Shown: positions 1 through 64,000, counted from the stretch's first letter. The stretch: DNA of 64,000 nucleotides from Dehalococcoidia bacterium (GCA_021731085.1 JAKFYB010000019.1:62001-126000); one strand, 5' to 3'. Notes: generated from the sequence alone by a model not told the origin. Numbers and translations are program-made.

Positions 1-159
1 GAGACTTGAGGACTTCGCTTCTGATTCTTGCAGTTGTTGGAGAACTCGCTCCTTGTTGTTCGGGTTGGGTGTGTTGGTGCCGATGCTGACTCCGGTGGAA
101 TAACCGCCGCGGTTCGACAACCGCGCCTTCAGCGGGGAGCAGCTAAGGACATTCGTGTA

Positions 160-567
160 ATGAAGAACGCCATTCTTGGGTTGGCCGTTGGCATTGGCGC
201 GATCGCGGCGCTTGGCGGCAGCATTGCAAACGTGAGGGCACAGGATCCGAACGCCGACTATTCAGGCATCGGTGATGTCGTCGACTTCAGCGGGCTGGAG
301 GGGCTGGAGAACCTGGCGCCGCCTCCGGTCGAAGAGCCCGTCGCGGAGGAACCTCCGGCGGCCGCGGTGGAGCAGCCTGCGCCTGTGGTCGTAAACGTCG
401 CGGTTGCGCCGGTTGCGCCGGTTGCGGCGGGCGGTGTCGTCGCGCTGCCTGCGACAGGCGACGGTGATGAGGGCGGCGCGGCCTCGGCGGCGCGGCTGCT
501 GCTGTACGCGGCGGGGCTGCTGGTGATGGGCACGCTCATCGTCGCGGCGTCGAAGCGGCGGGCTTAG
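160..567 (+). CDS. LPXTG-type surface protein, small
   Basis: 135-residue exported protein. Residues 4-24 form a hydrophobic signal segment ending near VRAQ. A proline/valine/glutamate-rich stretch follows (53-95), then LPATG at 96-100, a hydrophobic segment (112-130) and a short basic tail (SKRRA). That order is the classic sortase cell-wall sorting signal, so the product is probably anchored to the envelope, or is a membrane stalk if no sortase acts. No sortase gene is in the window. The ATG at 160 is preferred over an ATG at 28 because a TAAGGA Shine-Dalgarno lies just upstream and the signal segment starts immediately. There is no catalytic domain; the body is low complexity. Confidence 0.7.
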   Translation: MKNAILGLAVGIGAIAALGGSIANVRAQDPNADYSGIGDVVDFSGLEGLENLAPPPVEEPVAEEPPAAAVEQPAPVVVNVAVAPVAPVAAGGVVALPATGDGDEGGAASAARLLLYAAGLLVMGTLIVAASKRRA

Positions 568-581
568 GCTGCAGTCGACAG

Positions 582-1457
582 CTACAGACCGAGCATTGGT
601 TTCAGGGTTGCGATGACCTCGGCGCCGATGCTGAGGTGGCCGAGTTCGGGCACGATGCGGAGCGTCGAGTGTGGGATGAGGTCTTGCGTGTGGCGGGCCC
701 ACGCTACGTCGACGATGGAGTCGGCTTCGCCGTGCAGGATCGTCACGGGACATGTCATCGCGGCGATGTCGAACGATTCCCAACCAACGCCGTCAGCGAT
801 GCGGTCGTCGGTGTAGCCTTGCACGCCGAACGCGAACGCGTGCTTGAGATCCTCGAGCATCGACATCAGGATCGTTGGATCGGTGAGCAAGGCTAGATCG
901 GCGGCGGCGAGGGGCGGGTTGTTTGGGTTATCAGGTTGCGATGCGACTTTAAGGCCGTCGTTCCCCCAGTAGTCGAGCGCGACTGCGAGGGCGGACTCAC
1001 GATCGGGCGACTGCCAGATGTCGTACATCTGCCCGCCGACCTTCTGCGCACGCGCCATCGCCGGTTCCCATCGCATGTCTGTTATGCCGCATGCGATGAG
1101 GACGGCGGACACGCGCTCAGGTGCGAGCGATGCCAGCGCGAGCGCGTAGGACGCGCCGGTTGACGAGCCGACGACGGCGAAGCGATCGAGGCCGAGACGG
1201 TCGGCGACGGCGAGTCCGTCCGGCACCCAATCGGCGATCGAGCGGTCGGGCCATGGCATCGAGAGCCCATATCCGGGTCGGTCGATGCCAATGAAGCGTA
1301 TGCCGGCCTCAGTCGCGGCGGGGACGCGGGATCCTGGTTCGAAGCGACTACCCGGGCCGCCGTGACAGTCGAGGACGGGGATACCGTCGGCTGGGCCGAA
1401 GTCGATGAAGCCGACTGTGCGACCGCCAGGCATCGTGAGGGTTTGCGATTCGTGCAT
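582..1457 (-). CDS. alpha/beta hydrolase
   Basis: 291 residues, the usual length for this fold. HGGPGS at 32-37 supplies the oxyanion-hole region. The nucleophile elbow is G-S-S-T-G at 97-101 with Ser99. A probable acid is Asp246 (LHGEAD) and the catalytic His is His274 (ELGH). The HGGPG motif resembles proline iminopeptidase-like and related hydrolases, but substrate cannot be read from the sequence. It is convergent with the small surface protein gene, only 14 bases away. No good Shine-Dalgarno is visible before the ATG. Confidence 0.85.
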   Translation of the reverse strand: MHESQTLTMPGGRTVGFIDFGPADGIPVLDCHGGPGSRFEPGSRVPAATEAGIRFIGIDRPGYGLSMPWPDRSIADWVPDGLAVADRLGLDRFAVVGSSTGASYALALASLAPERVSAVLIACGITDMRWEPAMARAQKVGGQMYDIWQSPDRESALAVALDYWGNDGLKVASQPDNPNNPPLAAADLALLTDPTILMSMLEDLKHAFAFGVQGYTDDRIADGVGWESFDIAAMTCPVTILHGEADSIVDVAWARHTQDLIPHSTLRIVPELGHLSIGAEVIATLKPMLGL

Positions 1458-1490
1458 GACAGCGGAAGTGTACGCGCAGAACTTCTCGGA

Positions 1491-2309
1491 TTAGCGGCCG
1501 AATTCGCCTAGCCACCAGCGGCGCTTGGGTGCGGGCGGCGTGCCGGGCGGGTGCGCTGTGGGGTACTTGAGGCCGAAGCGGGTCAGTGCTGCTTCGTGGA
1601 TGAGGCTCGCGGCTTCTTCGACGGAGTCAGTGACGTGGAATAGGGCGAGGTCGGCGGGGGTAATGGTGGCTTCGGCAACCATGGTGCTGCGCATGGCTTC
1701 GATCAACGGCGTCCAGAACTCGCGGCCGATGAGGACGAGGGGGAAGCCCTGGATCTTGCCGGTCTGGATGAGGGTCGCCGCCTCAAACATCTCGTCAGCG
1801 GTGCCGAAGCCTCCGGGCATGATGACGAAGGCGTACGAGTACTTCACGAGCATCACTTTGCGGACGTAGAAGTGCTTGAAGGTGACCATCGTGTCGAGGT
1901 AGGCGTTGGGTTCCTGCTCGAACGGCAGCTCGATGTTGCATCCCGCTGTGCGGCCGCCGACGTCCTTCGCGCCGCGGTTGGCGGCCTCCATGATGCCGGG
2001 GCCGCCGCCGGTCATAACAGTGAAGCCGTCCTTCGCGAGCAGCGCGCCGAGCTCCCGCGCCTGTTTGTAGTAGCGATGGTCCTCGCCGAAGCGCGCCGAG
2101 CCGAAGACGGTCACGCACGGGCCGACGAAGTGGAGGGCGCGGAAGCCGCGAAGGAGTTCGAAGAAGATGCGGAAGGCGCGCCTCAGTTCGTAGCCGCGGG
2201 GCTGGGGACCGGAGAGGAATTTTATTTCGGGAGGGCCATCGGGCGTGGGCGGGCTTTCGCCGGGGGCGGGTAGTGACGGTGTGCCTGTCGGCGGTGTGGC
2301 GTCGGGCAT
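1491..2309 (-). CDS. LOG family protein (Rossmann-fold nucleotide phosphoribohydrolase)
   Basis: 272 residues with the family signatures GGGPGIMEAANRGA and PGGFGTADE (the PGGxGTxxE motif that binds the ribose-phosphate and holds the catalytic Glu). Known LOG proteins hydrolyse cytokinin riboside 5'-monophosphate or AMP-like nucleotides to base and ribose 5-phosphate; many bacterial members are annotated as TIGR00730 proteins. The N-terminal 40 residues are proline rich and probably disordered. ATG at 2309 is chosen because GGAG lies 8 bases upstream; an in-frame upstream start would read through a hairpin repeat. It lies downstream of rsmI on the same strand. Confidence 0.88.
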   Translation of the reverse strand: MPDATPPTGTPSLPAPGESPPTPDGPPEIKFLSGPQPRGYELRRAFRIFFELLRGFRALHFVGPCVTVFGSARFGEDHRYYKQARELGALLAKDGFTVMTGGGPGIMEAANRGAKDVGGRTAGCNIELPFEQEPNAYLDTMVTFKHFYVRKVMLVKYSYAFVIMPGGFGTADEMFEAATLIQTGKIQGFPLVLIGREFWTPLIEAMRSTMVAEATITPADLALFHVTDSVEEAASLIHEAALTRFGLKYPTAHPPGTPPAPKRRWWLGEFGR

Positions 2310-2374
2310 CGTTCTGCTCCGCGTTTTCTGACCAACGAACCATGCATGCATCGGCGTCTGAATGCAATTGGCGT

Positions 2375-2396
2375 GGGCGGCCACATAGGGCCGCCC
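2375..2396. repeat. intergenic palindromic hairpin
   Basis: Perfect 8-bp arms GGGCGGCC / GGCCGCCC around the loop ACATAG, followed by CCTACG. It lies between rsmI and the LOG gene. It has the look of a dispersed intergenic palindrome; a genome-wide count would settle that. Confidence 0.5.
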
Positions 2397-2436
2397 CTAC
2401 GAGACGTTGCTCGACGGGCGAGGACGCAATCGACAC

Positions 2437-2456
2437 GACGGGCGGGGGCGCCCGTC
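2437..2456 (-). terminator. GC hairpin after rsmI
   Basis: Perfect 8-bp stem GACGGGCG / CGCCCGTC with a four-base loop, starting 9 bases after the rsmI stop codon on the minus strand. There is no U-tract, so it may be an RNA-stabilising hairpin or a weak/Rho-aided terminator. Confidence 0.4.
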
Positions 2457-2464
2457 CTCCTAGC

Positions 2465-3271
2465 CTAGTCGCGGTGCCAGGCGTCGTAGGCTTCGCGACG
2501 GGGGAGGCCGGTGCGGCGGGCGATCTCGGCTACGGCGGTCTTTGCGGGCGTGTGTCGTGCGCGGAGTTCGGAGACGACGTCGGTGAGGTCTTCGGATGCG
2601 GCTGGTGTGGGTTCGGCGCCGGCGATGACGATGGTGAATTCGCCGCGGGGTTCGGTGAAGTGCGCGAGCGCTCCAGATGTTGGGCCGCGCCAGATCTCTT
2701 CGTACATTTTCGTGAGTTCGCGGCAGACGGCGATGTGGCGGTCGCCGAGCGCGGTCTGGATGTCGGCTAGCAGTGCGCGGACGCGGTGGGGGGATTCATA
2801 CAAGACGAGGGGGTCGCCGGAACCTGCGGCTTCGGTTAGGGCGCGGCGGCGAGGGCCGGACTGGCGTGGGAGGAAGCCTAGGTAGTGGAAGCTTCGCGCT
2901 GGGATGCCGCTCGCTGCGACAGCTGCGACGACGGCGGACGCGCCGGGGATGGGGACGACGGTGTGGCCTGCAGCGACGGCCGCGGCGACGAGCTCCTGGC
3001 CGGGATCGCTGATCGCGGGCATGCCGGCGTCGGTTGTGAGGGCGACGTCGCCATCTTCGAGCGCCGCGAGAATGTCCGGTGTCTTCCTCGCGTGATTATG
3101 TTCGTTGTAGGACGTGACGCGTGCGTCGATGTCGTAGTGGCGGAGCAAGATGCGTGCGGTGCGTGTGTCCTCAGCGGCGACGAGCGATGCTTCGCGGAGG
3201 ACGCGGAGCGCGCGGAGCGTGATGTCGTCGAGGTTGCCGATGGGCGTCGCAACGAGGAAGAGCTTGCCCAT
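2465..3271 (-). CDS. rsmI: 16S rRNA (cytidine(1402)-2'-O)-methyltransferase RsmI
   Basis: 268 residues of the SAM-dependent tetrapyrrole-methylase fold. The N-terminus reads KLFLVATPIGNLDDIT, the RsmI hallmark. VAAEDTRTARILLRHYDI and the SYNEHN loop follow, then DAGMPAISDPGQELV and PIPGASAVVAA, and FLPRQSGPRRRAL in the middle. The enzyme 2'-O-methylates C1402 in the 30S decoding centre. ATG at 3271 is chosen over an in-frame start 48 bases upstream because RsmI proteins begin at this point and GAAAGG precedes it. It diverges from guaB3. Confidence 0.95.
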   Translation of the reverse strand: MGKLFLVATPIGNLDDITLRALRVLREASLVAAEDTRTARILLRHYDIDARVTSYNEHNHARKTPDILAALEDGDVALTTDAGMPAISDPGQELVAAAVAAGHTVVPIPGASAVVAAVAASGIPARSFHYLGFLPRQSGPRRRALTEAAGSGDPLVLYESPHRVRALLADIQTALGDRHIAVCRELTKMYEEIWRGPTSGALAHFTEPRGEFTIVIAGAEPTPAASEDLTDVVSELRARHTPAKTAVAEIARRTGLPRREAYDAWHRD

Positions 3272-3321
3272 CTGCTGCCTTTCGACGGCAAGATCGCCGC
3301 ATGCGTCTACACAGATCACTA

Positions 3322-3368
3322 GATGATCACACCTTTTCTTGACGGTTGAAGGCGATCATCGCTAAGAT
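3322..3368 (+). promoter_or_regulatory. promoter of guaB3 with flanking inverted repeat
   Basis: TTGACG at 3339-3344, an 18-bp spacer, and TAAGAT at 3363-3368 form a good sigma-70-type promoter. GATGATC at 3322-3328 and GATCATC at 3354-3360 are inverted copies flanking the -35 box, a possible operator. The predicted 5' leader to guaB3 is about 170 bases and I recognise no riboswitch in it. Confidence 0.55.
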
Positions 3369-3546
3369 GGTTCAAATATATCCACGATCACCCTTAGGAA
3401 CGCAGACATGCAGTAAGTCAGTCGGTAGGAAACCTCCGCCGGCCTCGAACGCGTCATATCCGCATAGGTGCGACACGACGGGGACCACAGCGAAGAAGCC
3501 CAGGGAGGGCAGGCCCGGCGGCAATCAGTTGGAGGTACCCGATCCC

Positions 3547-4692
3547 ATGTCACAGCCACAGTTCAAGGAAATGCGCCGCGCGTATGGCTTCGATGATGTA
3601 GCTATCGTTCCAGGCGGCCACCACACCATCAACCCCTCCCTCGTCGAGCTCGCGCTCAACATCGGTCACCTCGAATTCAAACTACCCTTCGCAGCCGCAG
3701 CTATGGACGGCGTCGTCGACGTGAATATGGCCGTGGAGTTCTCGAAGGCCGGTGGGTTGGCCGTCCTCAACCTTGAGGGTGTCCAAACCCGCTATGAGAA
3801 CCCGGACGAAGTGCTCGCGCAGATCGCCATCGCGCCGAAGCACGAAGTCACGGCGCTCATGCAGAAGATCTACTCTGCGCCCATGCAACCGAATCTTGTC
3901 GGCGAGCGCGTGAAGCAGATCAAGGAGCGCGGCGGAGTAGCAGCCGTCTCCGCAACGCCCATGAACACGAAGAAATTTGCTCCCATCGCCCGCGACGCGG
4001 GCGTTGATGCTTTTGTAGTCCAGTCGACAGTTACAAGCGCGCGTCACTTCTCGACCAGTGAGAAGGGCCTGATCTTCGATGAACTCGTGCAGAACATGCG
4101 CGACGTGCCCGTCATCGTCGGCAACACGGTAACGTTCTCGGCGACGAAGGAACTGATGGAGACGGGCATCGCCGCTGTCCTCATCGGCGTCGGCCCTGGC
4201 GCCGCCTGCACGAGCCGCGAAGTGCTCGGCATCGGCGTCCCGCAGGTCACCGCAACGATCGATGCCGCAGCCGCGCGCGACACGTACTACCGCGAGACGG
4301 GCCGCTATGTCCCGATTGTCACCGACGGCGGGGTCAGCAATGGCGGCGCGATGTGCAAGTCGTTCGTCGCTGGCGCTGATGCGGTCATGCTCGGATCGAT
4401 TCTTGCTGCGACGAGAGAAGCGCCGGGCCGAGGCCACCACTGGGGCATGGCGACACCGCACGGCGAACTGCCACGCGGGACGCGCGTAAAGGTTGGTATC
4501 GACACGACGCTTGAGCAGACGCTCTTCGGCCCGACATCGCGCACGGACGGCCGGGAAAACCTCGTCGGTGCGCTGCGCACGGCGATGGGCACCTGCGGCG
4601 CGCGCACAATCCGCGACTTCCAGAAGACCGAGATGGTCATCGCGCCGGCGATCAAGACCGAAGGCAAGTCATACCAGATCGAGCAGGCCTGA
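3547..4692 (+). CDS. guaB3: GuaB3 family IMP dehydrogenase-related protein
   Basis: 381 residues forming a CBS-free IMPDH/GMP reductase TIM barrel. Near the N-terminus is FDDVAIVPG. AAAMDGVVD gives the substrate-loop region, and VGNTVTFSATKELMETGIAAVLIGVGPGAAC contains the catalytic Cys221. TDGGVSNGG supplies the phosphate-binding segment. GuaB3 proteins are typical of actinobacteria, cyanobacteria and Chloroflexota; some characterised members interconvert GMP and IMP as GMP reductases, so the reaction direction here is open. ATG 3547 follows GGAGG at 3531. An upstream in-frame start would add 67 residues unlike the family. Confidence 0.9.
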   Translation: MSQPQFKEMRRAYGFDDVAIVPGGHHTINPSLVELALNIGHLEFKLPFAAAAMDGVVDVNMAVEFSKAGGLAVLNLEGVQTRYENPDEVLAQIAIAPKHEVTALMQKIYSAPMQPNLVGERVKQIKERGGVAAVSATPMNTKKFAPIARDAGVDAFVVQSTVTSARHFSTSEKGLIFDELVQNMRDVPVIVGNTVTFSATKELMETGIAAVLIGVGPGAACTSREVLGIGVPQVTATIDAAAARDTYYRETGRYVPIVTDGGVSNGGAMCKSFVAGADAVMLGSILAATREAPGRGHHWGMATPHGELPRGTRVKVGIDTTLEQTLFGPTSRTDGRENLVGALRTAMGTCGARTIRDFQKTEMVIAPAIKTEGKSYQIEQA

Positions 4693-4722
4693 CAGGCCAG
4701 AGCGAACAGCAAACAGCAGACA

Positions 4723-4753
4723 GCAAAAGGGCGCCTCGCTGGCGCCTTTGCTG
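4723..4753 (+). terminator. Rho-independent terminator of guaB3
   Basis: GGCGCC arms flank a short loop, extended by an A-rich left arm and a CCTTTGCTGT right side, about 30 bases after the guaB3 stop codon. The symmetric A/T ends could also serve the convergent J-domain gene. Confidence 0.6.
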
Positions 4754-4785
4754 TGTGCTCTTTAGCGTTTGTTCTTTGCTCTATT

Positions 4786-5097
4786 TCAGTCGGGGCGGAA
4801 GGGCGTACTGAGTACGCGGACGAATGACTGGACGAACGTCGGGCCGGTGGCGACCGGCGCTGCGTACGAGACGGCGTCGTCGCGCCTGCGGTCATAGGCG
4901 GAGCGCTTGTGCGGCGAGCCGAGGATTTCGTAGGCCTCGTTGATCGAGTTGAGCTTCTTCTGGAGCTTCTTCGTCGGCTTCTCGTGCAGGTCCGCGTGAA
5001 GCTCGTGCGCCGTCTCCCAGTATTTCGCCTCGATGACCTTCGCGTGTGCACGCGGGGCCACCCCGAGAACGGCGTAATAGTCCTTGAATTTCGCCAC
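4786..5097 (-). CDS. J-domain-like protein with altered HPD motif
   Basis: 103 residues. FKDYYAVLGVAPRAH, then a helical region and LNSINEAYEILGSPHKRSAYDRRR, match helices I-IV of a DnaJ J-domain. The invariant HPD between helices II and III, needed to stimulate DnaK ATPase, is replaced by His34-Ala35-Asp36. The C-terminal 30 residues are unrelated. GTG at 5097 is chosen because AGGAGG lies 8 bases upstream; the longer frame begins with 16 residues unlike a J-domain. With Pro lost it may bind but not fully activate Hsp70. Confidence 0.75.
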   Translation of the reverse strand: MAKFKDYYAVLGVAPRAHAKVIEAKYWETAHELHADLHEKPTKKLQKKLNSINEAYEILGSPHKRSAYDRRRDDAVSYAAPVATGPTFVQSFVRVLSTPFRPD

Positions 5098-5298
5098 AGG
5101 TGCTACCTCCTGAACGTAGCGAGCGGAGCCGAGTCCGCGAGCCACCCCAAATCCTCAATGTGCGACGCAGAAGCGCCAGCACACGCTGCCCCTACGATTA
5201 GCATCGGCACGGCCGGCGAAACATGGACACCAGGAAAGGGGAATTCAAGTGGGTTTTGCAGCTCTGAGGATGGTGGGCTGCCATGCTTCCAGGCGAAG

Positions 5299-6120
5299 CT
5301 ACGGCACAGCTGGCTGAAGGCGGTGGCGGGTGATGTGGTCGCGGAGCAGCGGGTTGAAGAGGCCGGGTCGTTCGTACTGGGGCGAGTGGGCGGCCTGCGG
5401 GATGATGTGCCGGACGGCGTTCGGCATGCGCTCGGCCATCCGCTCCGTCGCCTTCAGGAACGGGACATCGAGCTCGCCGCAGATGATGAGCGTCGGGACC
5501 CGCAGCCCGCTGAGGCGATCGCGTGTTCCGGGCCAGGCAGCGATGCCCGCGCTGGTACCGATGAACGCGTCGACGGACATACGCGAAAAGCGCTCTGCTT
5601 CCTCCGCCTGCCGTTCGACGGGCATGTGGGGCGCGCGCCGAATCTGCGTCGAGGAACGGGAGGCGAGCGCGGCCATGCCCTCTTCCTCGGCGATGCGGTG
5701 GCGTCTCTCGTTGAACTGCACTTGCCGTTCGTCCAGCACGCGAGGGTGCGCAAAGCCTGTATCGAACAGCGTCAGGGACGCGAGGCTATCCTGCGATCGC
5801 AGCGCGATTTCCTGCGCGATCGCGCCGCCCATCGAATGTCCGACGAGGTGGTAGCGGACGAACCCGGCGTGAGCTATGAGGGCCTCGACGTCGCGAACCA
5901 TTGCATCGATGGTGTAGGACGCGCGATCGGTTGGTGCGGTGGAGCGCCCGTGGCCGCGGAGATCCATCACGAGCACGCGGTGCGTCGGTGCGAAGTCGGC
6001 TTTCTGGAAGCGCCAGTCTGTAATGTCGCCGGTCGCGCCGTGGACGAACACGAGGGGTTCGCCGCGATCGCCTTTGCGTTCGTAGTAGAGTTGGACCTCG
6101 CCGACCGTGAAGGTGCACAT
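5299..6120 (-). CDS. alpha/beta hydrolase
   Basis: 273 residues. VFVHGATGD gives the oxyanion region, DLRGHGRS is the typical strand-4 loop, and the nucleophile elbow is GHSMGG. LIICGELDVPFL supplies the acid and PQAAHSPQYE the His. The pattern fits the broad esterase/lactonase group such as 3-oxoadipate enol-lactonase-like proteins, without a firm substrate. It stands alone on the minus strand just before the tRNA-Gly gene. The start ATG lacks an obvious Shine-Dalgarno. Confidence 0.87.
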   Translation of the reverse strand: MCTFTVGEVQLYYERKGDRGEPLVFVHGATGDITDWRFQKADFAPTHRVLVMDLRGHGRSTAPTDRASYTIDAMVRDVEALIAHAGFVRYHLVGHSMGGAIAQEIALRSQDSLASLTLFDTGFAHPRVLDERQVQFNERRHRIAEEEGMAALASRSSTQIRRAPHMPVERQAEEAERFSRMSVDAFIGTSAGIAAWPGTRDRLSGLRVPTLIICGELDVPFLKATERMAERMPNAVRHIIPQAAHSPQYERPGLFNPLLRDHITRHRLQPAVP

Positions 6121-6252
6121 GCGGCTGCAGCGTATTCCCGGAGGCGTCAGGCGGCAACGTGCCTCACACGCGGGAGGACGGCGCGCCGGTGCGGTTTGAT
6201 GGCTGCGGGATCACCGCTATACTGGCGTTTCGCCCACCGGGGCATACACCGC

Positions 6253-6327
6253 GCGGAAGTAGCTCAGCGGTAGAGCACGTCCTTGCCAAGGACGGGGTCG
6301 AGGGTTCGAATCCCTTCTTCCGCTCCA
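6253..6327 (+). tRNA. tRNA-Gly (GCC anticodon)
   Basis: The acceptor arm GCGGAAG (6253-6259) pairs with CTTCCGC (6317-6323). The anticodon loop TTGCCAA is closed by CCTT/AAGG-type pairing. The T-arm reads GAGGGTTCGAATCCC, and CCA is encoded at 6325-6327. The 3' part from the anticodon loop onward is duplicated exactly at 16938-16982, marking it as the attachment site of the island that follows. Confidence 0.97.
6283..6327 (+). repeat. attachment-site repeat, left copy (inside tRNA-Gly)
   Basis: The 45 bases from the anticodon loop to CCA are identical to 16938-16982. Identity stops immediately before the TTGCC of the loop and immediately after the encoded CCA. Confidence 0.8.
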
Positions 6328-6417
6328 TCAGCCATTAAGCACACGGCTCAGATTCGGTTTTCGGTTTGTCGCCGGGATAAGGAGATGACGCCGTGCGCTC
6401 TCGTTAGCAGCCAGCAT

Positions 6418-6433
6418 CCACGACCCCGTAATT
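6418..6433 (+). repeat. 16-bp motif shared by both island ends, left copy
   Basis: CCACGACCCCGTAATT, identical to 16855-16870. It lies 91 bases inside the left attachment repeat in a gene-free stretch (6328-6487). It is a candidate recombinase arm-type binding site or a remnant of the element's end. Confidence 0.45.
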
Positions 6434-6487
6434 CGGTGTTCGCTGAAAACGCGAAAGGGAGAATTCGGCCCAGCGATACACTGAGGA

Positions 6488-7486
6488 ATGTGGAAACGGA
6501 TCCTCGACGAGGCGATGGACTGGGCCGTGCTGCCCGGATTCTCGAGCCTCGGTTACCGGGTGCGCGGGCAAATCCAGCCGCATGGGCCAATCGCGGTGGC
6601 GGGGCGCTCAGTGATGGTCACAGGCGCAAGCTCGGGGATCGGCGAGGCGGCCTGCACCGCGCTGGCGCGGCAAGGCGCCGCTGTTCACATGGTCGTCCGC
6701 AACCGCGATCGCGGGCTGCAGGCTCTCGAGCGGATAGCCACGGCGTCCGGCTCGGAGGCGATTGAACTTCACATCTGCGACATATCCAGCCTCGCCTCCG
6801 TTCGCGAGTTCGCCTCGGGCTTTAACGCATCGTGTGCGCCCCTGCACGTGCTCATAAACAATGCCGGCGTGCTCGCCGCAACGCGAACGCACACCGACGA
6901 AGGCTTCGAGCTCACGTTCGCAACCAATGTTCTTGGGCCGTTCCTGCTCACCGCGCTGCTATTGCGAGCGCTTCGGCGCTCCGCTTCATCGCGCGTGATC
7001 AATGTTTCGTCGGGCGGGATGTACACGGCTAGCATAGACCTCGACGACCTCCAGCTCGAACGTCGCGACTTCAGCGGTGCGCGGTTCTACGCCCACACTA
7101 AGCGCGCGGAAGTGATCCTGAGCGAGGAATGGGCGCGGAGGCTCGCAGCCGATGGCATCGCGGTGCATTCAACCCACCCGGGGTGGGTAGAGACAGCGGG
7201 CGTCTCTGCCGCGCTTCCCGGATTCAACCGGGTGATGGGGCCACTGCTCCGCGATCCCGCCGCCGGAGCCGATACGATCGTCTGGCTCGCCGGTGCCTCG
7301 GAGGCAGCGCAGAACAGCGGGGAGTTCTGGCACGATCGCCGCGTTCGGTCCAAGCACCGAGTTCCCTGGACTCGTGAAACCCCGGAGGAAAGAGTCCGGC
7401 TGTTCGCCATGTGCGAGAACCTCTGCGGTCTGCCACCGGGCGGCGCTACGAACCCAACGGCGAGTACCGACACCAAAGGAGAGTGA
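6488..7486 (+). CDS. SDR family NAD(P)-dependent oxidoreductase
   Basis: 332 residues. The cofactor motif TGASSGIG is at 45-52, with NNAGVL and the catalytic VSSGG / YAHTK (Tyr-x-x-x-Lys) after it. It resembles the human DHRS12-like group, where an N-terminal extension of about 35 residues precedes the Rossmann fold and a C-terminal extension (WTRETPEERVRLFAMCE) follows. It lies 3 bases before the SRPBCC gene, so the two are surely co-transcribed. In related light/photolyase clusters an SDR of this kind accompanies the lipid genes; the substrate is unknown. A GAGGA sequence abuts the ATG, so a start at 6515 is possible. Confidence 0.85.
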   Translation: MWKRILDEAMDWAVLPGFSSLGYRVRGQIQPHGPIAVAGRSVMVTGASSGIGEAACTALARQGAAVHMVVRNRDRGLQALERIATASGSEAIELHICDISSLASVREFASGFNASCAPLHVLINNAGVLAATRTHTDEGFELTFATNVLGPFLLTALLLRALRRSASSRVINVSSGGMYTASIDLDDLQLERRDFSGARFYAHTKRAEVILSEEWARRLAADGIAVHSTHPGWVETAGVSAALPGFNRVMGPLLRDPAAGADTIVWLAGASEAAQNSGEFWHDRRVRSKHRVPWTRETPEERVRLFAMCENLCGLPPGGATNPTASTDTKGE

Positions 7487-7489
7487 GGC

Positions 7490-7936
7490 ATGGCCCGCTA
7501 CCGTGACACGATCGCCAGTTCGCGGAGCGCCGAGGACGTGTTCGACTACATGGCGACGTTCTCGAACGTTTCCGAATGGGACCCAACTGTTAAGGAGGCC
7601 TACCCAGTCGATGGCAATTTCGCCGGGCCCGGCTCGCGATTCCACGTGTTGGTGCGTTTGCTCGGCCGAGAGATCGCGCTCGAGTACACGACCACATTCT
7701 ACGAGCGCCCGAAGCGAGTTGTCTTGCGTGCCGAGAACTCAAGCACGATCTCCGAGGACACGATCACCGTCGAGGCGACTCCCAATGGTTGTGAAATGAC
7801 GTACGACGCGCAGCTGACCTTGAAGGGCGCGCTGCGGATCATCGATCCTGTCTTCGGCCTAACGTTCAAGCGGCTCGGTGACAACGCGGCAGCCGGGCTG
7901 CGTCGCGAGCTCTCCGGTGGCGCCGGCACGAACTAG
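7490..7936 (+). CDS. SRPBCC family protein (START-like)
   Basis: 148 residues starting MARYRDTIASSRSAEDVFDYMATFSNVSEWDPTV, the usual opening of a polyketide-cyclase/dehydrase or START-like lipid-binding fold, and ending with the long C-terminal helix (KRLGDNAAAGLRREL). These proteins form a hydrophobic cavity and bind lipids or polyketides. Here it is coupled to the preceding SDR by a 3-base gap and has GGAGAG before its ATG. It converges on the lipid operon. A role in handling the lipid product is an inference from context. Confidence 0.85.
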   Translation: MARYRDTIASSRSAEDVFDYMATFSNVSEWDPTVKEAYPVDGNFAGPGSRFHVLVRLLGREIALEYTTTFYERPKRVVLRAENSSTISEDTITVEATPNGCEMTYDAQLTLKGALRIIDPVFGLTFKRLGDNAAAGLRRELSGGAGTN

Positions 7937-8016
7937 CCCGGGTATTCGGGCGCGCTTCGTCGAGGTCGATGAATTGGCGCGAGGTGCAGCTTCCTGAATC
8001 CGACTACCTTACCCGC

Positions 8017-9282
8017 TCAGCCGACGGACGCTACCGGGATCGCAGGTTGCTCGGCAACGCGCGGCCGCCTTAAAACCGGCCCCTGCTTGTCGAAGACGAT
8101 TTGCAGATCGCCCGTGTTGCGCGTACGGAACCCGGCCTCGGATGCGGCAAGGTAGTACTCCCACATCCGAATGAATCGGTCATCGAACCCCATCGCGCGA
8201 ATAGCGGGGAGTTCCGAGAGGAACCGCTGTCGCCAGTGACGAAGCGTGATCGCGTAGTGGTCGCCTATGTCCTCCAGACGCGTGATGAGGAGGCTAGTGC
8301 GGTTCAGCGCCCGCTCGAGTTCCGCAATCGAAGGAAGCATCCCGCCGGGGAAGATGTACTTTTGCACCCAATTCACGCCGTCCCGCAATGCCTCGAACGA
8401 CCTGTCCGGTACCGTGATGACTTGCATCACCATGCGCCCGCCGGGAAGCAACGCGCGGTCGCAGGCTTCGAAGAAAGTCGGGAAATACTCGGATCCCACG
8501 GCCTCGAACATCTCGATCGAAACGATCTTGTCGTACACGCCGCTGATGTTCCGGTAGTCGCAGAACTGGACGTCGATGAGGGACGCAAGCCCGGCGTCGG
8601 AGATTCTCTCGCGCGCGAGTGCGAGTTGCTCTTGCGAGATCGTGAGGCAGGTCACACGGCAGCCGTAGCTCTGCGCGGCATAGATCGCGAACCCGCCCCA
8701 GCCACAGCCGATCTCCAGCACGTGATCATCCACCGCTAGATCCGCCTGACGACAAATCCTGCGATACTTTTCGCGTTGCGCGTCCGCGAGGCAGTCGTCG
8801 GGCGATGCGAAATAGGCGCAAGAGTACGTCATCGTCTCGTCGAGGAACAATGAGAAGAACTCATTGCCCAGGTCGTAGTGCGCGTGGATGTTGTTTTTCG
8901 CCCGGTCAGGCGTGTTTCGGTTAGATTGGTGAACTCGAAGATCGCGGAGGCGCGATGGCAGCGCGAGCCAGCGGCCATCAAACCGCACACTCCGTCGACT
9001 TTCGATGGCCAACACCAGGAGCCCCACGAGGTCGTCCGAGGACCAGAGCCCGTCGACATACGCCTCGCCAAACCCCACTTCGCCCTGAAGAAGAGCGCGG
9101 CGGAAGAATTCGTCACTATGGATCTCCATCGTCGCACGCGGTTCTCCTCCCGGGCGACCGAACGTTTTGATGCTTCCGCCCGGGAGGCGAGCGAGTAGCT
9201 CTCCTTCCTGCAGCGCGGACCCAATAGCAAGCACCGTCCGACGCGCCAATTTGTCCGCGATCCGCGCGGCCGTCGACTTCAC
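8017..9282 (-). CDS. cyclopropane-fatty-acyl-phospholipid synthase-like methyltransferase
   Basis: 421 residues, full length for the family. The N-terminal domain includes GEAYVDGLW. AHYDLGNEFFSLFLDETMTYSCAYF and the SAM site VLEIGCGWGGFAIYAA (188-203) follow, with VSIEMFEAVG and the C-terminal HYAITLRHWRQRF. CFA enzymes transfer a methylene from SAM to the double bond of membrane phospholipids; close relatives instead methylate unsaturated chains, including one step of furan fatty acid synthesis. The GTG start overlaps the stop of the DUF1365 gene (GTGA), so the two are translationally coupled. Confidence 0.92.
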   Translation of the reverse strand: MKSTAARIADKLARRTVLAIGSALQEGELLARLPGGSIKTFGRPGGEPRATMEIHSDEFFRRALLQGEVGFGEAYVDGLWSSDDLVGLLVLAIESRRSVRFDGRWLALPSRLRDLRVHQSNRNTPDRAKNNIHAHYDLGNEFFSLFLDETMTYSCAYFASPDDCLADAQREKYRRICRQADLAVDDHVLEIGCGWGGFAIYAAQSYGCRVTCLTISQEQLALARERISDAGLASLIDVQFCDYRNISGVYDKIVSIEMFEAVGSEYFPTFFEACDRALLPGGRMVMQVITVPDRSFEALRDGVNWVQKYIFPGGMLPSIAELERALNRTSLLITRLEDIGDHYAITLRHWRQRFLSELPAIRAMGFDDRFIRMWEYYLAASEAGFRTRNTGDLQIVFDKQGPVLRRPRVAEQPAIPVASVG

Positions 9283-10031
9283 CGCTTCACCGCCTTCCGC
9301 CGGTGCGGCCGGTAACGCTCGCCGCTAAGCCAGACCTTGAGCCCGTGCCAGTGAATCAGGCCAATCGTCCTCAATGTGATGAACGGGTAGCGAACCAGCA
9401 TGCGCCCGACATTCGCGTTTGTGAGTGTGCGTGGCTGGAGCTCGAGCTGCGCCTGGAAAAACATCTCCGATCCGTGGAACTCGTCGATGCGAATATCAAG
9501 CCTGCCCGACGGGTCTTCGCGCACCCGGAACTCGTAGCGGGCCTCCATGTCGATGAACGGAGAGACGTAGAAGTCCTTGTCGACCCGCGAAAAATAGACA
9601 CCGTCTTCATCCGGCAAACGTGCAAGGTCATAGATGTGTTGTTCACCGTGCGTGTTGTGCACCTCCGCCATCACGTGGCGCAGATCGCCCGCCGCAGAGT
9701 GGACAAGATAGAAACTGACGGGATTGAAGACGTACCCGAGGATGCGCGTGTTGGTCAGCAGCGATACACGTGCATCCTCCACGTCCACGCCGCACTCGGC
9801 CAGGTGGACGCGGACGTCCGTGCGCACGTCCGCGCGCCCTTCGCTGAAATGGTCGCGGTCCAAGAACGACATCACGTTGAAGCGGTTGTAGCTCAGCGGC
9901 GCGATGCGACGCGAAACTTCGGGCAATTCGTCAAGGTCGAAGTCACAGTAGTAGACACCGTAGGAGAATTCGTATGACGTTGGCGATGTCCTCCGATGGC
10001 GAACGTGGCCGGTAAACAGCTGGGATCTCAT
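9279..10031 (-). CDS. DUF1365 domain protein
   Basis: 250 residues that match DUF1365 along their length: SQLFTGHVRHRRTSPTSYEFSYGVYY, LLTNTRILGYVFNPVSFYLV, AEVHNTHGEQHIYDL and DKDFYVSPFIDMEARYEF. The family has no established enzyme activity but is almost always found between a flavin oxidoreductase and a CFA-like synthase, as here. The ATG overlaps the oxidoreductase stop (ATGA) and its own stop overlaps the CFA start. This suggests a three-protein unit acting on the same lipid. Confidence 0.9.
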   Translation of the reverse strand: MRSQLFTGHVRHRRTSPTSYEFSYGVYYCDFDLDELPEVSRRIAPLSYNRFNVMSFLDRDHFSEGRADVRTDVRVHLAECGVDVEDARVSLLTNTRILGYVFNPVSFYLVHSAAGDLRHVMAEVHNTHGEQHIYDLARLPDEDGVYFSRVDKDFYVSPFIDMEARYEFRVREDPSGRLDIRIDEFHGSEMFFQAQLELQPRTLTNANVGRMLVRYPFITLRTIGLIHWHGLKVWLSGERYRPHRRKAVKR

Positions 10032-11275
10032 GCCGGTACTCCCAATAACGCCGCCACCCTCACTCCAGATTGGAACCCGTCTTCGTGAAAGCCATAGCCC
10101 AGGTGAGCACCGGCATAGTAGGTGTGCCGCGTGCCGTTCAAGCTCGATAGCGCTTGTTGAGCCGCGAGCGTTTCGAATGAGTAGGCCGGATGCTCGTAGG
10201 CCAACTCGCGGATGACTGTAGCGGGTGCGACGGAGGCGTTGAGTGAGACGCAGTAGTCGACCGGTTCATCCAGTGCCTGCAGTCGGTTGAGATGGTAGGT
10301 CATTCCCAACACGGTTCCGCCGAGTCGGCAGTCGTCCGTTGCGTAGTTCCAGGAAGCGCGCGCAGCCGGCCGGTGCGGGAGCATCGCCGAGTCGGTGTGT
10401 AGAATCGCTCGGTTTACCGTATATGAGAATCCGCCGAGGGCACGCTTCTCCGCGTTCGACGGATCGGCAAGCAGCTTTAGCGCCTGGTCCGCATGGCAAG
10501 CAAGCACGACCTTGTCGAATCCGCGTTCGCGACCGTCGGCGAACGCAATTCGTACGCCTTCCGCGTCGCGCCAAACGGCTCGTACCGGCGTGGACAGCCG
10601 CACGCGACAGTCGAATGATGCCGTCAGCCGGCGAACGTACTCGCGCGAGCCGCCTCGAACGGTGCGCCACACAAACGCCGGTTGAAGGCCTATGATCCCG
10701 TGATTCTGCAAGAACGCCAGGAAATATCGCGCGGGCAGGTCACCGACCGCGGCCGGCGGGGTCGACCACACAGCCGACGCCAGCGGCACGATGAAATGAC
10801 GCACGAATTCCCCGCTGTATCCTCGGTCTTCTAGAAAGGCATCCAGTGTCGCCTGCTCGTAACTCCCCGTGCTCAACACGCGACGCGTATCGCGAAAGAA
10901 TCGCAGGATGTCCCATCCGAGACGCCAACGCGCCGAGCGCAGCACGTTCGATCGCTGGGCGAGCATGCCGCCCAGCCCGCGGCTGCTGTACTCAACGCGA
11001 CACGCGCGGCACCTCACGCTGATCGACATGTCCCCTACATTAGTTGCTACGCCGAGTTCGTGGAGTAGTCCGCTGAAACCTGGATAGGTGTGCTCGTTGT
11101 AGACGATGAAACCCGTATCAAGTCCAAGGTCACGACCGTCGGCATCGACGTTGACGGTGTTGGCATGCCCGCCGGCGTAGTCGCTACGCTCGAACACCTC
11201 GATCTCGTGCGCGCGGTTCAGAAGGTATGCCGCTGCGAGGCCCGATATGCCCCCTCCGACAACAGCGATCTTCAC
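10028..11275 (-). CDS. FAD-dependent oxidoreductase (NAD/FAD-binding protein of the CFA cluster)
   Basis: 415 residues. The dinucleotide-binding motif G7-G-G-I-S-G12 follows VKIAVVG, and the second strand ends EVFERSDYAGGHANT. The body resembles amine oxidase/desaturase-type flavoproteins (COG2907-like), with YAGAHLGYGFHEDG near the C-terminus as part of the FAD site. Its partner genes are DUF1365 and CFA synthase. In Rhodobacter a similar set sits in the photo-oxidative-stress regulon and related genes act in furan fatty acid synthesis; the match here is by content only. GTG at 11275 is chosen because it opens the Rossmann fold; an in-frame start at 11344 would add 23 basic residues. Confidence 0.85.
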   Translation of the reverse strand: MKIAVVGGGISGLAAAYLLNRAHEIEVFERSDYAGGHANTVNVDADGRDLGLDTGFIVYNEHTYPGFSGLLHELGVATNVGDMSISVRCRACRVEYSSRGLGGMLAQRSNVLRSARWRLGWDILRFFRDTRRVLSTGSYEQATLDAFLEDRGYSGEFVRHFIVPLASAVWSTPPAAVGDLPARYFLAFLQNHGIIGLQPAFVWRTVRGGSREYVRRLTASFDCRVRLSTPVRAVWRDAEGVRIAFADGRERGFDKVVLACHADQALKLLADPSNAEKRALGGFSYTVNRAILHTDSAMLPHRPAARASWNYATDDCRLGGTVLGMTYHLNRLQALDEPVDYCVSLNASVAPATVIRELAYEHPAYSFETLAAQQALSSLNGTRHTYYAGAHLGYGFHEDGFQSGVRVAALLGVPA

Positions 11276-11428
11276 TGTGCCACCCCGACGAGAACTACGC
11301 GCGACCGCGCCCACAACCGCCCGTGCAATCGGCCCAACTGACACACGAGAACGCGCGGCACAACTTCACCTTCACCGCCGCCCAACGCTGCGCTCGGGAG
11401 GCGCTCAAACGCGTGAATCGGCGCGCGA

Positions 11429-12517
11429 TTAACTGGCTTCAAGGCGAAAGTCCAACTGGCGGGCGACCCATGAACGCATCAGGCCTCGCACGCGCTCGTA
11501 GACTCCCCCGTAAAGAAGGAATCCGCTGTCTTCACGTTGGTGTTCGCGCTTGAGGATGTACGATAGTCCGACCCGTTCCAGTAGCGCTTCGCCCAGTAGG
11601 CCGTAGCCCGGTCCGCCTAGTCGATCAAGCGCGGTACGGACCACCGCGGGAGATACAGGTCCCAGCGTCATGCCTCGTGCCGCGGCGATCTCGACAAGCA
11701 ATGCGCCTGAGCGGCGCGTGTCCGTCATCGTCTCGTGTATCAGCCTGACGAGATCACGGGTAATTCGCTCGAAATCTGCACCCATCAATGGCATCCACCG
11801 CCCGACGGAGTGCTGGAGATCCGGTGCAAGCGTGTTACCGGGCATCTCGAACTTGAGCAGCGCTTCGGCAACGAACTTCATCAGGCGCGGATCAGCCTCG
11901 ATCTGCAGCGCCGTCATATCGCGATACCAGACCGTGTGGAGCGTCTCCCGCCGCTTGATGCGCGTAGCCATATACGCAGCGGTCGGCGACGCGTGGCGCA
12001 ACATCGCGGCGATAAGTCCATGCCAGTTGTCTGTAAGATACTCCTGGACAATCCCGAACGTCGTCACGTGCACCGGGGTATCGCCTCCCCGGTGTGTGTA
12101 GTCGATCTCCTGCGTGTGGCGAATCTCTCGATCGAGTTGTGCTTCACTAAACCCAAGGCTCATAAGGATGAACTTGTACGGCGCGTGGTGCGTCAATTCG
12201 TCGGGTACCCAGACGCGCTCGTTGAACCGTGCGAGCCACGGAGCGTTGAAACGATCCGCGCGTTCCGCAAACGCATCACCGTAGGTCTCAGTCGCACATT
12301 CTGTTAGCAAGGCGAGCTTCAAGATGCCTACGAAATCGTCTTCAGACAGGCCATCGGGCAGTGTGCCCAGAACCGATCGCACGTCGAGCTGCTCCTGCAG
12401 TGCGCGGAACTCTTCGACATCAATGGTGTCGCCGGGCTGCGACTCTATCCGGCTGACCAATCCGTCTAGCTTCGTCAGGGCGTCCGAATTGAGAGCGTAT
12501 TGCTGACCTGTAGGCAT
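11429..12517 (-). CDS. acyl-ACP desaturase-like diiron protein
   Basis: 362 residues. WVPDELTHHAPYKFILMSLG and, about 80 residues later, RRETLHTVWYRDM supply two E-x-x-H iron-ligand motifs in the ferritin-like four-helix arrangement of soluble stearoyl-ACP desaturases. VTTFGIVQEYLTDNWHGLIAAML lies between them. The plant/mycobacterial consensus EENRH is changed to DELTHH in the first motif. Desaturation of an acyl chain would provide the double bond used by the CFA-like methyltransferase downstream. ATG at 12517 is preferred over a start 66 bases upstream because the extension is unlike the family. Gaps to merR (101 bases) and to the FAD gene (153 bases) leave operon status open. Confidence 0.75.
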   Translation of the reverse strand: MPTGQQYALNSDALTKLDGLVSRIESQPGDTIDVEEFRALQEQLDVRSVLGTLPDGLSEDDFVGILKLALLTECATETYGDAFAERADRFNAPWLARFNERVWVPDELTHHAPYKFILMSLGFSEAQLDREIRHTQEIDYTHRGGDTPVHVTTFGIVQEYLTDNWHGLIAAMLRHASPTAAYMATRIKRRETLHTVWYRDMTALQIEADPRLMKFVAEALLKFEMPGNTLAPDLQHSVGRWMPLMGADFERITRDLVRLIHETMTDTRRSGALLVEIAAARGMTLGPVSPAVVRTALDRLGGPGYGLLGEALLERVGLSYILKREHQREDSGFLLYGGVYERVRGLMRSWVARQLDFRLEAS

Positions 12518-12618
12518 CGACGTTGCTCTTTCAACTTCAGTGATTGTAGTTCGCGCTCGAGAGCAGAGTCGATCACCCCGCACTAATTTGCGATTTAACT
12601 AGGCCCTCTACCCGTTGG

Positions 12619-13491
12619 CTACGGCGCCATGATCTCGTCCGCGGCAGAGACCGGATCGCCGACGAGCCATTCCGCACCACACGCTTCTGCAAGGGACTGA
12701 CTTGCGCCGGCGCCCGCGATCGCGACACGCGCCACTTCCGTGATCTTGTGCAAGGCTGTCCTCATATCTGCCAAACGACCGGCATCTGCCGCCGCGATGA
12801 CCACGATCGCCGGAGTGATGTTCTCTACTGCTCCGACGAGATCAGCAGCGGGGGTCCGGGCACCCAGGTAGGTGACTCGCCACCCGCGGTTTCCCAGCGC
12901 AATTCCCAGCATCATCAGAGGAATGTCGTGCTCCTCGTCCGGCGGGCAGGCGAGGATTGCCCGGGGGCCGATACCGTCCTCCCACCCACGGGCCAGCCCA
13001 CCGAGCCGTTGGCGGATGAGATTGCTCGCGAAGTGCTCTTGCGCGATTGAGAGCAATCCTCGCTCCCAAAGTTGGCCGATCTCGCGGAGTGCCGGCAGAA
13101 ACAGCGACCGCATGATCGTTTCGGCGTCAAACTCCATCAGGAGCTGGTCGATTGAGCGTTGCGCCTCGGCCTCATCGTAGGAAAACAGCGCCAAACTAAA
13201 CGCGCTCGCACGCTGATCGAACGGCGAAGGCCCAAATCCGGGCGCTTCGACAACTGCAACTGGCCCCCGCAGGACTTGCTGCGCCGCTTGACTTGCCGAC
13301 GCACCTTGAGCCAAGAGAAGCTTCATCGCGCGAATCCGTGACACATCGGAAGCTGGGTACAGCCTGAACCCTCCGTCAGAGCGCTGCGGCGAGAAAAGGT
13401 GATACCGGCGCTCCCAAGCCCGGAGCACCTCCGGACTGACACCGGTCCGCCGACTGAGCTCACCGATTCGAAGAAGGGCATCGTGCGTCAT
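12619..13491 (-). CDS. MerR-type regulator with B12-binding domain (CarH/LitR-like)
   Basis: 290 residues. The N-terminal winged helix reads RIGELSRRTGVSPEVLRAWERRYHLFSPQRSDGGFRLY. A helical B12-cap domain holds LWERGLLSIAQEHFAS, matching the W-x9-EH motif of CarH photoreceptors. The Rossmann-type domain begins PDEEHDIPLMMLG, with His in the place of the lower cobalt ligand. In CarH, adenosylcobalamin keeps the DNA-bound tetramer together in the dark and light breaks it. The residue after the motif Trp is Glu, not the His that forms the light-state bis-His adduct in Thermus CarH. It diverges from the photolyase gene across a 102-bp promoter region, its likely target. Confidence 0.88.
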   Translation of the reverse strand: MTHDALLRIGELSRRTGVSPEVLRAWERRYHLFSPQRSDGGFRLYPASDVSRIRAMKLLLAQGASASQAAQQVLRGPVAVVEAPGFGPSPFDQRASAFSLALFSYDEAEAQRSIDQLLMEFDAETIMRSLFLPALREIGQLWERGLLSIAQEHFASNLIRQRLGGLARGWEDGIGPRAILACPPDEEHDIPLMMLGIALGNRGWRVTYLGARTPAADLVGAVENITPAIVVIAAADAGRLADMRTALHKITEVARVAIAGAGASQSLAEACGAEWLVGDPVSAADEIMAP

Positions 13492-13543
13492 TCGCGCATG
13501 ATACAGACTTTGTCCAAGGATATCTAGGCATAGGTTTGACTGA

Positions 13544-13576
13544 TTGACCAAAACTCTGTACCGTCCCTATACAGAG
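13544..13576 (+). promoter_or_regulatory. photolyase promoter with palindromic operator over the -10
   Basis: TTGACC (13544-13549), 18-bp spacer, TATACA (13568-13573). The inverted repeat CTCTGTA (13554-13560) / TACAGAG (13570-13576) covers the spacer and the -10 box, the place where a MerR/CarH-type repressor would block RNA polymerase. A partial copy, TACAGA at 13502-13507, sits next to the regulator's own start, consistent with autoregulation. Confidence 0.6.
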
Positions 13577-13593
13577 GTAGTAGGGGTCACATC

Positions 13594-15105
13594 ATGAGTG
13601 AGTCGCGGAGTGCCCTAGCTCTATCGTCGGTGCCTGCGCTTCGGGTCGGGTCGCTGAACCGCCACCCGCCGGCGCCCAACGGGAACTACATCCTGTACTG
13701 GATGACGGCGTTCAGGCGAACGCGCCACAACTTCGCTTTGCAGCGCGCTGTTGAATGGGCCAACGAACTTCAGAGGCCGCTGATCGTCCTCGAGGCGCTG
13801 CGCGTGGACTACCCCTGGGCTTCCGACCGGTTTCATCGCTTCATCCTCGACGGGATGGCAAGCAATCGGGCGGCGTTCGCGCCGACCAATGCGACCTACT
13901 ATCCCTACGCTGAGCACGAACCGGGTGCCGGAAAGGGGCTAGTGCGTGCCCTGGCGTCTCAAGCATGTGTGGTCGTCACGGACGACTACCCCGCGTTCTT
14001 CCTTCCTCGCGCCGCAAGCGCCGCCGCCGCGAGCGTCGATGTCCTGAAGGAAGCTGTGGACTCAAACGGCATCCACGCCCTTCGTGCACCGGGCAAGGAG
14101 TTCGCGACCGCGCATGCTTTTCGGCGATGGCTGCAGAGCAACATCTCCGAAGACCTCGAGACGTTCCCACTTGCGGATCCGCTGTCGGACCTGCCGTCCA
14201 CGCGACGTGCCGAAGTGCCCGATGCGATAACGACGCGCTGGCCGATGGCGGACCTCGAGCCAGCAGTTACTAACAAACTGATCCGAGCGCTTCCACTGGA
14301 CCACTCCGTCGCCCCGGTCGATCAGATGGGTGGCGCTCGTGCTGCTGGCGCCCGACTCAGCAACTTCATTGACCGACTCGCGCGATACGATGCCGAGCGC
14401 AACCATCCGGACAGCGGTGGTGGAAGCGGATTGTCACCCTATCTGCACTTCGGTCACATTTCTTCGCACGAAATATTCCGGGCCGTCGCTGATGCAGAGA
14501 GCTGGTCCGTTGCCGACATATCCGGCCGACGTGATGGCGGCCGCAGCGGTTTCTGGGGCATGAGTGATCCCGCTGAGGCGTTCCTCGACGAGTTGATTAC
14601 GTGGCGCGAGCTGGGGTTCAACTTCTGCGCTCACCGGAACGACTACGACCACTACGGGTCGCTGCCGGAGTGGTCGCGCCGGACGCTAGAAGAACGAGCG
14701 TCAGATCCGCGGCCTGAGCAGTACAGTCTTGAGGAGCTCGAGCAGGCCTGCACAGCCGATTCGCTCTGGAACGCCGCGCAGACGCAACTTCTGCGTGACG
14801 GCGTGATTCATAACTATCTGCGCATGTTGTGGGGCAAGCGGATCCTCGAATGGACGCAGTCACCGCGGGAAGCGCTCGATCGAATGATCCACCTCAACAA
14901 CAAATACGCATTGGACGGGCGCGACCCGAATTCGTACAGCGGTGTCTTCTGGGTGCTCGGTCGCTATGATCGCGCTTGGGGTCCACGCCGCCCGATCTTC
15001 GGCACAGTCCGTTACATGAGTTCGGCAAATACCGCTCGGAAGCTCCGCGTGAGGGATTACATGAACCGGTATGCACCGCGGAGCCAGCAAAGCATGTCCC
15101 GGTGA
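13594..15105 (+). CDS. phr: class II CPD photolyase (deoxyribodipyrimidine photo-lyase)
   Basis: 503 residues. Class II landmarks appear in order: YILYWMTAFRRTRHNFALQ at the N-terminus, SPYLHFGHIS, ELITWRELGFNFC, LLRDGVIHNYLRMLWGKRILEW, NNKYALDGRDPNSYSG and WVLGRYDRAWGPRRPIFG. The enzyme binds FAD in the C-terminal helical domain and uses blue light to split cyclobutane pyrimidine dimers. The ATG follows an AGGTAGTAGGGG stretch. Its stop overlaps the GTG of the next gene by four bases (GTGA), so the two are translationally coupled. Divergent placement from the B12 regulator predicts light induction. Confidence 0.95.
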   Translation: MSESRSALALSSVPALRVGSLNRHPPAPNGNYILYWMTAFRRTRHNFALQRAVEWANELQRPLIVLEALRVDYPWASDRFHRFILDGMASNRAAFAPTNATYYPYAEHEPGAGKGLVRALASQACVVVTDDYPAFFLPRAASAAAASVDVLKEAVDSNGIHALRAPGKEFATAHAFRRWLQSNISEDLETFPLADPLSDLPSTRRAEVPDAITTRWPMADLEPAVTNKLIRALPLDHSVAPVDQMGGARAAGARLSNFIDRLARYDAERNHPDSGGGSGLSPYLHFGHISSHEIFRAVADAESWSVADISGRRDGGRSGFWGMSDPAEAFLDELITWRELGFNFCAHRNDYDHYGSLPEWSRRTLEERASDPRPEQYSLEELEQACTADSLWNAAQTQLLRDGVIHNYLRMLWGKRILEWTQSPREALDRMIHLNNKYALDGRDPNSYSGVFWVLGRYDRAWGPRRPIFGTVRYMSSANTARKLRVRDYMNRYAPRSQQSMSR

Positions 15106-16544
15106 ATATCTTGGTCGCCGGTGCAACCGGATTTGTCGGGTCACATCTCGTCCCCAGTTTGCTAGAGGACGGGCACCACGTGCGCTGCATGTCTCGCAAT
15201 CCCGACCGCGCAGGCCCCCGACTGCCTAGTGGCGTCGAGATCGTGCCGGGAGACGTTCACGATGCGGCATCGCTCGCGACTGCACTGAACGGGATGGAGG
15301 CGGCGTTCTATCTCGTTCACTCGATGGAAAGCGGCGAGTTTGATTTTGAGGAACGCGACCGAGATGCCGCGCGTCAATTCGCGTCTGCGGCCGATCGCGC
15401 CGGCATCATGCGCATCTTCTTCCTCGGCGGGCTTGGCGACGAGGCATCACAGCTCAGCGCGCACCTGAGGAGCCGCCAGGAGGTGGGTGTGCTGCTCCGA
15501 TCCGGTTCCACACCCGTTACCGAATTGCGTGCCGGTCTGATCATCGGTCCGGGCTCGGCGTCCTACGTCATGCTTCAGCAGCTTGTCGAGCGCCTGCCAG
15601 TGATGATTACACCACGGTGGGTCGACACCCAGACGCAACCAATCGCCATCGCAGATGTCATCCGATACCTGGTCGCCGCATTGAACGACTCGTCTGCCGA
15701 AGACGCAACATTCGAAATCGGCGGTCCCGAAGTGATGACCTACCGATCGATGATGATGCGCTACGCCCGGGCGCGCGGGTTGAGACGAATTATGCTGCCG
15801 GTGCCTGTACTCACGCCGCGCCTGTCCTCGTACTGGGTCGATGTAATCACAGATGTCTCAGCGTCGCTGGCCCGACCACTGATCGAAGGCCTGCGCAGCG
15901 AGATGATCGTTCGCAACGATTCTGCAGCACGCCAATTCGGCACGGCGGCGACGGGATTCGAGGAGGCGCTTGCTGTTGCGGAGAAGGCGCGCGTCAGTCG
16001 CCGCGAAGCGCCGCTCGTGTGGCTCGTCCGGCTGCCACGGCACCTAAGCGAGTTCGCAAATCGCCGATTCCTCCCGCCGGTGTTGTCCGATGAGCAGGTG
16101 CGCCGATCGCAGGTAGATGCTGCGGAGCTTTGGCGAAGCGCTGTGGAAATTGGTGGGCGCCGCGGCTATCCGACGATGGATCCATTGTGGCAGCTACGCG
16201 GCTGGCTGGACCGCTTCCTCGGTGGTCCAGGCCTGAATCGCTCAGGCCCGACAGCCAGTGACGTGCGCGTGGGTGACCGGCTTGATTTCTGGGAGGTGGT
16301 GGAGCTTGAGCCGGGCCATCGCTTGCGAATGCGGGCGTTGATGAAGGTTCCAGGCGAGGCCGAACTTGAGATCGCGGTGCATCAAGAGGAAGGAGCGACC
16401 ATCCTCGTACAGAAGGCGCGCTTCACCCCGCGTGGAATCGCGGGCCGCTTGTACTGGTGGTCACTCTACCCTGTACATGCGCTCATCTTCTCGCGTATGG
16501 CGCGGCGCATCGTTGAGCGAGCCAAGAACCGGCGTCAGTCATGA
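15102..16544 (+). CDS. NAD(P)-binding SDR fused to DUF2867
   Basis: 480 residues. The N-terminal atypical SDR/NmrA-like domain (about 1-270) opens VNILVAGATGFVGSHLVPSLLEDGHHVRCMSRNP, with FYLVHSM and FLGGLGDE. The C-terminal 150 residues, beginning around the GDRLDFWEVVELEPGHRLRMRA segment, match DUF2867. The fused architecture is recurrent beside bacterial light-induced photolyase genes; its substrate is unknown. The GTG start overlaps the photolyase stop codon. An in-frame upstream start inside the photolyase is rejected because the Rossmann motif begins right at this GTG. Confidence 0.88.
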   Translation: MNILVAGATGFVGSHLVPSLLEDGHHVRCMSRNPDRAGPRLPSGVEIVPGDVHDAASLATALNGMEAAFYLVHSMESGEFDFEERDRDAARQFASAADRAGIMRIFFLGGLGDEASQLSAHLRSRQEVGVLLRSGSTPVTELRAGLIIGPGSASYVMLQQLVERLPVMITPRWVDTQTQPIAIADVIRYLVAALNDSSAEDATFEIGGPEVMTYRSMMMRYARARGLRRIMLPVPVLTPRLSSYWVDVITDVSASLARPLIEGLRSEMIVRNDSAARQFGTAATGFEEALAVAEKARVSRREAPLVWLVRLPRHLSEFANRRFLPPVLSDEQVRRSQVDAAELWRSAVEIGGRRGYPTMDPLWQLRGWLDRFLGGPGLNRSGPTASDVRVGDRLDFWEVVELEPGHRLRMRALMKVPGEAELEIAVHQEEGATILVQKARFTPRGIAGRLYWWSLYPVHALIFSRMARRIVERAKNRRQS

Positions 16545-16937
16545 GCAGTAGCCGGCGAGACGCGGTTCGCGGTGCAAGTTGTCGCGTCAGTGGCATCTTG
16601 ACGCTCTTAGCGAGACTTGAACTCAAGGTGCTGTGCACGGTCTGTGGGCCGGAACGAAGCGGCCGGGATGACTCACGAATCTTGCTTAGATCTTGTTTAC
16701 GCCTTATCAGAGAAGATGCCGAACGATTGGGGGACAGATGCAACAAAGACTGATGACATCATCCGAATCAGGCCCTAGCTCCCGTCACTGGAGGTTCTTG
16801 GCAGACACTGACGCAACTCAAAACTGTCAACACTCGACCCGTAATTGACTTGTGCCACGACCCCGTAATTGCTTGCAGCTTGCATTGGTTATCACGCACC
16901 ATTAGCCGCTGCAGCAACTTGCAGGGCCGCGGCTTAA
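16545..16937. other. gene-free right end of the island
   Basis: About 390 bases without a convincing gene. It holds a copy of the 16-bp end motif (16855-16870), a near copy CGACCCGTAATTG (16835-16847), and two TTGCAG-containing copies (GCTTGCAG, ACTTGCAG) close to the attachment repeat. Short frames on either strand here have no recognisable domain. This is where an integrase would be expected and none is present. Confidence 0.55.
16855..16870 (+). repeat. 16-bp motif shared by both island ends, right copy
   Basis: CCACGACCCCGTAATT, identical to 6418-6433 and in the same orientation, 67 bases inside the right attachment repeat. A related CGACCCGTAATTG lies at 16835-16847. Confidence 0.45.
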
Positions 16938-16982
16938 TTGCCAAGGACGGGGTCGAGGGTTCGAATCCCTTCTTCCGCTCCA
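16938..16982 (+). repeat. attachment-site repeat, right copy (tRNA-Gly 3' fragment)
   Basis: Exact copy of the last 45 bases of the tRNA-Gly gene, from TTGCC in the anticodon loop through the encoded CCA. The 5' half of a tRNA is absent before it, so this is not a functional tRNA. Confidence 0.85.
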
Positions 16983-17055
16983 CTTACTCCCTTTCGATCA
17001 TGGCCAGGCCGCGATACGCCGAGAGCGATTCGGTGGGTTTCTGTGCGTGGCACGC

Positions 17056-17087
17056 AAAACAGGCCGCCCGCTGTTGCGGACGGCCTG
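17056..17087 (-). terminator. Rho-independent terminator of the SHOCT/DUF6325 pair
   Basis: On the minus strand AGGCCG-T-CCGC / GCGG-G-CGGCCT forms a 10-bp stem with one mismatch around a four-base loop, followed by TTTT. It begins about 25 bases after the SHOCT gene stop. Confidence 0.75.
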
Positions 17088-17112
17088 CCTGATCTCGAAC
17101 GGATACCTGGGC

Positions 17113-17424
17113 TTAGATGCCGAGCAGCTGCTTCTTCTTCGCAGCGAACTCTTCATCGGTGATCAGCCCCTGTGTCTTGAGCTGACCGAGCTTCTCGAGC
17201 TCCGCCATGTAGTCGGGCTGGGCCGGCGCTGCCGCGGGCGCGGGCTGGTACTGCGCGGCGGCTGCCTGCTGCTGCGCGATAGCATCGGCGTTCATGTCCG
17301 CCTGTTGTTGCATCGCCTTCTGATTCTGCTTGTTGTGTACTGCACCGGAAACCGCAGTTGCAGTGCCGGCGATAACGGCCGTCGTCGCCATTGTCCGGAC
17401 TAATCCACGTCGTCGCATTCGCAT
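17113..17424 (-). CDS. SHOCT domain membrane-associated protein
   Basis: 103 residues. A basic N-terminus (MRMRRRGLVRT) and a hydrophobic segment at about 12-28 form a membrane anchor or signal. A glutamine/alanine/proline-rich linker (34-70) follows, then a C-terminal SHOCT domain (LEKLGQLKTQGLITDEEFAAKKKQLLGI). SHOCT is a short helical pair thought to mediate oligomerisation. It lies 41 bases downstream of a DUF6325 gene; the same pair recurs at 21316-22209. AGGAG lies 9 bases before the ATG. Confidence 0.88.
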   Translation of the reverse strand: MRMRRRGLVRTMATTAVIAGTATAVSGAVHNKQNQKAMQQQADMNADAIAQQQAAAAQYQPAPAAAPAQPDYMAELEKLGQLKTQGLITDEEFAAKKKQLLGI

Positions 17425-17465
17425 GGTGTCAATCTCCTTGCTGAATCATGTCTCTTAGGACTGGA

Positions 17466-17894
17466 CTACGCCTTGAGTGCGGATCCTGGTAGGGCTGCCG
17501 TGATCACTTCGTACGGGATACGGTCGAGGCCGAGAATAACACCTCCCGCATCGCGGAGTGCGGACGCGATCTTGGTCGCCCAGACGTCCTCCCACAAGAG
17601 TACCAGCGCAGAGGTGTTGTTTTCCATGCGCTCGCCGATCGCGCGCAGGTCCTCTTCGTTGACCAAGTCGCCAACCTCGTACTGCAGCGCCTGGAACGCC
17701 TTAGCGGCGTCGGAATCCAGAGTTTCAACCTCTGCTACCAAGACGCTACCGTCCTTGTCCTTCAAAACGAAGGCGAGGTCGATGATGCGGATCGTGCCTG
17801 CTTTCACGAGGTCTGCGAGCGCGGGAGCGATGTCTCCCTTGAACTTGTTGCCCGGGAAGGCAACAACCAGATATTCGACTGGTCCTATAGCCAT
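17466..17894 (-). CDS. DUF6325 family protein
   Basis: 142 residues starting MAIGPVEYLVVAFPGNKFKGDIAPALADLVKAG, with IRIIDLAFVLKDKDGSV and the family hallmark TSALVLLWEDVWA. This family was formerly grouped under DUF1269 and is common in actinobacteria next to SHOCT proteins; no function is established. No signal peptide is present, so this copy is cytoplasmic, unlike its lipoprotein paralogue at 21316. GGAGATC sits 8 bases before the ATG. It forms a two-gene operon with the downstream SHOCT gene. Confidence 0.85.
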   Translation of the reverse strand: MAIGPVEYLVVAFPGNKFKGDIAPALADLVKAGTIRIIDLAFVLKDKDGSVLVAEVETLDSDAAKAFQALQYEVGDLVNEEDLRAIGERMENNTSALVLLWEDVWATKIASALRDAGGVILGLDRIPYEVITAALPGSALKA

Positions 17895-18195
17895 GCGTGG
17901 ATCTCCATTCTTACAGCCCCGGCTGCGAACATCGTGCCGCGGGCGATCTTGTGAGGTGGTGTGTTGCGTAGCTTAACGGATCGATTGGGTCAGAGCCCGG
18001 ACCCGGCAGGCTTGGATATCTGCCGAGTCCGAGCGTCGACCTCCTCCAAACGCCTCGCCGCATGAGTCATCATGCGTTGGGCGATGGTGGCTTGAGAATC
18101 TCCTCGTTCGCACCGCAGCGCCGCGACGATGCGCGACGGTTGAGCAAGGCTAGCGGCCAGCGCCACCCGGCAGGCTCTGGTCCCTCCTCTGCGCC
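17895..18195. other. intergenic region, no gene seen
   Basis: About 300 bases between the DUF6325 gene start and the end of the next lipoprotein gene, both on the minus strand. It should contain the promoter of the DUF6325-SHOCT pair, but I see no convincing -35/-10 pair, RNA gene or long inverted repeat. Confidence 0.4.
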
Positions 18196-19026
18196 TTACT
18201 GATCGATCTCGCCGGTGGGCACCGCAGTCGGGTCGATCTCGCCGGCGCTCGTTGGCTCCGGCGTTGCCGACGGAATGGCCTCGGCCGTCTGCGTCGCGGC
18301 GGCAATCGCCGTGCCGACGATGGCCGTTTTCACTTCGGGAATCGCGGCCTCAATTGTGGCCGTGGTGGCAGCTTCGGCAGTGGCGGCAACCGCCGTCTGC
18401 GCGACAGCTGTACCGACGATGGCCGTCTTCACTTCAGGAATCGCTGCTTCGACCGTCGCGGTCTGCGCCGCCCCGGCTGCTGCTGTGGCTGCGACAATGG
18501 TCGCTACGGCGCCGGTTGGCGTCGATCCACTCGCCTCAGTGGCTGGGGCTGACGTCGCCGCAGTGGTCGCCTCACCGGTTGCTTCTGACGTAGGCGTCGT
18601 TCGCTCGTTGCACTTGTTCGCCGTGTACAGCTCCTCTCGGGCCGTCGAGACCGCCTCTATCTCGGGCTGAAGTTCGTCGAGGGCAGCGACAATGGATTGA
18701 TCCGTGTCGAGTTCGTCGACAGCCGTCTTGAGGTCCGCCGCGGCCGATTCGAGGTCTGCGGTGTCGGCTTCCGCGACATCTTCGGCCGATGCGATCACAT
18801 CGTCGAGCGCGGTCTGGACGTCTTCACGCGCGCTCCGCAGGGAATCGATGGTCGACTCGCCCGTGAGTGCCTGCAAGTCTGCGATAGAGGCCTGCAGGGC
18901 ATCGATGTCCGAGCAGAACTGAGCGGTCAGCTCTTCGGACGTTGGTTCGTCGTCGTCGCTACAGGCGACGGCCATGCCGGCGAACATTGATACGGCGACC
19001 AATGCTCCAACAATCTTTCTATTCAT
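18196..19026 (-). CDS. lipoprotein with helical domain and tandem repeats
   Basis: 276 residues. A signal peptide ends in the lipobox AVAC with Cys22, followed by the acidic SDDDEP. Residues 30-140 are alpha-helical heptad-like sequence with Cys38 and Cys139 at the two ends, the same layout as the lipoproteins at 22329 and 22777. From 140 on it is threonine/alanine rich, with a 33-residue unit repeated almost exactly (EAAIPEVKTAIVGTA at 193 and 226). ATG at 19026 follows GGAGGAG. It is probably a surface-tethered binding or stalk protein; function unknown. Confidence 0.82.
   Translation of the reverse strand: MNRKIVGALVAVSMFAGMAVACSDDDEPTSEELTAQFCSDIDALQASIADLQALTGESTIDSLRSAREDVQTALDDVIASAEDVAEADTADLESAAADLKTAVDELDTDQSIVAALDELQPEIEAVSTAREELYTANKCNERTTPTSEATGEATTAATSAPATEASGSTPTGAVATIVAATAAAGAAQTATVEAAIPEVKTAIVGTAVAQTAVAATAEAATTATIEAAIPEVKTAIVGTAIAAATQTAEAIPSATPEPTSAGEIDPTAVPTGEIDQ
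18301..18450 (-). repeat. tandem 99-bp repeat inside the lipoprotein gene
   Basis: Core copies at 18301-18351 and 18400-18450 are offset by exactly 99 bases (33 codons). They encode EAAIPEVKTAIVGTAVA and EAAIPEVKTAIVGTAIA. Several differences are synonymous, so the duplication is not recent but is under protein-level constraint. Confidence 0.7.
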
Positions 19027-19183
19027 CACTTTCTCCTCCAAATGACTCGAGCCCATCCAGGCTCCAACTCTCGGAATATATCCGACGTACCCGTGGGACC
19101 CAGAGTACGTGTCCGCAATAGACCTGGGAATCGCGAACCTTCGTCATGTTTGCATGGTGATTGTTCGTGATGTGAAGGCAGCT

Positions 19184-20701
19184 TCAACCTCCGAGGAGAC
19201 CTTCCTGGGCTGCGTGGACGCTGGCTTCTGTCCGGGAGGCGACGCCCATCTTGCCGAGGATGTTGGAGACGTGCTTGCCTACCGTAAACACGCTGATGCC
19301 GAGATCGGTCGCGATCTGCTTGTCTCCTGCCCCGCGCGCTACCAGGTCCAGAACGGTGAATTCGCGCACCGTGAGATTGTAGGGATTGCGCAAGTCGACG
19401 CGGCGCTCCGCCTCGACTTCCAGTTCGTCACGAACATTCCGACGGTCTTCTTCCTTCGTCATCCAATCCGCAGCGGTTATGTCTCGCACGAGTATCACGG
19501 CCCGATCGGCACCGGCGGGGGCCAGGCGCGCTTCGTACACGCGATCCTCAGGGTCATCGCCTCTTCTATATCGTAGACCCTGCGTCGTCTGCGTCTCGAA
19601 CACCAACGCGAGGCGGCTGAGCACGAGCCCAACGACGTCGTAAGGGAAGATCTCGCTGACGTGACGGCCGACGGGTTGTTCGGCCGTGAACGGCAGCCCT
19701 GATCCAGTCGCAGGCTTGTGATCGAGGATCCGGCCATCCCCGCCGACATGGACGATCGAGTCCGGGATTGCTTCGAGAAGAAACTGCTGACGTGCGGCGA
19801 GATCTTGAGCAGCAAGTTGAGCTGTGCGCTGAGCTGTGACGTCGCGTCCCATGGTCTCGTACGCGACTACTTGACCAGCTTCGTTTCGAATCGCGATACG
19901 ACGACCGTCAATCCAGAGTGTTTCCCCATTCTTAGTGATATAGCGCCACAGCATCGAACGATCCTGGTCGCCGGCAATCACACGCTGAAGCTCGTCGCGT
20001 TCATCCGGGTGCACCATACGAAGCAGGAGCATGGGATCGGCATAGAACTCGTCGGTGCTGTATTGCGTGATGCGTTCGAATGATGGGCTGACGTATTCGA
20101 CGGCTGGTGTTGGCAAGATGCGGTAGTGAAGGATGATGTCTTCGCTGCGCTCCGAAAACATGCGCAGAAGCTCGCTCTGTTCGCGGATTTGGCGTTCAGC
20201 CTGCATGCGTTCGATCTCGGCGCCGGCACGAGCCGCGACGAGTCGCATGATGGCCTCCGCCGGAAGCGCGGCATTCAGGCGCTGCTCGTCGCCAATGCCA
20301 AGGAAGCCATTCGGCCGCCCCGTCGATCCGTACACCGGGACCGCAAGGAAGCTGCCGAGCGCAAGCATCTCGAGCATCGGATCGCACGGAAACAACTGTC
20401 GTACCTTGCCAGGGTGATGGACAGGCGCGCCGTTGCGTGTCGCGCCGCCCGCGCTGTCCGCCGCTAGAAATGCGCTGGTGAGCCCTTGTTCCTGAGCTGG
20501 CCAACAGGCCACGACACTGACGTGCTCTCCACCCTCGAAAAACTCGCAGATAAAGGCACTACTTGCTTCGAGGGCATCCGCGAGGTGCTCGACGCTGGTC
20601 GAGAAGTAGTCGGCGCCAACGACGGACGCCGTAGCCGAAATGAGCGAGAACAGCGTTCCTTCGATGTGCTCCTTCTGATCCCCAGCAGACTTCGAGGCCA
20701 C
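19184..20701 (-). CDS. GAF-PAS-PAS-LuxR transcriptional regulator
   Basis: 505 residues. An N-terminal GAF-like domain (about 15-165) ends SFLAVPVYGSTGRPNGFLGIGDEQR. A short coiled coil (ERMQAERQIREQSELLRMF) follows, then two PAS domains (about 175-300 and 305-415; the first ends WIDGRRIAIRNEAGQVVAYETMGRDVT). The C-terminal LuxR/NarL helix-turn-helix reads NLTVREFTVLDLVARGAGDKQIATDLGISVFTVGKHVSNILGKM. It has no histidine kinase domain, so it is a one-component sensor-regulator. It diverges from the membrane/SHOCT gene at 20883 and is the only regulator in this region, so it probably controls the neighbouring envelope genes. The start is GTG with AGGA upstream. Confidence 0.85.
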   Translation of the reverse strand: MASKSAGDQKEHIEGTLFSLISATASVVGADYFSTSVEHLADALEASSAFICEFFEGGEHVSVVACWPAQEQGLTSAFLAADSAGGATRNGAPVHHPGKVRQLFPCDPMLEMLALGSFLAVPVYGSTGRPNGFLGIGDEQRLNAALPAEAIMRLVAARAGAEIERMQAERQIREQSELLRMFSERSEDIILHYRILPTPAVEYVSPSFERITQYSTDEFYADPMLLLRMVHPDERDELQRVIAGDQDRSMLWRYITKNGETLWIDGRRIAIRNEAGQVVAYETMGRDVTAQRTAQLAAQDLAARQQFLLEAIPDSIVHVGGDGRILDHKPATGSGLPFTAEQPVGRHVSEIFPYDVVGLVLSRLALVFETQTTQGLRYRRGDDPEDRVYEARLAPAGADRAVILVRDITAADWMTKEEDRRNVRDELEVEAERRVDLRNPYNLTVREFTVLDLVARGAGDKQIATDLGISVFTVGKHVSNILGKMGVASRTEASVHAAQEGLLGG

Positions 20702-20882
20702 GCTGTTCCTGTCTCCTCCGCACGCTCCAATTGGTCGCTAGTTTAGCTCATGATCAGGCCCACCTCAGCGAAAGGAGCGCTCGTGCCGCTACTGAAGACT
20801 CGTGACGGACAAATACCGAAGGCTGGCGATTCGCCGCACAGCCGCGCGAGACACACTGGCTGAACCTTAAAGGAGGTACTGC

Positions 20883-21263
20883 ATGGGAATCTTGTTGGAT
20901 ACGACATCGTTCTGGGACGTCGTTGTGTGGATGGTCATGGTGTTCGTATGGACCATGGTCTTGTGGATGTTCATCGCTGTGTTCGGCGACATCTTCCGCC
21001 GTCGCGATCTTTCCGGCTTTGCGAAAGCAGGATGGATATTCGTCATTTTCATCCTTCCACTCTTCGGCATCCTGATCTACATGATTACCCGGCCAAAGCC
21101 GACGGCCGAAGAGATCCAGGCGATGCAGCGACAGTCGGCGTACCCGACAGCCTCGGGCCCGGCCACGTCGACCGACGACATCTCCAAGGCGCACGCGCTG
21201 CTACAGCAGGGAGCACTCACGCAGGCCGAGTTTGATGAGATAAAGCGGCGGGCGCTTGCCTAA
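20883..21263 (+). CDS. PLDc_N-type membrane protein with C-terminal SHOCT domain
   Basis: 126 residues. Two transmembrane helices (about 10-35 and 45-68), the second reading AGWIFVIFILPLFGILIYMI, form a PLDc_N/cardiolipin-synthase N-terminal-like module with no catalytic HKD motif. A linker follows, and a SHOCT domain (DDISKAHALLQQGALTQAEFDEIKRRALA) ends the protein. AAAGGAGG precedes the ATG by 5 bases, a strong ribosome binding site. It is the first gene of a long plus-strand series and is divergent from the LuxR regulator. Confidence 0.85.
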   Translation: MGILLDTTSFWDVVVWMVMVFVWTMVLWMFIAVFGDIFRRRDLSGFAKAGWIFVIFILPLFGILIYMITRPKPTAEEIQAMQRQSAYPTASGPATSTDDISKAHALLQQGALTQAEFDEIKRRALA

Positions 21264-21315
21264 GCGCGCAACGCTGGCGTAAGCGCGGAGCGCTGTTCCT
21301 TCACGAGGGGGGCGC

Positions 21316-21921
21316 GTGTTGAAGAATCTCAGACTCGCCGCCGTGCTCATCGGAGGCATCGCGATCATCACGGTCGCAATGTTCGGAGTCAGTGCATGCA
21401 TCGGAGAAGCTGAGGACGACGACGAGGCGGCGCTGCCGAACCACCGGCTCGTGGACGACACGCCAATATCGGCAAGAGGGACAGTTATGAGGATCGGCCC
21501 GTTGGAGATCGCCGTCGTTGCCGTTGAACGTGACGGCTCTGCCGGACAGCTGGCGCCGGCGCTCATGCGGCTGCAACAGCAAGGCGTCGTCCGCATCGTC
21601 GATCTGGTGCTCGTCGCCAGGGATGCAACCGGTGGAATCAGCGCAACCGAGATCGCTGACCTTGGGGAGGGCGCCGACGAAGGCTACCGACAGATCGCAG
21701 GTGATCTGCGAGGGCTGCTGACTGAGGACGACGTGGCGAACGTCGCGCTCGAGCTTCCGGTGGACACTTCGGCGCTGGTGCTCTTGCTTGAGCATGTCTG
21801 GGCGTTGGAGCTGGAGGACGCGAGCGTTCGCGCGGGCGGCAGATTGCTCGGCCAAGCGCGCATCAGCCCGCTCGTCGTCAGCGAACTCGCAACGGAGTTG
21901 GAGGCGGCGCGCGCCAGTTAG
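21316..21921 (+). CDS. DUF6325 family lipoprotein
   Basis: 201 residues. A hydrophobic N-terminus ends in the lipobox GVSAC with Cys28, followed by an acidic linker (IGEAEDDDEA). From residue 58 the sequence MRIGPLEIAVVAVE, IVDLVLVARDATG and TSALVLLLEHVWALEL matches the DUF6325 protein at 17466. This copy would be tethered outside the membrane while the other stays inside, unless an internal ATG at 21487 is used. The start is GTG with a G-rich Shine-Dalgarno very close by. Followed by a SHOCT gene after 42 bases. Confidence 0.78.
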   Translation: MLKNLRLAAVLIGGIAIITVAMFGVSACIGEAEDDDEAALPNHRLVDDTPISARGTVMRIGPLEIAVVAVERDGSAGQLAPALMRLQQQGVVRIVDLVLVARDATGGISATEIADLGEGADEGYRQIAGDLRGLLTEDDVANVALELPVDTSALVLLLEHVWALELEDASVRAGGRLLGQARISPLVVSELATELEAARAS

Positions 21922-21963
21922 GCCGGGGCCCGCTGGGTCGAGCGGGAGACGCGAGGGACTGGG

Positions 21964-22209
21964 ATGAAGCAGATGAGGCGCGTTGGTCGCCCACTGGTCA
22001 GGACTACGGTTGTGGCGATGGCCTGGCGTGAACCCGGCGAGCACGCAATGCAGGGATCGGCGTTGGGGCGCATGGCGAAGGGTCACGCAACGTCTACGGA
22101 CGAGACGCTCGCCAAGCTACAGAAGCTGGGAGAGCTGTGGCTCTCCGGGGTTATCACGACAACCGAGTTCGATGAACAAAAGGCAAGCATTCTCGCGCAC
22201 GAGAGTTAA
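21964..22209 (+). CDS. small SHOCT domain protein
   Basis: 81 residues. The basic N-terminal half has no recognised domain and only a weak hydrophobic patch. The C-terminal half (DETLAKLQKLGELWLSGVITTTEFDEQKASILAHES) is a clear SHOCT domain. Its position after a DUF6325 gene repeats the pair at 17113-17894, which supports a functional link between the two families. Confidence 0.78.
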   Translation: MKQMRRVGRPLVRTTVVAMAWREPGEHAMQGSALGRMAKGHATSTDETLAKLQKLGELWLSGVITTTEFDEQKASILAHES

Positions 22210-22328
22210 GTCCAGGGGCGTCAGCGGACACGTGCAAGTAGGTCGATGCCGAACGACGCGCAGAGGTATATAGTAGGTTCGCCCGCATGTGACGGGCAGG
22301 GAAATCTAGTTGGAGGATTGAAGAGAGT

Positions 22329-22754
22329 ATGAAGTTCATGAAGCCGCTGTTTTTGGCGGGAATTCTCACAATCGGAGCACTCGGCTTTGTCGCGTGCAGT
22401 GACGACGACGAGCCATCGACGGGCGATGCCGAAGCCGAGGTCTGTTCGAGTCTCACGGAGCTGAAGACGGCAGTTCAGGCCGCGGGAGCGATCACTGCCT
22501 CGTCGACCGTCGAGGAAGCGGAAGAAGCCCGCGACGACCTCACTTCCGCATGGGACGACGTCCAATCGGCAGCTGCGGATCTGCAGGACGCCCGCATCGA
22601 CGACCTCGAAGCAGCGTACAACGACCTCGCCGACACGCTCGGGAGCATCGATGACGACGCGACGCTGGCGGCAGCAGTTGCGGAGATCCAAGGACAGGTC
22701 ACAGCTGTGGATACCGCCTGGGACGAGTTCAACACGTCGGCGGACTGCGTCTAG
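22329..22754 (+). CDS. small acidic lipoprotein, helical, paired cysteines
   Basis: 141 residues. A signal peptide is followed by lipobox GFVAC (Cys23) and SDDDEP. The mature part is almost wholly helical and acidic, with VCSS near its start and ADCV at its very end, so a disulfide between the helix ends is likely. It is clearly related to the next gene (shared LGxVACSDDDEPS, AARDxxxxAWxDVxS, LQDARIDDLEAAYN, AAVDxAWDE). GGAGGATTGAAGAG precedes the ATG. Function unknown. Confidence 0.82.
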   Translation: MKFMKPLFLAGILTIGALGFVACSDDDEPSTGDAEAEVCSSLTELKTAVQAAGAITASSTVEEAEEARDDLTSAWDDVQSAAADLQDARIDDLEAAYNDLADTLGSIDDDATLAAAVAEIQGQVTAVDTAWDEFNTSADCV

Positions 22755-22776
22755 AGCAATCTGATCAAGGGAACGC

Positions 22777-23274
22777 ATGAAGCCCACGCACCTGTTCGTC
22801 GTAGCCACCGTGTTGACCGTTGCTTTGGGCCTCGTCGCGTGCAGTGACGACGACGAGCCCTCGCTGGAGGAATCACGCGCAAACTTGTGCGCAGACCTGG
22901 ATGCCTTTCGAACGGCAACGCAGAATCTGCGGGCACTCAGCGGCGAGACGACGCTCGGAGAGTTCGAAGCAGCCCGCGACGAGGCATCGGACGCTTGGAG
23001 CGACGTGGAGAGTTCGGCGGTCGACGTGCAGGACGCGCGCGTCGACGACCTGCAAGCAGCGTACAACGGACTCGACGCGGCGATCGCGGACGTCGATAGC
23101 GACGCGTCGCTTGCAGCGGCGTTGGGTTCGATCAGCGGTGAAGTTGCCGCCGTGGATGCGGCCTGGGATGAGTACTACGCCACGGCGGGTTGTGTGACAT
23201 CGCCGACACGGCCGGCCGCGACTGTGGGCGTCACAGAGGTCCCGCCGACGGAGGCAGGGCCGCCAACGAACTAG
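22777..23274 (+). CDS. small acidic lipoprotein, helical, paired cysteines
   Basis: 165 residues, a tandem paralogue of the preceding gene 22 bases upstream. Lipobox LVAC with Cys22, SDDDEP, LCADL, then the helical body with QDARVDDLQAAYNGLD and AVDAAWDEYYATAGCV. A short proline/threonine-rich tail (SPTRPAATVGVTEVPPTEAGPPTN) is added at the C-terminus. The retained cysteine pair and near-identical N-terminus point to recent duplication. Function unknown; probably an envelope binding or adaptor protein. Confidence 0.82.
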   Translation: MKPTHLFVVATVLTVALGLVACSDDDEPSLEESRANLCADLDAFRTATQNLRALSGETTLGEFEAARDEASDAWSDVESSAVDVQDARVDDLQAAYNGLDAAIADVDSDASLAAALGSISGEVAAVDAAWDEYYATAGCVTSPTRPAATVGVTEVPPTEAGPPTN

Positions 23275-23291
23275 ACGAGCGCAAATCGATG

Positions 23292-23323
23292 GAGGGAGCG
23301 GCGCCAGTGAGCGCCTCTCCCTC
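23292..23323 (+). terminator. hairpin after the lipoprotein pair
   Basis: GAGGGAG-CG-GCGC / GCGC-CT-CTCCCTC with a six-base loop, 17 bases after the stop codon. No U-tract follows, so read-through into the sulfatase genes remains possible. Confidence 0.5.
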
Positions 23324-23377
23324 ACACCAGCCGCGGGCTAGTGCCGCCGCTGCTGGGCCTTGAACCGGAGGTGAAGT

Positions 23378-23671
23378 ATGTGTCTGTTTCTTGTGACGTT
23401 GTTCGGCGGTCCGCGCATCGGTGGATTGCTCTGGTGGCTGTTTTACCCGGGGCGCTGGGAATCCGCGTTCAAGGACAACTGGTTCTGGCCAGTGCTCGGA
23501 CTAATCTTTTTGCCCTGGACGACGATCATGTTCGTCGCGGTCGCGCCATTCGGTAACGTCAGCGGCTGGGATTGGCTCTGGCTGGGCTTCGGGTTCATGG
23601 CGGACTTCATGTCGATCGCAAGTGGCGGCTACGGTGGTCGCAACCGCTACAGCACAAGCCCGGGCTACTAG
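23378..23671 (+). CDS. small membrane protein, tryptophan rich
   Basis: 97 residues with two hydrophobic stretches (about 1-25 and 36-55) and a third weaker one around 65-80. It is rich in Trp, Phe and Gly (LLWWLFYPGRWESAFKDNWFWP) and has a glycine/tyrosine-rich tail. GGAGGTGAAGT precedes the ATG. It resembles short conserved membrane proteins of actinobacteria, but I cannot name a family. It sits 49 bases before the first sulfatase, in the same orientation. Confidence 0.65.
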   Translation: MCLFLVTLFGGPRIGGLLWWLFYPGRWESAFKDNWFWPVLGLIFLPWTTIMFVAVAPFGNVSGWDWLWLGFGFMADFMSIASGGYGGRNRYSTSPGY

Positions 23672-23720
23672 GCGGCGTCTGCAGCCGCTAACGACATCAC
23701 GACGAAGCAAGCGGAGAGAG

Positions 23721-26090
23721 ATGATGACCACGCAAGAACGAGCAGCAGGACGAGACCATCTGCCTATCGCCGATCGAGACGCGGCAGTATCCGTCACGTA
23801 TGACGCGAAGGATCCTGCCACGTCGTTTCCGCCGATCAAGCCGCTGCGTCCACCGGAGGGCGCGCCGAACGTACTGATCGTCCTGATCGACGACGCAGGA
23901 TTCGGGTCGTCGAGCGCGTTTGGCGGACCCTGCCAGACACCAAATGCTGAACGGCTGGCGGAGCGCGGCCTGAAGCTCAACCGCTTTCACACGACCGCTC
24001 TCTGTTCGCCGACTCGCCAGGCGCTGCTGACGGGACGCAATCATCACTCCGTCGGCATGGGCGGCATCACGGAGATCGCGACGTCCGCGCCCGGCTACAA
24101 CTCGATTCGGCCGAACACGTGCGCTCCGTTGGCGGAGACGCTGAAGCTCAACGGCTACTCGACGGCGCAGTTCGGTAAGTGCCACGAAGTGCCAGTGTGG
24201 GAGACGAGCCCGATGGGGCCGTTCAGCGCCTGGCCGACGGGCAGCGGATTCGAGCACTTCTATGGGTTCATCGGCGGCGAGACGAACCAGTGGGCGCCGG
24301 CAATCTATCGCGACACTGTGCCGGTCGAGCCCGATCGTACACCGGAAGAGGGCTACCACTTCACGGAGGACATGACGGATCAGGCGATCCAGTGGGCGCG
24401 ACAGCAGAAGGCGCTGATGCCGGACAAGCCGTTCTTCATGTACTACGCGCCGGGCGCGACGCACGCACCGCACCACGTCGCACCGGAGTGGAGCGAGAAG
24501 TACAAGGGCAAGTTCGACCAGGGCTGGGACAAACTTCGCGAAGAGACGTTCGCGCGGCAGAAGCAGCTGGGTGTCATTCCGCAGGACGCGGAACTGACCG
24601 CGCGCGCGCCCGAAATCCCCGGTTGGGATGAGATGCCCGATGACCTCAAGCCGGTGCTCGCGCGCCAGATGGAGGTGTACGCGGGCTTCATGGAGCACAC
24701 GGACCACCACATCGGACGGCTGTTCGATGCGCTTGAAGACCTCGGCATCATGGACGACACGCTGGTGTACTACATCGTCGGCGACAACGGCGCGTCTGGC
24801 GAAGGCACGCCGACCGGCTGCTTCAACGAAATGGTCGTGTTGAACGGCGGATTCGGCCTGGAGACCGTCGACTTCATGCGCAGCAAGATCGACGACTTCG
24901 GCACGCCAAAGGCGTACAACCACTATGCCGTCGGGTGGGCGCACGCGATGGACACGCCATACCAGTGGACGAAGCAGATAGCGTCGCACTGGGGTGGCAC
25001 GCGCAACGGCGCGATCGTGTCGTGGCCGAATGGGATCAAGTCGAAGGGCGAAGTGCGATCACAGTTCTCGCACGTGATCGACATCGCGCCGACGATCCTG
25101 GAGGCGGCCGGGCTGCCGGAGCCGACGAGCGTGAACGGCGTGCAGCAGCGTCCGATCGAGGGCACGAGCATGCTGTATGCCTTCGACGACGCGAAAGCCG
25201 ACGAGCGCCGAACGGTGCAGTACTTCGAGATGTTCTGCAACCGTGGGATCTACCACAACGGCTGGACGGCGGTGACTCGGCACTCGATTCCCTGGGTCGG
25301 GACGGCGATGCCCGCGTTCGACGACGACGTTTGGGAGCTGTACGCGCCCGATGACTGGACACAGTCGCGCAACCTGGCGGCGCAGCAGCCGGACAAGCTA
25401 CGCGAACTGCGGCGACAGTTCCTGCTTGAAGCCGCCAGGTACAACGTGTTTCCGCTGGACGACCGTCGGTTCGAGCGATTCAATCCAGATCAGGCCGGAC
25501 GTCCACAGCTCATCCACGGGTCAACGCAGATGCTCTTCGGAGGTATGGGACGGCTGACCGAGAATTCGGTGATCCCAATCAAGAACAAGTCATTCTCGAT
25601 CAGTGGTGAGATCGTTGTGCCGCAAGGTGGGGCGAACGGCGTCATCATCGCGCAGGGCGGGTCATTTGGTGGCTGGGCGCTGTACCTGCATGAAGGCCGG
25701 CCGGCCTTCTGCTACAACCTGTTCGGGTTGCAGCAGTTCAAGACGTACGGAAAGGACCCCGTGCCTGCTGGAGAGCACCAGGTGCGTATGGAATTCACCT
25801 ACGCAGGCGGTGGTCTCGGCAAGGGTGGCGACGTGAAGCTGTTTGTCGACGGTGCAGAGGTAGGTTCGGGCCATGTCGATGCGACCGTGCCGATGGTATT
25901 CTCGGCCGACGAGACGACGGACGTGGGGAATGACAGCGCAACGCCGGTGAGTGACGACTATACGCCGAAGACGAGCGAGTTCACGGGGCGGGTGCGCTGG
26001 GTGCAGATCGACATCGACGAGAAGGCCGAGGATCTGGACCACATGATCTCAGCGGATGAGCGCTGGCGCATCGCGATGGCACGTCAGTAG
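23721..26090 (+). CDS. arylsulfatase (AtsA-like)
   Basis: 789 residues. NVLIVLIDDAGFG carries metal ligands Asp57 and Asp58. The formylglycine motif is C95-S-P-T-R99 followed by QALLTGR. GKCHEVPVWE, YYAPGATHAPHH and DNGAS complete the alkaline-phosphatase-superfamily active site. The C-terminal 180 residues (from about FSISGEIVVPQGGANG) look like a concanavalin-type beta-sandwich. Length and layout match mycobacterial AtsA-type sulfatases, which hydrolyse aryl or alkyl sulfate esters. No signal peptide is seen. Adjacent ATG codons at 23721 and 23724 are both possible; GGAG lies upstream. Confidence 0.93.
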   Translation: MMTTQERAAGRDHLPIADRDAAVSVTYDAKDPATSFPPIKPLRPPEGAPNVLIVLIDDAGFGSSSAFGGPCQTPNAERLAERGLKLNRFHTTALCSPTRQALLTGRNHHSVGMGGITEIATSAPGYNSIRPNTCAPLAETLKLNGYSTAQFGKCHEVPVWETSPMGPFSAWPTGSGFEHFYGFIGGETNQWAPAIYRDTVPVEPDRTPEEGYHFTEDMTDQAIQWARQQKALMPDKPFFMYYAPGATHAPHHVAPEWSEKYKGKFDQGWDKLREETFARQKQLGVIPQDAELTARAPEIPGWDEMPDDLKPVLARQMEVYAGFMEHTDHHIGRLFDALEDLGIMDDTLVYYIVGDNGASGEGTPTGCFNEMVVLNGGFGLETVDFMRSKIDDFGTPKAYNHYAVGWAHAMDTPYQWTKQIASHWGGTRNGAIVSWPNGIKSKGEVRSQFSHVIDIAPTILEAAGLPEPTSVNGVQQRPIEGTSMLYAFDDAKADERRTVQYFEMFCNRGIYHNGWTAVTRHSIPWVGTAMPAFDDDVWELYAPDDWTQSRNLAAQQPDKLRELRRQFLLEAARYNVFPLDDRRFERFNPDQAGRPQLIHGSTQMLFGGMGRLTENSVIPIKNKSFSISGEIVVPQGGANGVIIAQGGSFGGWALYLHEGRPAFCYNLFGLQQFKTYGKDPVPAGEHQVRMEFTYAGGGLGKGGDVKLFVDGAEVGSGHVDATVPMVFSADETTDVGNDSATPVSDDYTPKTSEFTGRVRWVQIDIDEKAEDLDHMISADERWRIAMARQ

Positions 26091-26174
26091 CCTGACGAGT
26101 AACCTACGTCAAAGGGCAAGCAAAAGCCGAACGATCAGACGATGACGGCGGCCGAATCCTGCACGGAGGAATGA

Positions 26175-27677
26175 ATGGCAGAGAAGAAGCCGAACATCGT
26201 GGTGTTCTGGGGTGATGACATCGGTATCGCCAACCTGAGCTGCTATTCGGGTGGCCTGATGGGATATCGCACTCCCAACATCGACCGCGTCGCGGCCGAG
26301 GGCATGCGATTCACGGACTACTACGGCGAGCAGAGTTGCACTGCTGGGCGCTCCGCTTTCCTCACCGGCCAAAGTGTCTTCCGCACGGGGCTGTCGAAGG
26401 TGGGGCTTCCCGGGTCTGACCTTGGCCTGAAACCGGAAGACCCTACTATCGCCGAGTTGCTTAAGCCGCATGGCTATGCGACGGCGCAGTACGGCAAGAA
26501 TCACCTCGGTGACAAAGACGAGTTTCTTCCGACGATGCACGGATTCGACGAGTTCTTCGGGAACTTGTATCACCTGAACGCAGAAGAGGAGCCGGAACAT
26601 CCGGACTATCCCAAGCCCGAAGACTTCCCTAATTTCCGGAAGAACTTTGGTCCGCGAGGTGTCCTGAAGTGCAAAGCCAACAGTGACGGTACGCAGACTA
26701 TTGAAGACACGGGGCCGTTGACCAGAAAGCGGATGGAGACAATCGACGACGAGATCGTCGAGGGTGCCTGTGACTTCATTCGCCGACAGCATGCGGCTGG
26801 CGTGCCGTTCTTCATCTGGGTCAACACGACACACATGCACTTCCGAACGCACGTGAAGGAGGAAAGCCGCGGCCAATCCGGGCGCTGGCAGTCGGAGTAC
26901 CACGATGTGATGATCGACCACGATCGCGCCGTTGGCGTCGTTCTCGATTTGCTCGACGAGCTAGGTATCCAGAACGACACACTGTTCATGTATGGCACCG
27001 ACAACGGTGTGCACATGAATTCCTGGCCCGACGGCGGCATGACGCCGTTCCGCAACGAGAAGAACTCGAACTGGGAAGGTGCGTTTCGCACGCCTTGTGT
27101 TGTGCGCTGGCCAGGGAAAATCCCTGCTGGCGTGGTGTCCAATGACATCGTCAGTCACATGGACTGGCTTCCCACGTTCGTTGCGATGGCAGGTGATCCC
27201 GATGTTGGCGAGTCGCTCCTCAAGGGTCACGAGGCAGCCGGCAAGACCTTCAAGGTGCACCTCGATGGTTACAACCTGCTGCCATTCCTGACGACCGAAG
27301 GCACGCCGAGTCCACGGGTCTCATTCTTCTACTTCTCGGACGAGGGCGACCTCATGGCGGTGCGATACGACAACTGGAAGTTGATGTTCCTGGAGCAGAG
27401 AGTCGCCGGGACGTTGGACATCTGGTTGGAACCATTCGTCCAGCTCCGCGCGCCCAAAATCTTCAATCTCCGCACAGACCCGTTCGAGCGCGCAAGTATC
27501 ACATCGAACACGTACTACGACTGGATGATTGATCACATATTCCTGCTTGTTCCTGCTCAAGCCATCGTGGGAGAGTTCCTGGGGACATTCGCGGCGTACC
27601 CGCCACGCCAGAAGGCAGCCAGCTTCACCGTCGACCAGGTGCTGGAGAAACTTACGGCTGGCATCAGCAGCAACTGA
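26175..27677 (+). CDS. sulfatase, second copy
   Basis: 500 residues. PNIVVFWGDDIG supplies Asp14 and Asp15, and the formylglycine site is C55-T-A-G-R59 followed by SAFLTGQ, a C-x-A-x-R variant rather than C-x-P-x-R. GKNHLGDKDEFLPT, TTHMHF and YGTDNGVHMNSWPDGG provide the other metal and sulfate contacts. It is shorter than its neighbour and only distantly related to it, so a different sulfate ester is likely. No export signal. GGAGG precedes the ATG. Followed after 7 bases by the HAD phosphatase gene. Confidence 0.93.
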   Translation: MAEKKPNIVVFWGDDIGIANLSCYSGGLMGYRTPNIDRVAAEGMRFTDYYGEQSCTAGRSAFLTGQSVFRTGLSKVGLPGSDLGLKPEDPTIAELLKPHGYATAQYGKNHLGDKDEFLPTMHGFDEFFGNLYHLNAEEEPEHPDYPKPEDFPNFRKNFGPRGVLKCKANSDGTQTIEDTGPLTRKRMETIDDEIVEGACDFIRRQHAAGVPFFIWVNTTHMHFRTHVKEESRGQSGRWQSEYHDVMIDHDRAVGVVLDLLDELGIQNDTLFMYGTDNGVHMNSWPDGGMTPFRNEKNSNWEGAFRTPCVVRWPGKIPAGVVSNDIVSHMDWLPTFVAMAGDPDVGESLLKGHEAAGKTFKVHLDGYNLLPFLTTEGTPSPRVSFFYFSDEGDLMAVRYDNWKLMFLEQRVAGTLDIWLEPFVQLRAPKIFNLRTDPFERASITSNTYYDWMIDHIFLLVPAQAIVGEFLGTFAAYPPRQKAASFTVDQVLEKLTAGISSN

Positions 27678-27684
27678 GGTTTGC

Positions 27685-28608
27685 ATGGGTCAACCGCAAC
27701 GCCTGTCATCATGGCGTAACGGCGCGTCTCGCGATGCGATCACGCATTTTGTGGAGCGCGTCACCACCGACGGTCCGGTCTTCGTGCCGCCGTCGGAGCG
27801 TATCGCCGTATTCGACAATGACGGCACGCTCTGGCCGGAAAATCCGCTGCCATTTCAGTTCGCTTTCGCCATCGATGAACTGAAGCGCAAGATTCCCGCG
27901 GAGCCGAAGCTCGGCGACGATCCGATGGTACAGGCCGCCCTCGCCGGTGATCTCGCCACGCTCATGGGCGGTGCGCACTTCGACGGCCTCATGCAGGTGC
28001 TCGCGCTCACGCACGCAGGAATGACGACGGTCGAGTTCTGGGCGATTGTGAACAACTGGATGGCGACGGCGAAGCATCCACACTTCGACAAGCCATATGA
28101 TCAGGTGATCTACAAGCCCATGCTCGAACTGCTCGAGTATCTTCGCGCGAACGATTTCAAGACGTTCATCGTCTCCGGCGGAGGTGCGGACTTCATGCGC
28201 GTCTGGGTCGAGCGCGTGTATGGCATTCCGCCGGAGCAAGTCGTTGGCTCGACAGCGCACACCACATTCGAACTTCGCGAAGACGGCCCTGTATTGGTGA
28301 AGACAATGAGTAACGTGTTCGTCGACGACAACGCGGGCAAGCCCGTCGGTATCCACTCATTCATCGGCCGCCGACCCATCGCCTGCTTCGGCAACAGCGA
28401 CGGCGACCAGGCGATGCTGCAATACACCACGATCAACAATCCGCGGCTGAGCTTCGGACTCATCGTCCACCATACGGACGCCGAGCGAGAATACGCCTAC
28501 GATTCCCAACCGAAGAGCACCGGCAAGCTCGTCGCCGCGCTGGAAGAAGCACCGAAGCGCGGATGGACGGTTGTGAGCATGAAGGACGACTGGTCGACGA
28601 TCTTCTAG
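27685..28608 (+). CDS. HAD family phosphatase (phosphoserine phosphatase-like)
   Basis: 307 residues. The nucleophile motif is FDNDGT (Asp44, Asp46), the second motif is FIVSGGGADF, and the third is GNSDGDQAM. A helical cap lies between the first two (residues about 55-150). Proteins of this subgroup commonly lie beside bacterial arylsulfatase genes, but their substrate is not established. It begins 7 bases after the sulfatase stop. GAGGT lies 7 bases before the ATG. An upstream in-frame start inside the sulfatase gene is rejected. Confidence 0.88.
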   Translation: MGQPQRLSSWRNGASRDAITHFVERVTTDGPVFVPPSERIAVFDNDGTLWPENPLPFQFAFAIDELKRKIPAEPKLGDDPMVQAALAGDLATLMGGAHFDGLMQVLALTHAGMTTVEFWAIVNNWMATAKHPHFDKPYDQVIYKPMLELLEYLRANDFKTFIVSGGGADFMRVWVERVYGIPPEQVVGSTAHTTFELREDGPVLVKTMSNVFVDDNAGKPVGIHSFIGRRPIACFGNSDGDQAMLQYTTINNPRLSFGLIVHHTDAEREYAYDSQPKSTGKLVAALEEAPKRGWTVVSMKDDWSTIF

Positions 28609-28626
28609 CCGATACAGGGATAACGC

Positions 28627-29586
28627 GTGACGACTGAGACAAACCCACGCACTCAAGCTCCAGGCCCTCCACCGCACAAGAACATGGTGTGGATTCCCGG
28701 CGGGACGTTTCGGATGGGCTCTGAGGCGCACTATCCCGAGGAAGCGCCCGTCCACGAGGCCGACGTCCGCGGCTTCTGGATGGACGAACATCCTGTCACC
28801 AATCTCGACTTCCTGCGCTTCGTGAAGGCGACCGGCTACGAAACGTTCTGCCAGCGCGCGCCCGACGCAAGTCAGTACCCCGGCGCGAAACCGGAGATGC
28901 TGGTGCCTGGCTCCGTCATCTTCCGCCGATCCAGCGGGCCTGTTGATCTCGGCAATCCATACAACTGGTGGGACTGGTTGCCGGGCGCGGACTGGCAGCA
29001 CCCCGAGGGCCCGGGCAGTTCGATCGCGGGCCGCGAGCGTCATCCGGTCGTTCACGTCGCGTTCACCGATGCCGAAGCGTACGCGCAGTGGGCCAGCAAG
29101 GAGCTGGCCACCGAAGCCGAATGGGAGTTCGCCGCGCGTGGCGGCCTCGACGGCGCGGAGTTCGCGTGGGGCGACGAGATGATGCCGAAGAACAAGCCGA
29201 TGGCCAACACGTGGCAGGGCGAGTTTCCGCACGAGAACCTTCTCGTCGACGGATTCGAAGGGACATCGCCCGTGGGATCCTTCCCGGCGAACGGCTACGG
29301 ACTTGTCGACATGATCGGCAACGTCTGGGAGTGGACGACGGATTGGTACACCGCCACGCACGAGGCGGCTTCGCCATGCTGCGGCGCCGACCCCCGCACG
29401 GAAAGCATCGACCCTAACGATCCGTCGGCGATCCCGCGTAAGGTGATGAAGGGCGGCTCGCATCTCTGCGCGCCGAACTACTGCCGCCGCTACCGCCCGG
29501 CCGCGCGCATGGCGCAGGCCGTCGACACCTCGACGTGCCACCTCGGCTTCCGCTGCATCTCTCGTGTGCCGACCTCTGATGCGTGA
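28627..29586 (+). CDS. formylglycine-generating enzyme (SUMF1/FGE family)
   Basis: 319 residues. MVWIPGGTFRMGSEAHYPEEAPVHEADVRGFWMDEHPVTN opens the FGE fold, TEAEWEFAARGG is the central signature, and NVWEWTTDWY and GGSHLCAPNYCRRYRPAAR hold the copper-binding active-site pair Cys281 and Cys286. Aerobic FGE oxidises the motif cysteine of type I sulfatases to formylglycine. It is placed directly after two cysteine-type sulfatases and a HAD protein, so its substrates are almost certainly those sulfatases. GTG start with AGGG upstream. Confidence 0.93.
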   Translation: MTTETNPRTQAPGPPPHKNMVWIPGGTFRMGSEAHYPEEAPVHEADVRGFWMDEHPVTNLDFLRFVKATGYETFCQRAPDASQYPGAKPEMLVPGSVIFRRSSGPVDLGNPYNWWDWLPGADWQHPEGPGSSIAGRERHPVVHVAFTDAEAYAQWASKELATEAEWEFAARGGLDGAEFAWGDEMMPKNKPMANTWQGEFPHENLLVDGFEGTSPVGSFPANGYGLVDMIGNVWEWTTDWYTATHEAASPCCGADPRTESIDPNDPSAIPRKVMKGGSHLCAPNYCRRYRPAARMAQAVDTSTCHLGFRCISRVPTSDA

Positions 29587-29631
29587 GCCCACACGCCAGG
29601 CGCGCCGAGGCTCCAAGTTGCGGAGCGTTGG

Positions 29632-30384
29632 ATGCTAGAAGCGGCGATCTGGGGAGCAATCGCCGGCGCGTCGCTGCTCATCGGGGCGATCATCGCACTT
29701 GTCGCGCACCCCTCGCCGCGCACGGTCGGTCTCGTGATGGCGTTCGGCGCCGGCACGCTCATTGCGGCCGTATCGTTCGACCTCATCGGTGATTCCCTCG
29801 CGCTAGAGGACAGCGAGTTCGTCGCTGTCGCAATGTTGCTAGGCGCGCTCATGTTCTTCGTCGGCGATACGCTCGTCTCTTCGGCAGGCGGCCACAAACG
29901 CAAGAGCCTTTCTGTCGATGGCGACGGGAAAGCCACTGGCGACGGCGAGCAGGACGAGAGCGGCGTGGCGATCGTGTTGGGCACCGTGCTCGACGGCGTC
30001 CCGGAGACGTTCGTCATGGGACTCGCGTTGATCGAGGGCGGAGACGAAGCGCTCGGCCTGATCATGGCGGTCTTCATCTCAAATCTGCCGGAAGCGATCG
30101 GCGCAACGAGCAGTCTCGCTCGCTCCGGATGGGCGACGACGCGCATCATGGCAATGTGGGGCGGTATCGCTGCGATCACAGCCCTATCGAGCATGCTTGG
30201 ATACGCGTTCTTCGATGCGGCGGCAGGCCAGACGGGCACCCGTGTCGAGGGTTTCGCCGCGGGCGCGATCCTCGCGATGCTGGCGACGACGATGATCCCC
30301 GAATCGCAGAAGCTTGCGGGGCGACTCGTGGGCGTCGTGATGACGCTGGGCTTCACGCTGGGCGTGTGGGTCACGGCCGCGTAG
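29632..30384 (+). CDS. ZIP family metal transporter
   Basis: 250 residues with about eight transmembrane segments. LGTVLDGVPETFVMGLAL in TM4 and FISNLPEAIGATSSL in TM5 are the ZIP metal-site helices. A variable cytosolic loop (residues about 85-110, GHKRKSLSVDGDGKATGDGEQ) separates TM3 and TM4 but lacks the usual histidine cluster. Family members import Zn, Fe or Mn. Its place after the sulfatase/FGE genes may be incidental; FGE needs copper and sulfatases calcium, neither of which is a known ZIP substrate. Confidence 0.85.
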   Translation: MLEAAIWGAIAGASLLIGAIIALVAHPSPRTVGLVMAFGAGTLIAAVSFDLIGDSLALEDSEFVAVAMLLGALMFFVGDTLVSSAGGHKRKSLSVDGDGKATGDGEQDESGVAIVLGTVLDGVPETFVMGLALIEGGDEALGLIMAVFISNLPEAIGATSSLARSGWATTRIMAMWGGIAAITALSSMLGYAFFDAAAGQTGTRVEGFAAGAILAMLATTMIPESQKLAGRLVGVVMTLGFTLGVWVTAA

Positions 30385-30436
30385 ACAACAAGTTCACATT
30401 CGGCTGACCTCCGAAGTCGACACTTCGTCACAGCTT

Positions 30437-30469
30437 TCTCACATCTGCTCTTAGCGGCCTCTTAACCGA
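30437..30469 (+). promoter_or_regulatory. three 11-bp direct repeats, response-regulator box
   Basis: TCTCACATCTG, CTCTTAGCGGC and CTCTTAACCGA lie head to tail with an exact 11-bp period, ending 18 bases before the response-regulator ATG. OmpR/PhoB-type winged-helix regulators bind such 11-bp direct repeats. The same sequence pattern recurs at 32738-32770. Confidence 0.6.
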
Positions 30470-30487
30470 TGTTGCTACGCTCCCTCC

Positions 30488-31159
30488 ATGAAGGTGCTCG
30501 TCGTCGATGACGACCCGGGAATCAGCCAGTCGCTCGACCGTGTGCTGAAACGCGAAGGCTACGCAGTCTCGCTCGCACCCGACGGGGAAGCGGCGCTCAC
30601 ATCGATCGCGGCGGCTCCACCGGACGTGATCGTGCTCGACGTTGCGATGCCCAAGCTTGATGGGCTGTCCGTCTGCCGTCGGTTGCGTGCGCAAGGCGAC
30701 AAAACGCCCGTCCTCGTGCTTACTGCCCGACACAGCCTCGGTGATCGCGTGGCCGGCCTCGATGCCGGCGCCGATGACTACGTCGTGAAGCCCTTTGCGC
30801 TCGAAGAATTGCTGGCAAGACTGCGCGCGCTGTTGCGCCGGACGTCGGCCGATGAAGGCGGTGACCTCCTCACCTTAGACACGCTGTCGCTCGACCGGCG
30901 CACACGGACCGCCTCCAGAGATGGTCGGGCGATTGAACTCACACGAACGGAGTTCCAGCTCCTCGAATTACTGCTTCTAAACACCGGCCAGGTGCTGACG
31001 CGAGACGTGATATTCGACCGCGTGTGGGGCTATGACTTCGAGACAGGCTCGAATTCCTTGGATGTGTACATCGGCTATTTGCGCCGCAAGACGGAGGACG
31101 GTGGGCACGCGCGCCTGATACACACGATCCGCGGCGTCGGGTACATCGCAAGAACATGA
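30488..31159 (+). CDS. OmpR/MprA-like response regulator
   Basis: 223 residues. The receiver has the acidic pocket VVDDD, phosphoacceptor Asp51 ([11 protein letters not shown]), LTAR and KPF. The C-terminal winged helix includes [45 protein letters not shown] and IRGVGYIAR. It is most like MprA-type regulators of envelope stress in actinobacteria. Its stop overlaps the kinase start by four bases (ATGA). Three 11-bp repeats just upstream suggest autoregulation. Confidence 0.95.
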
Positions 31160-32604
31160 GCCTACGCGCCCGCCTCACGCTGCTTGTCGCGTTCTGCGTC
31201 GCCGCCGCGGTGATGGCCGTGTCCCTCGTCGCGTACGTCGTCGCCGAAGATCGTCTCGTCAGCGCCGTCGACGATACGCTCGGCGGACGCGCGCAGTTTG
31301 TGGCCGGCCAGCCACCCGGAGTCAGGCCGGCCGGCGAGGACGCGCCAGTTGCCAGCGCTCCAGACGAGATGGGGCGCAGGTGGTATAGCCGTGTGATACG
31401 CGGCGGCGGCATGGTCGGGCAGGGCATCCCGAGCATCGATATCTTTCAAGTCGTGAATGCGAGCGGCGAGATCGTCGTCGCGCCCGCGGATCAGGTCGTG
31501 CTGCTGCCCGTCTCGGACGACGACCTCGCCGTCGGCACAGGCAACGCGAAGCCCTTCTTCCACAATGCGACCGTCGACGGCAGGGAGTATCGCGTCTTTA
31601 GTTCTCCGGGTCCGAACAACACCGTCGTCCTCACGGCCCGCTCGCTTGAGGAGGTGAACAACACCCTGGCCGATCTGCGGATCATCCTGATCGCCGTGAG
31701 CATCGCCGGCATCGTGGTGGCGACCGGACTTGGGATGCTGGTCGCGCACCGATCGCTGCGGCCAGTGTCAAAGCTGACGGCGGCCGTCGAGCATGTCGCC
31801 ACGACGCAAGATCTCTCCCACTCGATCGAGGTCCGGCAAGGCGACGAGATCGGCAGGCTGGCGGCCAGCTTCAACACGATGCTGCAAGCGCTCGAGACGT
31901 CGCGGCTCCAACAGAGGCAGCTTGTGACAGACGCCAACCACGAGCTCCGCACGCCGCTCACGAGCCTGCGTACGAATATCGAACTCCTTGCGCGCGACGA
32001 AAGCCTGCCGCAGGAAGAGCGTCAGCAGATTCTGGACGACGCGACGTTCGAGATCGCTGAGCTGACGAAGATGGTCGGCGAACTGGTCGATCTCGCGACG
32101 GATCCCCGCGCGACAGAGCGCGAACGCGAGGACATCCGCCTCGACGAAGTGGCGGAGGCCGTCGTGGCGAGAGCGCGACGCCGGAGTGGCCTGACCATCG
32201 AGGTGCACGCGGAACCGACGCTCGTAGTCGGTCACCACGACTTGCTCGAGCGTGCGATCGCGAATCTCGTCGACAATGCTTGCAAGTGGAGTGATGACGC
32301 CGGCACGATTGAAGTCTCAGTGCACGACGGCGCTGTCGGCGTGCGCGATCACGGACCGGGCATTCCGGCGGGCGACCTGCCGCATGTCTTCCAGCGCTTC
32401 TATCGCAGCGATGACGCGCGCTCCAAGCCCGGATCTGGTCTCGGTCTCGCGATCGTCAAGCAGATCGCGGAGGCACACGGAGGATCCGCGCGCGCCGAGA
32501 ACGCAGCTGACGGGGGCGTACGCGTGACGGTCACGTTGCCGACAGCCCCGATGGATCCGCAGCCAGTCGGCGAGGTCGTCGCGCGGCCGTCGCTGGCCAC
32601 ATGA
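31156..32604 (+). CDS. HAMP sensor histidine kinase (MprB-like)
   Basis: 482 residues. TM1 is at about 7-30, an extracytoplasmic sensor follows at about 31-172, and TM2 at about 173-197. The HAMP linker includes [20 protein letters not shown]. The HisKA H-box [14 protein letters not shown] carries His262. [18 protein letters not shown] and SGLGLAIVK are the N, G1 and G2 boxes. Together with the overlapping upstream regulator it forms a complete two-component system. The probable target, an exported helical protein, lies 290 bases downstream. Confidence 0.95.
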
Positions 32605-32646
32605 GCTGTCCGCGCCCTCGCCTTCGTCGCGATTCTGCTCTATGCG

Positions 32647-32671
32647 CGCTGGGCGTCATTGCCTCCCAGCG
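32647..32671 (+). terminator. hairpin after the kinase gene
   Basis: CGCTGGG / CCCAGCG with an 11-base loop, 42 bases after the kinase stop. A second small hairpin (CTCGCA / TGCGAG) follows at 32690-32709. No strong U-tract. Confidence 0.4.
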
Positions 32672-32737
32672 ATAGTTGAACGGCCAACACTCGCAGCATT
32701 TGTTGCGAGGCGGTTGTAGCGGTGCCGCAGCGTCTTT

Positions 32738-32770
32738 TTCTTAGCCCTCTCTTAGCCGCATCTCAGACAA
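32738..32770 (+). promoter_or_regulatory. 11-bp direct repeats upstream of the exported helical protein
   Basis: TTCTTAGCCCT, CTCTTAGCCGC and ATCTCAGACAA in exact 11-bp register. The middle copy differs from CTCTTAGCGGC of the response-regulator box by one base. This predicts direct control of the gene at 32895 by the same regulator. Confidence 0.6.
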
Positions 32771-32820
32771 TGAAGTAACTACCGCGCGAACCTGTTCCTG
32801 TCACGCCGCAGCGTCAGCAG

Positions 32821-32840
32821 GAAAGGAGCGCCGCATGTAG
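32821..32840 (+). promoter_or_regulatory. start-stop element in the 5' leader
   Basis: GAAAGGAG (32821-32828), six bases, then ATG immediately followed by TAG (32835-32840). A ribosome could initiate and terminate at once here, 54 bases before the real start at 32895, which has its own AAGGAG. Confidence 0.35.
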
Positions 32841-32894
32841 AGCCCGCATGCAGCAGGTACGCGTCAACGTCACGGTTTCACGAAGGAGATTCAC

Positions 32895-33644
32895 ATGAAC
32901 AACGTACGCAAATGGTGGATTGCGGCAGCGGCCGCTGTCGCTGCCACCGCAGCGATCGGCGTGGGAGCCAGTGTTATGGCCCAGACGCCGGTGCCGGGAA
33001 CGGACACCAGCAAGAGCATGGTCGACCGCGTTTCCGAGAAGCTCGGCATCAGTTCGGACGAGCTGAGCACCGCGATCGAGTCGAGCGCATTCGACGCGAT
33101 CGACGAACGGGTCGCGGCCGGCGACCTCACGCAAGAAGAGGCCGACGCGCTCAAGGAGCGGATCGGCGAACTTCCCGACGATGCGCTCATCGGTCCGGGC
33201 GGCCGCGGGTTCGGACATGGTGGCCACGGCCTTGTGGTCCGCATCTTCATGACAGAGAACGTCGCGGAGTTCCTCGGCATCACCGACGAAGAGATTCGGA
33301 CGGAGCTGAGTGCGGAGGGCGCAACACTCGCGAGCGTCGCCGAAGCACACGGGAAGAGTCGCGACGAGCTGAAGGCGTTCCTCACGAGCGAGTTCAAGAC
33401 GAAGCTCGACGAACGCGTTGCGGCCGGCGATCTCACGCAGGCGGAAGCCGACGAGATGCTGGCCAAGCACACAGAGAGACTCGACGAGATGATCGACAGC
33501 GAGCGGCCGGAGCCCGGTGAGCGGCGATTCGGAGGCCCGATGGGCGCTGTGCCATTCGATGGCCCGACGGAGGGGATACAACTCTGGGAAGGCACGCAGG
33601 AAATCGAGCCGATCACGACAACCGCAGACGCGCGCACCACGTAA
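32895..33644 (+). CDS. exported helical repeat protein, likely two-component target
   Basis: 249 residues. A signal segment (about 8-30, ending VMAQTP) precedes two copies of a helical unit: SEKLGISSDELSTAIESS plus DERVAAGDLTQEEADALKERI, and EFLGITDEEIRTELSAEG plus DERVAAGDLTQAEADEML. A Gly/His-rich loop (GGRGFGHGGHG) lies between them. The pattern resembles DUF2680/YckD-like exported proteins. 11-bp repeats upstream tie it to the adjacent two-component system, so an envelope-stress role is plausible. The tail is proline/threonine rich. Confidence 0.75.
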   Translation: MNNVRKWWIAAAAAVAATAAIGVGASVMAQTPVPGTDTSKSMVDRVSEKLGISSDELSTAIESSAFDAIDERVAAGDLTQEEADALKERIGELPDDALIGPGGRGFGHGGHGLVVRIFMTENVAEFLGITDEEIRTELSAEGATLASVAEAHGKSRDELKAFLTSEFKTKLDERVAAGDLTQAEADEMLAKHTERLDEMIDSERPEPGERRFGGPMGAVPFDGPTEGIQLWEGTQEIEPITTTADARTT

Positions 33645-33676
33645 GATCGCTTGCGTACACAGATTCACATCACACG

Positions 33677-33705
33677 AACAGGGGCTGCATCTCGCGGCCC
33701 CTGTT
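33677..33705 (+). terminator. terminator after the exported helical protein
   Basis: Perfect 9-bp stem AACAGGGGC / GCCCCTGTT with an 11-base loop, 32 bases after the stop codon. The descending arm ends in TT and is followed by CTGCGTATAAAT. Confidence 0.6.
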
Positions 33706-33835
33706 CTGCGTATAAATATGGACACAGGTTCCGGCGACGTTGCTCGGGTGTTGTACTATGGCGCGTTCGTACAGGTTGCCCTGTTAGCGGCCACAAGCGG
33801 CGCGATGGCGCTTTCGCCGCGATGCGAGGGGAAGC

Positions 33836-36634
33836 GTGGAGCAGGGCACAAACACTTCGAGTACAACCGCACGGTTCTCCTGGCGCTCGCCTGTAGCCAT
33901 CACGATTGCGATCGCTGTCGCCGTCAATCTCATTCTGTTGGCAGGCTGGCTATGGAGCCGCGGGGGCCAGACGACGGACGTCCGGCTCGACGCGAACGGC
34001 ACGCAGTTCGACGTCTGGCTCGACGGCGACCATCTCGCGGCCGCCGCCTTCCCAGAGGCGCTGCCCGAAGGCCGTCTCGTCCTCCAAATCGACGCCACGG
34101 ACGCGATCCCCAGCCTGCCTGAACCACGCGGCGTCGACCATGTGCGCGTCACAAGCCTGCTGACCGGCGAGATCCTGTATGAGGAGGACTTCTCGGAACC
34201 GCTGAGCGTCGAAGAATGGACCACCGACCGCGGTGTATTCCATGTCGAAGACGGCCACCTCCAGATTGCGAACGGCCCCGGCGTCCTGACGCTGAGGGAG
34301 CCGATGTTTGCGGACGTGCGCGTGGACGTGCGCTTTCACAACGTCACGACGGCCTCGGTCGTCGTCCGCCAGTCGCCGCTCGTTGCCAGCAACGTCTCGT
34401 TCTACATGCGGCCGTTTCGTCACTACGATGGCCGCCTGGCCGTCGTCGATGAGGGCGTCGCCGGCACCGGCGTGCCGATTCGCATCGAGGTATCGCGCGT
34501 CGAAGTCATCAAGTCGATGGTCGCGATGCTGCTGTCATTCATTCCGTGGATCTACGGGATGATGATTGCCGGCTTCGCGCTTGTGTTTGCGCTGCAGTTC
34601 GTGCCATCTGTCGTCCACACCAACGCGGACAGCACCGCGCCGACATGGGCCGAACGGGCGAAGGTCTACGGACCCGTCGCCGCCGCTGCGATCATCGCGA
34701 TTGTCGCGTTCGGCGTGACGCTGTCCTTGATGGTCGACCAAAACGGTCGCATGCCGCACGTCCCGGACGAAGTGTCGTACCTGTTCCAGGCGAAGGTGCT
34801 CGCGTCCGGCCACTTCTCCGCACCGCCACCCCCCGTGCAAGGTTCGTTCGAGTTCTTCCAGCCACCCCTCATCATTCATGCCGACGGGGGCTGGATCAGC
34901 ATCTATCCGTTCGGGCACATCAGCGTGTTAGCCCTCGGTCAAGTCTTCGGCGCTCCGTGGCTGATGCCGCCACTGGTCGGTGGACTGACGGTTGGCGCGA
35001 CGTTTCTGACGGCGCGTGCACTCTGGAATGTGCGCGCCGCGCTCCTGGCTGCTTTATTGCTCGCGGCGTCGCCGTTTTTCCTCATGACAGCCAGCAACTT
35101 CATGTCGCACGGCACAGCAGCGTTCTTCATCACGATGTCCATCCTTTGCCTGGCGCTACGCGATCGCCGGCCGATTCTCTACCCCATTTTTTCAGGTGTC
35201 TTCTTCGGGTTGCTCTTCAATACACGCCCGCTCACAGCAGTTGCGCTGGTTCTGCCCTTTGGTGCGCTGCTGCTCGCTCTCGCGTTCGCCGGTCGCGCGA
35301 ACTGGCGGAATGAACTCAAGATGCTAGGCGCATGGGGTGGCGGCGCGGCGCTGATGTTGATCGCCTACGGCATCTACAACTGGGGAACCACGGGAAATCC
35401 GCTCACCAGCCAGTACGCGGCAAGCGGCGACCTGAGTGAGGTGATCGGATTCGGCGGCAAGCACAGCGTCGCGATCGGTATCCAGAACGAGCAGGTACAG
35501 CTCTCCATGCTCGTGATGGTTCTCCACAATTGGCCGCTCTGGATCGGACTCGGCCTCGTGGCGCTGCCGTTCATGCTCGGCACGCGCAAGCTGTGGGACT
35601 GGTTCTTCCTCGCCAGCGCCGTGATGGTGCTCGCGATCTATACGCTGTACGAAGCGCCCGGCATCATGCACGGCCCGCGCTACTGGTACGAGGCGGTCCC
35701 ATTCCTCATCCTATTGTCCGCTCGTGGCGCAGACCTACTCGCGACACGCCTGGCCGAGGCCGCCGCGTGGGCTCGGCGATCACTGTTTGGCGTCGAACGC
35801 ACCTCGACGTGGGCGGGGGTTGCCGTCGTATACACGTTCGTGATCGCGGTTGCATTGATGGGTAGCCGCGACTGGCTCGTTGGCGATGGCGGCGACTGGG
35901 TGATCGACAAGATGCCAACGCGCGCGAGCGAGCTACGCGGCTTCAACGGGGCCAACGACAGAAGCCTGAAGGTCGTGGAGGCGGCTGACCTCGAAAACGC
36001 GCTTGTTGTCGCCAACACGAGCACCGCATGGCAAGCGTACGGCACGCTGTTCTGGAAGAATTCACCGAGCCTTGATGGCAACATCGTCTTCGCGCGCGAC
36101 ATCCCGTTGGCGAATGCCGCACTCTTCGCCGCGTTTCCCGACCGACGCGTGTACTTCGCCGACTATTCCCTCGGCGTCCTTGTCCCCTACGGCGCAGTGC
36201 CCGGCAGCGTCCCGGTCCCTGACATCAACGATGCTCCGCGCGCCGATGCGATCCCGACGCCCACCATCGTGCCGACCGCGACGCCGGACGTGGTCGCCGG
36301 CGTTCGCCGCGATGAACAGCGCGTCGCCGACTTCGTCACGCTGAAAACCGTCGTAGACGAGTACTACGCACGCAACAACGCGTACCCTCCGGCGGCGAAC
36401 ATCCAGAGCCTTTGCGTCTACAGCTTCGACTCAGGCTGTCTGCTCCAGGAAGTGCTCAACCCTCTGCCGTCGGACCCGCTCAACGGCCGCCGCTACTTCT
36501 ATCACTCGGACGGTTCGACCTTCTACTATCTCGTCGCGTACTTCGAAGGCCCTCCGCCCCCCTCCGATTGCCCGGAGAATTTGCCCGAGGACATTGGCGA
36601 TAAGGACCAACTCTACTGCGTGGGCGGCCCTTGA
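33836..36634 (+). CDS. GT-C family glycosyltransferase-like membrane protein with C-terminal pilin-like domain
   Basis: 932 residues. TM1 (about 20-40) is followed by an extracytoplasmic beta-rich domain of about 170 residues. A multi-helix GT-C core follows, with PHVPDEVSYLFQAKVLASG near its first luminal loop, as in dolichyl/polyprenyl-phosphate mannosyltransferases. After the last helix come a soluble stretch and a proline/threonine linker. Residues about 824-932 (ADFVTLKTVVDEYYARNNAYPP, CVYSFDSGC, NPLPSDPLNGRRYFYHSDG) resemble the globular part of type IV/T2S pseudopilins. GTG start with GAGGGGAAGC upstream. It heads a glycan operon. Confidence 0.78.
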   Translation: MEQGTNTSSTTARFSWRSPVAITIAIAVAVNLILLAGWLWSRGGQTTDVRLDANGTQFDVWLDGDHLAAAAFPEALPEGRLVLQIDATDAIPSLPEPRGVDHVRVTSLLTGEILYEEDFSEPLSVEEWTTDRGVFHVEDGHLQIANGPGVLTLREPMFADVRVDVRFHNVTTASVVVRQSPLVASNVSFYMRPFRHYDGRLAVVDEGVAGTGVPIRIEVSRVEVIKSMVAMLLSFIPWIYGMMIAGFALVFALQFVPSVVHTNADSTAPTWAERAKVYGPVAAAAIIAIVAFGVTLSLMVDQNGRMPHVPDEVSYLFQAKVLASGHFSAPPPPVQGSFEFFQPPLIIHADGGWISIYPFGHISVLALGQVFGAPWLMPPLVGGLTVGATFLTARALWNVRAALLAALLLAASPFFLMTASNFMSHGTAAFFITMSILCLALRDRRPILYPIFSGVFFGLLFNTRPLTAVALVLPFGALLLALAFAGRANWRNELKMLGAWGGGAALMLIAYGIYNWGTTGNPLTSQYAASGDLSEVIGFGGKHSVAIGIQNEQVQLSMLVMVLHNWPLWIGLGLVALPFMLGTRKLWDWFFLASAVMVLAIYTLYEAPGIMHGPRYWYEAVPFLILLSARGADLLATRLAEAAAWARRSLFGVERTSTWAGVAVVYTFVIAVALMGSRDWLVGDGGDWVIDKMPTRASELRGFNGANDRSLKVVEAADLENALVVANTSTAWQAYGTLFWKNSPSLDGNIVFARDIPLANAALFAAFPDRRVYFADYSLGVLVPYGAVPGSVPVPDINDAPRADAIPTPTIVPTATPDVVAGVRRDEQRVADFVTLKTVVDEYYARNNAYPPAANIQSLCVYSFDSGCLLQEVLNPLPSDPLNGRRYFYHSDGSTFYYLVAYFEGPPPPSDCPENLPEDIGDKDQLYCVGGP

Positions 36635-36655
36635 CGACCGCATTTCGTCGTCATT

Positions 36656-36683
36656 TTGAAAACTTGACAACGTGTGCTATACC
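36656..36683 (+). promoter_or_regulatory. candidate promoter of the downstream glycan genes
   Basis: TTGAAA (36656-36661), 16-bp spacer, TATACC (36678-36683), placed between the GT-C gene and the first GT2 gene. A TTGACA lies inside the spacer but is too close to the -10 to act as its -35. Confidence 0.4.
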
Positions 36684-36759
36684 CAACGGCAACCCCTCAC
36701 CACCAGCGTCGTTTGAACCCTCGTAGCCTTCCCTTAGAGACGCGGAAACGCGAGGAACT

Positions 36760-37938
36760 GTGTCGTTCGCCCAACCGATTGTCCCCGAATCCAAGCCTGC
36801 CGCCATCACGGGCGCAGCGGTCGTTGCGCGACCGTTCGTATCCATTGTCATGCCGTGCCTCAACGAAGAGCAGACGGTTGAGATCTGCGTCACGAAGGCG
36901 CTCGGCTGGCTCGAACGTAGCGGGACAGCGGGCGAAGTAGTCGTCGTCGACAACGGGTCAAGCGACGGCTCGGTCGAACTGGCGACGGCCGCCGGTGCGC
37001 GGGTGATCCACGAGGCGACGCGCGGTTATGGCGCGGCGCTACGACGCGGCTTCGCGGAAGCCCGCGGAGAGTGGCTCGTCATGGGCGACTGCGACGACAC
37101 GTACGAGTTCAGCGATCTCACAGACCTCATGCGCCCGCTCGAGGAAGGCTACGACTTGTCCGTCGGCAATCGCTTCGCGGGCGGCATCGCGCCAGGCGCC
37201 ATGACATGGAGCCACCGCTACATCGGGACACCCGCGATCTCGTTCATGCTTCAGATGTTCACCGGTCTCAAGGTCGGCGACAGCCAGTGCGGGCTGCGCG
37301 CGTTCACACGCGACTGCCTCGATCGCCTCGACCTGAAGACCGTCGGCATGGAGCTGGCGTCGGAGATGATCCTGAAGGCGGCGCGCCGTGACATGAAGGT
37401 CGCCGACATCCCGGTGCCATACGGCGAGCGTCTCGGCGAGGCGAAGCTAAACACCGTGCGCGACGGCTGGCGACACCTGCGCTTCTTGCTGCTTGCCAGC
37501 CCAAACTACCTGTTCACCATCCCCGGCATCCTCCTGACCATCGCCGGCATCCTCACACTCGCCCTAGCTCTGCCAAGCGACACGATCGAGGTCGGCGATC
37601 TGACGTGGCAACCGATCTTCGCCGGCGGAATTTTCGTTGTCGTGGGCGTGAACGCGTTGCTGCTGGGGTTCGCGTCGCGTTTGTATACCACCGCGCGCGG
37701 CATCACGAACGAAGACCGCACGCTGCGCTTCTACAACAGGTACCTCGGCTTTGAAACCCTGCTGCTCATCGGTATTCTGACCGCGCTCACAGGCGTCCTG
37801 CTCGATGTTGTGATCGCGTTCTATCAGCCGGAGAGCCTGTCGACGATCGGCCTAATGGCCATCGCACAGACGCTGATCATCGCAGGCGCAAACATTGCGC
37901 TTGTCGGCGCGCTCGCCAGCATGCTCGAAGGTGAGTAA
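36760..37938 (+). CDS. GT2 glycosyltransferase, polyprenyl-phosphate type
   Basis: 392 residues. VSIVMPCLNEEQTVEICV and VVVDNGSSDGSVELA give the nucleotide-sugar fold, and MGDCDDTYEFSDL supplies the metal-binding Asp residues. GLKVGDSQCGLRAFTRDC and KTVGMELASEMILKAAR follow as in dolichol-phosphate mannosyl/glucosyltransferases. Four C-terminal transmembrane helices (about 255-385) anchor it. It would load a sugar onto polyprenyl phosphate for the upstream GT-C enzyme to use. GTG start, GAGGAA upstream. The next gene starts 4 bases after its stop. Confidence 0.9.
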   Translation: MSFAQPIVPESKPAAITGAAVVARPFVSIVMPCLNEEQTVEICVTKALGWLERSGTAGEVVVVDNGSSDGSVELATAAGARVIHEATRGYGAALRRGFAEARGEWLVMGDCDDTYEFSDLTDLMRPLEEGYDLSVGNRFAGGIAPGAMTWSHRYIGTPAISFMLQMFTGLKVGDSQCGLRAFTRDCLDRLDLKTVGMELASEMILKAARRDMKVADIPVPYGERLGEAKLNTVRDGWRHLRFLLLASPNYLFTIPGILLTIAGILTLALALPSDTIEVGDLTWQPIFAGGIFVVVGVNALLLGFASRLYTTARGITNEDRTLRFYNRYLGFETLLLIGILTALTGVLLDVVIAFYQPESLSTIGLMAIAQTLIIAGANIALVGALASMLEGE

Positions 37939-37942
37939 CTAG

Positions 37943-39154
37943 ATGCGCGTCCGCGCTGTTTTAGTCGGCGCCAGCGCCATCTTGCTTGCCTGGCCACTGG
38001 CTCTCTATCCGGCCGTTCTGTGGATTCTCGGACGCTCACGCCAATCCGCGACGTCGCCGGCGAACGCACTCCCGCTCCCGTCGATGACCGTGATCGTGCC
38101 AACGTACAACGAGATTTCGAACATAGTCCCTCGGCTCGCGAATATTGAGGCGTGCGATTATCCTGCCGGCCTCCTGTCGGTGATCGTCGTCGACTCCGCC
38201 TCCGCAGACGGAACAGCCGATGCGGCCGACCGTTTCGCGGCTGAACGCACCGACCAGCGCATCACGGTGCTTCGTGAAGCGACGCGCGCTGGGAAAGCCG
38301 CTGCGACGAACTACGCGCTCACGCATTGCTCGACGGACCTCGTACTCGTGACTGACGCACCAACGCGCTTCGATCCTGCGGCGCTGGAGCACATCGCGCG
38401 CTGCTTCGCCGATCCTGCCGTGGGCGCTGCAACGGGTCAGTTCAAGATTTTTGAGGAGCGCACGGCGACACAACGCGAAGAAGGGCTGTTCTGGCGCATT
38501 CGCAACATGCTGCGGCGACTCGAGGCGGATGTCGACAGCACGCCGTTCCTATCTGGCGAGTTCTGCTGCTTTCGGCGCGAACTCATCGACGCCATCGACC
38601 GCGACTCCATCGCCGACGACATGAACGCTGCGCTCCAGGTTCGGCGGAAGGGATTCCGTGCGATTGTCGATACCCGCGCGCGCTTCACGGAGCCGCGCTC
38701 AGCCGAGGTGGACGATCTTCTCGTGCGAAAGGTGTCGCGCGCGGCCGGCGGTGTGCAGGAACTGCTGCGGCACCGCGACATGATCTTCCGTCGACGGTAC
38801 GGCACCTTCGGCATGCTCATTCTGCCATCCGACCTGCTCTACTACGTACCGTTGCGCATACCTGCGTTGGCCGTTCTCGCCACAGCGCTTGCTCCGCGCG
38901 TTCGGCGCCATGCGGTACCGCTGGGAGTCATGACGGTAGCCGCACTGGCGGTGCCATCGGTGCGGCAACGCGTCGGCGATGCTGCATACGTCGCCCTACT
39001 GAACGAGTGGCTGTTCGTGCGGGCATGGCACACTGTCATCTCGAAGCAGACAGAAGTGCTCTGGACGCAAGAGCAGCGAACCACTATCCCGCAGGCCGGT
39101 TGGATCGCGGACAGCGCCACGGCACCAGCGAGCAACGTACGAGCGAGGCGCTAG
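37943..39154 (+). CDS. GT2 glycosyltransferase, membrane processive-like
   Basis: 403 residues. An N-terminal TM is at about 5-27. SMTVIVPTYNEISNIVPRLANIE, IVVDSASADGTADAAD and REATRAGKAAATNYAL form the A-type fold. VTDAPTRFDPAAL is the D-x-x-x-x-D variant of the metal site. FLSGEFCCFRREL and a basic acceptor region follow, then C-terminal hydrophobic helices. The pattern is that of cellulose-synthase-like or hyaluronan-type enzymes without PilZ. It is 4 bases downstream of the previous gene, and its stop overlaps the following GTG by one base. Confidence 0.87.
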   Translation: MRVRAVLVGASAILLAWPLALYPAVLWILGRSRQSATSPANALPLPSMTVIVPTYNEISNIVPRLANIEACDYPAGLLSVIVVDSASADGTADAADRFAAERTDQRITVLREATRAGKAAATNYALTHCSTDLVLVTDAPTRFDPAALEHIARCFADPAVGAATGQFKIFEERTATQREEGLFWRIRNMLRRLEADVDSTPFLSGEFCCFRRELIDAIDRDSIADDMNAALQVRRKGFRAIVDTRARFTEPRSAEVDDLLVRKVSRAAGGVQELLRHRDMIFRRRYGTFGMLILPSDLLYYVPLRIPALAVLATALAPRVRRHAVPLGVMTVAALAVPSVRQRVGDAAYVALLNEWLFVRAWHTVISKQTEVLWTQEQRTTIPQAGWIADSATAPASNVRARR

Positions 39155-39852
39155 TGGCAGTCGACTACGAAGAGCTGTGGGGCGAGACGTGGGGGGAGAT
39201 GCAGGATCTCGGGCCTGTGCATCGTCACTCCGCGCGCCTCATCGTCGAGACGATTCGCGGCCTGGGCGTGCGCTCGATCGTCGATGTTGGTTGCGGGAAC
39301 GGCGCGAATCTGGAGGCGATCCACAAGGAGTTGAGCATCGCCGACATCACTGGCGTGGACGTTTCAGAGCAAGCCCTGGAGATGGCGCGCAAGCGAGTGC
39401 CCGGCACATTTCGAACACTCGATCTGGAGAAGGAGACACTCGACCGCACATTCGACCTCGTGCTCACGTCGCAGGTCATCGAGCACCTGCATGACGACGA
39501 CGGCTTCCTCAGCAAGCTGCGGGCGATGTCGGAACGCTACGTTTTCGTCGCGACGATGCAAGGCCGTATGCGTAAGTCCGAGGTCCATATCGGCCACCTG
39601 CGCAACTACACGCGCGCCGGACTCGAGCAACAGATGCGCGATGCAGGCTTCTCGATCGAGAAGGTCATCGAGTGGGGATTCCCCTTCTATTCGCCTGTCT
39701 ATCGTTCCCTGATTGAGTACATCGGCGGCCAAACAGCCAACATTGGCTACAGCAGCCGTGACCGCGCGATCGCGAACGCCCTCTACCACCTCTACAAGCT
39801 CAACATGTCCACCAAGGGCGACGTACTCATGATTCTCGGCAAAGCTGTATGA
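39154..39852 (+). CDS. class I SAM-dependent methyltransferase
   Basis: 232 residues. SIVDVGCGNGANLEAI is the SAM-binding motif I, TGVDVSEQALEMARKR the acidic loop, and FDLVLTSQVIEHLHDDDGF the motif IV region. It is of the general Methyltransf_11/23 type, often acting on sugar or lipid hydroxyls. GTG at 39154 overlaps the stop of the GT2 gene (TAGTG) and fits the domain start; the longer in-frame reading would lie inside the GT2 gene. Likely a glycan-modifying enzyme by context. Confidence 0.85.
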   Translation: MAVDYEELWGETWGEMQDLGPVHRHSARLIVETIRGLGVRSIVDVGCGNGANLEAIHKELSIADITGVDVSEQALEMARKRVPGTFRTLDLEKETLDRTFDLVLTSQVIEHLHDDDGFLSKLRAMSERYVFVATMQGRMRKSEVHIGHLRNYTRAGLEQQMRDAGFSIEKVIEWGFPFYSPVYRSLIEYIGGQTANIGYSSRDRAIANALYHLYKLNMSTKGDVLMILGKAV

Positions 39853-40679
39853 AGAACGAGGCGCGTTCCGCTACTCCTTTGTACGACGCGGAGACGGCGG
39901 AGCACTTTCTGCGCGTATACCTGCGTGAAGCGCCGCTCGCAACGTCGCTCTGGCGCGCAATCGAGGCTGCGAGCATGACGGGCGTGACGATGGAACACCC
40001 CGTGCTGGACATTGGCTGTGCGTTTGGAGAGTTTGCGCGCGTCTTCTTCAGCGGCAAGCAACCACCGGATGTCGGCGTGGACATCGACCGGAGCGAACTG
40101 CTCCGGTGCACCGCCGATCCGGTGTACAAGGCCGTCGTGCAGTGCGACGCGCGCGTGCTGCCCTTCCCCGATGCTTCATTCGAGACGGTCATGTCCGTGA
40201 GCACGCTCGAACACATCCCTGACGCAGAGATCACGATCGCTGATGCAGCTCGCGTCCTGCGCCCCGGAGGCGTCCTCGCTTTCACCGTGCCGATTGAGTC
40301 CTTCAACACGAATCTCATCGGCCACAACGTGCTGCGGCGCGCGAACCGTACTGCCGCTGACCGCTATGCCACGACGCTGCATCGCCAGCTCACCCACGTG
40401 AATATCTGGCCGCAGGACCGCTGGATCGAGGCAACAACATCTGCCGGATTAGCGATCGAGACCGCCCGCGCGATCGTCTCGCCCAGTGCAACACGCGCAT
40501 TCGAGGCGCTGCTCCCCGCCGCGTTCGCGAACCGCATCTGGCGGCAAGCGACCGGCAACCGGCCGCCGCACCCGGAAGCTTTTGTCAATGCCGCTATTCG
40601 ACTGATGCGACCGCTGGCCATGCAGCAATCAGAAGGCGGCAGCAACCTGTTCATCGTGGCCCGCAAGCCTGCATCATGA
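39849..40679 (+). CDS. class I SAM-dependent methyltransferase
   Basis: 276 residues. VLDIGCAFGEFARVF (motif I), GVDIDRSELLRC (motif II) and FETVMSVSTLEHIPDAEITIADAARVLRPGGVLAFTVPIES (Methyltransf_11 signature) are clear. A C-terminal extension of about 90 residues follows the core domain. ATG overlaps the preceding stop by four bases and its own stop overlaps the flippase-like start, so translation is coupled along the operon. The substrate is unknown; a lipid-linked sugar is likely from context. Confidence 0.86.
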   Translation: MKNEARSATPLYDAETAEHFLRVYLREAPLATSLWRAIEAASMTGVTMEHPVLDIGCAFGEFARVFFSGKQPPDVGVDIDRSELLRCTADPVYKAVVQCDARVLPFPDASFETVMSVSTLEHIPDAEITIADAARVLRPGGVLAFTVPIESFNTNLIGHNVLRRANRTAADRYATTLHRQLTHVNIWPQDRWIEATTSAGLAIETARAIVSPSATRAFEALLPAAFANRIWRQATGNRPPHPEAFVNAAIRLMRPLAMQQSEGGSNLFIVARKPAS

Positions 40680-41668
40680 ACCGCAGCGCGATAGTTCGCA
40701 TCGCCAAGATCGCCACCGTGCTCGCGATCTTCGCGTTCCTCGCATGGCGCCTCGACATCGACAGCCTGCTTGACGCCATCGCCGAGATCGATACGGCGAC
40801 GGTGGTCGCCGTCGTCGCGCTGAACCTTGTGACGGCATTCTTGTTCGGCCTACGGTCGCAGGTAGCGTTACGTCGGCTCGGTCACGATTTGCCGTTTGAC
40901 CTCGTGCTCGCGGCGGCCGTCGTGGGCAACGTGGCCGGCGCACTGACGCCAGCATCGAGTGGCGAACTGCTGCGCGCCGTCGCGCTCAAGTCGCATGCCA
41001 ACGTGTCGTACAAGGACGGCGCCGCGCTCGTCGTGTTCGAACGCGGCCTCTCGCTGTACATGCTCATTCTCGGCACGCTCGTCGGCATCGCGCTGTACGC
41101 AGCACCACCGCCTCTTGCGATCGCTGCCGTGCTTGGCGGCGTTGTGGCGCTCGTCTTGCCATGCGTGTGCGCGCGATTTCTCAGTGCGCTCCCCGCCCCA
41201 GCGCCCGAAGGCAGTGGCAGGTGGTATCGCCTATACGTTTACATCACAGACATCGCCATACAACTTCAACGCCTGTTCGGACACGCGTCGACGATGCTCG
41301 TCTGGACGGCAATCACAGCCATCGGCTTCGCGGTTGTTACGTTCCAGTTCTGGCTGCTTGCGCACGCCCTCGAGGACACGATTACGCCGCTCGAAGCGTG
41401 GATCAGCTTCGGCGGCTCGCAACTGGCGGCGTTGGTGTCGCTGATTCCGCTCGGATTGGGCGCATCGGACGCGTCACTGGCCGCAATCCTCGATCGTTTC
41501 GGCATGACGCTCGAACATGGCGCTGCGGTCGCCGTCCTTGTGCGAGCGACGGCCACGTTGCCGTTGATCATTCTCGCTGCCGGTTCGTGGCTGTATCTCG
41601 CGCGGAAGACGCCGATTGCGCAGGTACATGAAGAAGCGGCACACGCCGCTGCAGCGCACGAAGCCTAG
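40676..41668 (+). CDS. lysylphosphatidylglycerol synthase TM region / UPF0104-like flippase
   Basis: 330 residues with about eight transmembrane helices. AAAVVGNVAGALTPASSGELLRAVAL and ISFGGSQLAALVSLIPLGLGASDASLAAIL are the two conserved loops of this family. Members include the flippase half of MprF and archaeal AglD-region proteins, which move lipid-linked substrates. It ends the glycan operon and has an Ala/His/Glu-rich tail. It would move the polyprenyl-sugar made by the GT2 enzyme across the membrane. Its TAG stop shares CTAG with the convergent recQ stop. Confidence 0.85.
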   Translation: MNRSAIVRIAKIATVLAIFAFLAWRLDIDSLLDAIAEIDTATVVAVVALNLVTAFLFGLRSQVALRRLGHDLPFDLVLAAAVVGNVAGALTPASSGELLRAVALKSHANVSYKDGAALVVFERGLSLYMLILGTLVGIALYAAPPPLAIAAVLGGVVALVLPCVCARFLSALPAPAPEGSGRWYRLYVYITDIAIQLQRLFGHASTMLVWTAITAIGFAVVTFQFWLLAHALEDTITPLEAWISFGGSQLAALVSLIPLGLGASDASLAAILDRFGMTLEHGAAVAVLVRATATLPLIILAAGSWLYLARKTPIAQVHEEAAHAAAAHEA

Positions 41669-44097
41669 CCAGAAACGGTCGCCACCAGTCCGAGCTTCTC
41701 CATGCGCCTGACGATGGCGCTCTGCTGGCGTTGCAGCGTGCCGGAGATTTCCGCCTGCGTGTGGCCAAGTTCGAGCATGGCTCGCAAACGCTCATCTTCA
41801 TCGTCGGTCCATGGATCCCAAGCTCGTGGATGCTGCGCGCGGACCTCGATCTGCGCAGCCGACCAGTTCTTGATCGAAGCGGCTGGCGCACTGCTGCGCA
41901 GATGATCGGGAACGGCATCCGTCGACCAGCGTCCGGCGACTACGTCGAGCAATCCGCCCCCGAAGCGTTCCAGTTGGGCAGCGTCGAGCACACCCAGCCC
42001 TGCGAGTTCACGTACGCTCGCCGGACGTTCATCGGCGATCGCTGTGAGCGCCTCGTTGGTCGCGATCTGCCACAGCTTCACGCCCGCGGTCACCGCAGCC
42101 TTCCGCCGCCAGGCCTTCAGCGAGTCGTACAACCCGCTGTCTCCGGTAGGGGCGGAGATCTGATCGAGGAGTGGCGTTGCCGGCATTGCCACAGTTGGCC
42201 GCTCGCGCGACTCCGGATGCTCGCTGTAGTGCGCGTTGAGTTCTGTCAGCAGTTGCACGCCGTACCGCTGCATCTTCGCGGGGCCCATTCCGGGCACCTG
42301 TAGCAGATCTTCCGACGACTGCGGACGCCGTTGGGCGATGGCGGCGAGTGTCGCGTCGTGGCAGATGACGTACGCGGGCACTTCCTCTGCGTCCGCGCGC
42401 AACCGCCGCCACTGCTTCAGCCGCTCGTACAGCGCCATGCCGATGCCGTCGAGCGACGCCGTCGCGGGCCGCGTCTCGCTCGCGCCCACACGCTTTGAGG
42501 GCGCTTCGATCGTGGGCAGCCGTACGGGGTTCGGGCGCGCTTCCGAGATCACGTCCGCGCCGCGCCGCGTCAGGTGCAGCGTCTGCTGCTCCGGATCAAG
42601 AGCGAGAAGGCCCGCCGCGAGCAGGCGCCGCAACAGGCGCCGCGTCCAGTCTTCGCGCCGATGTTTGAGCACGCCGAACTTCGGCTTCGTCTGCAGATCC
42701 CACTTCCGGATCGACGCTGAACCGCTTCCGATGAGGTACGCAGCCACCGTCCCCGGTCCGACGGCGAACGGCATGCTGCGGATCGCTGTAAGCGCGTCAC
42801 GCACTTCGCCCGCCGACTCTGCCTCATCCGGCTCGGGCGTCATGCGGCCCTCCGCCGTCGCGACGCAGTTGTCGCACTGGCTGCACCCACCGAGCTCCTC
42901 CGCCTCGTCCTCGAAGTACGCAAGGATCGAGTCATGGCGGCAGGCGGACGTCTCGGCGTAACCAATCATCGCGCGCAGCAGCTCGCGCCGACGCAGTGAT
43001 GCTTCGGGGCCTGTGTACTCATCGTTGGCGATGAGGCGGAAGCGCAGCGCGATGTCCGGATCGGAGATAAAGAGCCTGCCTTCCGCCGGCTGACCGTCTC
43101 GACCCGCGCGTCCGACCTCCTGGTAATACGCCTCGACCGATTCCGGCAGCCCGTGGTGGATGACGAGCCGGATGTCCGGGCGGTCGATGCCCATGCCAAA
43201 CGCGTTGGTCGCCGCAACGACGTCGAGCATGTTCGACTGGAACTTCGCCTGCACGGCGTTGCGTTCCATCCCGCCCATGCCCGCGTGATAGTGCTCGGCA
43301 CGCCAGCCGAGATCGCGCATCGCCTGCGCAACCTCTTCGGCCTTCTTGCGTGAGCTGGTATAGACAAGCGCTGTTCCGTTACCGGCCTTCGGCTTCGAGA
43401 GCGCGCGCCGAATCTCTTCACTGATGCGCTTTTCCTTGGCCTTCGGGCCGCTCACCTCCTCGACGCTCAGGCGCAGGTTGTGGCGCGCGAACCCACGCAG
43501 GATCTGCTTCGCCTCCGGCATGCCCAGCCGCTCGACGATCTCCTGTCGCACGCTTGGCGTTGCCGTCGCCGTGCACGCGAGGAGCCGCTTCGGCTGCAAT
43601 CGTTGCACGAGTTCGCCGATGCGCAGGTAGTCGGGGCGGAAGTCGTGCCCCCACTGGCTGATGCAGTGCGCCTCATCGACGGCCAGCAGCGAGATCGGGA
43701 GCTTCATGAGGACGTCTTCGACGAACCAGTCGAGCGCCAGCCGCTCCGGTGCGACGTACAGCAGCTTCACCTTGCCAGCGAGCGCGAGCTCCGTCCGGCG
43801 CTGGTTCTCGCGCCCGTCCAGGCTCGAAGCGAGATACGTCGCCGGAATGCCGCGCGCTTCGAGCGATTGCACCTGGTCCGCCATCAGCGCCACCAATGGT
43901 GTAATCACGATCGCGATGCCATCGAGCTCGACCGCCGGTTGCTGGTACGTCATCGACTTCCCGCCGCCGGTGGGAGCGACGACGAGCACCTTCCCGGGAC
44001 CGGAGATAATCTCGTCGATCGCCTCGCGCTGCCACGGATACAGTTCGAAATCAGAGCCGGCTGCGGTGCTTGTCGTGTTTCTGGTTGTCGTTGTCAT
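41665..44097 (-). CDS. recQ: ATP-dependent DNA helicase RecQ, with two HRDC domains and Myb-like tail
   Basis: 810 residues, longer than the usual 600-700. APTGGGKS (Walker A, 41-48), DEAHCISQWGHDFRPDY (141 on), TATATPSVRQEI and GRAGRDGQ are the helicase motifs. The zinc site is CRHDSILAYFE...CSQCDNC. A winged-helix RQC region follows. Two HRDC-like domains (LYERLKQWRRLRADAEEVPAYVICHDATL and LYDSLKAWRRKAAVTAGVKLWQIATNEAL) come next. The last 50 residues (WDPWTDDEDERLRAMLELGHTQAEIS) look like a Myb/SANT-type helix-turn-helix. It unwinds DNA 3' to 5' in recombination repair. Confidence 0.95.
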   Translation of the reverse strand: MTTTTRNTTSTAAGSDFELYPWQREAIDEIISGPGKVLVVAPTGGGKSMTYQQPAVELDGIAIVITPLVALMADQVQSLEARGIPATYLASSLDGRENQRRTELALAGKVKLLYVAPERLALDWFVEDVLMKLPISLLAVDEAHCISQWGHDFRPDYLRIGELVQRLQPKRLLACTATATPSVRQEIVERLGMPEAKQILRGFARHNLRLSVEEVSGPKAKEKRISEEIRRALSKPKAGNGTALVYTSSRKKAEEVAQAMRDLGWRAEHYHAGMGGMERNAVQAKFQSNMLDVVAATNAFGMGIDRPDIRLVIHHGLPESVEAYYQEVGRAGRDGQPAEGRLFISDPDIALRFRLIANDEYTGPEASLRRRELLRAMIGYAETSACRHDSILAYFEDEAEELGGCSQCDNCVATAEGRMTPEPDEAESAGEVRDALTAIRSMPFAVGPGTVAAYLIGSGSASIRKWDLQTKPKFGVLKHRREDWTRRLLRRLLAAGLLALDPEQQTLHLTRRGADVISEARPNPVRLPTIEAPSKRVGASETRPATASLDGIGMALYERLKQWRRLRADAEEVPAYVICHDATLAAIAQRRPQSSEDLLQVPGMGPAKMQRYGVQLLTELNAHYSEHPESRERPTVAMPATPLLDQISAPTGDSGLYDSLKAWRRKAAVTAGVKLWQIATNEALTAIADERPASVRELAGLGVLDAAQLERFGGGLLDVVAGRWSTDAVPDHLRSSAPAASIKNWSAAQIEVRAQHPRAWDPWTDDEDERLRAMLELGHTQAEISGTLQRQQSAIVRRMEKLGLVATVSG

Positions 44098-44151
44098 GTT
44101 TCCAGCGCTCTCGTGTCCGAACCCTTCGAATTCTTGGTGGCCCCTCGTGGA

Positions 44152-45012
44152 TCAACCTGAGGGCGTCACATCCGTCCACTTCCACTTGCCGTCCGACGAC
44201 TCCGACATCCGCCCAAGTCCGGGGAAGTCGGCGTGTACGGCGATGACAAGCTGTTGCTCATCGACCGCCTTGCGCACGACGGCCTTCTTCGTCTCCATCG
44301 CCTCGATGGGAAAGATGTCGAACGACGAGACCCATGGAGGCCGTTCGAGCTGCACCGTGTGCTGGATCATGTCGCCAATGTAGATCGCCGTCTCGCCGCC
44401 GGACGACAGGATGACGCTCGCGTGGTCCGCCGTGTGGCCGTGCGTCGGGATGATGATGATCTCGTCCGTCACGCGCGTCTCGCCATCGAGCAGTTCGAGC
44501 TGTCCTGTGTCCGCGAGCGGCGTCACGTTCTCGGCGAAGTACGTTGCGCGCGTGCGCTCATTCGGGTTCATGCACGCGTCGTACTCACCGCGCTGGATGA
44601 GGTAGCGGGCGTTCGCGAATGTCGGCGTGTAGGTGCCGTCGGCCTGTTTCTTCGTGTTCCAGCCGCAGTGATCGGCGTGCAGATGCGTGTTTACGACGAT
44701 GTCGACATCCGCAGGAGCCACGCCTACTGCGGCCAGTTCTTCGAGGAGCGAGATGCCGCCCGGACGTTCGGTCTGGCCGAGGGGCCGCTCCTTCTCGCCG
44801 ACGCCCGTCTCAATCAGCACCGTCTTGCCCTGCGACTCGACAAGCAGCGAGTTGAGTCCGATGGCCATCTGGTAACGCGCATTCATCTCGACGCCGATGC
44901 GCTCCCAAAGCACGCGCGGCACGATGCCAAATACGGCACCGGCATCCTGGTAGAAGACGCCGTCAGTCAGCAGGTTGAGGTGAAGGGAACCAAGGCGGTG
45001 GCGCGCGGGCAT
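44152..45012 (-). CDS. MBL fold metallo-hydrolase
   Basis: 286 residues. The zinc motif is H110-L-H-A-D-H115, and further ligands appear in PTHGHTADHASVIL and in HADFPGLGRM near the C-terminus. The sequence MAIGLNSLLVESQGKTVLIETGVG is typical of quorum-quenching lactonase-like and uncharacterised members of the family. The substrate cannot be read. It is preceded by a strong promoter with a palindromic operator (45047-45098), so it is probably induced by a ligand. GGAGGCAGG precedes the ATG by 6 bases. Confidence 0.9.
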   Translation of the reverse strand: MPARHRLGSLHLNLLTDGVFYQDAGAVFGIVPRVLWERIGVEMNARYQMAIGLNSLLVESQGKTVLIETGVGEKERPLGQTERPGGISLLEELAAVGVAPADVDIVVNTHLHADHCGWNTKKQADGTYTPTFANARYLIQRGEYDACMNPNERTRATYFAENVTPLADTGQLELLDGETRVTDEIIIIPTHGHTADHASVILSSGGETAIYIGDMIQHTVQLERPPWVSSFDIFPIEAMETKKAVVRKAVDEQQLVIAVHADFPGLGRMSESSDGKWKWTDVTPSG

Positions 45013-45046
45013 CCTGCCTCCTGCCCGTTCGTGCGCAGCTTCCAGC

Positions 45047-45098
45047 TTCGCACTAGAACGTTAGTGCGAATCATAGGCTAGTGCGCTTTATCAGTCAA
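45047..45098 (-). promoter_or_regulatory. promoter and operator of the MBL-fold gene
   Basis: On the minus strand TTGACT (45093-45098), 17-bp spacer, TATGAT (45070-45075). A perfect inverted repeat TTCGCACTA / TAGTGCGAA (45047-45055, 45062-45070) covers the transcription start, and a third half-site TAGTGCG (45079-45085) lies in the spacer. This is a textbook repressor arrangement; the regulator is not identifiable in the window. Confidence 0.7.
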
Positions 45099-45123
45099 CA
45101 GCCATCAACAGTCACAACAAAGA

Positions 45124-45150
45124 GAGAGGCCGCAGAACCCGTGGCCTCTC
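45124..45150 (-). terminator. terminator of the lipoprotein gene
   Basis: Perfect 8-bp stem GAGAGGCC / GGCCTCTC with an 11-base loop, followed on the minus strand by the T-rich TCTTTGTTG. Confidence 0.7.
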
Positions 45151-45197
45151 GATCCCTCCGGCAATTGGCACACTCGTCCGGGCCGACCTCGGTGCGC

Positions 45198-45731
45198 CTA
45201 CGCGTCGCCGTCTCCGCAGTCCAGATCGACCTCGATGTTGTTCTCGTCGGCCAGCGTTTGCAGATCCTCACAGGCGGCGGTGAAGGCGCCGCTTGCCTCA
45301 TCGAGTGCGTCCGTACTGACGACGCCTTCGAGATCCTCAATCGACTCCACATCTCCGAGCTCATCGAGGACGCCATTCACGGCCTCCGAGAAATTCTCGC
45401 CAGCCTCCACCGCAGCGTCGTGCGCTTCCTGTGCTTCCTCCGGTGGATTGAGGGCACTGATATCGTTTACGAAGTGTTCGACGATCGGCGGCAGCAGCGC
45501 GATGGCGTCCTTAACGCTATCGATTTCCTCCGAGGACCCCAGTTCATCCGCGGCGGCATCACTCTCTTCCGTGAATGTGATGCTCGCAGCTTCGAGCCGC
45601 TCGAAGTACTCCTCGAGCGTTACCTCGTCGCCACCGCCGCCATCGTCATCGCCGCCGCAAGCACTCACACCGATGCCCGCGGCAAACACGATCGCGACGA
45701 TTGCGCTGCCCTTCAGGATCCTGCTCCACAT
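45198..45731 (-). CDS. acidic lipoprotein
   Basis: 177 residues. A signal peptide ends in lipobox VSAC with Cys25, followed by GGDDDGGGGDE. The mature part is helical and strongly acidic (EEYFERLEAASITFTEESDAAADELGSSEE) with two cysteines near the C-terminus (AACEDLQ and DLDC). It resembles the lipoproteins at 18-23 kb in style but shares no clear segment with them. ATG at 45731 follows GGGAG by 7 bases; a longer reading from a TTG is rejected. Function unknown. Confidence 0.8.
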   Translation of the reverse strand: MWSRILKGSAIVAIVFAAGIGVSACGGDDDGGGGDEVTLEEYFERLEAASITFTEESDAAADELGSSEEIDSVKDAIALLPPIVEHFVNDISALNPPEEAQEAHDAAVEAGENFSEAVNGVLDELGDVESIEDLEGVVSTDALDEASGAFTAACEDLQTLADENNIEVDLDCGDGDA

Positions 45732-45817
45732 AGTTCGACTCCCTTCGATTCCCTCCAACTGATAGCGGAGTATACGTGGAGTGATCTCGCGTGGTGAGAA
45801 GGACCAGCGACCGGTAC

Positions 45818-46054
45818 CTACTCTTCGTCGGACGAAGCACCGGATCCGATCAAAGGCAGGCGCTCCTTGAGCTTCGGGACCAGTACCTTCCCCGTCCGGA
45901 ACAGCACGACGATGTCGTACACAATGATCATGCCGGCGATGAGTCCGTACAGCGCGCCGAAGAACACCGCAGGCATCGGAGGAGGACGCAGCAACCCCCA
46001 GCCCAACTTCTCGCCACCAGATGAGGTCTTGTCCTCGAACGATTGTTCACTCAT
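45818..46054 (-). CDS. small single-pass membrane protein
   Basis: 78 residues. A hydrophilic N-terminus (MSEQSFEDKTSSGGEKL) is followed by PPPMPAVFFGALYGLIAGMIIVYDIVVLF, one transmembrane helix, and a basic then acidic tail (KLKERLPLIGSGASSDEE). No family is recognised. ATG at 46054 follows GGAGG by 5 bases. It lies 22 bases downstream of the serine hydrolase gene on the same strand, so it is probably co-transcribed with it. Confidence 0.65.
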   Translation of the reverse strand: MSEQSFEDKTSSGGEKLGWGLLRPPPMPAVFFGALYGLIAGMIIVYDIVVLFRTGKVLVPKLKERLPLIGSGASSDEE

Positions 46055-46076
46055 GACGTCCTCCATATCTAAACAC

Positions 46077-47297
46077 TTAGCCCAGGGACGCGATCGCATC
46101 GCGCGCAGCGTCAGCCAACGGCAACGAACGTCCTGTCGCCAGCCCGTCTGAGGCCACCGCGTTCGTCACGAACGCGAACGACATCCCGACCTCCGGGTCG
46201 GCGTATGCCACGGCGCCACCGACACCCGGGTGCCCGAACGCCGTCTCGCGCGGACCCATCGCCCGCCCTTCGATGCTGCCGTTCATGTAGCCCATCGACC
46301 AGGCGATATCGAGTTGGAGCACTTTGTCCGCGCGCTTCGTCTGTAGGGCCGACATTGTCTTCACGCGCTCGGCCGACATCAGGCGCACGCCGTCGAGCTC
46401 GCCGCCGTTCGCGAGGCAAGCGTACAAGCGCGCGGCGTCTCGCGCGGTCATCACGCCGTTTGCCGACGGGATTTCCGCGCGCCGGCCCTCGAACGTGTCG
46501 AGCGGGTTCGGGCCCTGACCGGCAGCCATAAGGCCTCCGGGTGGCGCGCCGAACGCCTTCTCCAGCAGCGGTGGAATAAGAGGCTCGCCAGCGGCGACGC
46601 GACGCTGCATCTCCTCGATCATCTCCGGCGTCGGCGGCGACTGTCGCGCTTTCAACGTCGCGATCTGGTCATCGACCTCCGCGGGCGCGCCTACGTACAT
46701 GTCGTGCAACCCCAATGGCGCGCAGACCTCGTCGCGCAGGAACGTCCCGACGCTCTTGCCGCTCACGCGTCGAATGACTTCGCCGACAAGAAAGCCGTAC
46801 GTCATGGCGTGGTAGCCACTCGCCGTGCCCGGCTCCCACGCTGGCTCCATCACCTCGAGCCCCTCGATGACGGCGTCCCAGTTGTTGAAATCGGCGCCGT
46901 GCATGCCGTCGGGGACGGGCGCCATACCCGACTGATGTGTCAGCAGGTGGTAGACGGTGATCTTGTCTTTGCCGTTCTGCGCGAACTCGGGCCAGTATTT
47001 CGCGACCGGCGCGTCGTAGTCGACAAGCCCGCGGTCGGCGAGCATGTGCAGGCAGGTCGACGCGAGACCCTTGGTGGTCGAGTACGAGATGGCCATCGTG
47101 TTCTGGCGCCACGGCGTGCCCGCATCCTCGTCCGCCAGCCCGCCCCACAGGTCGACCACGGGCTTGCCACGGTGATACACCGCCACGCCGTAGCCGATGT
47201 GCTCGCCCGCCTCAATCTGCGCCGCCAGCACATCGCGCACGCCCTCGAACGCTGGCTGGCACGAGCCCTGGATCTCGGCCTCAGTGAGTGATGTCAT
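46077..47297 (-). CDS. serine hydrolase, beta-lactamase/EstB family
   Basis: 406 residues. The S-x-x-K motif is S73-T-T-K76 (SYSTTKGLAS). LLTHQSGM and YHAMTYGFLVGEVIRRVSGKSVGTFL follow, and GHPGVGGAVAYADPEVGMSFAFVTN supplies the K-T-G-like strand region as H-P-G, as in class C-type carboxylesterases (EstB, family VIII esterases). No export signal is seen, favouring an intracellular esterase over a beta-lactamase. GAGGTGCC immediately precedes the ATG. It diverges from the SDR gene. Confidence 0.88.
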   Translation of the reverse strand: MTSLTEAEIQGSCQPAFEGVRDVLAAQIEAGEHIGYGVAVYHRGKPVVDLWGGLADEDAGTPWRQNTMAISYSTTKGLASTCLHMLADRGLVDYDAPVAKYWPEFAQNGKDKITVYHLLTHQSGMAPVPDGMHGADFNNWDAVIEGLEVMEPAWEPGTASGYHAMTYGFLVGEVIRRVSGKSVGTFLRDEVCAPLGLHDMYVGAPAEVDDQIATLKARQSPPTPEMIEEMQRRVAAGEPLIPPLLEKAFGAPPGGLMAAGQGPNPLDTFEGRRAEIPSANGVMTARDAARLYACLANGGELDGVRLMSAERVKTMSALQTKRADKVLQLDIAWSMGYMNGSIEGRAMGPRETAFGHPGVGGAVAYADPEVGMSFAFVTNAVASDGLATGRSLPLADAARDAIASLG

Positions 47298-47342
47298 GGC
47301 ACCTCTTTCCCACAAGAACGGTAACCCTCTTGGCGCGAGGAT

Positions 47343-47385
47343 GGAAGATGGGCGATGGAAGGTGGAATCAGGCTAGCCATCTTCC
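47343..47385. repeat. inverted repeat in divergent promoter region
   Basis: GGAAGATGG (47343-47351) and CCATCTTCC (47377-47385) form 9-bp inverted arms. Further GATGGAAGG / CCTTCCTCCATC repeats overlap them. It lies between the divergent serine hydrolase and SDR genes and may be an operator or a dispersed palindrome. Confidence 0.4.
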
Positions 47386-47437
47386 TTCCTCCATCTTCGG
47401 CCAGAAAACGACTACCCTCTTCGCGGAGGGCACCACC

Positions 47438-48214
47438 ATGAGACTCAAGGGCAAGACAGCACTGATAACCGGCGCCGGCAGCGGCATGGGGCGCGTCGCG
47501 ACGTCGCTATTCGTCGCAGAGGGCGCGAATGTCGTCGCGACCGACATCTCATCTGTCGGGCTCGCCGATACGGAGGCGCTGATCGCGCGCGACCATCCGG
47601 AGGCCGTCGGCCGCGTGCAGTCGCTGACCGGCGACGTCACCGACGCCGCTGATGTCGAGCGCTGGGTGAAGATGGGCGTCGACCACTTCGGCGCGCTGAA
47701 CATCCTCTACAACAACGCCGGCATCTTCCCCGACGACGATCGCTCCGTGATCAACACGGACGAGGACACCTGGGCGAAGACGCTCGACGTGAACCTCAAG
47801 GGCGTGATGCTCTGCTGCAAGTACGCGATCCCGGAGATGCAGCGCGCGGGCGGCGGGTCGGTCGTAAACGTGGCATCGTTCGTTGCGCTCGTCGGTTGCA
47901 CCGTGCCGCAGGACGCGTACACGGCCAGCAAGGGCGCCGTGCTCGCGCTCACGAAGTCGCTCGCCGTGCAGTTCGGGCCCGACGGCGTGCGCGTGAACGC
48001 GATCTGCCCCGGCCCGATCCTGACGCCGCTGCTCGCCGACCTTTTCCCCAGCGAGGAAGAGAAGATGAAGCGCCTGAACCGCATCCCCCTCGGCCGCTTC
48101 GGCCTGCCGGAGGACATCGCCTACGCCGCCCTCTATCTCGCCAGCGACGAGTCATCGTGGATGACGGGCACGCAGTTCGTAGTGGATGGCGGGATCACCG
48201 TGAATTACTTTTGA
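47438..48214 (+). CDS. SDR family oxidoreductase (3-oxoacyl-ACP reductase-like)
   Basis: 258 residues. TGAGSGMG at 11-18, NNAGIF, NVASFVALVG and the catalytic YTASK. The C-terminal GRFGLPEDIAYAALYLASDESSWMTGTQFVVDGG is the classic ending of FabG-like classical SDRs. NAD versus NADP use is unclear; an Asp after strand beta-2 (VATDIS) favours NAD. GGAGG precedes the ATG by 8 bases. An in-frame upstream reading passes through the inverted repeat and is rejected. Confidence 0.92.
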   Translation: MRLKGKTALITGAGSGMGRVATSLFVAEGANVVATDISSVGLADTEALIARDHPEAVGRVQSLTGDVTDAADVERWVKMGVDHFGALNILYNNAGIFPDDDRSVINTDEDTWAKTLDVNLKGVMLCCKYAIPEMQRAGGGSVVNVASFVALVGCTVPQDAYTASKGAVLALTKSLAVQFGPDGVRVNAICPGPILTPLLADLFPSEEEKMKRLNRIPLGRFGLPEDIAYAALYLASDESSWMTGTQFVVDGGITVNYF

Positions 48215-48216
48215 GG

Positions 48217-49212
48217 TCAGTCTGGAACTGGCGGGTAGTGTTCGGATTCCCAGCCCTTGTAAACCCACGTACTCCACTCGGGCCACTCCTCCTTCAGAGG
48301 CTCGAGGACGCGTCGCCCTGCCGCTGTGATCGATGACTCGTGAGACACGTAAATGACCCACTCCATTGATCGGTTTGTCCAGAATGTCTCACCGCCCGCC
48401 CTTGACCCAGCGCCGTAATAGGGCTCGTTGAAGAGTTGCACATCGATTTCGCGATCCGGATCAATGTAGCCTTCCCGAAACTCGAAGATGCGTTCGTGAG
48501 CTTCTGATCCGCCAACGCGACGAACGATTCGCTCTAGGGCATCATGCGGAAACCCGGGAACATAGAATGCGGCGGTGTCAGGCGGGGCTTGATCCGTCGT
48601 AGCACGATCGAGTGGATACCAATCTCCTTCGATAGCCCACCGGTGCTTGAGTTCCTGCCAGAAACTGTCGCTCTCGCTGTCAGAAAGCGTTCTTCGGTAC
48701 GGCAGCGGTTCAACGATACCCAGATCCTCCTGGGAAACGCTGTCGAGGTACGCCGCGAAGGCACGAACCTCCTCAGCCATTGCGAGATTCTGGACCTGCT
48801 CGTCATCGTCTGATTGCCGCCCTCCAACTATCTTGGCCCTGGGACCGAGGCTGGCTGCCTTCGCGCTCAGCTCCTCGAACGACATCTCTGTCAGGTCGAA
48901 CACGAAATCGGGTACTCGTGTTTCTTCCAGATATGCGGCGTTGGCCGCGCTACGCAGAAGAACTCGGCCGACTTGTGTATCGGCCATGTCGGAAGGAACA
49001 AGTCGTTCGACTTCGACCAGAATTCGACTGAGGATGTTGTAGTGCGGAAAGGTGACGAATGCCTCGCGTGAGTATTCATAGTCGGGCGAGGTTCGTCGCT
49101 TTTCGGACTCTCGCTCCGAGAGGTCTGAATAGCGTTTGACCCAGAGAGCGTAGTTCTCCATGCAGTATCGGCGCGCAGCCGTATGAAGGGCTTCTTCGTC
49201 AGTCAGCACCAC
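48217..49212 (-). CDS. unrecognised protein
   Basis: About 331 residues with no family I can name. It is hydrophilic with no signal or transmembrane segment. Notable stretches are ARRYCMENYALWVKRYSDLSERE, a helical middle, and a C-terminal segment rich in aromatic and acidic residues (EEWPEWSTWVYKGWESEHYPP). The start is uncertain: GTG at 49212 avoids overlap with the divergent hydrolase gene, but the frame stays open to a TTG at 49266. It converges on the SDR gene with only a 2-base gap. Its codon use looks less GC-biased than that of its neighbours, possibly a sign of transfer. Confidence 0.6.
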   Translation of the reverse strand: MVLTDEEALHTAARRYCMENYALWVKRYSDLSERESEKRRTSPDYEYSREAFVTFPHYNILSRILVEVERLVPSDMADTQVGRVLLRSAANAAYLEETRVPDFVFDLTEMSFEELSAKAASLGPRAKIVGGRQSDDDEQVQNLAMAEEVRAFAAYLDSVSQEDLGIVEPLPYRRTLSDSESDSFWQELKHRWAIEGDWYPLDRATTDQAPPDTAAFYVPGFPHDALERIVRRVGGSEAHERIFEFREGYIDPDREIDVQLFNEPYYGAGSRAGGETFWTNRSMEWVIYVSHESSITAAGRRVLEPLKEEWPEWSTWVYKGWESEHYPPVPD

Positions 49213-49244
49213 GCGAGTGTAGTCAATCCAATTAGACTTGAGCG

Positions 49245-50084
49245 ATGCCACACATCCGAACCCCAAACCTCCACATATACATCGAGCGCGCCGGCGCGGG
49301 GCCGCCGCTGCTGTACATTAGCGGCACCGGCGGCGACCTGCGGGCGACGCCTTCGATCATGGACAGCGCGCTGCCGGCGTCGTTCGACCTGCTGGCGTAT
49401 GACCAACGCGGCCTCGGGCGGACGCAGCGGCCGGCGGGGCCGTACACAATGCACCAGTACGCGGACGATGCGGCGGCGCTGCTCGACGCTGTCGGATGGG
49501 AGCGCTGCCTTGTGTTCGGTGTGTCGTTCGGCGGGATGGTCGCGCAGGAGCTGGCGATCAGGCACCCGCAGCGAGTCGAGCGGCTTGTGCTGGCGTGTAC
49601 GTCGAGCGGTGGCGCGGGCGCGGCGTCGTATCCGCTGCACGAACTGCAGGATCTCTCGATCGAGGATCGCGCGCGGAGGATGATCGCGCTCAACGACTCG
49701 CGCTTCGCCGCGATGGAGACCGAGAACCCCGACCGTTACGCCCGCATCCTCCAGATCACGATCGACGGCATGCAGGCTGCCGCGTCGAAGCCGGATGAGA
49801 CGGCGGAGGTCAGCGATGTCACGCCGGCCGAAGGCGCGCGACTCCAACTCGAAGCACGCCGGCATCACGACACGTACGCCCGCCTCGGCCAGATCGCCGC
49901 ACCGACGCTCGTCGCAGCCGGGCGCTACGACGGCATCGCGCCGCTCTCGAACAGCGAGGCGCTCGCCCGGGAGATCCCCGCTGCGACGCTGCAGGTCTTC
50001 GAAGGCGGCCACCTCTTCATGCTCCAGGACAAGAGCGCGTTCCCGGCCATCATCGAGTTTCTTAGCGACCTCAGTTCGTCGTAG
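49245..50084 (+). CDS. alpha/beta hydrolase
   Basis: 279 residues. LLYISGTGGDLR is the oxyanion region, DQRGLGRT the strand-4 loop, and FGVSFGG the nucleophile elbow with Ser94. AAGRYDGIAPL supplies the acid and FEGGHLFM the His. It is similar in layout to carboxylesterase/enol-lactonase-like members. It is divergent from the unrecognised gene, with no more than about 30 bases between the starts. A TGAGCG just upstream of the ATG is a weak ribosome binding site. Confidence 0.87.
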   Translation: MPHIRTPNLHIYIERAGAGPPLLYISGTGGDLRATPSIMDSALPASFDLLAYDQRGLGRTQRPAGPYTMHQYADDAAALLDAVGWERCLVFGVSFGGMVAQELAIRHPQRVERLVLACTSSGGAGAASYPLHELQDLSIEDRARRMIALNDSRFAAMETENPDRYARILQITIDGMQAAASKPDETAEVSDVTPAEGARLQLEARRHHDTYARLGQIAAPTLVAAGRYDGIAPLSNSEALAREIPAATLQVFEGGHLFMLQDKSAFPAIIEFLSDLSSS

Positions 50085-50151
50085 GGATGAAGCGTTCGCT
50101 TGTCCCAGTCAGCGCGTCCATCATCTAACTCAACTTTGATACCATCCGACC

Positions 50152-50337
50152 ATGCAGGACTGGTGGGACACCGTCGTTGTGCGCGGACTGAAGAACTGGG
50201 TCTTCAGCTTCGCTATGGCGATGACGTGTGGCGCTTCGGCGATTCTCTTCTATCCTCAGGGCCTTCTGATGATCCCGGTCACTATTGGCATCGCCCTGCT
50301 CTATTACACATGGCTGTGGTGGCAGCACGAACGTTAG
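50152..50337 (+). CDS. very small two-pass membrane protein
   Basis: 61 residues: a short N-terminus ([16 protein letters not shown]), hydrophobic stretches at about 17-33 and 38-56, and a charged end (WWQHER). No family recognised. The Trp-rich ends would sit at the membrane interface. A TTTGATACC sequence just upstream could be a -10 of a nearly leaderless transcript, since no Shine-Dalgarno is visible. Confidence 0.5.
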
Positions 50338-50368
50338 CCTCAACCGCTATCCTGACCGCGGAGTGCCT

Positions 50369-52036
50369 ATGCAACCCGACGAGCGCGAACGAGCCGAACA
50401 GCTTCGCCGTGAGTACGACGACGCTGTCGCGAGCAACGGCCGTGAGGCGCCCGGCCCCTTCACGACCGTATCCGGCCGCCCGATCGACCGCCTGTACGAC
50501 CCCACCGACCTGCCTGACCACGATTACGAGCGCGACATCAACACGCCCGGGTCGTACCCGTACACGCGCGGGGTCCATCGCACCGGCTACCGCGGCAAGC
50601 CGTGGACGATTCGCATGTTCAGCGGCTTCGGCAGCGTCGAAGAGACGAACCGGCGCTACCGCGAGCTACTCGCCGCGGGCAACAACGGTCTCTCGATCGC
50701 CTTCGACATGCCGACCCTCATGGGCTATGACCACGACGACCCATGGTCACAGGGCGAATTCGGCAGTGGCGGCGTTGCGGTCGATTCGCTCGCCGATATG
50801 CGGCTGCTCTTCGACGGTCTTCCGCTCGACAAGCTGACGACGTCGATGACCATCAATGGTCCCGCGCCCATCCTGTTGGCGATGCTTGTAGCCGTCGCGG
50901 AGGAGCAGGGCGTGCCGCGCGCGCAGCTCTCGGGCACGCTCCAGAACGACATCCTCAAGGAGTTCATCGCCCAAAACGAGTTCATCTACCCGCCGCAGCA
51001 CTCGATGCGCCTCGTGGTCGACTCCATCGCGTACTGCGCGGCCGAGATGCCGCAGTGGAACCCCGTGAGCGTCAGCGGTTATCACATCCGCGAGGCAGGA
51101 GCGACGGCGGCGCAAGAACTCGCGTTCACACTGGCGAACGGCATGGAGTATGTGCGGCAGTCGATCGCGCGAGGGCTCGATGTCGATACGTTCGCGTCCC
51201 GCATAAGTTTCTTCTTCAACTGCCACAACGACTTCTTCGAGGAGATCGCAAAGTTCCGTGCAGCCCGCCGGATCTGGGCACGTGCGATGCGCGAGCAGTT
51301 CGGCGCAAAGCAGGAGCGTTCGTGGCTCATGCGCTTTCACGCGCAGACGTCCGGCGTCTCGCTGACAGCGCAGCAGCCGGAGGTGAACCTCGTGCGCGTC
51401 GCGCTGCAGGCGATGGCGGCCGTGCTCGGCGGCACCCAGTCCTTGCACACGGACTCGATGGACGAGGCGCTCGCGCTGCCGAGCGAGAAAGCGGCGACGC
51501 TCGCCCTGCGCACGCAACAGGTGATCCTGCACGAGAGCGGCGCTATCAACACCGTCGACCCGCTTGGCGGATCCTGGTTCATCGAGAAACTGACCAACGA
51601 CATCGAGGCAGACGCGCTTGCATACTTCGAACGCATCCAAAAGCTTGGTGGTGTGATCCCCGCGATCGAGAGCGGCTTCTTCCACGGCGAGATCCTCGAA
51701 GCATCACAGCGCTACCAGCGCGAGGTCGAGCGAGGTGATCGGATTGTCGTGGGCGTGAACGCGTACCAGGGCGATGGCCTGAACGACGTGCCTATCCTGA
51801 AGATGGACATCGAAGGCCGAGAGCGGCACATGGCGCGCCTTGCCGCGTGGAAGGCGGATCGCGACCAGAACGCGTGCGACAACGCACTGCGCCGCCTCGA
51901 CGCAGCCAGCCGCACGCCCACCGAGAACACCATGCCGTACATCATCGACGCCGTGAAAGCCGGCGCAACGGTCGGAGACGTCTGCGGCGTCTGGCGCGCC
52001 GTCTTCGGCGAGTACCGCGAAGTGATGGCGGTCTAG
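50369..52036 (+). CDS. methylmalonyl-CoA mutase, large (alpha) subunit
   Basis: 555 residues, the length of the catalytic chain without a B12-binding domain. [59 protein letters not shown] is the CoA-ester TIM-barrel signature. [23 protein letters not shown] and [26 protein letters not shown] follow. It converts (R)-methylmalonyl-CoA to succinyl-CoA with a separate cobalamin-binding small subunit that is not in this window. The start ATG has a GGAG 10 bases upstream. The downstream cyclase gene is 24 bases away. Confidence 0.93.
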
Positions 52037-52060
52037 GCGACCGCGATCCAGGAGGCGCGC

Positions 52061-52684
52061 GTGGAGATCATCGACATATCCGTGGCGATCCAGCCGGGTA
52101 TGATCGTCTATCCAGGCGACCCTGACGTCTACCTCGAGCGCGTCAAGAGCATCGCCAGCGGCGCATCAGCGAACATCAGCCGCCTCGACTTCGGCGTCCA
52201 TACCGGCACGCACATCGATGCGCCGGGGCACTTCATCGACGGCGCGCGAGGCGCGGAAACGCTCGCGCTCGATGCCCTCATCGGTCCGGTCGTCGTGGTC
52301 GACGCGACGGCCGCGACGGATCACATCGACGCCATTGCGCTCGAAGCACTGAAGATCCCGGCCGAGCGCGTGATTTTCAAGACGACGAACTCAGCGCTGT
52401 GGGACAAAGATGCGTTCTCCGCCGACTTCATCGCGCTAACCGGCGATGCGGCGGCGGCGCTCGTCGCGCGCGGCGTGCGGCTCGTCGGCATCGACTATCT
52501 GTCGATCGGCCCGAAAGGCAACGGCGTCGCGACACACGTCGCGCTGCTCGAAGCAGGCGTCGTCATTCTCGAAGGGCTCGACCTGCGCGGCGTGGAGCCG
52601 GGCGTGTACGAACTCGCCTGCCTGCCGTTGAAGATCGTCGGTAGCGACGGTGCGCCGTGCCGGGCCGTCCTGATCAGGAGGTGA
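52061..52684 (+). CDS. cyclase family protein (kynurenine formamidase-like)
   Basis: 207 residues. The signature HTGTHIDAPGHF, preceded by ISVAIQPGMIVYPGDP, gives the zinc-binding residues. IGIDYLSIGPK-type sequence (VGIDYLSIGPKGNG) and ETLALDALIG follow the same pattern as the Mn/Zn-dependent cyclase family (PF04199). Members hydrolyse N-formylkynurenine, isatin or other cyclic amides. The tryptophan-pathway role is not supported by neighbours. GTG start with AGGAGGC upstream. Co-directional with the mutase and the ferredoxin gene. Confidence 0.88.
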   Translation: MEIIDISVAIQPGMIVYPGDPDVYLERVKSIASGASANISRLDFGVHTGTHIDAPGHFIDGARGAETLALDALIGPVVVVDATAATDHIDAIALEALKIPAERVIFKTTNSALWDKDAFSADFIALTGDAAAALVARGVRLVGIDYLSIGPKGNGVATHVALLEAGVVILEGLDLRGVEPGVYELACLPLKIVGSDGAPCRAVLIRR

Positions 52685-52687
52685 CTC

Positions 52688-53104
52688 ATGGCGAGACGCG
52701 TTTATTCGTCAGACAAGATCAACGTGTCGTTCGATTCAGCACTCTGCATCCATACAGCGAACTGCCTCCGCGGACTGCCTCAGGTCTTCGATCTCGACGC
52801 GAAGCCCTGGATCTCGCCGGATACTGCCAGCCCCGAGGATGTCGCCGAGGTCGTCGAGCGTTGCCCTAGCGGCGCGCTGCAGTACGAACGTCTCGATGGC
52901 GGGCCGCAGGAACAGCCGGAAGCGGAGCCGCTGATTTACGCGACGCAGAACGGCCCGCTGATGGTGCGCGGCGATGTGAAGCTCCTAGACGCAGATGGCA
53001 ACGTGAAGTCGGATGGCCACAGGATGACCCTGTGCCGTTGCGGCGAGTCGTCGAACAAGCCGTTTTGCGATAGCACGCACCGGAAGAACGGATTTGAAGG
53101 CTAG
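52688..53104 (+). CDS. mono-cluster ferredoxin-like domain fused to CDGSH iron-sulfur domain
   Basis: 138 residues. The N-terminal half (CIHTANCLRGLPQVFDLDAKPWI, then ERCPSGALQYER) is a Fer4_19-type single-cluster domain with three visible cysteines. The C-terminal half ends CRCGESSNKPFCDSTHRKNGF, a CDGSH [2Fe-2S] motif (C-x-C, C-D-x-x-H). Such fusions are annotated as (4Fe-4S) mono-cluster domain proteins and are proposed redox or cluster-transfer proteins. AGGAGGTGACTC places an ideal ribosome binding site, which also includes the previous stop codon. Confidence 0.88.
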   Translation: MARRVYSSDKINVSFDSALCIHTANCLRGLPQVFDLDAKPWISPDTASPEDVAEVVERCPSGALQYERLDGGPQEQPEAEPLIYATQNGPLMVRGDVKLLDADGNVKSDGHRMTLCRCGESSNKPFCDSTHRKNGFEG

Positions 53105-53166
53105 CCGCAGTTCGCTCGACCGAACTCAGCACGCAACGCCGCGACTGATCGCCGTACGATGATTCG

Positions 53167-53184
53167 GCGGAGCTGAAGCTCCGC
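53167..53184. terminator. hairpin between convergent genes
   Basis: Perfect 7-bp stem GCGGAGC / GCTCCGC with loop TGAA, followed by TAGTAC. It could end transcription from both sides, or be a dispersed palindrome; there is no U-tract. Confidence 0.4.
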
Positions 53185-53211
53185 TAGTACATGCATCTGG
53201 GAAGTCGATCG

Positions 53212-55134
53212 TCAGAGCCAGACGTAGTCGTTGGGGTTGGGCTCGCGCGTCTGGTGCCAGTATTCGATGAGGTCGAAGGGCCAGTTCTGCGTGACGCGGC
53301 CCTTGTCGTTCTTGTACCAGGCGTTCACCTTCGAGAATCCCCACGCCATCTGCCGGTTGCCTGCGTCGATGCGCTCGTTGTACGCGTCATGCACTTCGGT
53401 CTTGCAGTCCATCGCGCGGTGGCCATCTTCGATTAGCATGCGCAAGCAGCCCATCACGTACTGCACTTCGCATTCGCTGAAGTAGATGATGCTGCCGTTG
53501 ACGACGATGTTCGTGTTGGGGCCGTAGAGCATGTAGAAGTTCGGAAAATTTGGCACCGTGATGCCCATGTACGCGCGGGCGTCGCCGTCCCACTGCTCGT
53601 TGAGGTCGATGCCGCCGCGACCGACGACCTTCATCGGCGTCAGGAAGCGCGACGCGAGGAATCCCGTTCCGTAGATGATGACATCGGCCTTGTGCTCTGC
53701 GCCGTCCGTCGTAGTCACACCGTCGGCCGTAACCTTTTCGATGGGCTCGGTCACGAGATGGACGTGCGGTTGCTTCATCGTCGCGGCATAGACGCCGTTT
53801 TCGATCACCATGCGCTTCGACGCGACCGGGTAGTGCGGCACGACCTTCGCCGCGAGATCGGGGCGGTCGGCGTACTGCGCCTGCAGGTACATCGTGAGCA
53901 GCGCGCGGATCTGGTCGTTCGGCTCGCTGATCGAGGTTTCGCTCGCGTCCCAATTTGGGTCGACCTTCGCCGCGGCGAGCAGGCCGTCGCCCGTCGTCCA
54001 GAAGGAGTAGAAGCGGTACCAGTGCAGGTAGTGCGGGATGTGCTGGTAGAGCCAGCTCTGCCCCTCCGGCACCGCATCGTGGTAGTTGGGCGCCGGCACG
54101 AACCAGGCGGGTGTGCGCTGGAAGACGGTCAGATCCGCGACTTCCTTCGCGATCTCGGGGATGAACTGCGCCGCGCTCGCTCCTGTGCCGATGACGGCGA
54201 CGCGCTTGCCCTTGATGTCGACTGAATGATCCCACTGAGCTGAGTGGAAGCTGGGGCCTGCGAAGGTGTCCATGCCCGCGATCTCCGGCATGTGCGGACG
54301 ATTGAGTTGGCCGGTCGCGCTGACGACGGCATTCGCGTCGAATGTCTCGGTTCCACCGCCTTCCTTGCGGACGGCCACCTTCCAGACCGCAGCGCCTTCG
54401 TCGAACGTCAGCGATTCGACTTCCGTGTTGAAGCGAATGTTGCCGCCGAGGTCGAACTCGGCCGCAACTTCACGGAAGTAGTCGAGCAGCACGGCCTGCG
54501 GCGAGAAGAAGTTCGGCCAGTCGGTCTTCTGTGCGAAGGAGTAGCTGTAGGACGTGCTGGGCACATCGACTCGCGCGCCCGGATAGGTGTTCTCGAACCA
54601 GGTGCCGCCGACATCGGCGTTCTTCTCGATGATGGTGAACTTCACGCCGGCCTGCTTCAGCCGGATGCCCGCAAGCAAGCCCGACATGCCCGCTCCAATG
54701 ACAACAGCGTGAAATGGCTTTGAGGGATCGGCCTGCCACTGGGGCACGCGCGGGTCACCGTCGGCGGCAAGCTGTTCGAGAAGCATCGGCAGGTAGTCGT
54801 CGGACGCGGCGGAGCCCGTCATCCAGCGGCTGATCGCGCGGGCGTCCTCCTCGATGCTGTGCGGCGTCGGCGTCGCGGTTCCGTCCCGCAGCTTCTTGAT
54901 GGCTTCGAGCGCGATCTCTTTCGCGGCCTGCTGTTGTGCGGCCGTCATCCCGCCCTGCTCGACGCCGATCGTCATGGCACCCTCGGGCGCGCGAAGGTCC
55001 TCGCGTAACAGCGACATGTCGCCGATCGCGTGGGCGAGCGCTGGAATGAGCGCAGGCAGAAATGAGTCATTCAGATAGCGACGTATCGTGTCGTCGTCTT
55101 CGGTGATGGGCAGCGGGTCGTGAACGATTGGCAC
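53212..55134 (-). CDS. flavin-containing monooxygenase (Baeyer-Villiger type)
   Basis: 640 residues. An N-terminal extension of about 140 residues precedes FAD motif GAGMSG (147-152). The sequence NADVGGTWFENTYPGARVDVPS is the characteristic BVMO FAD region, the fingerprint F-x-G-x-x-x-H-x-x-x-W appears as FAGPSFHSAQW, and the NADPH Rossmann motif is IGTGASA. Such enzymes insert oxygen into ketones or oxidise heteroatoms using NADPH and O2. The long N-terminal extension is seen in some cyclic-ketone BVMOs. GTG start with GGAGATTTCGCC upstream. It stands alone. Confidence 0.92.
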   Translation of the reverse strand: MPIVHDPLPITEDDDTIRRYLNDSFLPALIPALAHAIGDMSLLREDLRAPEGAMTIGVEQGGMTAAQQQAAKEIALEAIKKLRDGTATPTPHSIEEDARAISRWMTGSAASDDYLPMLLEQLAADGDPRVPQWQADPSKPFHAVVIGAGMSGLLAGIRLKQAGVKFTIIEKNADVGGTWFENTYPGARVDVPSTSYSYSFAQKTDWPNFFSPQAVLLDYFREVAAEFDLGGNIRFNTEVESLTFDEGAAVWKVAVRKEGGGTETFDANAVVSATGQLNRPHMPEIAGMDTFAGPSFHSAQWDHSVDIKGKRVAVIGTGASAAQFIPEIAKEVADLTVFQRTPAWFVPAPNYHDAVPEGQSWLYQHIPHYLHWYRFYSFWTTGDGLLAAAKVDPNWDASETSISEPNDQIRALLTMYLQAQYADRPDLAAKVVPHYPVASKRMVIENGVYAATMKQPHVHLVTEPIEKVTADGVTTTDGAEHKADVIIYGTGFLASRFLTPMKVVGRGGIDLNEQWDGDARAYMGITVPNFPNFYMLYGPNTNIVVNGSIIYFSECEVQYVMGCLRMLIEDGHRAMDCKTEVHDAYNERIDAGNRQMAWGFSKVNAWYKNDKGRVTQNWPFDLIEYWHQTREPNPNDYVWL

Positions 55135-55285
55135 GGCGAAATCTCCTCAGGTTGGGGCTTCAACGGAAGCCATCCAGAATAGCGACAATCGTAGTTTGAC
55201 GCTCATCATCCTGCGCAAATCGAAGGTGCGTGAGTTATTCAAGGCATGGTTCGTCAAGAGTCGCCCGTGGTTGTACGCTGTCATC

Positions 55286-55639
55286 ATGGCGAAGACAAGA
55301 TTCAAATGGCACCGCCTTCTGGTCAACCCGACGACCCACGTCGAGGCTCAAGACGGCGCTGTCACGACGCTGAAGGTCGATGGCCTGGTCTGCAGCAGCG
55401 TCTGCGCCGTGCGGACGAAACAAGCACTGCTCGAACTCGATGGCGTCGATTCCGTGAAGGTCGATTTCGATACCGGCGTCGCGAGCATCACGGGACGGGC
55501 GCACGATGCGGCCACATACGAGCGCGCCGTCACCGGCGCCGTCGCCGGCAAGCCGGTGCGACGCCTGATCGAGCGCATCGCCCGCCTGCGTCCGGGCGCA
55601 TCTCACGCACGAGGAGCCGACGCGACCCACCAACCCTAA
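55286..55639 (+). CDS. HMA-like heavy-metal-associated domain protein
   Basis: 117 residues. VTTLKVDGLVCSSVCAVRTKQALLELDGVDSVKVDFDTGVASITGRAHDAATYERAVTGA follows the beta-alpha-beta-beta-alpha-beta pattern of HMA metal carriers such as CopZ or MerP. The usual GMxCxxC is changed to GLVCSSVC, so the cysteines have three residues between them. Both an N-terminal extension (KTRFKWHRLL) and a basic C-terminal tail are extra. ATG 55286 is preferred; the frame is open to an upstream ATG at 55196. Metal binding with C-x3-C spacing is uncertain. Confidence 0.7.
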   Translation: MAKTRFKWHRLLVNPTTHVEAQDGAVTTLKVDGLVCSSVCAVRTKQALLELDGVDSVKVDFDTGVASITGRAHDAATYERAVTGAVAGKPVRRLIERIARLRPGASHARGADATHQP

Positions 55640-55657
55640 GCGCCGACGGAGTACTCA

Positions 55658-56404
55658 TTGTCACTACGGTTCCACGAGATCGCCGAGACCAACCATCGCA
55701 TCCTCAATCCATTCACCGAACAGCAGTTGACGCTGCTCGGCGAACTGTGCCGCATCAAACCGGAACATCGTCAGCTCGACCTCTGCAGCGGCAAAGGCGA
55801 GATGCTGGCGCGATGGTCGGAGGCGTACGGGCACTCGGGCATTGGCGTCGACATCAGCAAGGTGTTCCTGGCGGCTGCCGAGGCACGAGCCATCGAACTC
55901 GGCGTGAACGAGCGCATCTCCTATGTGCGCGCGAACGCGGCGACGTATGACATCGAGCGGAACGGCTTCGACATCGCGAGCTGTATCGGCGCGACGTGGA
56001 TCGGTAACGGACTGGTCGGCACGCTGAAGATGATGCGGCCGGGCCTGCGGAACGAGAACAGCCTGCTGCTCGTCGGAGAACCGTTCTGGCGCGACGACCC
56101 GCCGGATGCCGCGTACCAGGCGATCGCCAGTGGCGACCGATCGCTGTTCGTGTCTCTGCCCGAGACGCTTGCGCGCTTTGATGATGCAGAGTTGGAACTC
56201 ATCGAGATGGTGCTGGCGAACGAAGACAGCTGGGATCGATATGTCGCGCCGCAATGGGCTGCGCTCTCCGATTGGCTGCGCGCGAACGCAGACGACCCCG
56301 ACTGGGCCTCGATCCGCGACATGCACGAGGCATCACGCCGCGAGTACTTCGAGTTCACAAGGCGATTCCTTGGCTGGGGCGTGTTCGTACTCCGTCAGCG
56401 ATAA
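55658..56404 (+). CDS. class I SAM-dependent methyltransferase
   Basis: 248 residues. HRQLDLCSGKGEMLARWSE is a motif I variant (D-x-C-S-G-K-G). IGVDISKVFLAAAEARA gives motif II and FDIASCIGATWIGNG motif IV. The N-terminal FHEIAETNHRILNPFTEQQL helps place it with small-molecule methyltransferases. The start is TTG at 55658 with GGAG 7 bases upstream; no ATG or GTG fits better. It follows the HMA-like gene by 18 bases and precedes the endonuclease gene by 70. Confidence 0.8.
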   Translation: MSLRFHEIAETNHRILNPFTEQQLTLLGELCRIKPEHRQLDLCSGKGEMLARWSEAYGHSGIGVDISKVFLAAAEARAIELGVNERISYVRANAATYDIERNGFDIASCIGATWIGNGLVGTLKMMRPGLRNENSLLLVGEPFWRDDPPDAAYQAIASGDRSLFVSLPETLARFDDAELELIEMVLANEDSWDRYVAPQWAALSDWLRANADDPDWASIRDMHEASRREYFEFTRRFLGWGVFVLRQR

Positions 56405-56474
56405 ACAGCCTCACTTCCCCTTTCGGCCGCTGTCTGTGAAGATCGAAGTCGCACGCAGGTGAAAGGACTCAGCG

Positions 56475-57449
56475 ATGAAGATCGGCGCACACATCTCGAC
56501 GGCTGGCGGCGCGCACACCGGCTTCGACCGTGCTCTGGCAATTGGCTCTGAGTGCATGCAGTTCTTTGAGTCTGCGCCGCAGCAGTGGGGCACAGCGAAG
56601 CTCACGGATGAACAGGTGGAGACCTTCCACGAGAAGAAGGCGGAGTCAGGTCTCGACCCCATCTTCATCCATGGCAAGTACCTGATGAACCTTGCCTCCG
56701 CCGACCCCAAGATCTTCAAGACATCACAGAGCACGCTTCGCAGCAGCCTGAACATCGCGGGGCGTCTCGGCGTGCGCGGCGTGATCTTCCATACAGGCAG
56801 CCACAAGGGGCTGAGCTTTGAGGCGGTGTTCGAGCAGATCTGCCGCGCGGCCACGGAGGTACTCGCGGAGACGCCACCCGAAACGCTGATGATCTTCGAG
56901 AACGCCGCCGGCCAGCAGGGCACCATCGGATCGAAGTTCAGCGAGCTAGGACAGATGCTGCGGCAGATCGACAATCCACGCGCACGTGTCTGCATCGACA
57001 CCTGTCACGCCTTCGCCGCTGGCTACGACTTGAGTTCGGCCGATGGCGTGGCCGGCGTGTTCGAGGAACTGGAACGCGAGGTCGGCACAGCCAACATCGC
57101 GGCCATGCACTGCAACGACTCGAAGGGTGCGTTGGGCTCCGGCCGCGACCTGCACGAAAACATCGGCGAGGGGCATATCGGCCGCGACGGCTTCATGGCG
57201 CTGCTCGCGCGGCCTGAGCTTGCGGACGTCCCGCTGCTACTTGAAGTGCCGGGCTACAAAATCGATGGCGCAGGCAAGGGGCCGGACAAGCCGAACATCG
57301 ACCTCGTAAAGGCGATTCGCGCGGCTGCGGCGAGTGGTGGCCCTACGCCGCCTTCGCCGGGCATCGCGATGCCTGTCGCAGTGAAGAAGGTGGCTGCTAA
57401 GAAGGCGGCACCGGCCAAAGAGGCTGCCGCGAAGAAACCTGCACCGTAG
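56475..57449 (+). CDS. nfo: deoxyribonuclease IV (endonuclease IV), with Lys/Ala tail
   Basis: 324 residues; typical members are about 280-300. KIGAHISTAGG opens the TIM barrel. FIHGKYLMNLAS, GVIFHTGSHKG, IFENAAGQQGTIGS, VCIDTCHAFAAGYDL, MHCNDSKGALGSGRDLHENIGEGHIG and LLLEVPG carry the three-zinc ligands of AP endonuclease family 2. It cleaves 5' to abasic sites in base-excision repair. The last 30 residues (VAVKKVAAKKAAPAKEAAAKKPAP) are a lysine/alanine/proline histone H1-like tail, a likely non-specific DNA tether. GAAAGGAC precedes the ATG. Confidence 0.93.
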   Translation: MKIGAHISTAGGAHTGFDRALAIGSECMQFFESAPQQWGTAKLTDEQVETFHEKKAESGLDPIFIHGKYLMNLASADPKIFKTSQSTLRSSLNIAGRLGVRGVIFHTGSHKGLSFEAVFEQICRAATEVLAETPPETLMIFENAAGQQGTIGSKFSELGQMLRQIDNPRARVCIDTCHAFAAGYDLSSADGVAGVFEELEREVGTANIAAMHCNDSKGALGSGRDLHENIGEGHIGRDGFMALLARPELADVPLLLEVPGYKIDGAGKGPDKPNIDLVKAIRAAAASGGPTPPSPGIAMPVAVKKVAAKKAAPAKEAAAKKPAP

Positions 57450-57510
57450 TTGAGCGGCGACCTTTGGCGACGCCGGAGTCGCTGTCGCAACGAACAGCGA
57501 GGCGGCCGGC

Positions 57511-57550
57511 GTAGATTCTTCGTCCTTCCAGGAAGTACTCAGAATGACAG
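57511..57550. repeat. probable dispersed intergenic repeat
   Basis: GTAGATTCTTCG, a short variable middle and CTCAGAATGACAG resemble a motif often scattered between genes in bacterial genomes. It lies between the convergent nfo and LysR genes. Its copy number cannot be judged from one window. Confidence 0.3.
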
Positions 57551-57559
57551 CTTCGGGGT

Positions 57560-58480
57560 CTACGCTACGCCGGCGAGCGCGCCGTCGGGGATGGCGACGT
57601 TGTAAGCGTCGGAGAGCTGCGTGAAGAACGCGAGGACGGCACGAGTGTGCTTGCGGTTCTTGCGGAAGATGAGCGAGATCTGACGTCGTGGCATCGAGGC
57701 GTTGCTGATCGCGACGGCGGCCAACGTCCCCTGCTCGAACTCGCGTTCGGTCGAGACCTTCGGCACCATGGCGACGCCCAGACCCTCTTCGACCATCTTC
57801 TTCGTCGCCTCGATCGTGTCCAGTTCCATCAGCGTGTGCGGGACGATGCCGTGCTGGCGAAAGACGCCCTGGATGAGCTGGTTGTAGCTGCTGTCCTTGT
57901 CGTAGAGGATGAGCGGCTCGCGGCCTACTTCCTCGATCGTCGCTGAACGCGCGCGGGCCAGCTTGTGTCCCGGCGACGCAACGAGAACGAGGTCGTCTTC
58001 GTACAGCGGCACCGTCACGACCTCCGGATGGTGCACGGTGCGTTCGAGCGCGGCATGCACGTCGTCGCCAAGCACCATCTGCAGCACCTGCTCGGAGCGC
58101 CCGGTGCTGACGCTCACTTCGACGCCGGGATACGTCGTGCAATACATGCGGAGGATGCGCGGGAGGACGTACGTGCTCACGGTCATCGCCGCGCCGAGCT
58201 TCAGCGCGCCGATGTCGAGGTTGCGCATGCCTTCGATCGCGTCGCGTCCCTCTTGCAGCGCTTTGAGCGCGCGACGGGCGTACGGCAAAAACGCCGTGCC
58301 CATTTCCGTAAGCCGCACACCGCGGCCGTTACGCTCGAACAGCGCCTCGCCGAGATCGCGTTCGAGCGACTGGATGCGTGCCGTTACGGAAGGTTGCGTA
58401 AGGAACAGCGAATCCGCCGCCTTGCTGAAGGAGCGGTGCTGGGCGACCTGTACAAATGCCTCGACTTGCCCGAGGTCCAA
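57560..58480 (-). CDS. LysR family transcriptional regulator
   Basis: 306 residues, standard length. The N-terminal winged helix (GQVEAFVQVAQHRSFSKAADSLFLTQPSVTARIQSLERDLGEALFERNGRGVRLT) is clear. The effector domain follows from about residue 90 (KLGAAMTVSTYVLPRILRMY). The start is a TTG with GAGGCACC upstream. It diverges from aspS by about 155 bases; LysR proteins usually control a divergent gene, but aspS is an unlikely target. The ligand is unknown. Confidence 0.92.
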   Translation of the reverse strand: MDLGQVEAFVQVAQHRSFSKAADSLFLTQPSVTARIQSLERDLGEALFERNGRGVRLTEMGTAFLPYARRALKALQEGRDAIEGMRNLDIGALKLGAAMTVSTYVLPRILRMYCTTYPGVEVSVSTGRSEQVLQMVLGDDVHAALERTVHHPEVVTVPLYEDDLVLVASPGHKLARARSATIEEVGREPLILYDKDSSYNQLIQGVFRQHGIVPHTLMELDTIEATKKMVEEGLGVAMVPKVSTEREFEQGTLAAVAISNASMPRRQISLIFRKNRKHTRAVLAFFTQLSDAYNVAIPDGALAGVA

Positions 58481-58637
58481 GAAGGTGCCTCACGTCTGGG
58501 CAGAAGCCCCGGAATGACGGCGCGGCCGGCGCCGGTTATTGATCGCGTCTATGAGAGTCGTAGTTTGGCACCGCTAGCGGTCGATTGCAAGAGGATGCGC
58601 TAGACTGCCCGAAATCCACGATCTGGCAGGAGTAGTG

Positions 58638-60458
58638 ATGTTCAAGACCGACTATTGCGGCGACCTTCGCGTATCTGACGAGGGCAGGGAAGTCACCCTC
58701 GCCGGGTGGGTCAATCGCCGCCGCGACCAGGGCGGCCTCATCTTCATCGACCTCCGTGACAGCCGCGGGTTGGTACAGGTTGTGATTCCGTCCGAGGAAG
58801 CGCAGGCACACGCCGTCGCTTCCGAAGCGCGGGGCGAATATGTCGTGCGCATCACGGGCAAGGTGCAGCGCAGACGTGCCGGCACGGAGAACGACAAGTT
58901 GCCAACGGGCGAGATCGAGGTGCGCGCGACCGCGGCGGAGATCATGAACTCCGCGAAGACGCCGCCGTTCTACATCAACGAGGACGCCGACGTCGACGAA
59001 CAGTTGCGCCTCAAGTACCGCTATCTCGACCTGCGCCGCGAGCGCATGACGCGCAACATGGTCATCCGCCATCAGGTCGTGAAGTACATCCGCGACTTCC
59101 TCACGGATCGCAATTTCATCGAGGTCGAGACACCGGTGCTGGCGAACCCGTCGCCGGAAGGCGCGCGTGACTATCTCGTCCCGAGCCGCAACTACCCGGG
59201 CAACTTCTACGCCCTCCCGCAATCGCCGCAACAGTTCAAGCAGCTCCTGATGGTGGCCGGCTTCGAGCGCTACTTCCAGATCGCGCGCTGCTATCGCGAT
59301 GAAGACCTGCGCGCCGACCGCCAGCCGGAGTTCACGCAACTCGACCTCGAGATGTCGTTCGTCGAGCAGGACGACATCTTGCAACTGATGGAGGATCTGT
59401 ACACAGGCATTGGCGCCGCCGTGCGCCCCGATCTCAGCATCCCGGCGCCCTTCCCGCGCCTCACGTACGCCGAGTCGATGCGGCGGTTCGGGACGGACAA
59501 GCCGGACCTGCGGTTCGGTATGGAGCTATTCGACCTGACCAACGCCGTGCGCGGCACGGAGTTCATCGTATTCAAAAGCGCCGTCGATTCCGGTGGCGCG
59601 ATCGAGGGCATCTGCGTCACAGGCGGCGCTGCGTTCTCACGAAAAGAGATCGACGCCCTCACGGAGCAGGCGAAGCAGCTCGGCGCGAAGGGACTCGTGA
59701 CGATCGCGTACAACGCCGCGCCGGAGGCAGCGACGGAAGACGACATCAAGTCGCCCGTGCTGAAGCACCTGGGGCTCGACATGATCCGCTCGATCGGCAA
59801 GCTGGCCGACGCGAAGGCGGGCGACCTGGTGCTGATCGTGGCGGGCGTAGGTGGCGTACCGGTGAAGGAGCCCGGCTCGGTGACGCGCGTGAAGCCCGCA
59901 CTGGACGCTTTGCGCCGTGGCCTGGCCGAGAAGCTGGAACTGGCCGACCCGAACACGCTGCTGTTTGCGTTCCTTGTCGACTTTCCGTTGTTCGAGTGGA
60001 ACGCCGACGAAGAACGATGGGACGCCACGCATCATGTGTTCACATCACCGAAGCCAGAGGATATCGATCTGCTCAACGGCGACGATCTTGGTTCGGTCCG
60101 CAGCAATCACTACGACATCACCTGTAACGGCTGGGAGATCGGCAGCGGAAGCATCCGGATCCACACGCGCGAGCTACAACAGCGCATTTTCGACGTGCTG
60201 AAGTTCTCGGACGAAGACACGAAGATGATGTTCAACCACATGCTGGAGGCGTTCCAGTACGGCGCTCCGCCGCACGGGGGCATTGCGCCGGGCATCGACC
60301 GGACGGTGGCGCTCTACGCGCAGGAGAGCGACATCCGCGAGGTCATCGCCTTCCCGAAGACCAAGAGCGCGCAGGACCTGATGACGGGGGCGCCGCTCCC
60401 CGTTGAGCAGCGCGCGCTGGACGACGTGTGGATCCAGCTCGCTCCGAAGAAGGACTAG
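58638..60458 (+). CDS. aspS: aspartyl-tRNA synthetase
   Basis: 606 residues, the bacterial type with the inserted GAD domain. TLAGWVNRRRDQGGLIFIDLRDSRGLVQVV is the OB-fold anticodon domain. RYLDLRRERM, FIEVETPVLANPSPEGARDYLVPSR (motif 1 region), FQIARCYRDEDLRADRQPEFTQLDLEMSF (motif 2) and APPHGGIAPGIDRTVAL (motif 3) form the class II core. Whether it also charges tRNA-Asn is not decidable here. ATG 58638 is taken with AGGAG 5 bases upstream; a GTG three bases earlier is too close to the ribosome binding site. Confidence 0.97.
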   Translation: MFKTDYCGDLRVSDEGREVTLAGWVNRRRDQGGLIFIDLRDSRGLVQVVIPSEEAQAHAVASEARGEYVVRITGKVQRRRAGTENDKLPTGEIEVRATAAEIMNSAKTPPFYINEDADVDEQLRLKYRYLDLRRERMTRNMVIRHQVVKYIRDFLTDRNFIEVETPVLANPSPEGARDYLVPSRNYPGNFYALPQSPQQFKQLLMVAGFERYFQIARCYRDEDLRADRQPEFTQLDLEMSFVEQDDILQLMEDLYTGIGAAVRPDLSIPAPFPRLTYAESMRRFGTDKPDLRFGMELFDLTNAVRGTEFIVFKSAVDSGGAIEGICVTGGAAFSRKEIDALTEQAKQLGAKGLVTIAYNAAPEAATEDDIKSPVLKHLGLDMIRSIGKLADAKAGDLVLIVAGVGGVPVKEPGSVTRVKPALDALRRGLAEKLELADPNTLLFAFLVDFPLFEWNADEERWDATHHVFTSPKPEDIDLLNGDDLGSVRSNHYDITCNGWEIGSGSIRIHTRELQQRIFDVLKFSDEDTKMMFNHMLEAFQYGAPPHGGIAPGIDRTVALYAQESDIREVIAFPKTKSAQDLMTGAPLPVEQRALDDVWIQLAPKKD

Positions 60459-60485
60459 CTGCACGCCTCAGGTGGTGACGAACCG

Positions 60486-61517
60486 CTACGGCGTAGCTGT
60501 TCCAGTCGCGGCGGCCGGCGTTCCTGTGCTCGCTGCAGGCGTGCCTGTTCCAGCGGCCGGCGTGACAGCCTCGATCGCGATCGTGAATGGAAACTCACCC
60601 TCAACCTGATCTCTGGTCGGTCCGTACACGCCGCGCACGACGAAGGCGTAATCGCCATCGATCGGTTCCGGAATCTCGAAGCGGACGAGCAGGTCGGGGA
60701 TCGTCGTGCCCTCCTTGCCCTGCAGCAGTTCGTTCACGCCGCTCACGCCGTCATCACGCACCGCGACCGCAGTGCCGTTTGGAAGCTTCAGCAGCACGTT
60801 CGCTGATTGCAGCACGCCCTCGCCGACGGGGATGCCGCTGGCCACCGCCGCGTCGAACGCAACGGTCATGAACAGCGTGCCCTTCTCGGCGATGTCGTGC
60901 TTGTCGGGGAAGTCGGCGCGCACTTCGATGCCCGTAACCGTCAGCGTCACAGCGCCCGCCGTCGCCGTGCCCGTCGCCTCGATCTGGATCGGCGCGAGGT
61001 CCACGAGGTCGTCTCCGTTCGGGCCGATCGGCACTGTCGCCTGCTGGTTGTCCGGGTTGCCGATGATGAGCGTTGCATCGTCGAAGTCGAACGCCTCATC
61101 GACGTTGAAAGCGAGCACGCCCTCTCCCGTCAGTTCGCCGGGGACGTTCGGGAAGTCCTGCGTAAGTTCGGCCTCTGTGTAGTTCTCGCCGCCAGCGACC
61201 AGCACGAGTTGCGAGTTGAAGCGATCCTCCGTCGACCCGAGATTCTCGAAGAGCGTATCGATCGCGACGATGTCACCGTTGCTGTCGGATGTGAAGGTCG
61301 CCGTGCCAAGCGTCAGTTTCCAGCCGGAGTGCCAGAACGTCTGGTCAACCTCGACGGATGTCTCTTGCGATTGCGGGGTCTCCTCCTCCGAAGTCACTTC
61401 CGTCGCAGGCAGACTGCTCGTGCTGGTCGCGTCGCTCTCGTCGTCGCCGCCGCCGCAGGCCGCGGTGAACAGGAGCGTGGCGGCGACAACGGCGGCAATC
61501 AGAAGTCTCGTCACCAT
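60486..61517 (-). CDS. lipoprotein with DUF4352-like domain
   Basis: 343 residues. Lipobox FTAAC with Cys21, then GGGDDESDATSTSS. Two beta-sandwich units follow: WHSGWKLTLGTATFTSDSNGDIVAIDTLFENLG at about 60-100, and a related stretch later (LTVTGIEVRADFPDKHDIAEKGTLFMTVAFD). The C-terminus is a three-fold GTPAAS-like repeat. The pattern resembles DUF4352-type immunoprotective/telokin-like lipoproteins. GGAGAGC precedes the ATG. It follows the solute-binding protein gene by 28 bases, so the two may form an operon. Confidence 0.78.
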   Translation of the reverse strand: MVTRLLIAAVVAATLLFTAACGGGDDESDATSTSSLPATEVTSEEETPQSQETSVEVDQTFWHSGWKLTLGTATFTSDSNGDIVAIDTLFENLGSTEDRFNSQLVLVAGGENYTEAELTQDFPNVPGELTGEGVLAFNVDEAFDFDDATLIIGNPDNQQATVPIGPNGDDLVDLAPIQIEATGTATAGAVTLTVTGIEVRADFPDKHDIAEKGTLFMTVAFDAAVASGIPVGEGVLQSANVLLKLPNGTAVAVRDDGVSGVNELLQGKEGTTIPDLLVRFEIPEPIDGDYAFVVRGVYGPTRDQVEGEFPFTIAIEAVTPAAGTGTPAASTGTPAAATGTATP

Positions 61518-61545
61518 GTGCTCTCCAGTGTCTGTCGGTGTTTGG

Positions 61546-63186
61546 TCAGGGTGCGCGCGTTTCGATGAACCACTCGTTCACCTGCGCGAAGCGCGACGCC
61601 GAAGCATACAGCAGGCGTGCTTGGAAGCCCTGCAGTCGTGCCGTCTGCACGTACGTGGAGCCAGGTGCATAGAGCGGGAATGACGGCATTTCAACGATGT
61701 AGTAGCCATCGAAGAGCTGGTACACGTCCTTGCGGTACGCGATGTCCGTTGTCTTGCGACCATCTTCGATGACGTCATCGATGCGCGAATCGGCATAGTT
61801 CGCGAAGTTGAGGCCGGGAGGCGGGATCTGGCTGCTGTGCCAGAACGGGTACGGATCAGGATCGACACCAGGATCGACGAGGACGAGCGCGGCTTCGTAC
61901 GTCCGCGTCTGCAGGCGCTCGGTAATGAACGTTTCAGCGGGGACGGCTTCGACCTCCACGTCTGCTCCGACAAGCCGCATCTGTTGCGCGAGGCTCGTCG
62001 CCAGCGCAACGCGTTCCGGCACGTCGGCGGTGACGATCGAAAAGGCGAGGCGAACGTTGTCAGCGGTCGAGCGCGTGCCGTCGCGGCCTCGAAAGAAGCC
62101 CGCAGCTTCGAGATCCGTCGCTGCCCCGCCCGGATTGAACCCCGGCATCGTGGGGTCAGACGATGCCCATGACTGTGGCGGGATGCCTGTGTCGGAGACC
62201 TCGCCACGGCCACCTGCGATTTCCGCCACAAGCCCGTCGCGGTCTAAGGACTGAAACAGCGCGCGCCGAACCTCGGTCTGCGTGAACAGTTGCGACCGCG
62301 TGTCGAGATAGAGGATGTAATACGGCGCACCGATCACGTCGTTGCTCCGCCATCGCGAATCGGCTCGCAGGCTCTCAATGTCTGACTGTTGCGCCGACTC
62401 GTCGAGCAGCGCGCCGTCGATGTCGCCTGCGCGCATCGCGGCCACAACCTCCTGTTGCGTCGTGAACACACGAAGCTCGATCTCCGCGACGTGCGGCGGC
62501 CCGAGATAGTAGGTGGGGTTCGTCGTCAGCTCCGTGTTGCCCGCCTCGTCGCGCCCGACGTAGCGATACGGTCCGGTGCCCACGGGTGCCGAATTGAACT
62601 GCGCATTGAGTAACTGGTTGACGTCCAGGTCGGCGAGCAGGTGCTGCGGGAGGATGCCTACGGTGAGATGTGAGAGGAACGGCCCGAATGTCTGCTCAAG
62701 CTGAAACTCGACGGTGAGAGGGTCGCGCGCTGTGACGATGACGCCCTGCATGAGCTGCGCAAGAGCGGGGTCGCCGTTGAAATCGGGGTTGGCGATCGCG
62801 CGGTAGGTGAAGGCGACGTCTTCCGCGTCGAACTCCTCGCCGTCGTGCCAGGCGATGCCGCGGCGCAGGTGGAATACGTAGCGTTGGCCGTTGTTCGTGA
62901 TCTCCCAACGTTCGGCGAGATCAGGCTGTGGCGTGCCGTCCGGCCCGAGGCGGACGAGACCGGAGAAGATCAGCGAGACCAGGTCGGCATCTGTCTGGTT
63001 CGCGTATGAGAACAGCGGGTTGATGCGCTGGGGAGGGCGCACCACGCCCTCGACATACCGCCCACCGCTTGCTGGGACCGCCTCGCCCTGGGGATTGTTG
63101 AGAGCGACCCACCAGAAGAGCGCGAGCGCGACACCACCGGCCACGAGGGCCACGAACAGCGGCCAGCGAGTTTGCGTGAGCGGCAC
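61546..63186 (-). CDS. ABC transporter substrate-binding protein, family 5 (peptide type)
   Basis: 546 residues. An N-terminal membrane segment (about 8-28) lacks a lipobox cysteine, so it is anchored by an uncleaved signal. YVEGVVRPPQRINPLFSYANQTDADLVSLIFSGLVRLGPDGTPQPDLAERWEI and YVFHLRRGIAWHDGEEFDAEDVAFTYRAI are the SBP_bac_5 hallmarks. It should bind oligopeptides or nickel-like ligands, but no permease or ATPase genes are nearby. GTG start. The upstream gene is secG, 21 bases away, an unusual pairing. Confidence 0.9.
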   Translation of the reverse strand: MPLTQTRWPLFVALVAGGVALALFWWVALNNPQGEAVPASGGRYVEGVVRPPQRINPLFSYANQTDADLVSLIFSGLVRLGPDGTPQPDLAERWEITNNGQRYVFHLRRGIAWHDGEEFDAEDVAFTYRAIANPDFNGDPALAQLMQGVIVTARDPLTVEFQLEQTFGPFLSHLTVGILPQHLLADLDVNQLLNAQFNSAPVGTGPYRYVGRDEAGNTELTTNPTYYLGPPHVAEIELRVFTTQQEVVAAMRAGDIDGALLDESAQQSDIESLRADSRWRSNDVIGAPYYILYLDTRSQLFTQTEVRRALFQSLDRDGLVAEIAGGRGEVSDTGIPPQSWASSDPTMPGFNPGGAATDLEAAGFFRGRDGTRSTADNVRLAFSIVTADVPERVALATSLAQQMRLVGADVEVEAVPAETFITERLQTRTYEAALVLVDPGVDPDPYPFWHSSQIPPPGLNFANYADSRIDDVIEDGRKTTDIAYRKDVYQLFDGYYIVEMPSFPLYAPGSTYVQTARLQGFQARLLYASASRFAQVNEWFIETRAP

Positions 63187-63207
63187 GTTGGCCTCGGTGT
63201 GATTGGA

Positions 63208-63447
63208 CTAGCTGGTGATGTTGGCGCGAACGCTCCACGCAGACATGATGAGGAAGACGATCGATAGCACGATGGTCAACTGAAAGAGCGTCTTCTCGAT
63301 GCCGCGGCGTGTGCGGAAGCTGCCCCCGCCGCTGCTGCCGCCGAAGATGCCGCCGACGTCCGAACCCTTCGCCTGGAAGAGGATCGTGAGTGTCAGCAAG
63401 ATCGAGACGAGAATCTGCGCAACGTAGATATATTCTTCAAACGTCAT
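63208..63447 (-). CDS. secG: preprotein translocase subunit SecG
   Basis: 79 residues. Two transmembrane helices (about 8-24 and 52-70) are separated by a loop with KGSDVGGIFGGSSGGGSFRTRRG, the conserved Gly/Ser-rich SecG loop. VSILLTLTILFQAKG is the typical first helix end. It is the small third subunit of the SecYEG channel. ATG at 63447 follows GGAGGGG 8 bases upstream; a longer in-frame reading from 63507 is unlike the family. Confidence 0.93.
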   Translation of the reverse strand: MTFEEYIYVAQILVSILLTLTILFQAKGSDVGGIFGGSSGGGSFRTRRGIEKTLFQLTIVLSIVFLIMSAWSVRANITS

Positions 63448-63568
63448 GAAAACTGCCCCTCCGCGGGCACCGTGCCGGTGACGCACGACGGCGACATTTA
63501 ACCACATTCGACACCGGCGCCCAATTCCTGCTTCGGCGGCTGCTTACGGCGCGTATCGCGACCCTGAT

Positions 63569-64000
63569 CTACATCGCCCGAAGCAGGCGTATACGCTCCT
63601 CGACTGGCGGATGCGTGCTGAACATGCCGTTCAGAGCTGACTTGTGCTCCTTCAGCGGATTCTCGATGTATAGGTGAGCGGTCGCCTTGTTCGCCACTTC
63701 GAGCGGCTCCCGGTCCGCAGCGATCTTCTCCAGCGCGCGGGCAAGCGCGTCGGGATTGCGGCACAACAACGCGCCCGACGCGTCCGCTAGGAACTCGCGC
63801 TGGCGTGAGATCGCAAGATGGATGAGCTGCGCCGCGATCGGTGCGAGAATGGCCAGCGCGATTGCAACGAGAGCGATGATGGCCGCGCCGCCGCCTCCCT
63901 TGTCCTTGTTACCCCCGCGGGAACCGGCGCCGAACCACGCCCAGCGCATCGCAAAATCCGCCAGCAGCGCGATGAGCCCGAGCATCACGACAGTCAGCGT
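63569..64000 (-). CDS. htpX: HtpX-like M48 family metalloprotease, C-terminal part
   Basis: At least 143 residues, continuing past the window edge. Two hydrophobic segments precede and follow a Gly/Lys loop (GSRGGNKDKGGGG). The C-terminal segment ISRQREFLADASGALLCRNPDALARALEKI contains the third zinc ligand (EFLAD) of M48/HtpX membrane proteases, and FSTHPPVEERIRLLRAM is the typical ending. The HExxH catalytic motif lies outside the window. It is a membrane-quality-control protease and is on the same strand as secG. Confidence 0.9.
   Translation of the reverse strand, partial: TLTVVMLGLIALLADFAMRWAWFGAGSRGGNKDKGGGGAAIIALVAIALAILAPIAAQLIHLAISRQREFLADASGALLCRNPDALARALEKIAADREPLEVANKATAHLYIENPLKEHKSALNGMFSTHPPVEERIRLLRAM

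Follow-up and report, generated by a model that had tools for sequence, protein, structure and literature searches.

The window, the whole stretch of DNA that we analyzed, spans 64,000 nucleotides of a Dehalococcoidia genome (GCA_021731085.1, JAKFYB010000019.1:62001-126000), and positions are counted from its first letter. It carries the following genes and features, those between 8017 and 16544 having been described by a first-pass annotation as a light-controlled membrane-lipid module:

6488 to 7486, plus strand: SDR oxidoreductase, probable extra module member (Pfam adh_short; 41-42% identity to the SDR that immediately precedes FAD-DUF1365 in relatives of family f5)
7490 to 7936, plus strand: SRPBCC (Polyketide_cyc2) protein, probable extra member (Pfam; genomes G084 and G147 have 31% homologues within their FAD-DUF1365-photolyase operons)
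8017 to 9282, minus strand: UfaM-type acyl-phospholipid methyltransferase of the CFA/CMAS family (CMAS, 296 bits; EMFEAVG; Gln at E. coli His266; tree)
9279 to 10031, minus strand: UfaO-type DUF1365 protein, predicted furan-forming oxygenase (DUF1365, 239 bits; 33-35% identity to DUF1365 proteins of ufaD-ufaO-ufaM-type loci)
10028 to 11275, minus strand: UfaD-type FAD oxidoreductase, predicted acyl-chain desaturase (Amino_oxidase; 39-44% over the full length to UfaD-position proteins)
11429 to 12517, minus strand: soluble diiron acyl-ACP desaturase-like protein (FA_desaturase_2, PF03405; six ligands; predicted structure)
12619 to 13491, minus strand: CarH-like regulator, MerR plus two B12-binding domains (Pfam; alignment with T. 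thermophilus CarH, 5c8d)
13492 to 13593, no strand: divergent promoter region (dyad AACTCTGTA-N9-TACAGAGGT at 13552-13578, a candidate operator not distinguishable from chance)
13594 to 15105, plus strand: class II-type CPD photolyase (TIGR00591, E=4e-101, under the curated cut-off)
15102 to 16544, plus strand: NAD(P)-binding and DUF2867 protein (Pfam; overlaps the photolyase stop; 40-45% homologues in sister modules G084, G147, G108 and G158)

Profile scans with Pfam and NCBIfam models recovered all the gene families named in the first-pass annotation (CFA, DUF1365, FAD, desaturase, MerR-B12 and photolyase) where it had placed them. The minus-strand genes follow one another in the transcription order MerR-B12 regulator, diiron desaturase, FAD oxidoreductase, DUF1365 protein and CFA-like methyltransferase, with start codons picked at 11275 (GTG) for the FAD gene and 13491 (ATG) for the MerR gene. 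The last three genes overlap by 4 bp from stop to start, and gaps of 101 and 153 bp precede the desaturase and FAD genes, respectively. Divergent from this run are the photolyase and DUF2867 genes; the SDR and SRPBCC genes converge on the 3' end of the CFA gene. The photolyase scores 339 bits against TIGR00591, below the curated cut-off of 550, and is termed class II-like because this is by far its best model. The span 8017-16544 did hold the genes expected of it, but the module probably reaches back to 6488, since homologues of the SDR and SRPBCC genes sit within the same operons in relatives; these two genes and the DUF2867 gene had gone unnamed. The grouping is more than chance, as the same partners recur across many Dehalococcoidia genomes. 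The source genome comprises 3.58 Mb in 52 contigs, and close homologues of its proteins are found in Dehalococcoidia/Chloroflexota assemblies. A tRNA-Gly gene lies at 6253-6327.

The module had also been placed on a genomic island, a proposal that we dropped: the GC content of its genes (0.595-0.657) is close to that of the window (0.631), and no mobility gene was found among the flanking genes scanned. The flanking genes in relatives show no synteny with those of the window, so that neither insertion nor loss can be demonstrated.

The three overlapping genes have characterized counterparts. In R. sphaeroides, UfaM (a SAM methylase), UfaD (RSP1091, FAD) and UfaO (RSP1090, DUF1365) convert a cis-vaccenoyl phospholipid to a methylated furan fatty acid, with the ring oxygen derived from O2 (Lemke 2020, PMC7380195); in R. 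palustris, RPA2571-2570-2569 are ufaD-ufaO-ufaM (PMC7380195). UfaD-, UfaO- and UfaM-type genes occur together in the window, and their order, FAD-DUF1365-CFA, is the R. palustris order. We compared the window proteins with those of four plasmid-borne reference loci, from Azospirillum, Paracoccus, Salinivibrio (L108) and Rhodococcus, which were assigned as Ufa loci by gene order, not by assay. Over nearly their full lengths the identities are 39-44% for the FAD, 33-35% for the DUF1365 and 40-42% for the CFA proteins; the DUF1365 value, about 34%, is low. The neighbors of the reference loci are an ECF sigma/anti-sigma pair in Azospirillum and Paracoccus and MerR-phrB in Salinivibrio. Judged by homology, the assignment of the FAD protein as UfaD-like, the DUF1365 protein as UfaO-like and the CFA protein as UfaM-like is well supported.

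The assignment of the CFA-like protein deserves closer inspection, since it belongs to the CMAS family and aligns with E. coli CFA at 36%. It might thus be an ordinary cyclopropane synthase, fed by the desaturase and making cyclopropane lipids under light stress; Halomonas UfaM, over-expressed in E. coli, also gave cyclic acids (PMC12089945). The active site indicates otherwise. His266 of E. coli CFA synthase is a bicarbonate ligand (PMC11387697), and the window protein keeps Glu239 and Tyr317 of this bicarbonate site but has Gln in place of His266. In the same alignment, SVGMFEHVG of the E. coli enzyme corresponds to SIEMFEAVG in the window protein. The combination of Gln with an EMFEAVG-type motif, with small variations, is found in the proteobacterial and Rhodococcus CFA copies beside FAD-DUF1365, and this UfaM-type signature is present in all desaturase-paired CFA copies but one (that of G318, which has Gln yet GMFEHVG). 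In addition, the window protein falls below the curated cut-offs of the cyclopropane-synthase models, and in a tree it clusters with UfaD/UfaO-adjacent homologues, apart from E. coli CFA. We rejected a plain cyclopropane synthase in view of the active-site residues and the tree placement, and consider this reading very improbable. The earlier proposal of a module that desaturates, methylates and oxidizes an acyl chain, tied to furan fatty acids, is thus well supported by homology to UfaD, UfaO and UfaM, by gene order and by the active site.

The gene upstream of this triad encodes a protein that passes the curated gathering cut-off of PF03405 (27.9 bits against 22.7). Its diiron ligands, E73, E107, H110, E159, E191 and H194, follow the pattern E, ExxH, E, ExxH, and all six are invariant in 17 homologues with 30-67% identity to the window protein. 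A phmmer search against PDB sequences gave no useful match, and no homologue was found in the plasmid records searched. The predicted structure (pLDDT 82.6) has stearoyl-ACP desaturases as its best PDB matches: against 4v0j, Z is 21.9 over 271 residues at 3.5 Å, and against plant acyl-ACP desaturases generally Z is 19-22 over about 270 residues, compared with 16.3 for M. tuberculosis DesA2. Other diiron families (R2lox, ribonucleotide reductase R2, azoxy synthase) were set aside, with Z of about 16 or less. Given the ligand invariance and the structural matches, the modeled fold and the metal site are of the acyl-ACP desaturase type, and a corresponding activity is predicted. The protein resembles the plant stearoyl-ACP desaturases and DesA2 in fold and ligand pattern, but it is only 13-17% identical to them and is linked to Ufa-type genes, not to bulk fatty-acid synthesis.

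We surveyed 394 genomes of the class Dehalococcoidia, calling the desaturase at E<=1e-20. The desaturase is present in 24 and DUF1365 in 26 of them; both occur in 12, against 1.6 expected (hypergeometric P about 7e-10, ignoring kinship among the genomes). These 12 genomes (G000, G005, G084, G095, G147, G172, G192, G233, G264, G357, G363 and G411) represent eight families, and in 10 of them the two genes lie no more than 4 kb apart. A single cassette, desaturase-UfaM-second methyltransferase-UfaD-UfaO, is found in five (G095, G192, G264, G363 and G411), and two genomes have the same cassette in rearranged form. In the tree, the second CFA-family methyltransferase groups with a Shinella enzyme encoded next to ChrR and DUF1365; a role as a FufM-like enzyme for dimethyl furans is conceivable. 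In many other genomes, mainly SAR202-type, the desaturase gene lies 65-102 bp before a UfaM-type gene. Since this pair stands without DUF1365 in many genomes and the cassettes join both parts, the survey points to two sub-modules, desaturase plus UfaM and UfaD plus UfaO, that are joined as one operon in the window. In family f5 the arrangement is SDR-FAD-DUF1365, and some genomes have MerR-B12, class I photolyase or heliorhodopsin close by; the searches found no UfaM in this family and, save in G233, no desaturase, so the UfaD/UfaO-like genes there may serve another substrate.

The separate existence of the desaturase-UfaM pair bears on the nature of the product. DUF1365 was not found in most SAR202-type genomes with the pair, which rules out a furan made by this route as their end product. 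The desaturase and UfaM of the window might likewise make a branched alkene, with the FAD and DUF1365 proteins performing some other oxidation or reduction, such as the saturation by which actinobacteria obtain 10-methyl acids; the product would then be a methyl-branched lipid, or methyl-branched diene, instead of a furan. Rhodococcus, too, has a FAD-DUF1365-CFA triad, and 10-methyl fatty acids are known from its relatives. However, the UfaD/UfaO homologues that have been tested make a diene, followed by a furan (PMC7380195), and the window has both in the tested order. We therefore regard a methyl-branched end product as unlikely, if clearly less so than a cyclopropane, and retain the furan as the predicted product.

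The regulator can be aligned over its whole length with T. thermophilus CarH (5c8d) and consists of a MerR DNA-binding domain and a two-part cobalamin-binding domain. It has Wx9EH at residue 142 and ExH with the axial His, and the last Gly of ExHxxG is replaced by Pro. We call it CarH-like only, because it scores 151 bits against the NCBIfam CarH equivalog model, whose cut-off is 400. The source genome encodes a CobA/BtuR adenosyltransferase; a search of it for the PduO type found none. Wx9EH also occurs in the MerR-B12 proteins next to FAD-DUF1365 in G233 and G018. G084 and G147 each carry the series SRPBCC-FAD-DUF1365-SDR-SRPBCC-DCC1-class I photolyase-DUF2867, which is divergent from a gene whose product combines B12 domains and Wx9EH with a C-terminal HTH_3. 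The Salinivibrio regulator is without Wx9EH, which fits the class II LitR known from Pseudomonas. Independent B12 regulators adjoining the same lipid/photolyase set make it plausible that a B12 sensor puts the module under the control of light.

The cluster could also be as described but not light-controlled, its MerR protein sensing B12 or another signal, or governing the photolyase only. The Pro in ExHxxG would fit such a case, and the gaps ahead of the desaturase and FAD genes could house promoters of their own. The operator search is compatible with it as well: it gave one dyad (13552-13578), whose arm length is within chance by a rough count, and a search with an 8-base spacer (that of the dyad is 9) found no second copy. 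Yet the regulator retains Wx9EH and the axial His, it is encoded divergently from the photolyase, and B12 regulators sharing these motifs accompany the sister modules, all of which make the lack of light control somewhat unlikely.

How much of this arrangement is new? Pseudomonas has a light-inducible cluster under class II LitR with phrB, SDR, FAD oxidoreductase and ufaM (PMC9758184), and the Salinivibrio locus (L108) has the same layout. The light-linked core of MerR regulator, photolyase, SDR and ufaD-O-M is therefore not new; the ufaD-O-M pathway and light- or singlet-oxygen-regulated clusters with photolyase are likewise already known. The first-pass annotation had called the coupling to a desaturase and a CarH-like sensor unusual, and had looked to a neighborhood comparison for novelty: the desaturase is indeed unusual, and recurring, but the regulator-photolyase-SDR-FAD-UfaM set was known from Pseudomonas (PMC9758184). 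What is new is the acyl-ACP desaturase as a recurring partner of Ufa genes, the B12-type regulator on a Ufa/photolyase cluster, and the spread across Dehalococcoidia.

The window resembles the R. palustris and R. sphaeroides Ufa genes in its three homologous enzymes and in the photo-oxidative-stress setting (PMC7380195). The R. sphaeroides genes, however, are raised by ChrR loss and fed by ordinary cis-vaccenate, and the published description of the operon includes no desaturase gene (PMC7380195); relative to these Rhodobacter and Rhodopseudomonas loci, the window adds the CarH-like regulator and the diiron desaturase. The Pseudomonas LitR and Salinivibrio clusters share a MerR-type regulator, photolyase, SDR, FAD, DUF1365 and CFA with the window but are without a desaturase, and the window differs further in its B12-type regulator and class II-type photolyase. 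CarH of Thermus thermophilus and Myxococcus xanthus has the MerR and B12 domains, Wx9EH and the axial His in common with the window regulator, which adjoins lipid-modification and photolyase genes, not the carotenoid genes that are the best-known CarH targets. Our literature search found no paper tying SAR202 or CarH to furan fatty acids and acyl-ACP desaturases.

On balance, we lean towards a light-linked Ufa-type membrane-lipid operon that brings its own substrate-making enzyme. The desaturase most likely supplies the cis double bond for UfaM; with a B12 photoreceptor in control, the operon would then turn saturated acyl chains into furan fatty acids. In the first step, as its fold and ligands suggest, the diiron desaturase would put a cis double bond into acyl-ACP. 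The acyl chain would then move to phospholipid, where the UfaM-type enzyme, with SAM, would methylate it at the double bond; homology and the active-site residues predict a methyl-branched trans-alkene, not a cyclopropane. By analogy with the characterized homologues, the UfaD-type flavoprotein would add a second, conjugated double bond, and the UfaO-type DUF1365 protein would insert oxygen from O2, closing the furan ring. In the dark, the CarH-like B12 repressor probably silences the lipid operon together with the divergent photolyase-DUF2867 pair, and in light it probably frees both, so that protective lipid and DNA repair would be made together. More tentatively, it is possible that a self-contained, O2-dependent furan pathway (acyl-ACP desaturase, UfaM, UfaD and UfaO, with a second methyltransferase in some lineages that perhaps yields dimethyl furans) extends across uncultured Dehalococcoidia, including SAR202-type members, switched by two B12-photoreceptor architectures, MerR-B12 and B12-HTH_3.

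These results predict that members of a large uncultured group make furan or methyl-branched membrane lipids, to which a protective role against oxidants is ascribed, and name the genes that would make them. Furan fatty acids were reportedly found in Dehalococcoides by White in 2005; the gene set of the window makes it testable which members of the class produce them, and how. It also provides a bacterial desaturase that can be assayed for its product jointly with a known downstream pathway, and suggests that light sensing through vitamin B12 governs membrane lipids besides carotenoids.

The gene order desaturase (PF03405), UfaM, second CFA-family methyltransferase, UfaD and UfaO is kept in five genomes from four families, at the following loci (L, locus handle):

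L048:6947-12401, five-gene cassette
L113:6984-12347, five-gene cassette
L115:8697-14025, five-gene cassette
L117:8542-13916, five-gene cassette
L118:8059-13345, five-gene cassette

At L043:9609-10944, the UfaM-type gene after the desaturase gene is present only as its C-terminal ∼50 residues, spread over two frames, and is likely a decayed or mis-assembled copy. The window's own genome holds a second PF03405 desaturase-type gene outside the window (contig C16:25248-25571, L132), with ∼31% identity to the window's desaturase over part of its length.

We also observed SDR-FAD-DUF1365 operons close to a MerR-B12 regulator and heliorhodopsin, at two loci where neither a UfaM gene nor a desaturase gene was found:

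L049:4029-12657, SDR-FAD-DUF1365 operon
L120:3030-16296, SDR-FAD-DUF1365 operon, with class I photolyase also nearby

Adjoining the module, window 19184-20701 encodes what looks like a multi-domain sensor protein whose C-terminal end is a LuxR-type helix-turn-helix; it has a 39% paralogue on contig C28. The product of window 18196-19056 is predicted to be a lipoprotein and contains degenerate AAIPEVKTAIVGTAVA-type repeats, and two sulfatase-family genes lie side by side at 23622-27674.

Five B12-binding proteins, assigned by domains and the Wx9EH light-sensor motif that all carry, have a C-terminal HTH_3 domain in place of the N-terminal MerR domain:

L047:13132-14004, B12-HTH_3
L045:12651-13523, B12-HTH_3
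L119:1-798, B12-HTH_3
L113:14560-15378, B12-HTH_3
L118:5050-5868, B12-HTH_3

Lipid/photolyase genes lie near these genes or divergent from them, and L113 and L118 also contain the five-gene cassette. Judged from sequence, the B12-HTH_3 fusion is a second predicted B12-sensor architecture, besides MerR-B12.
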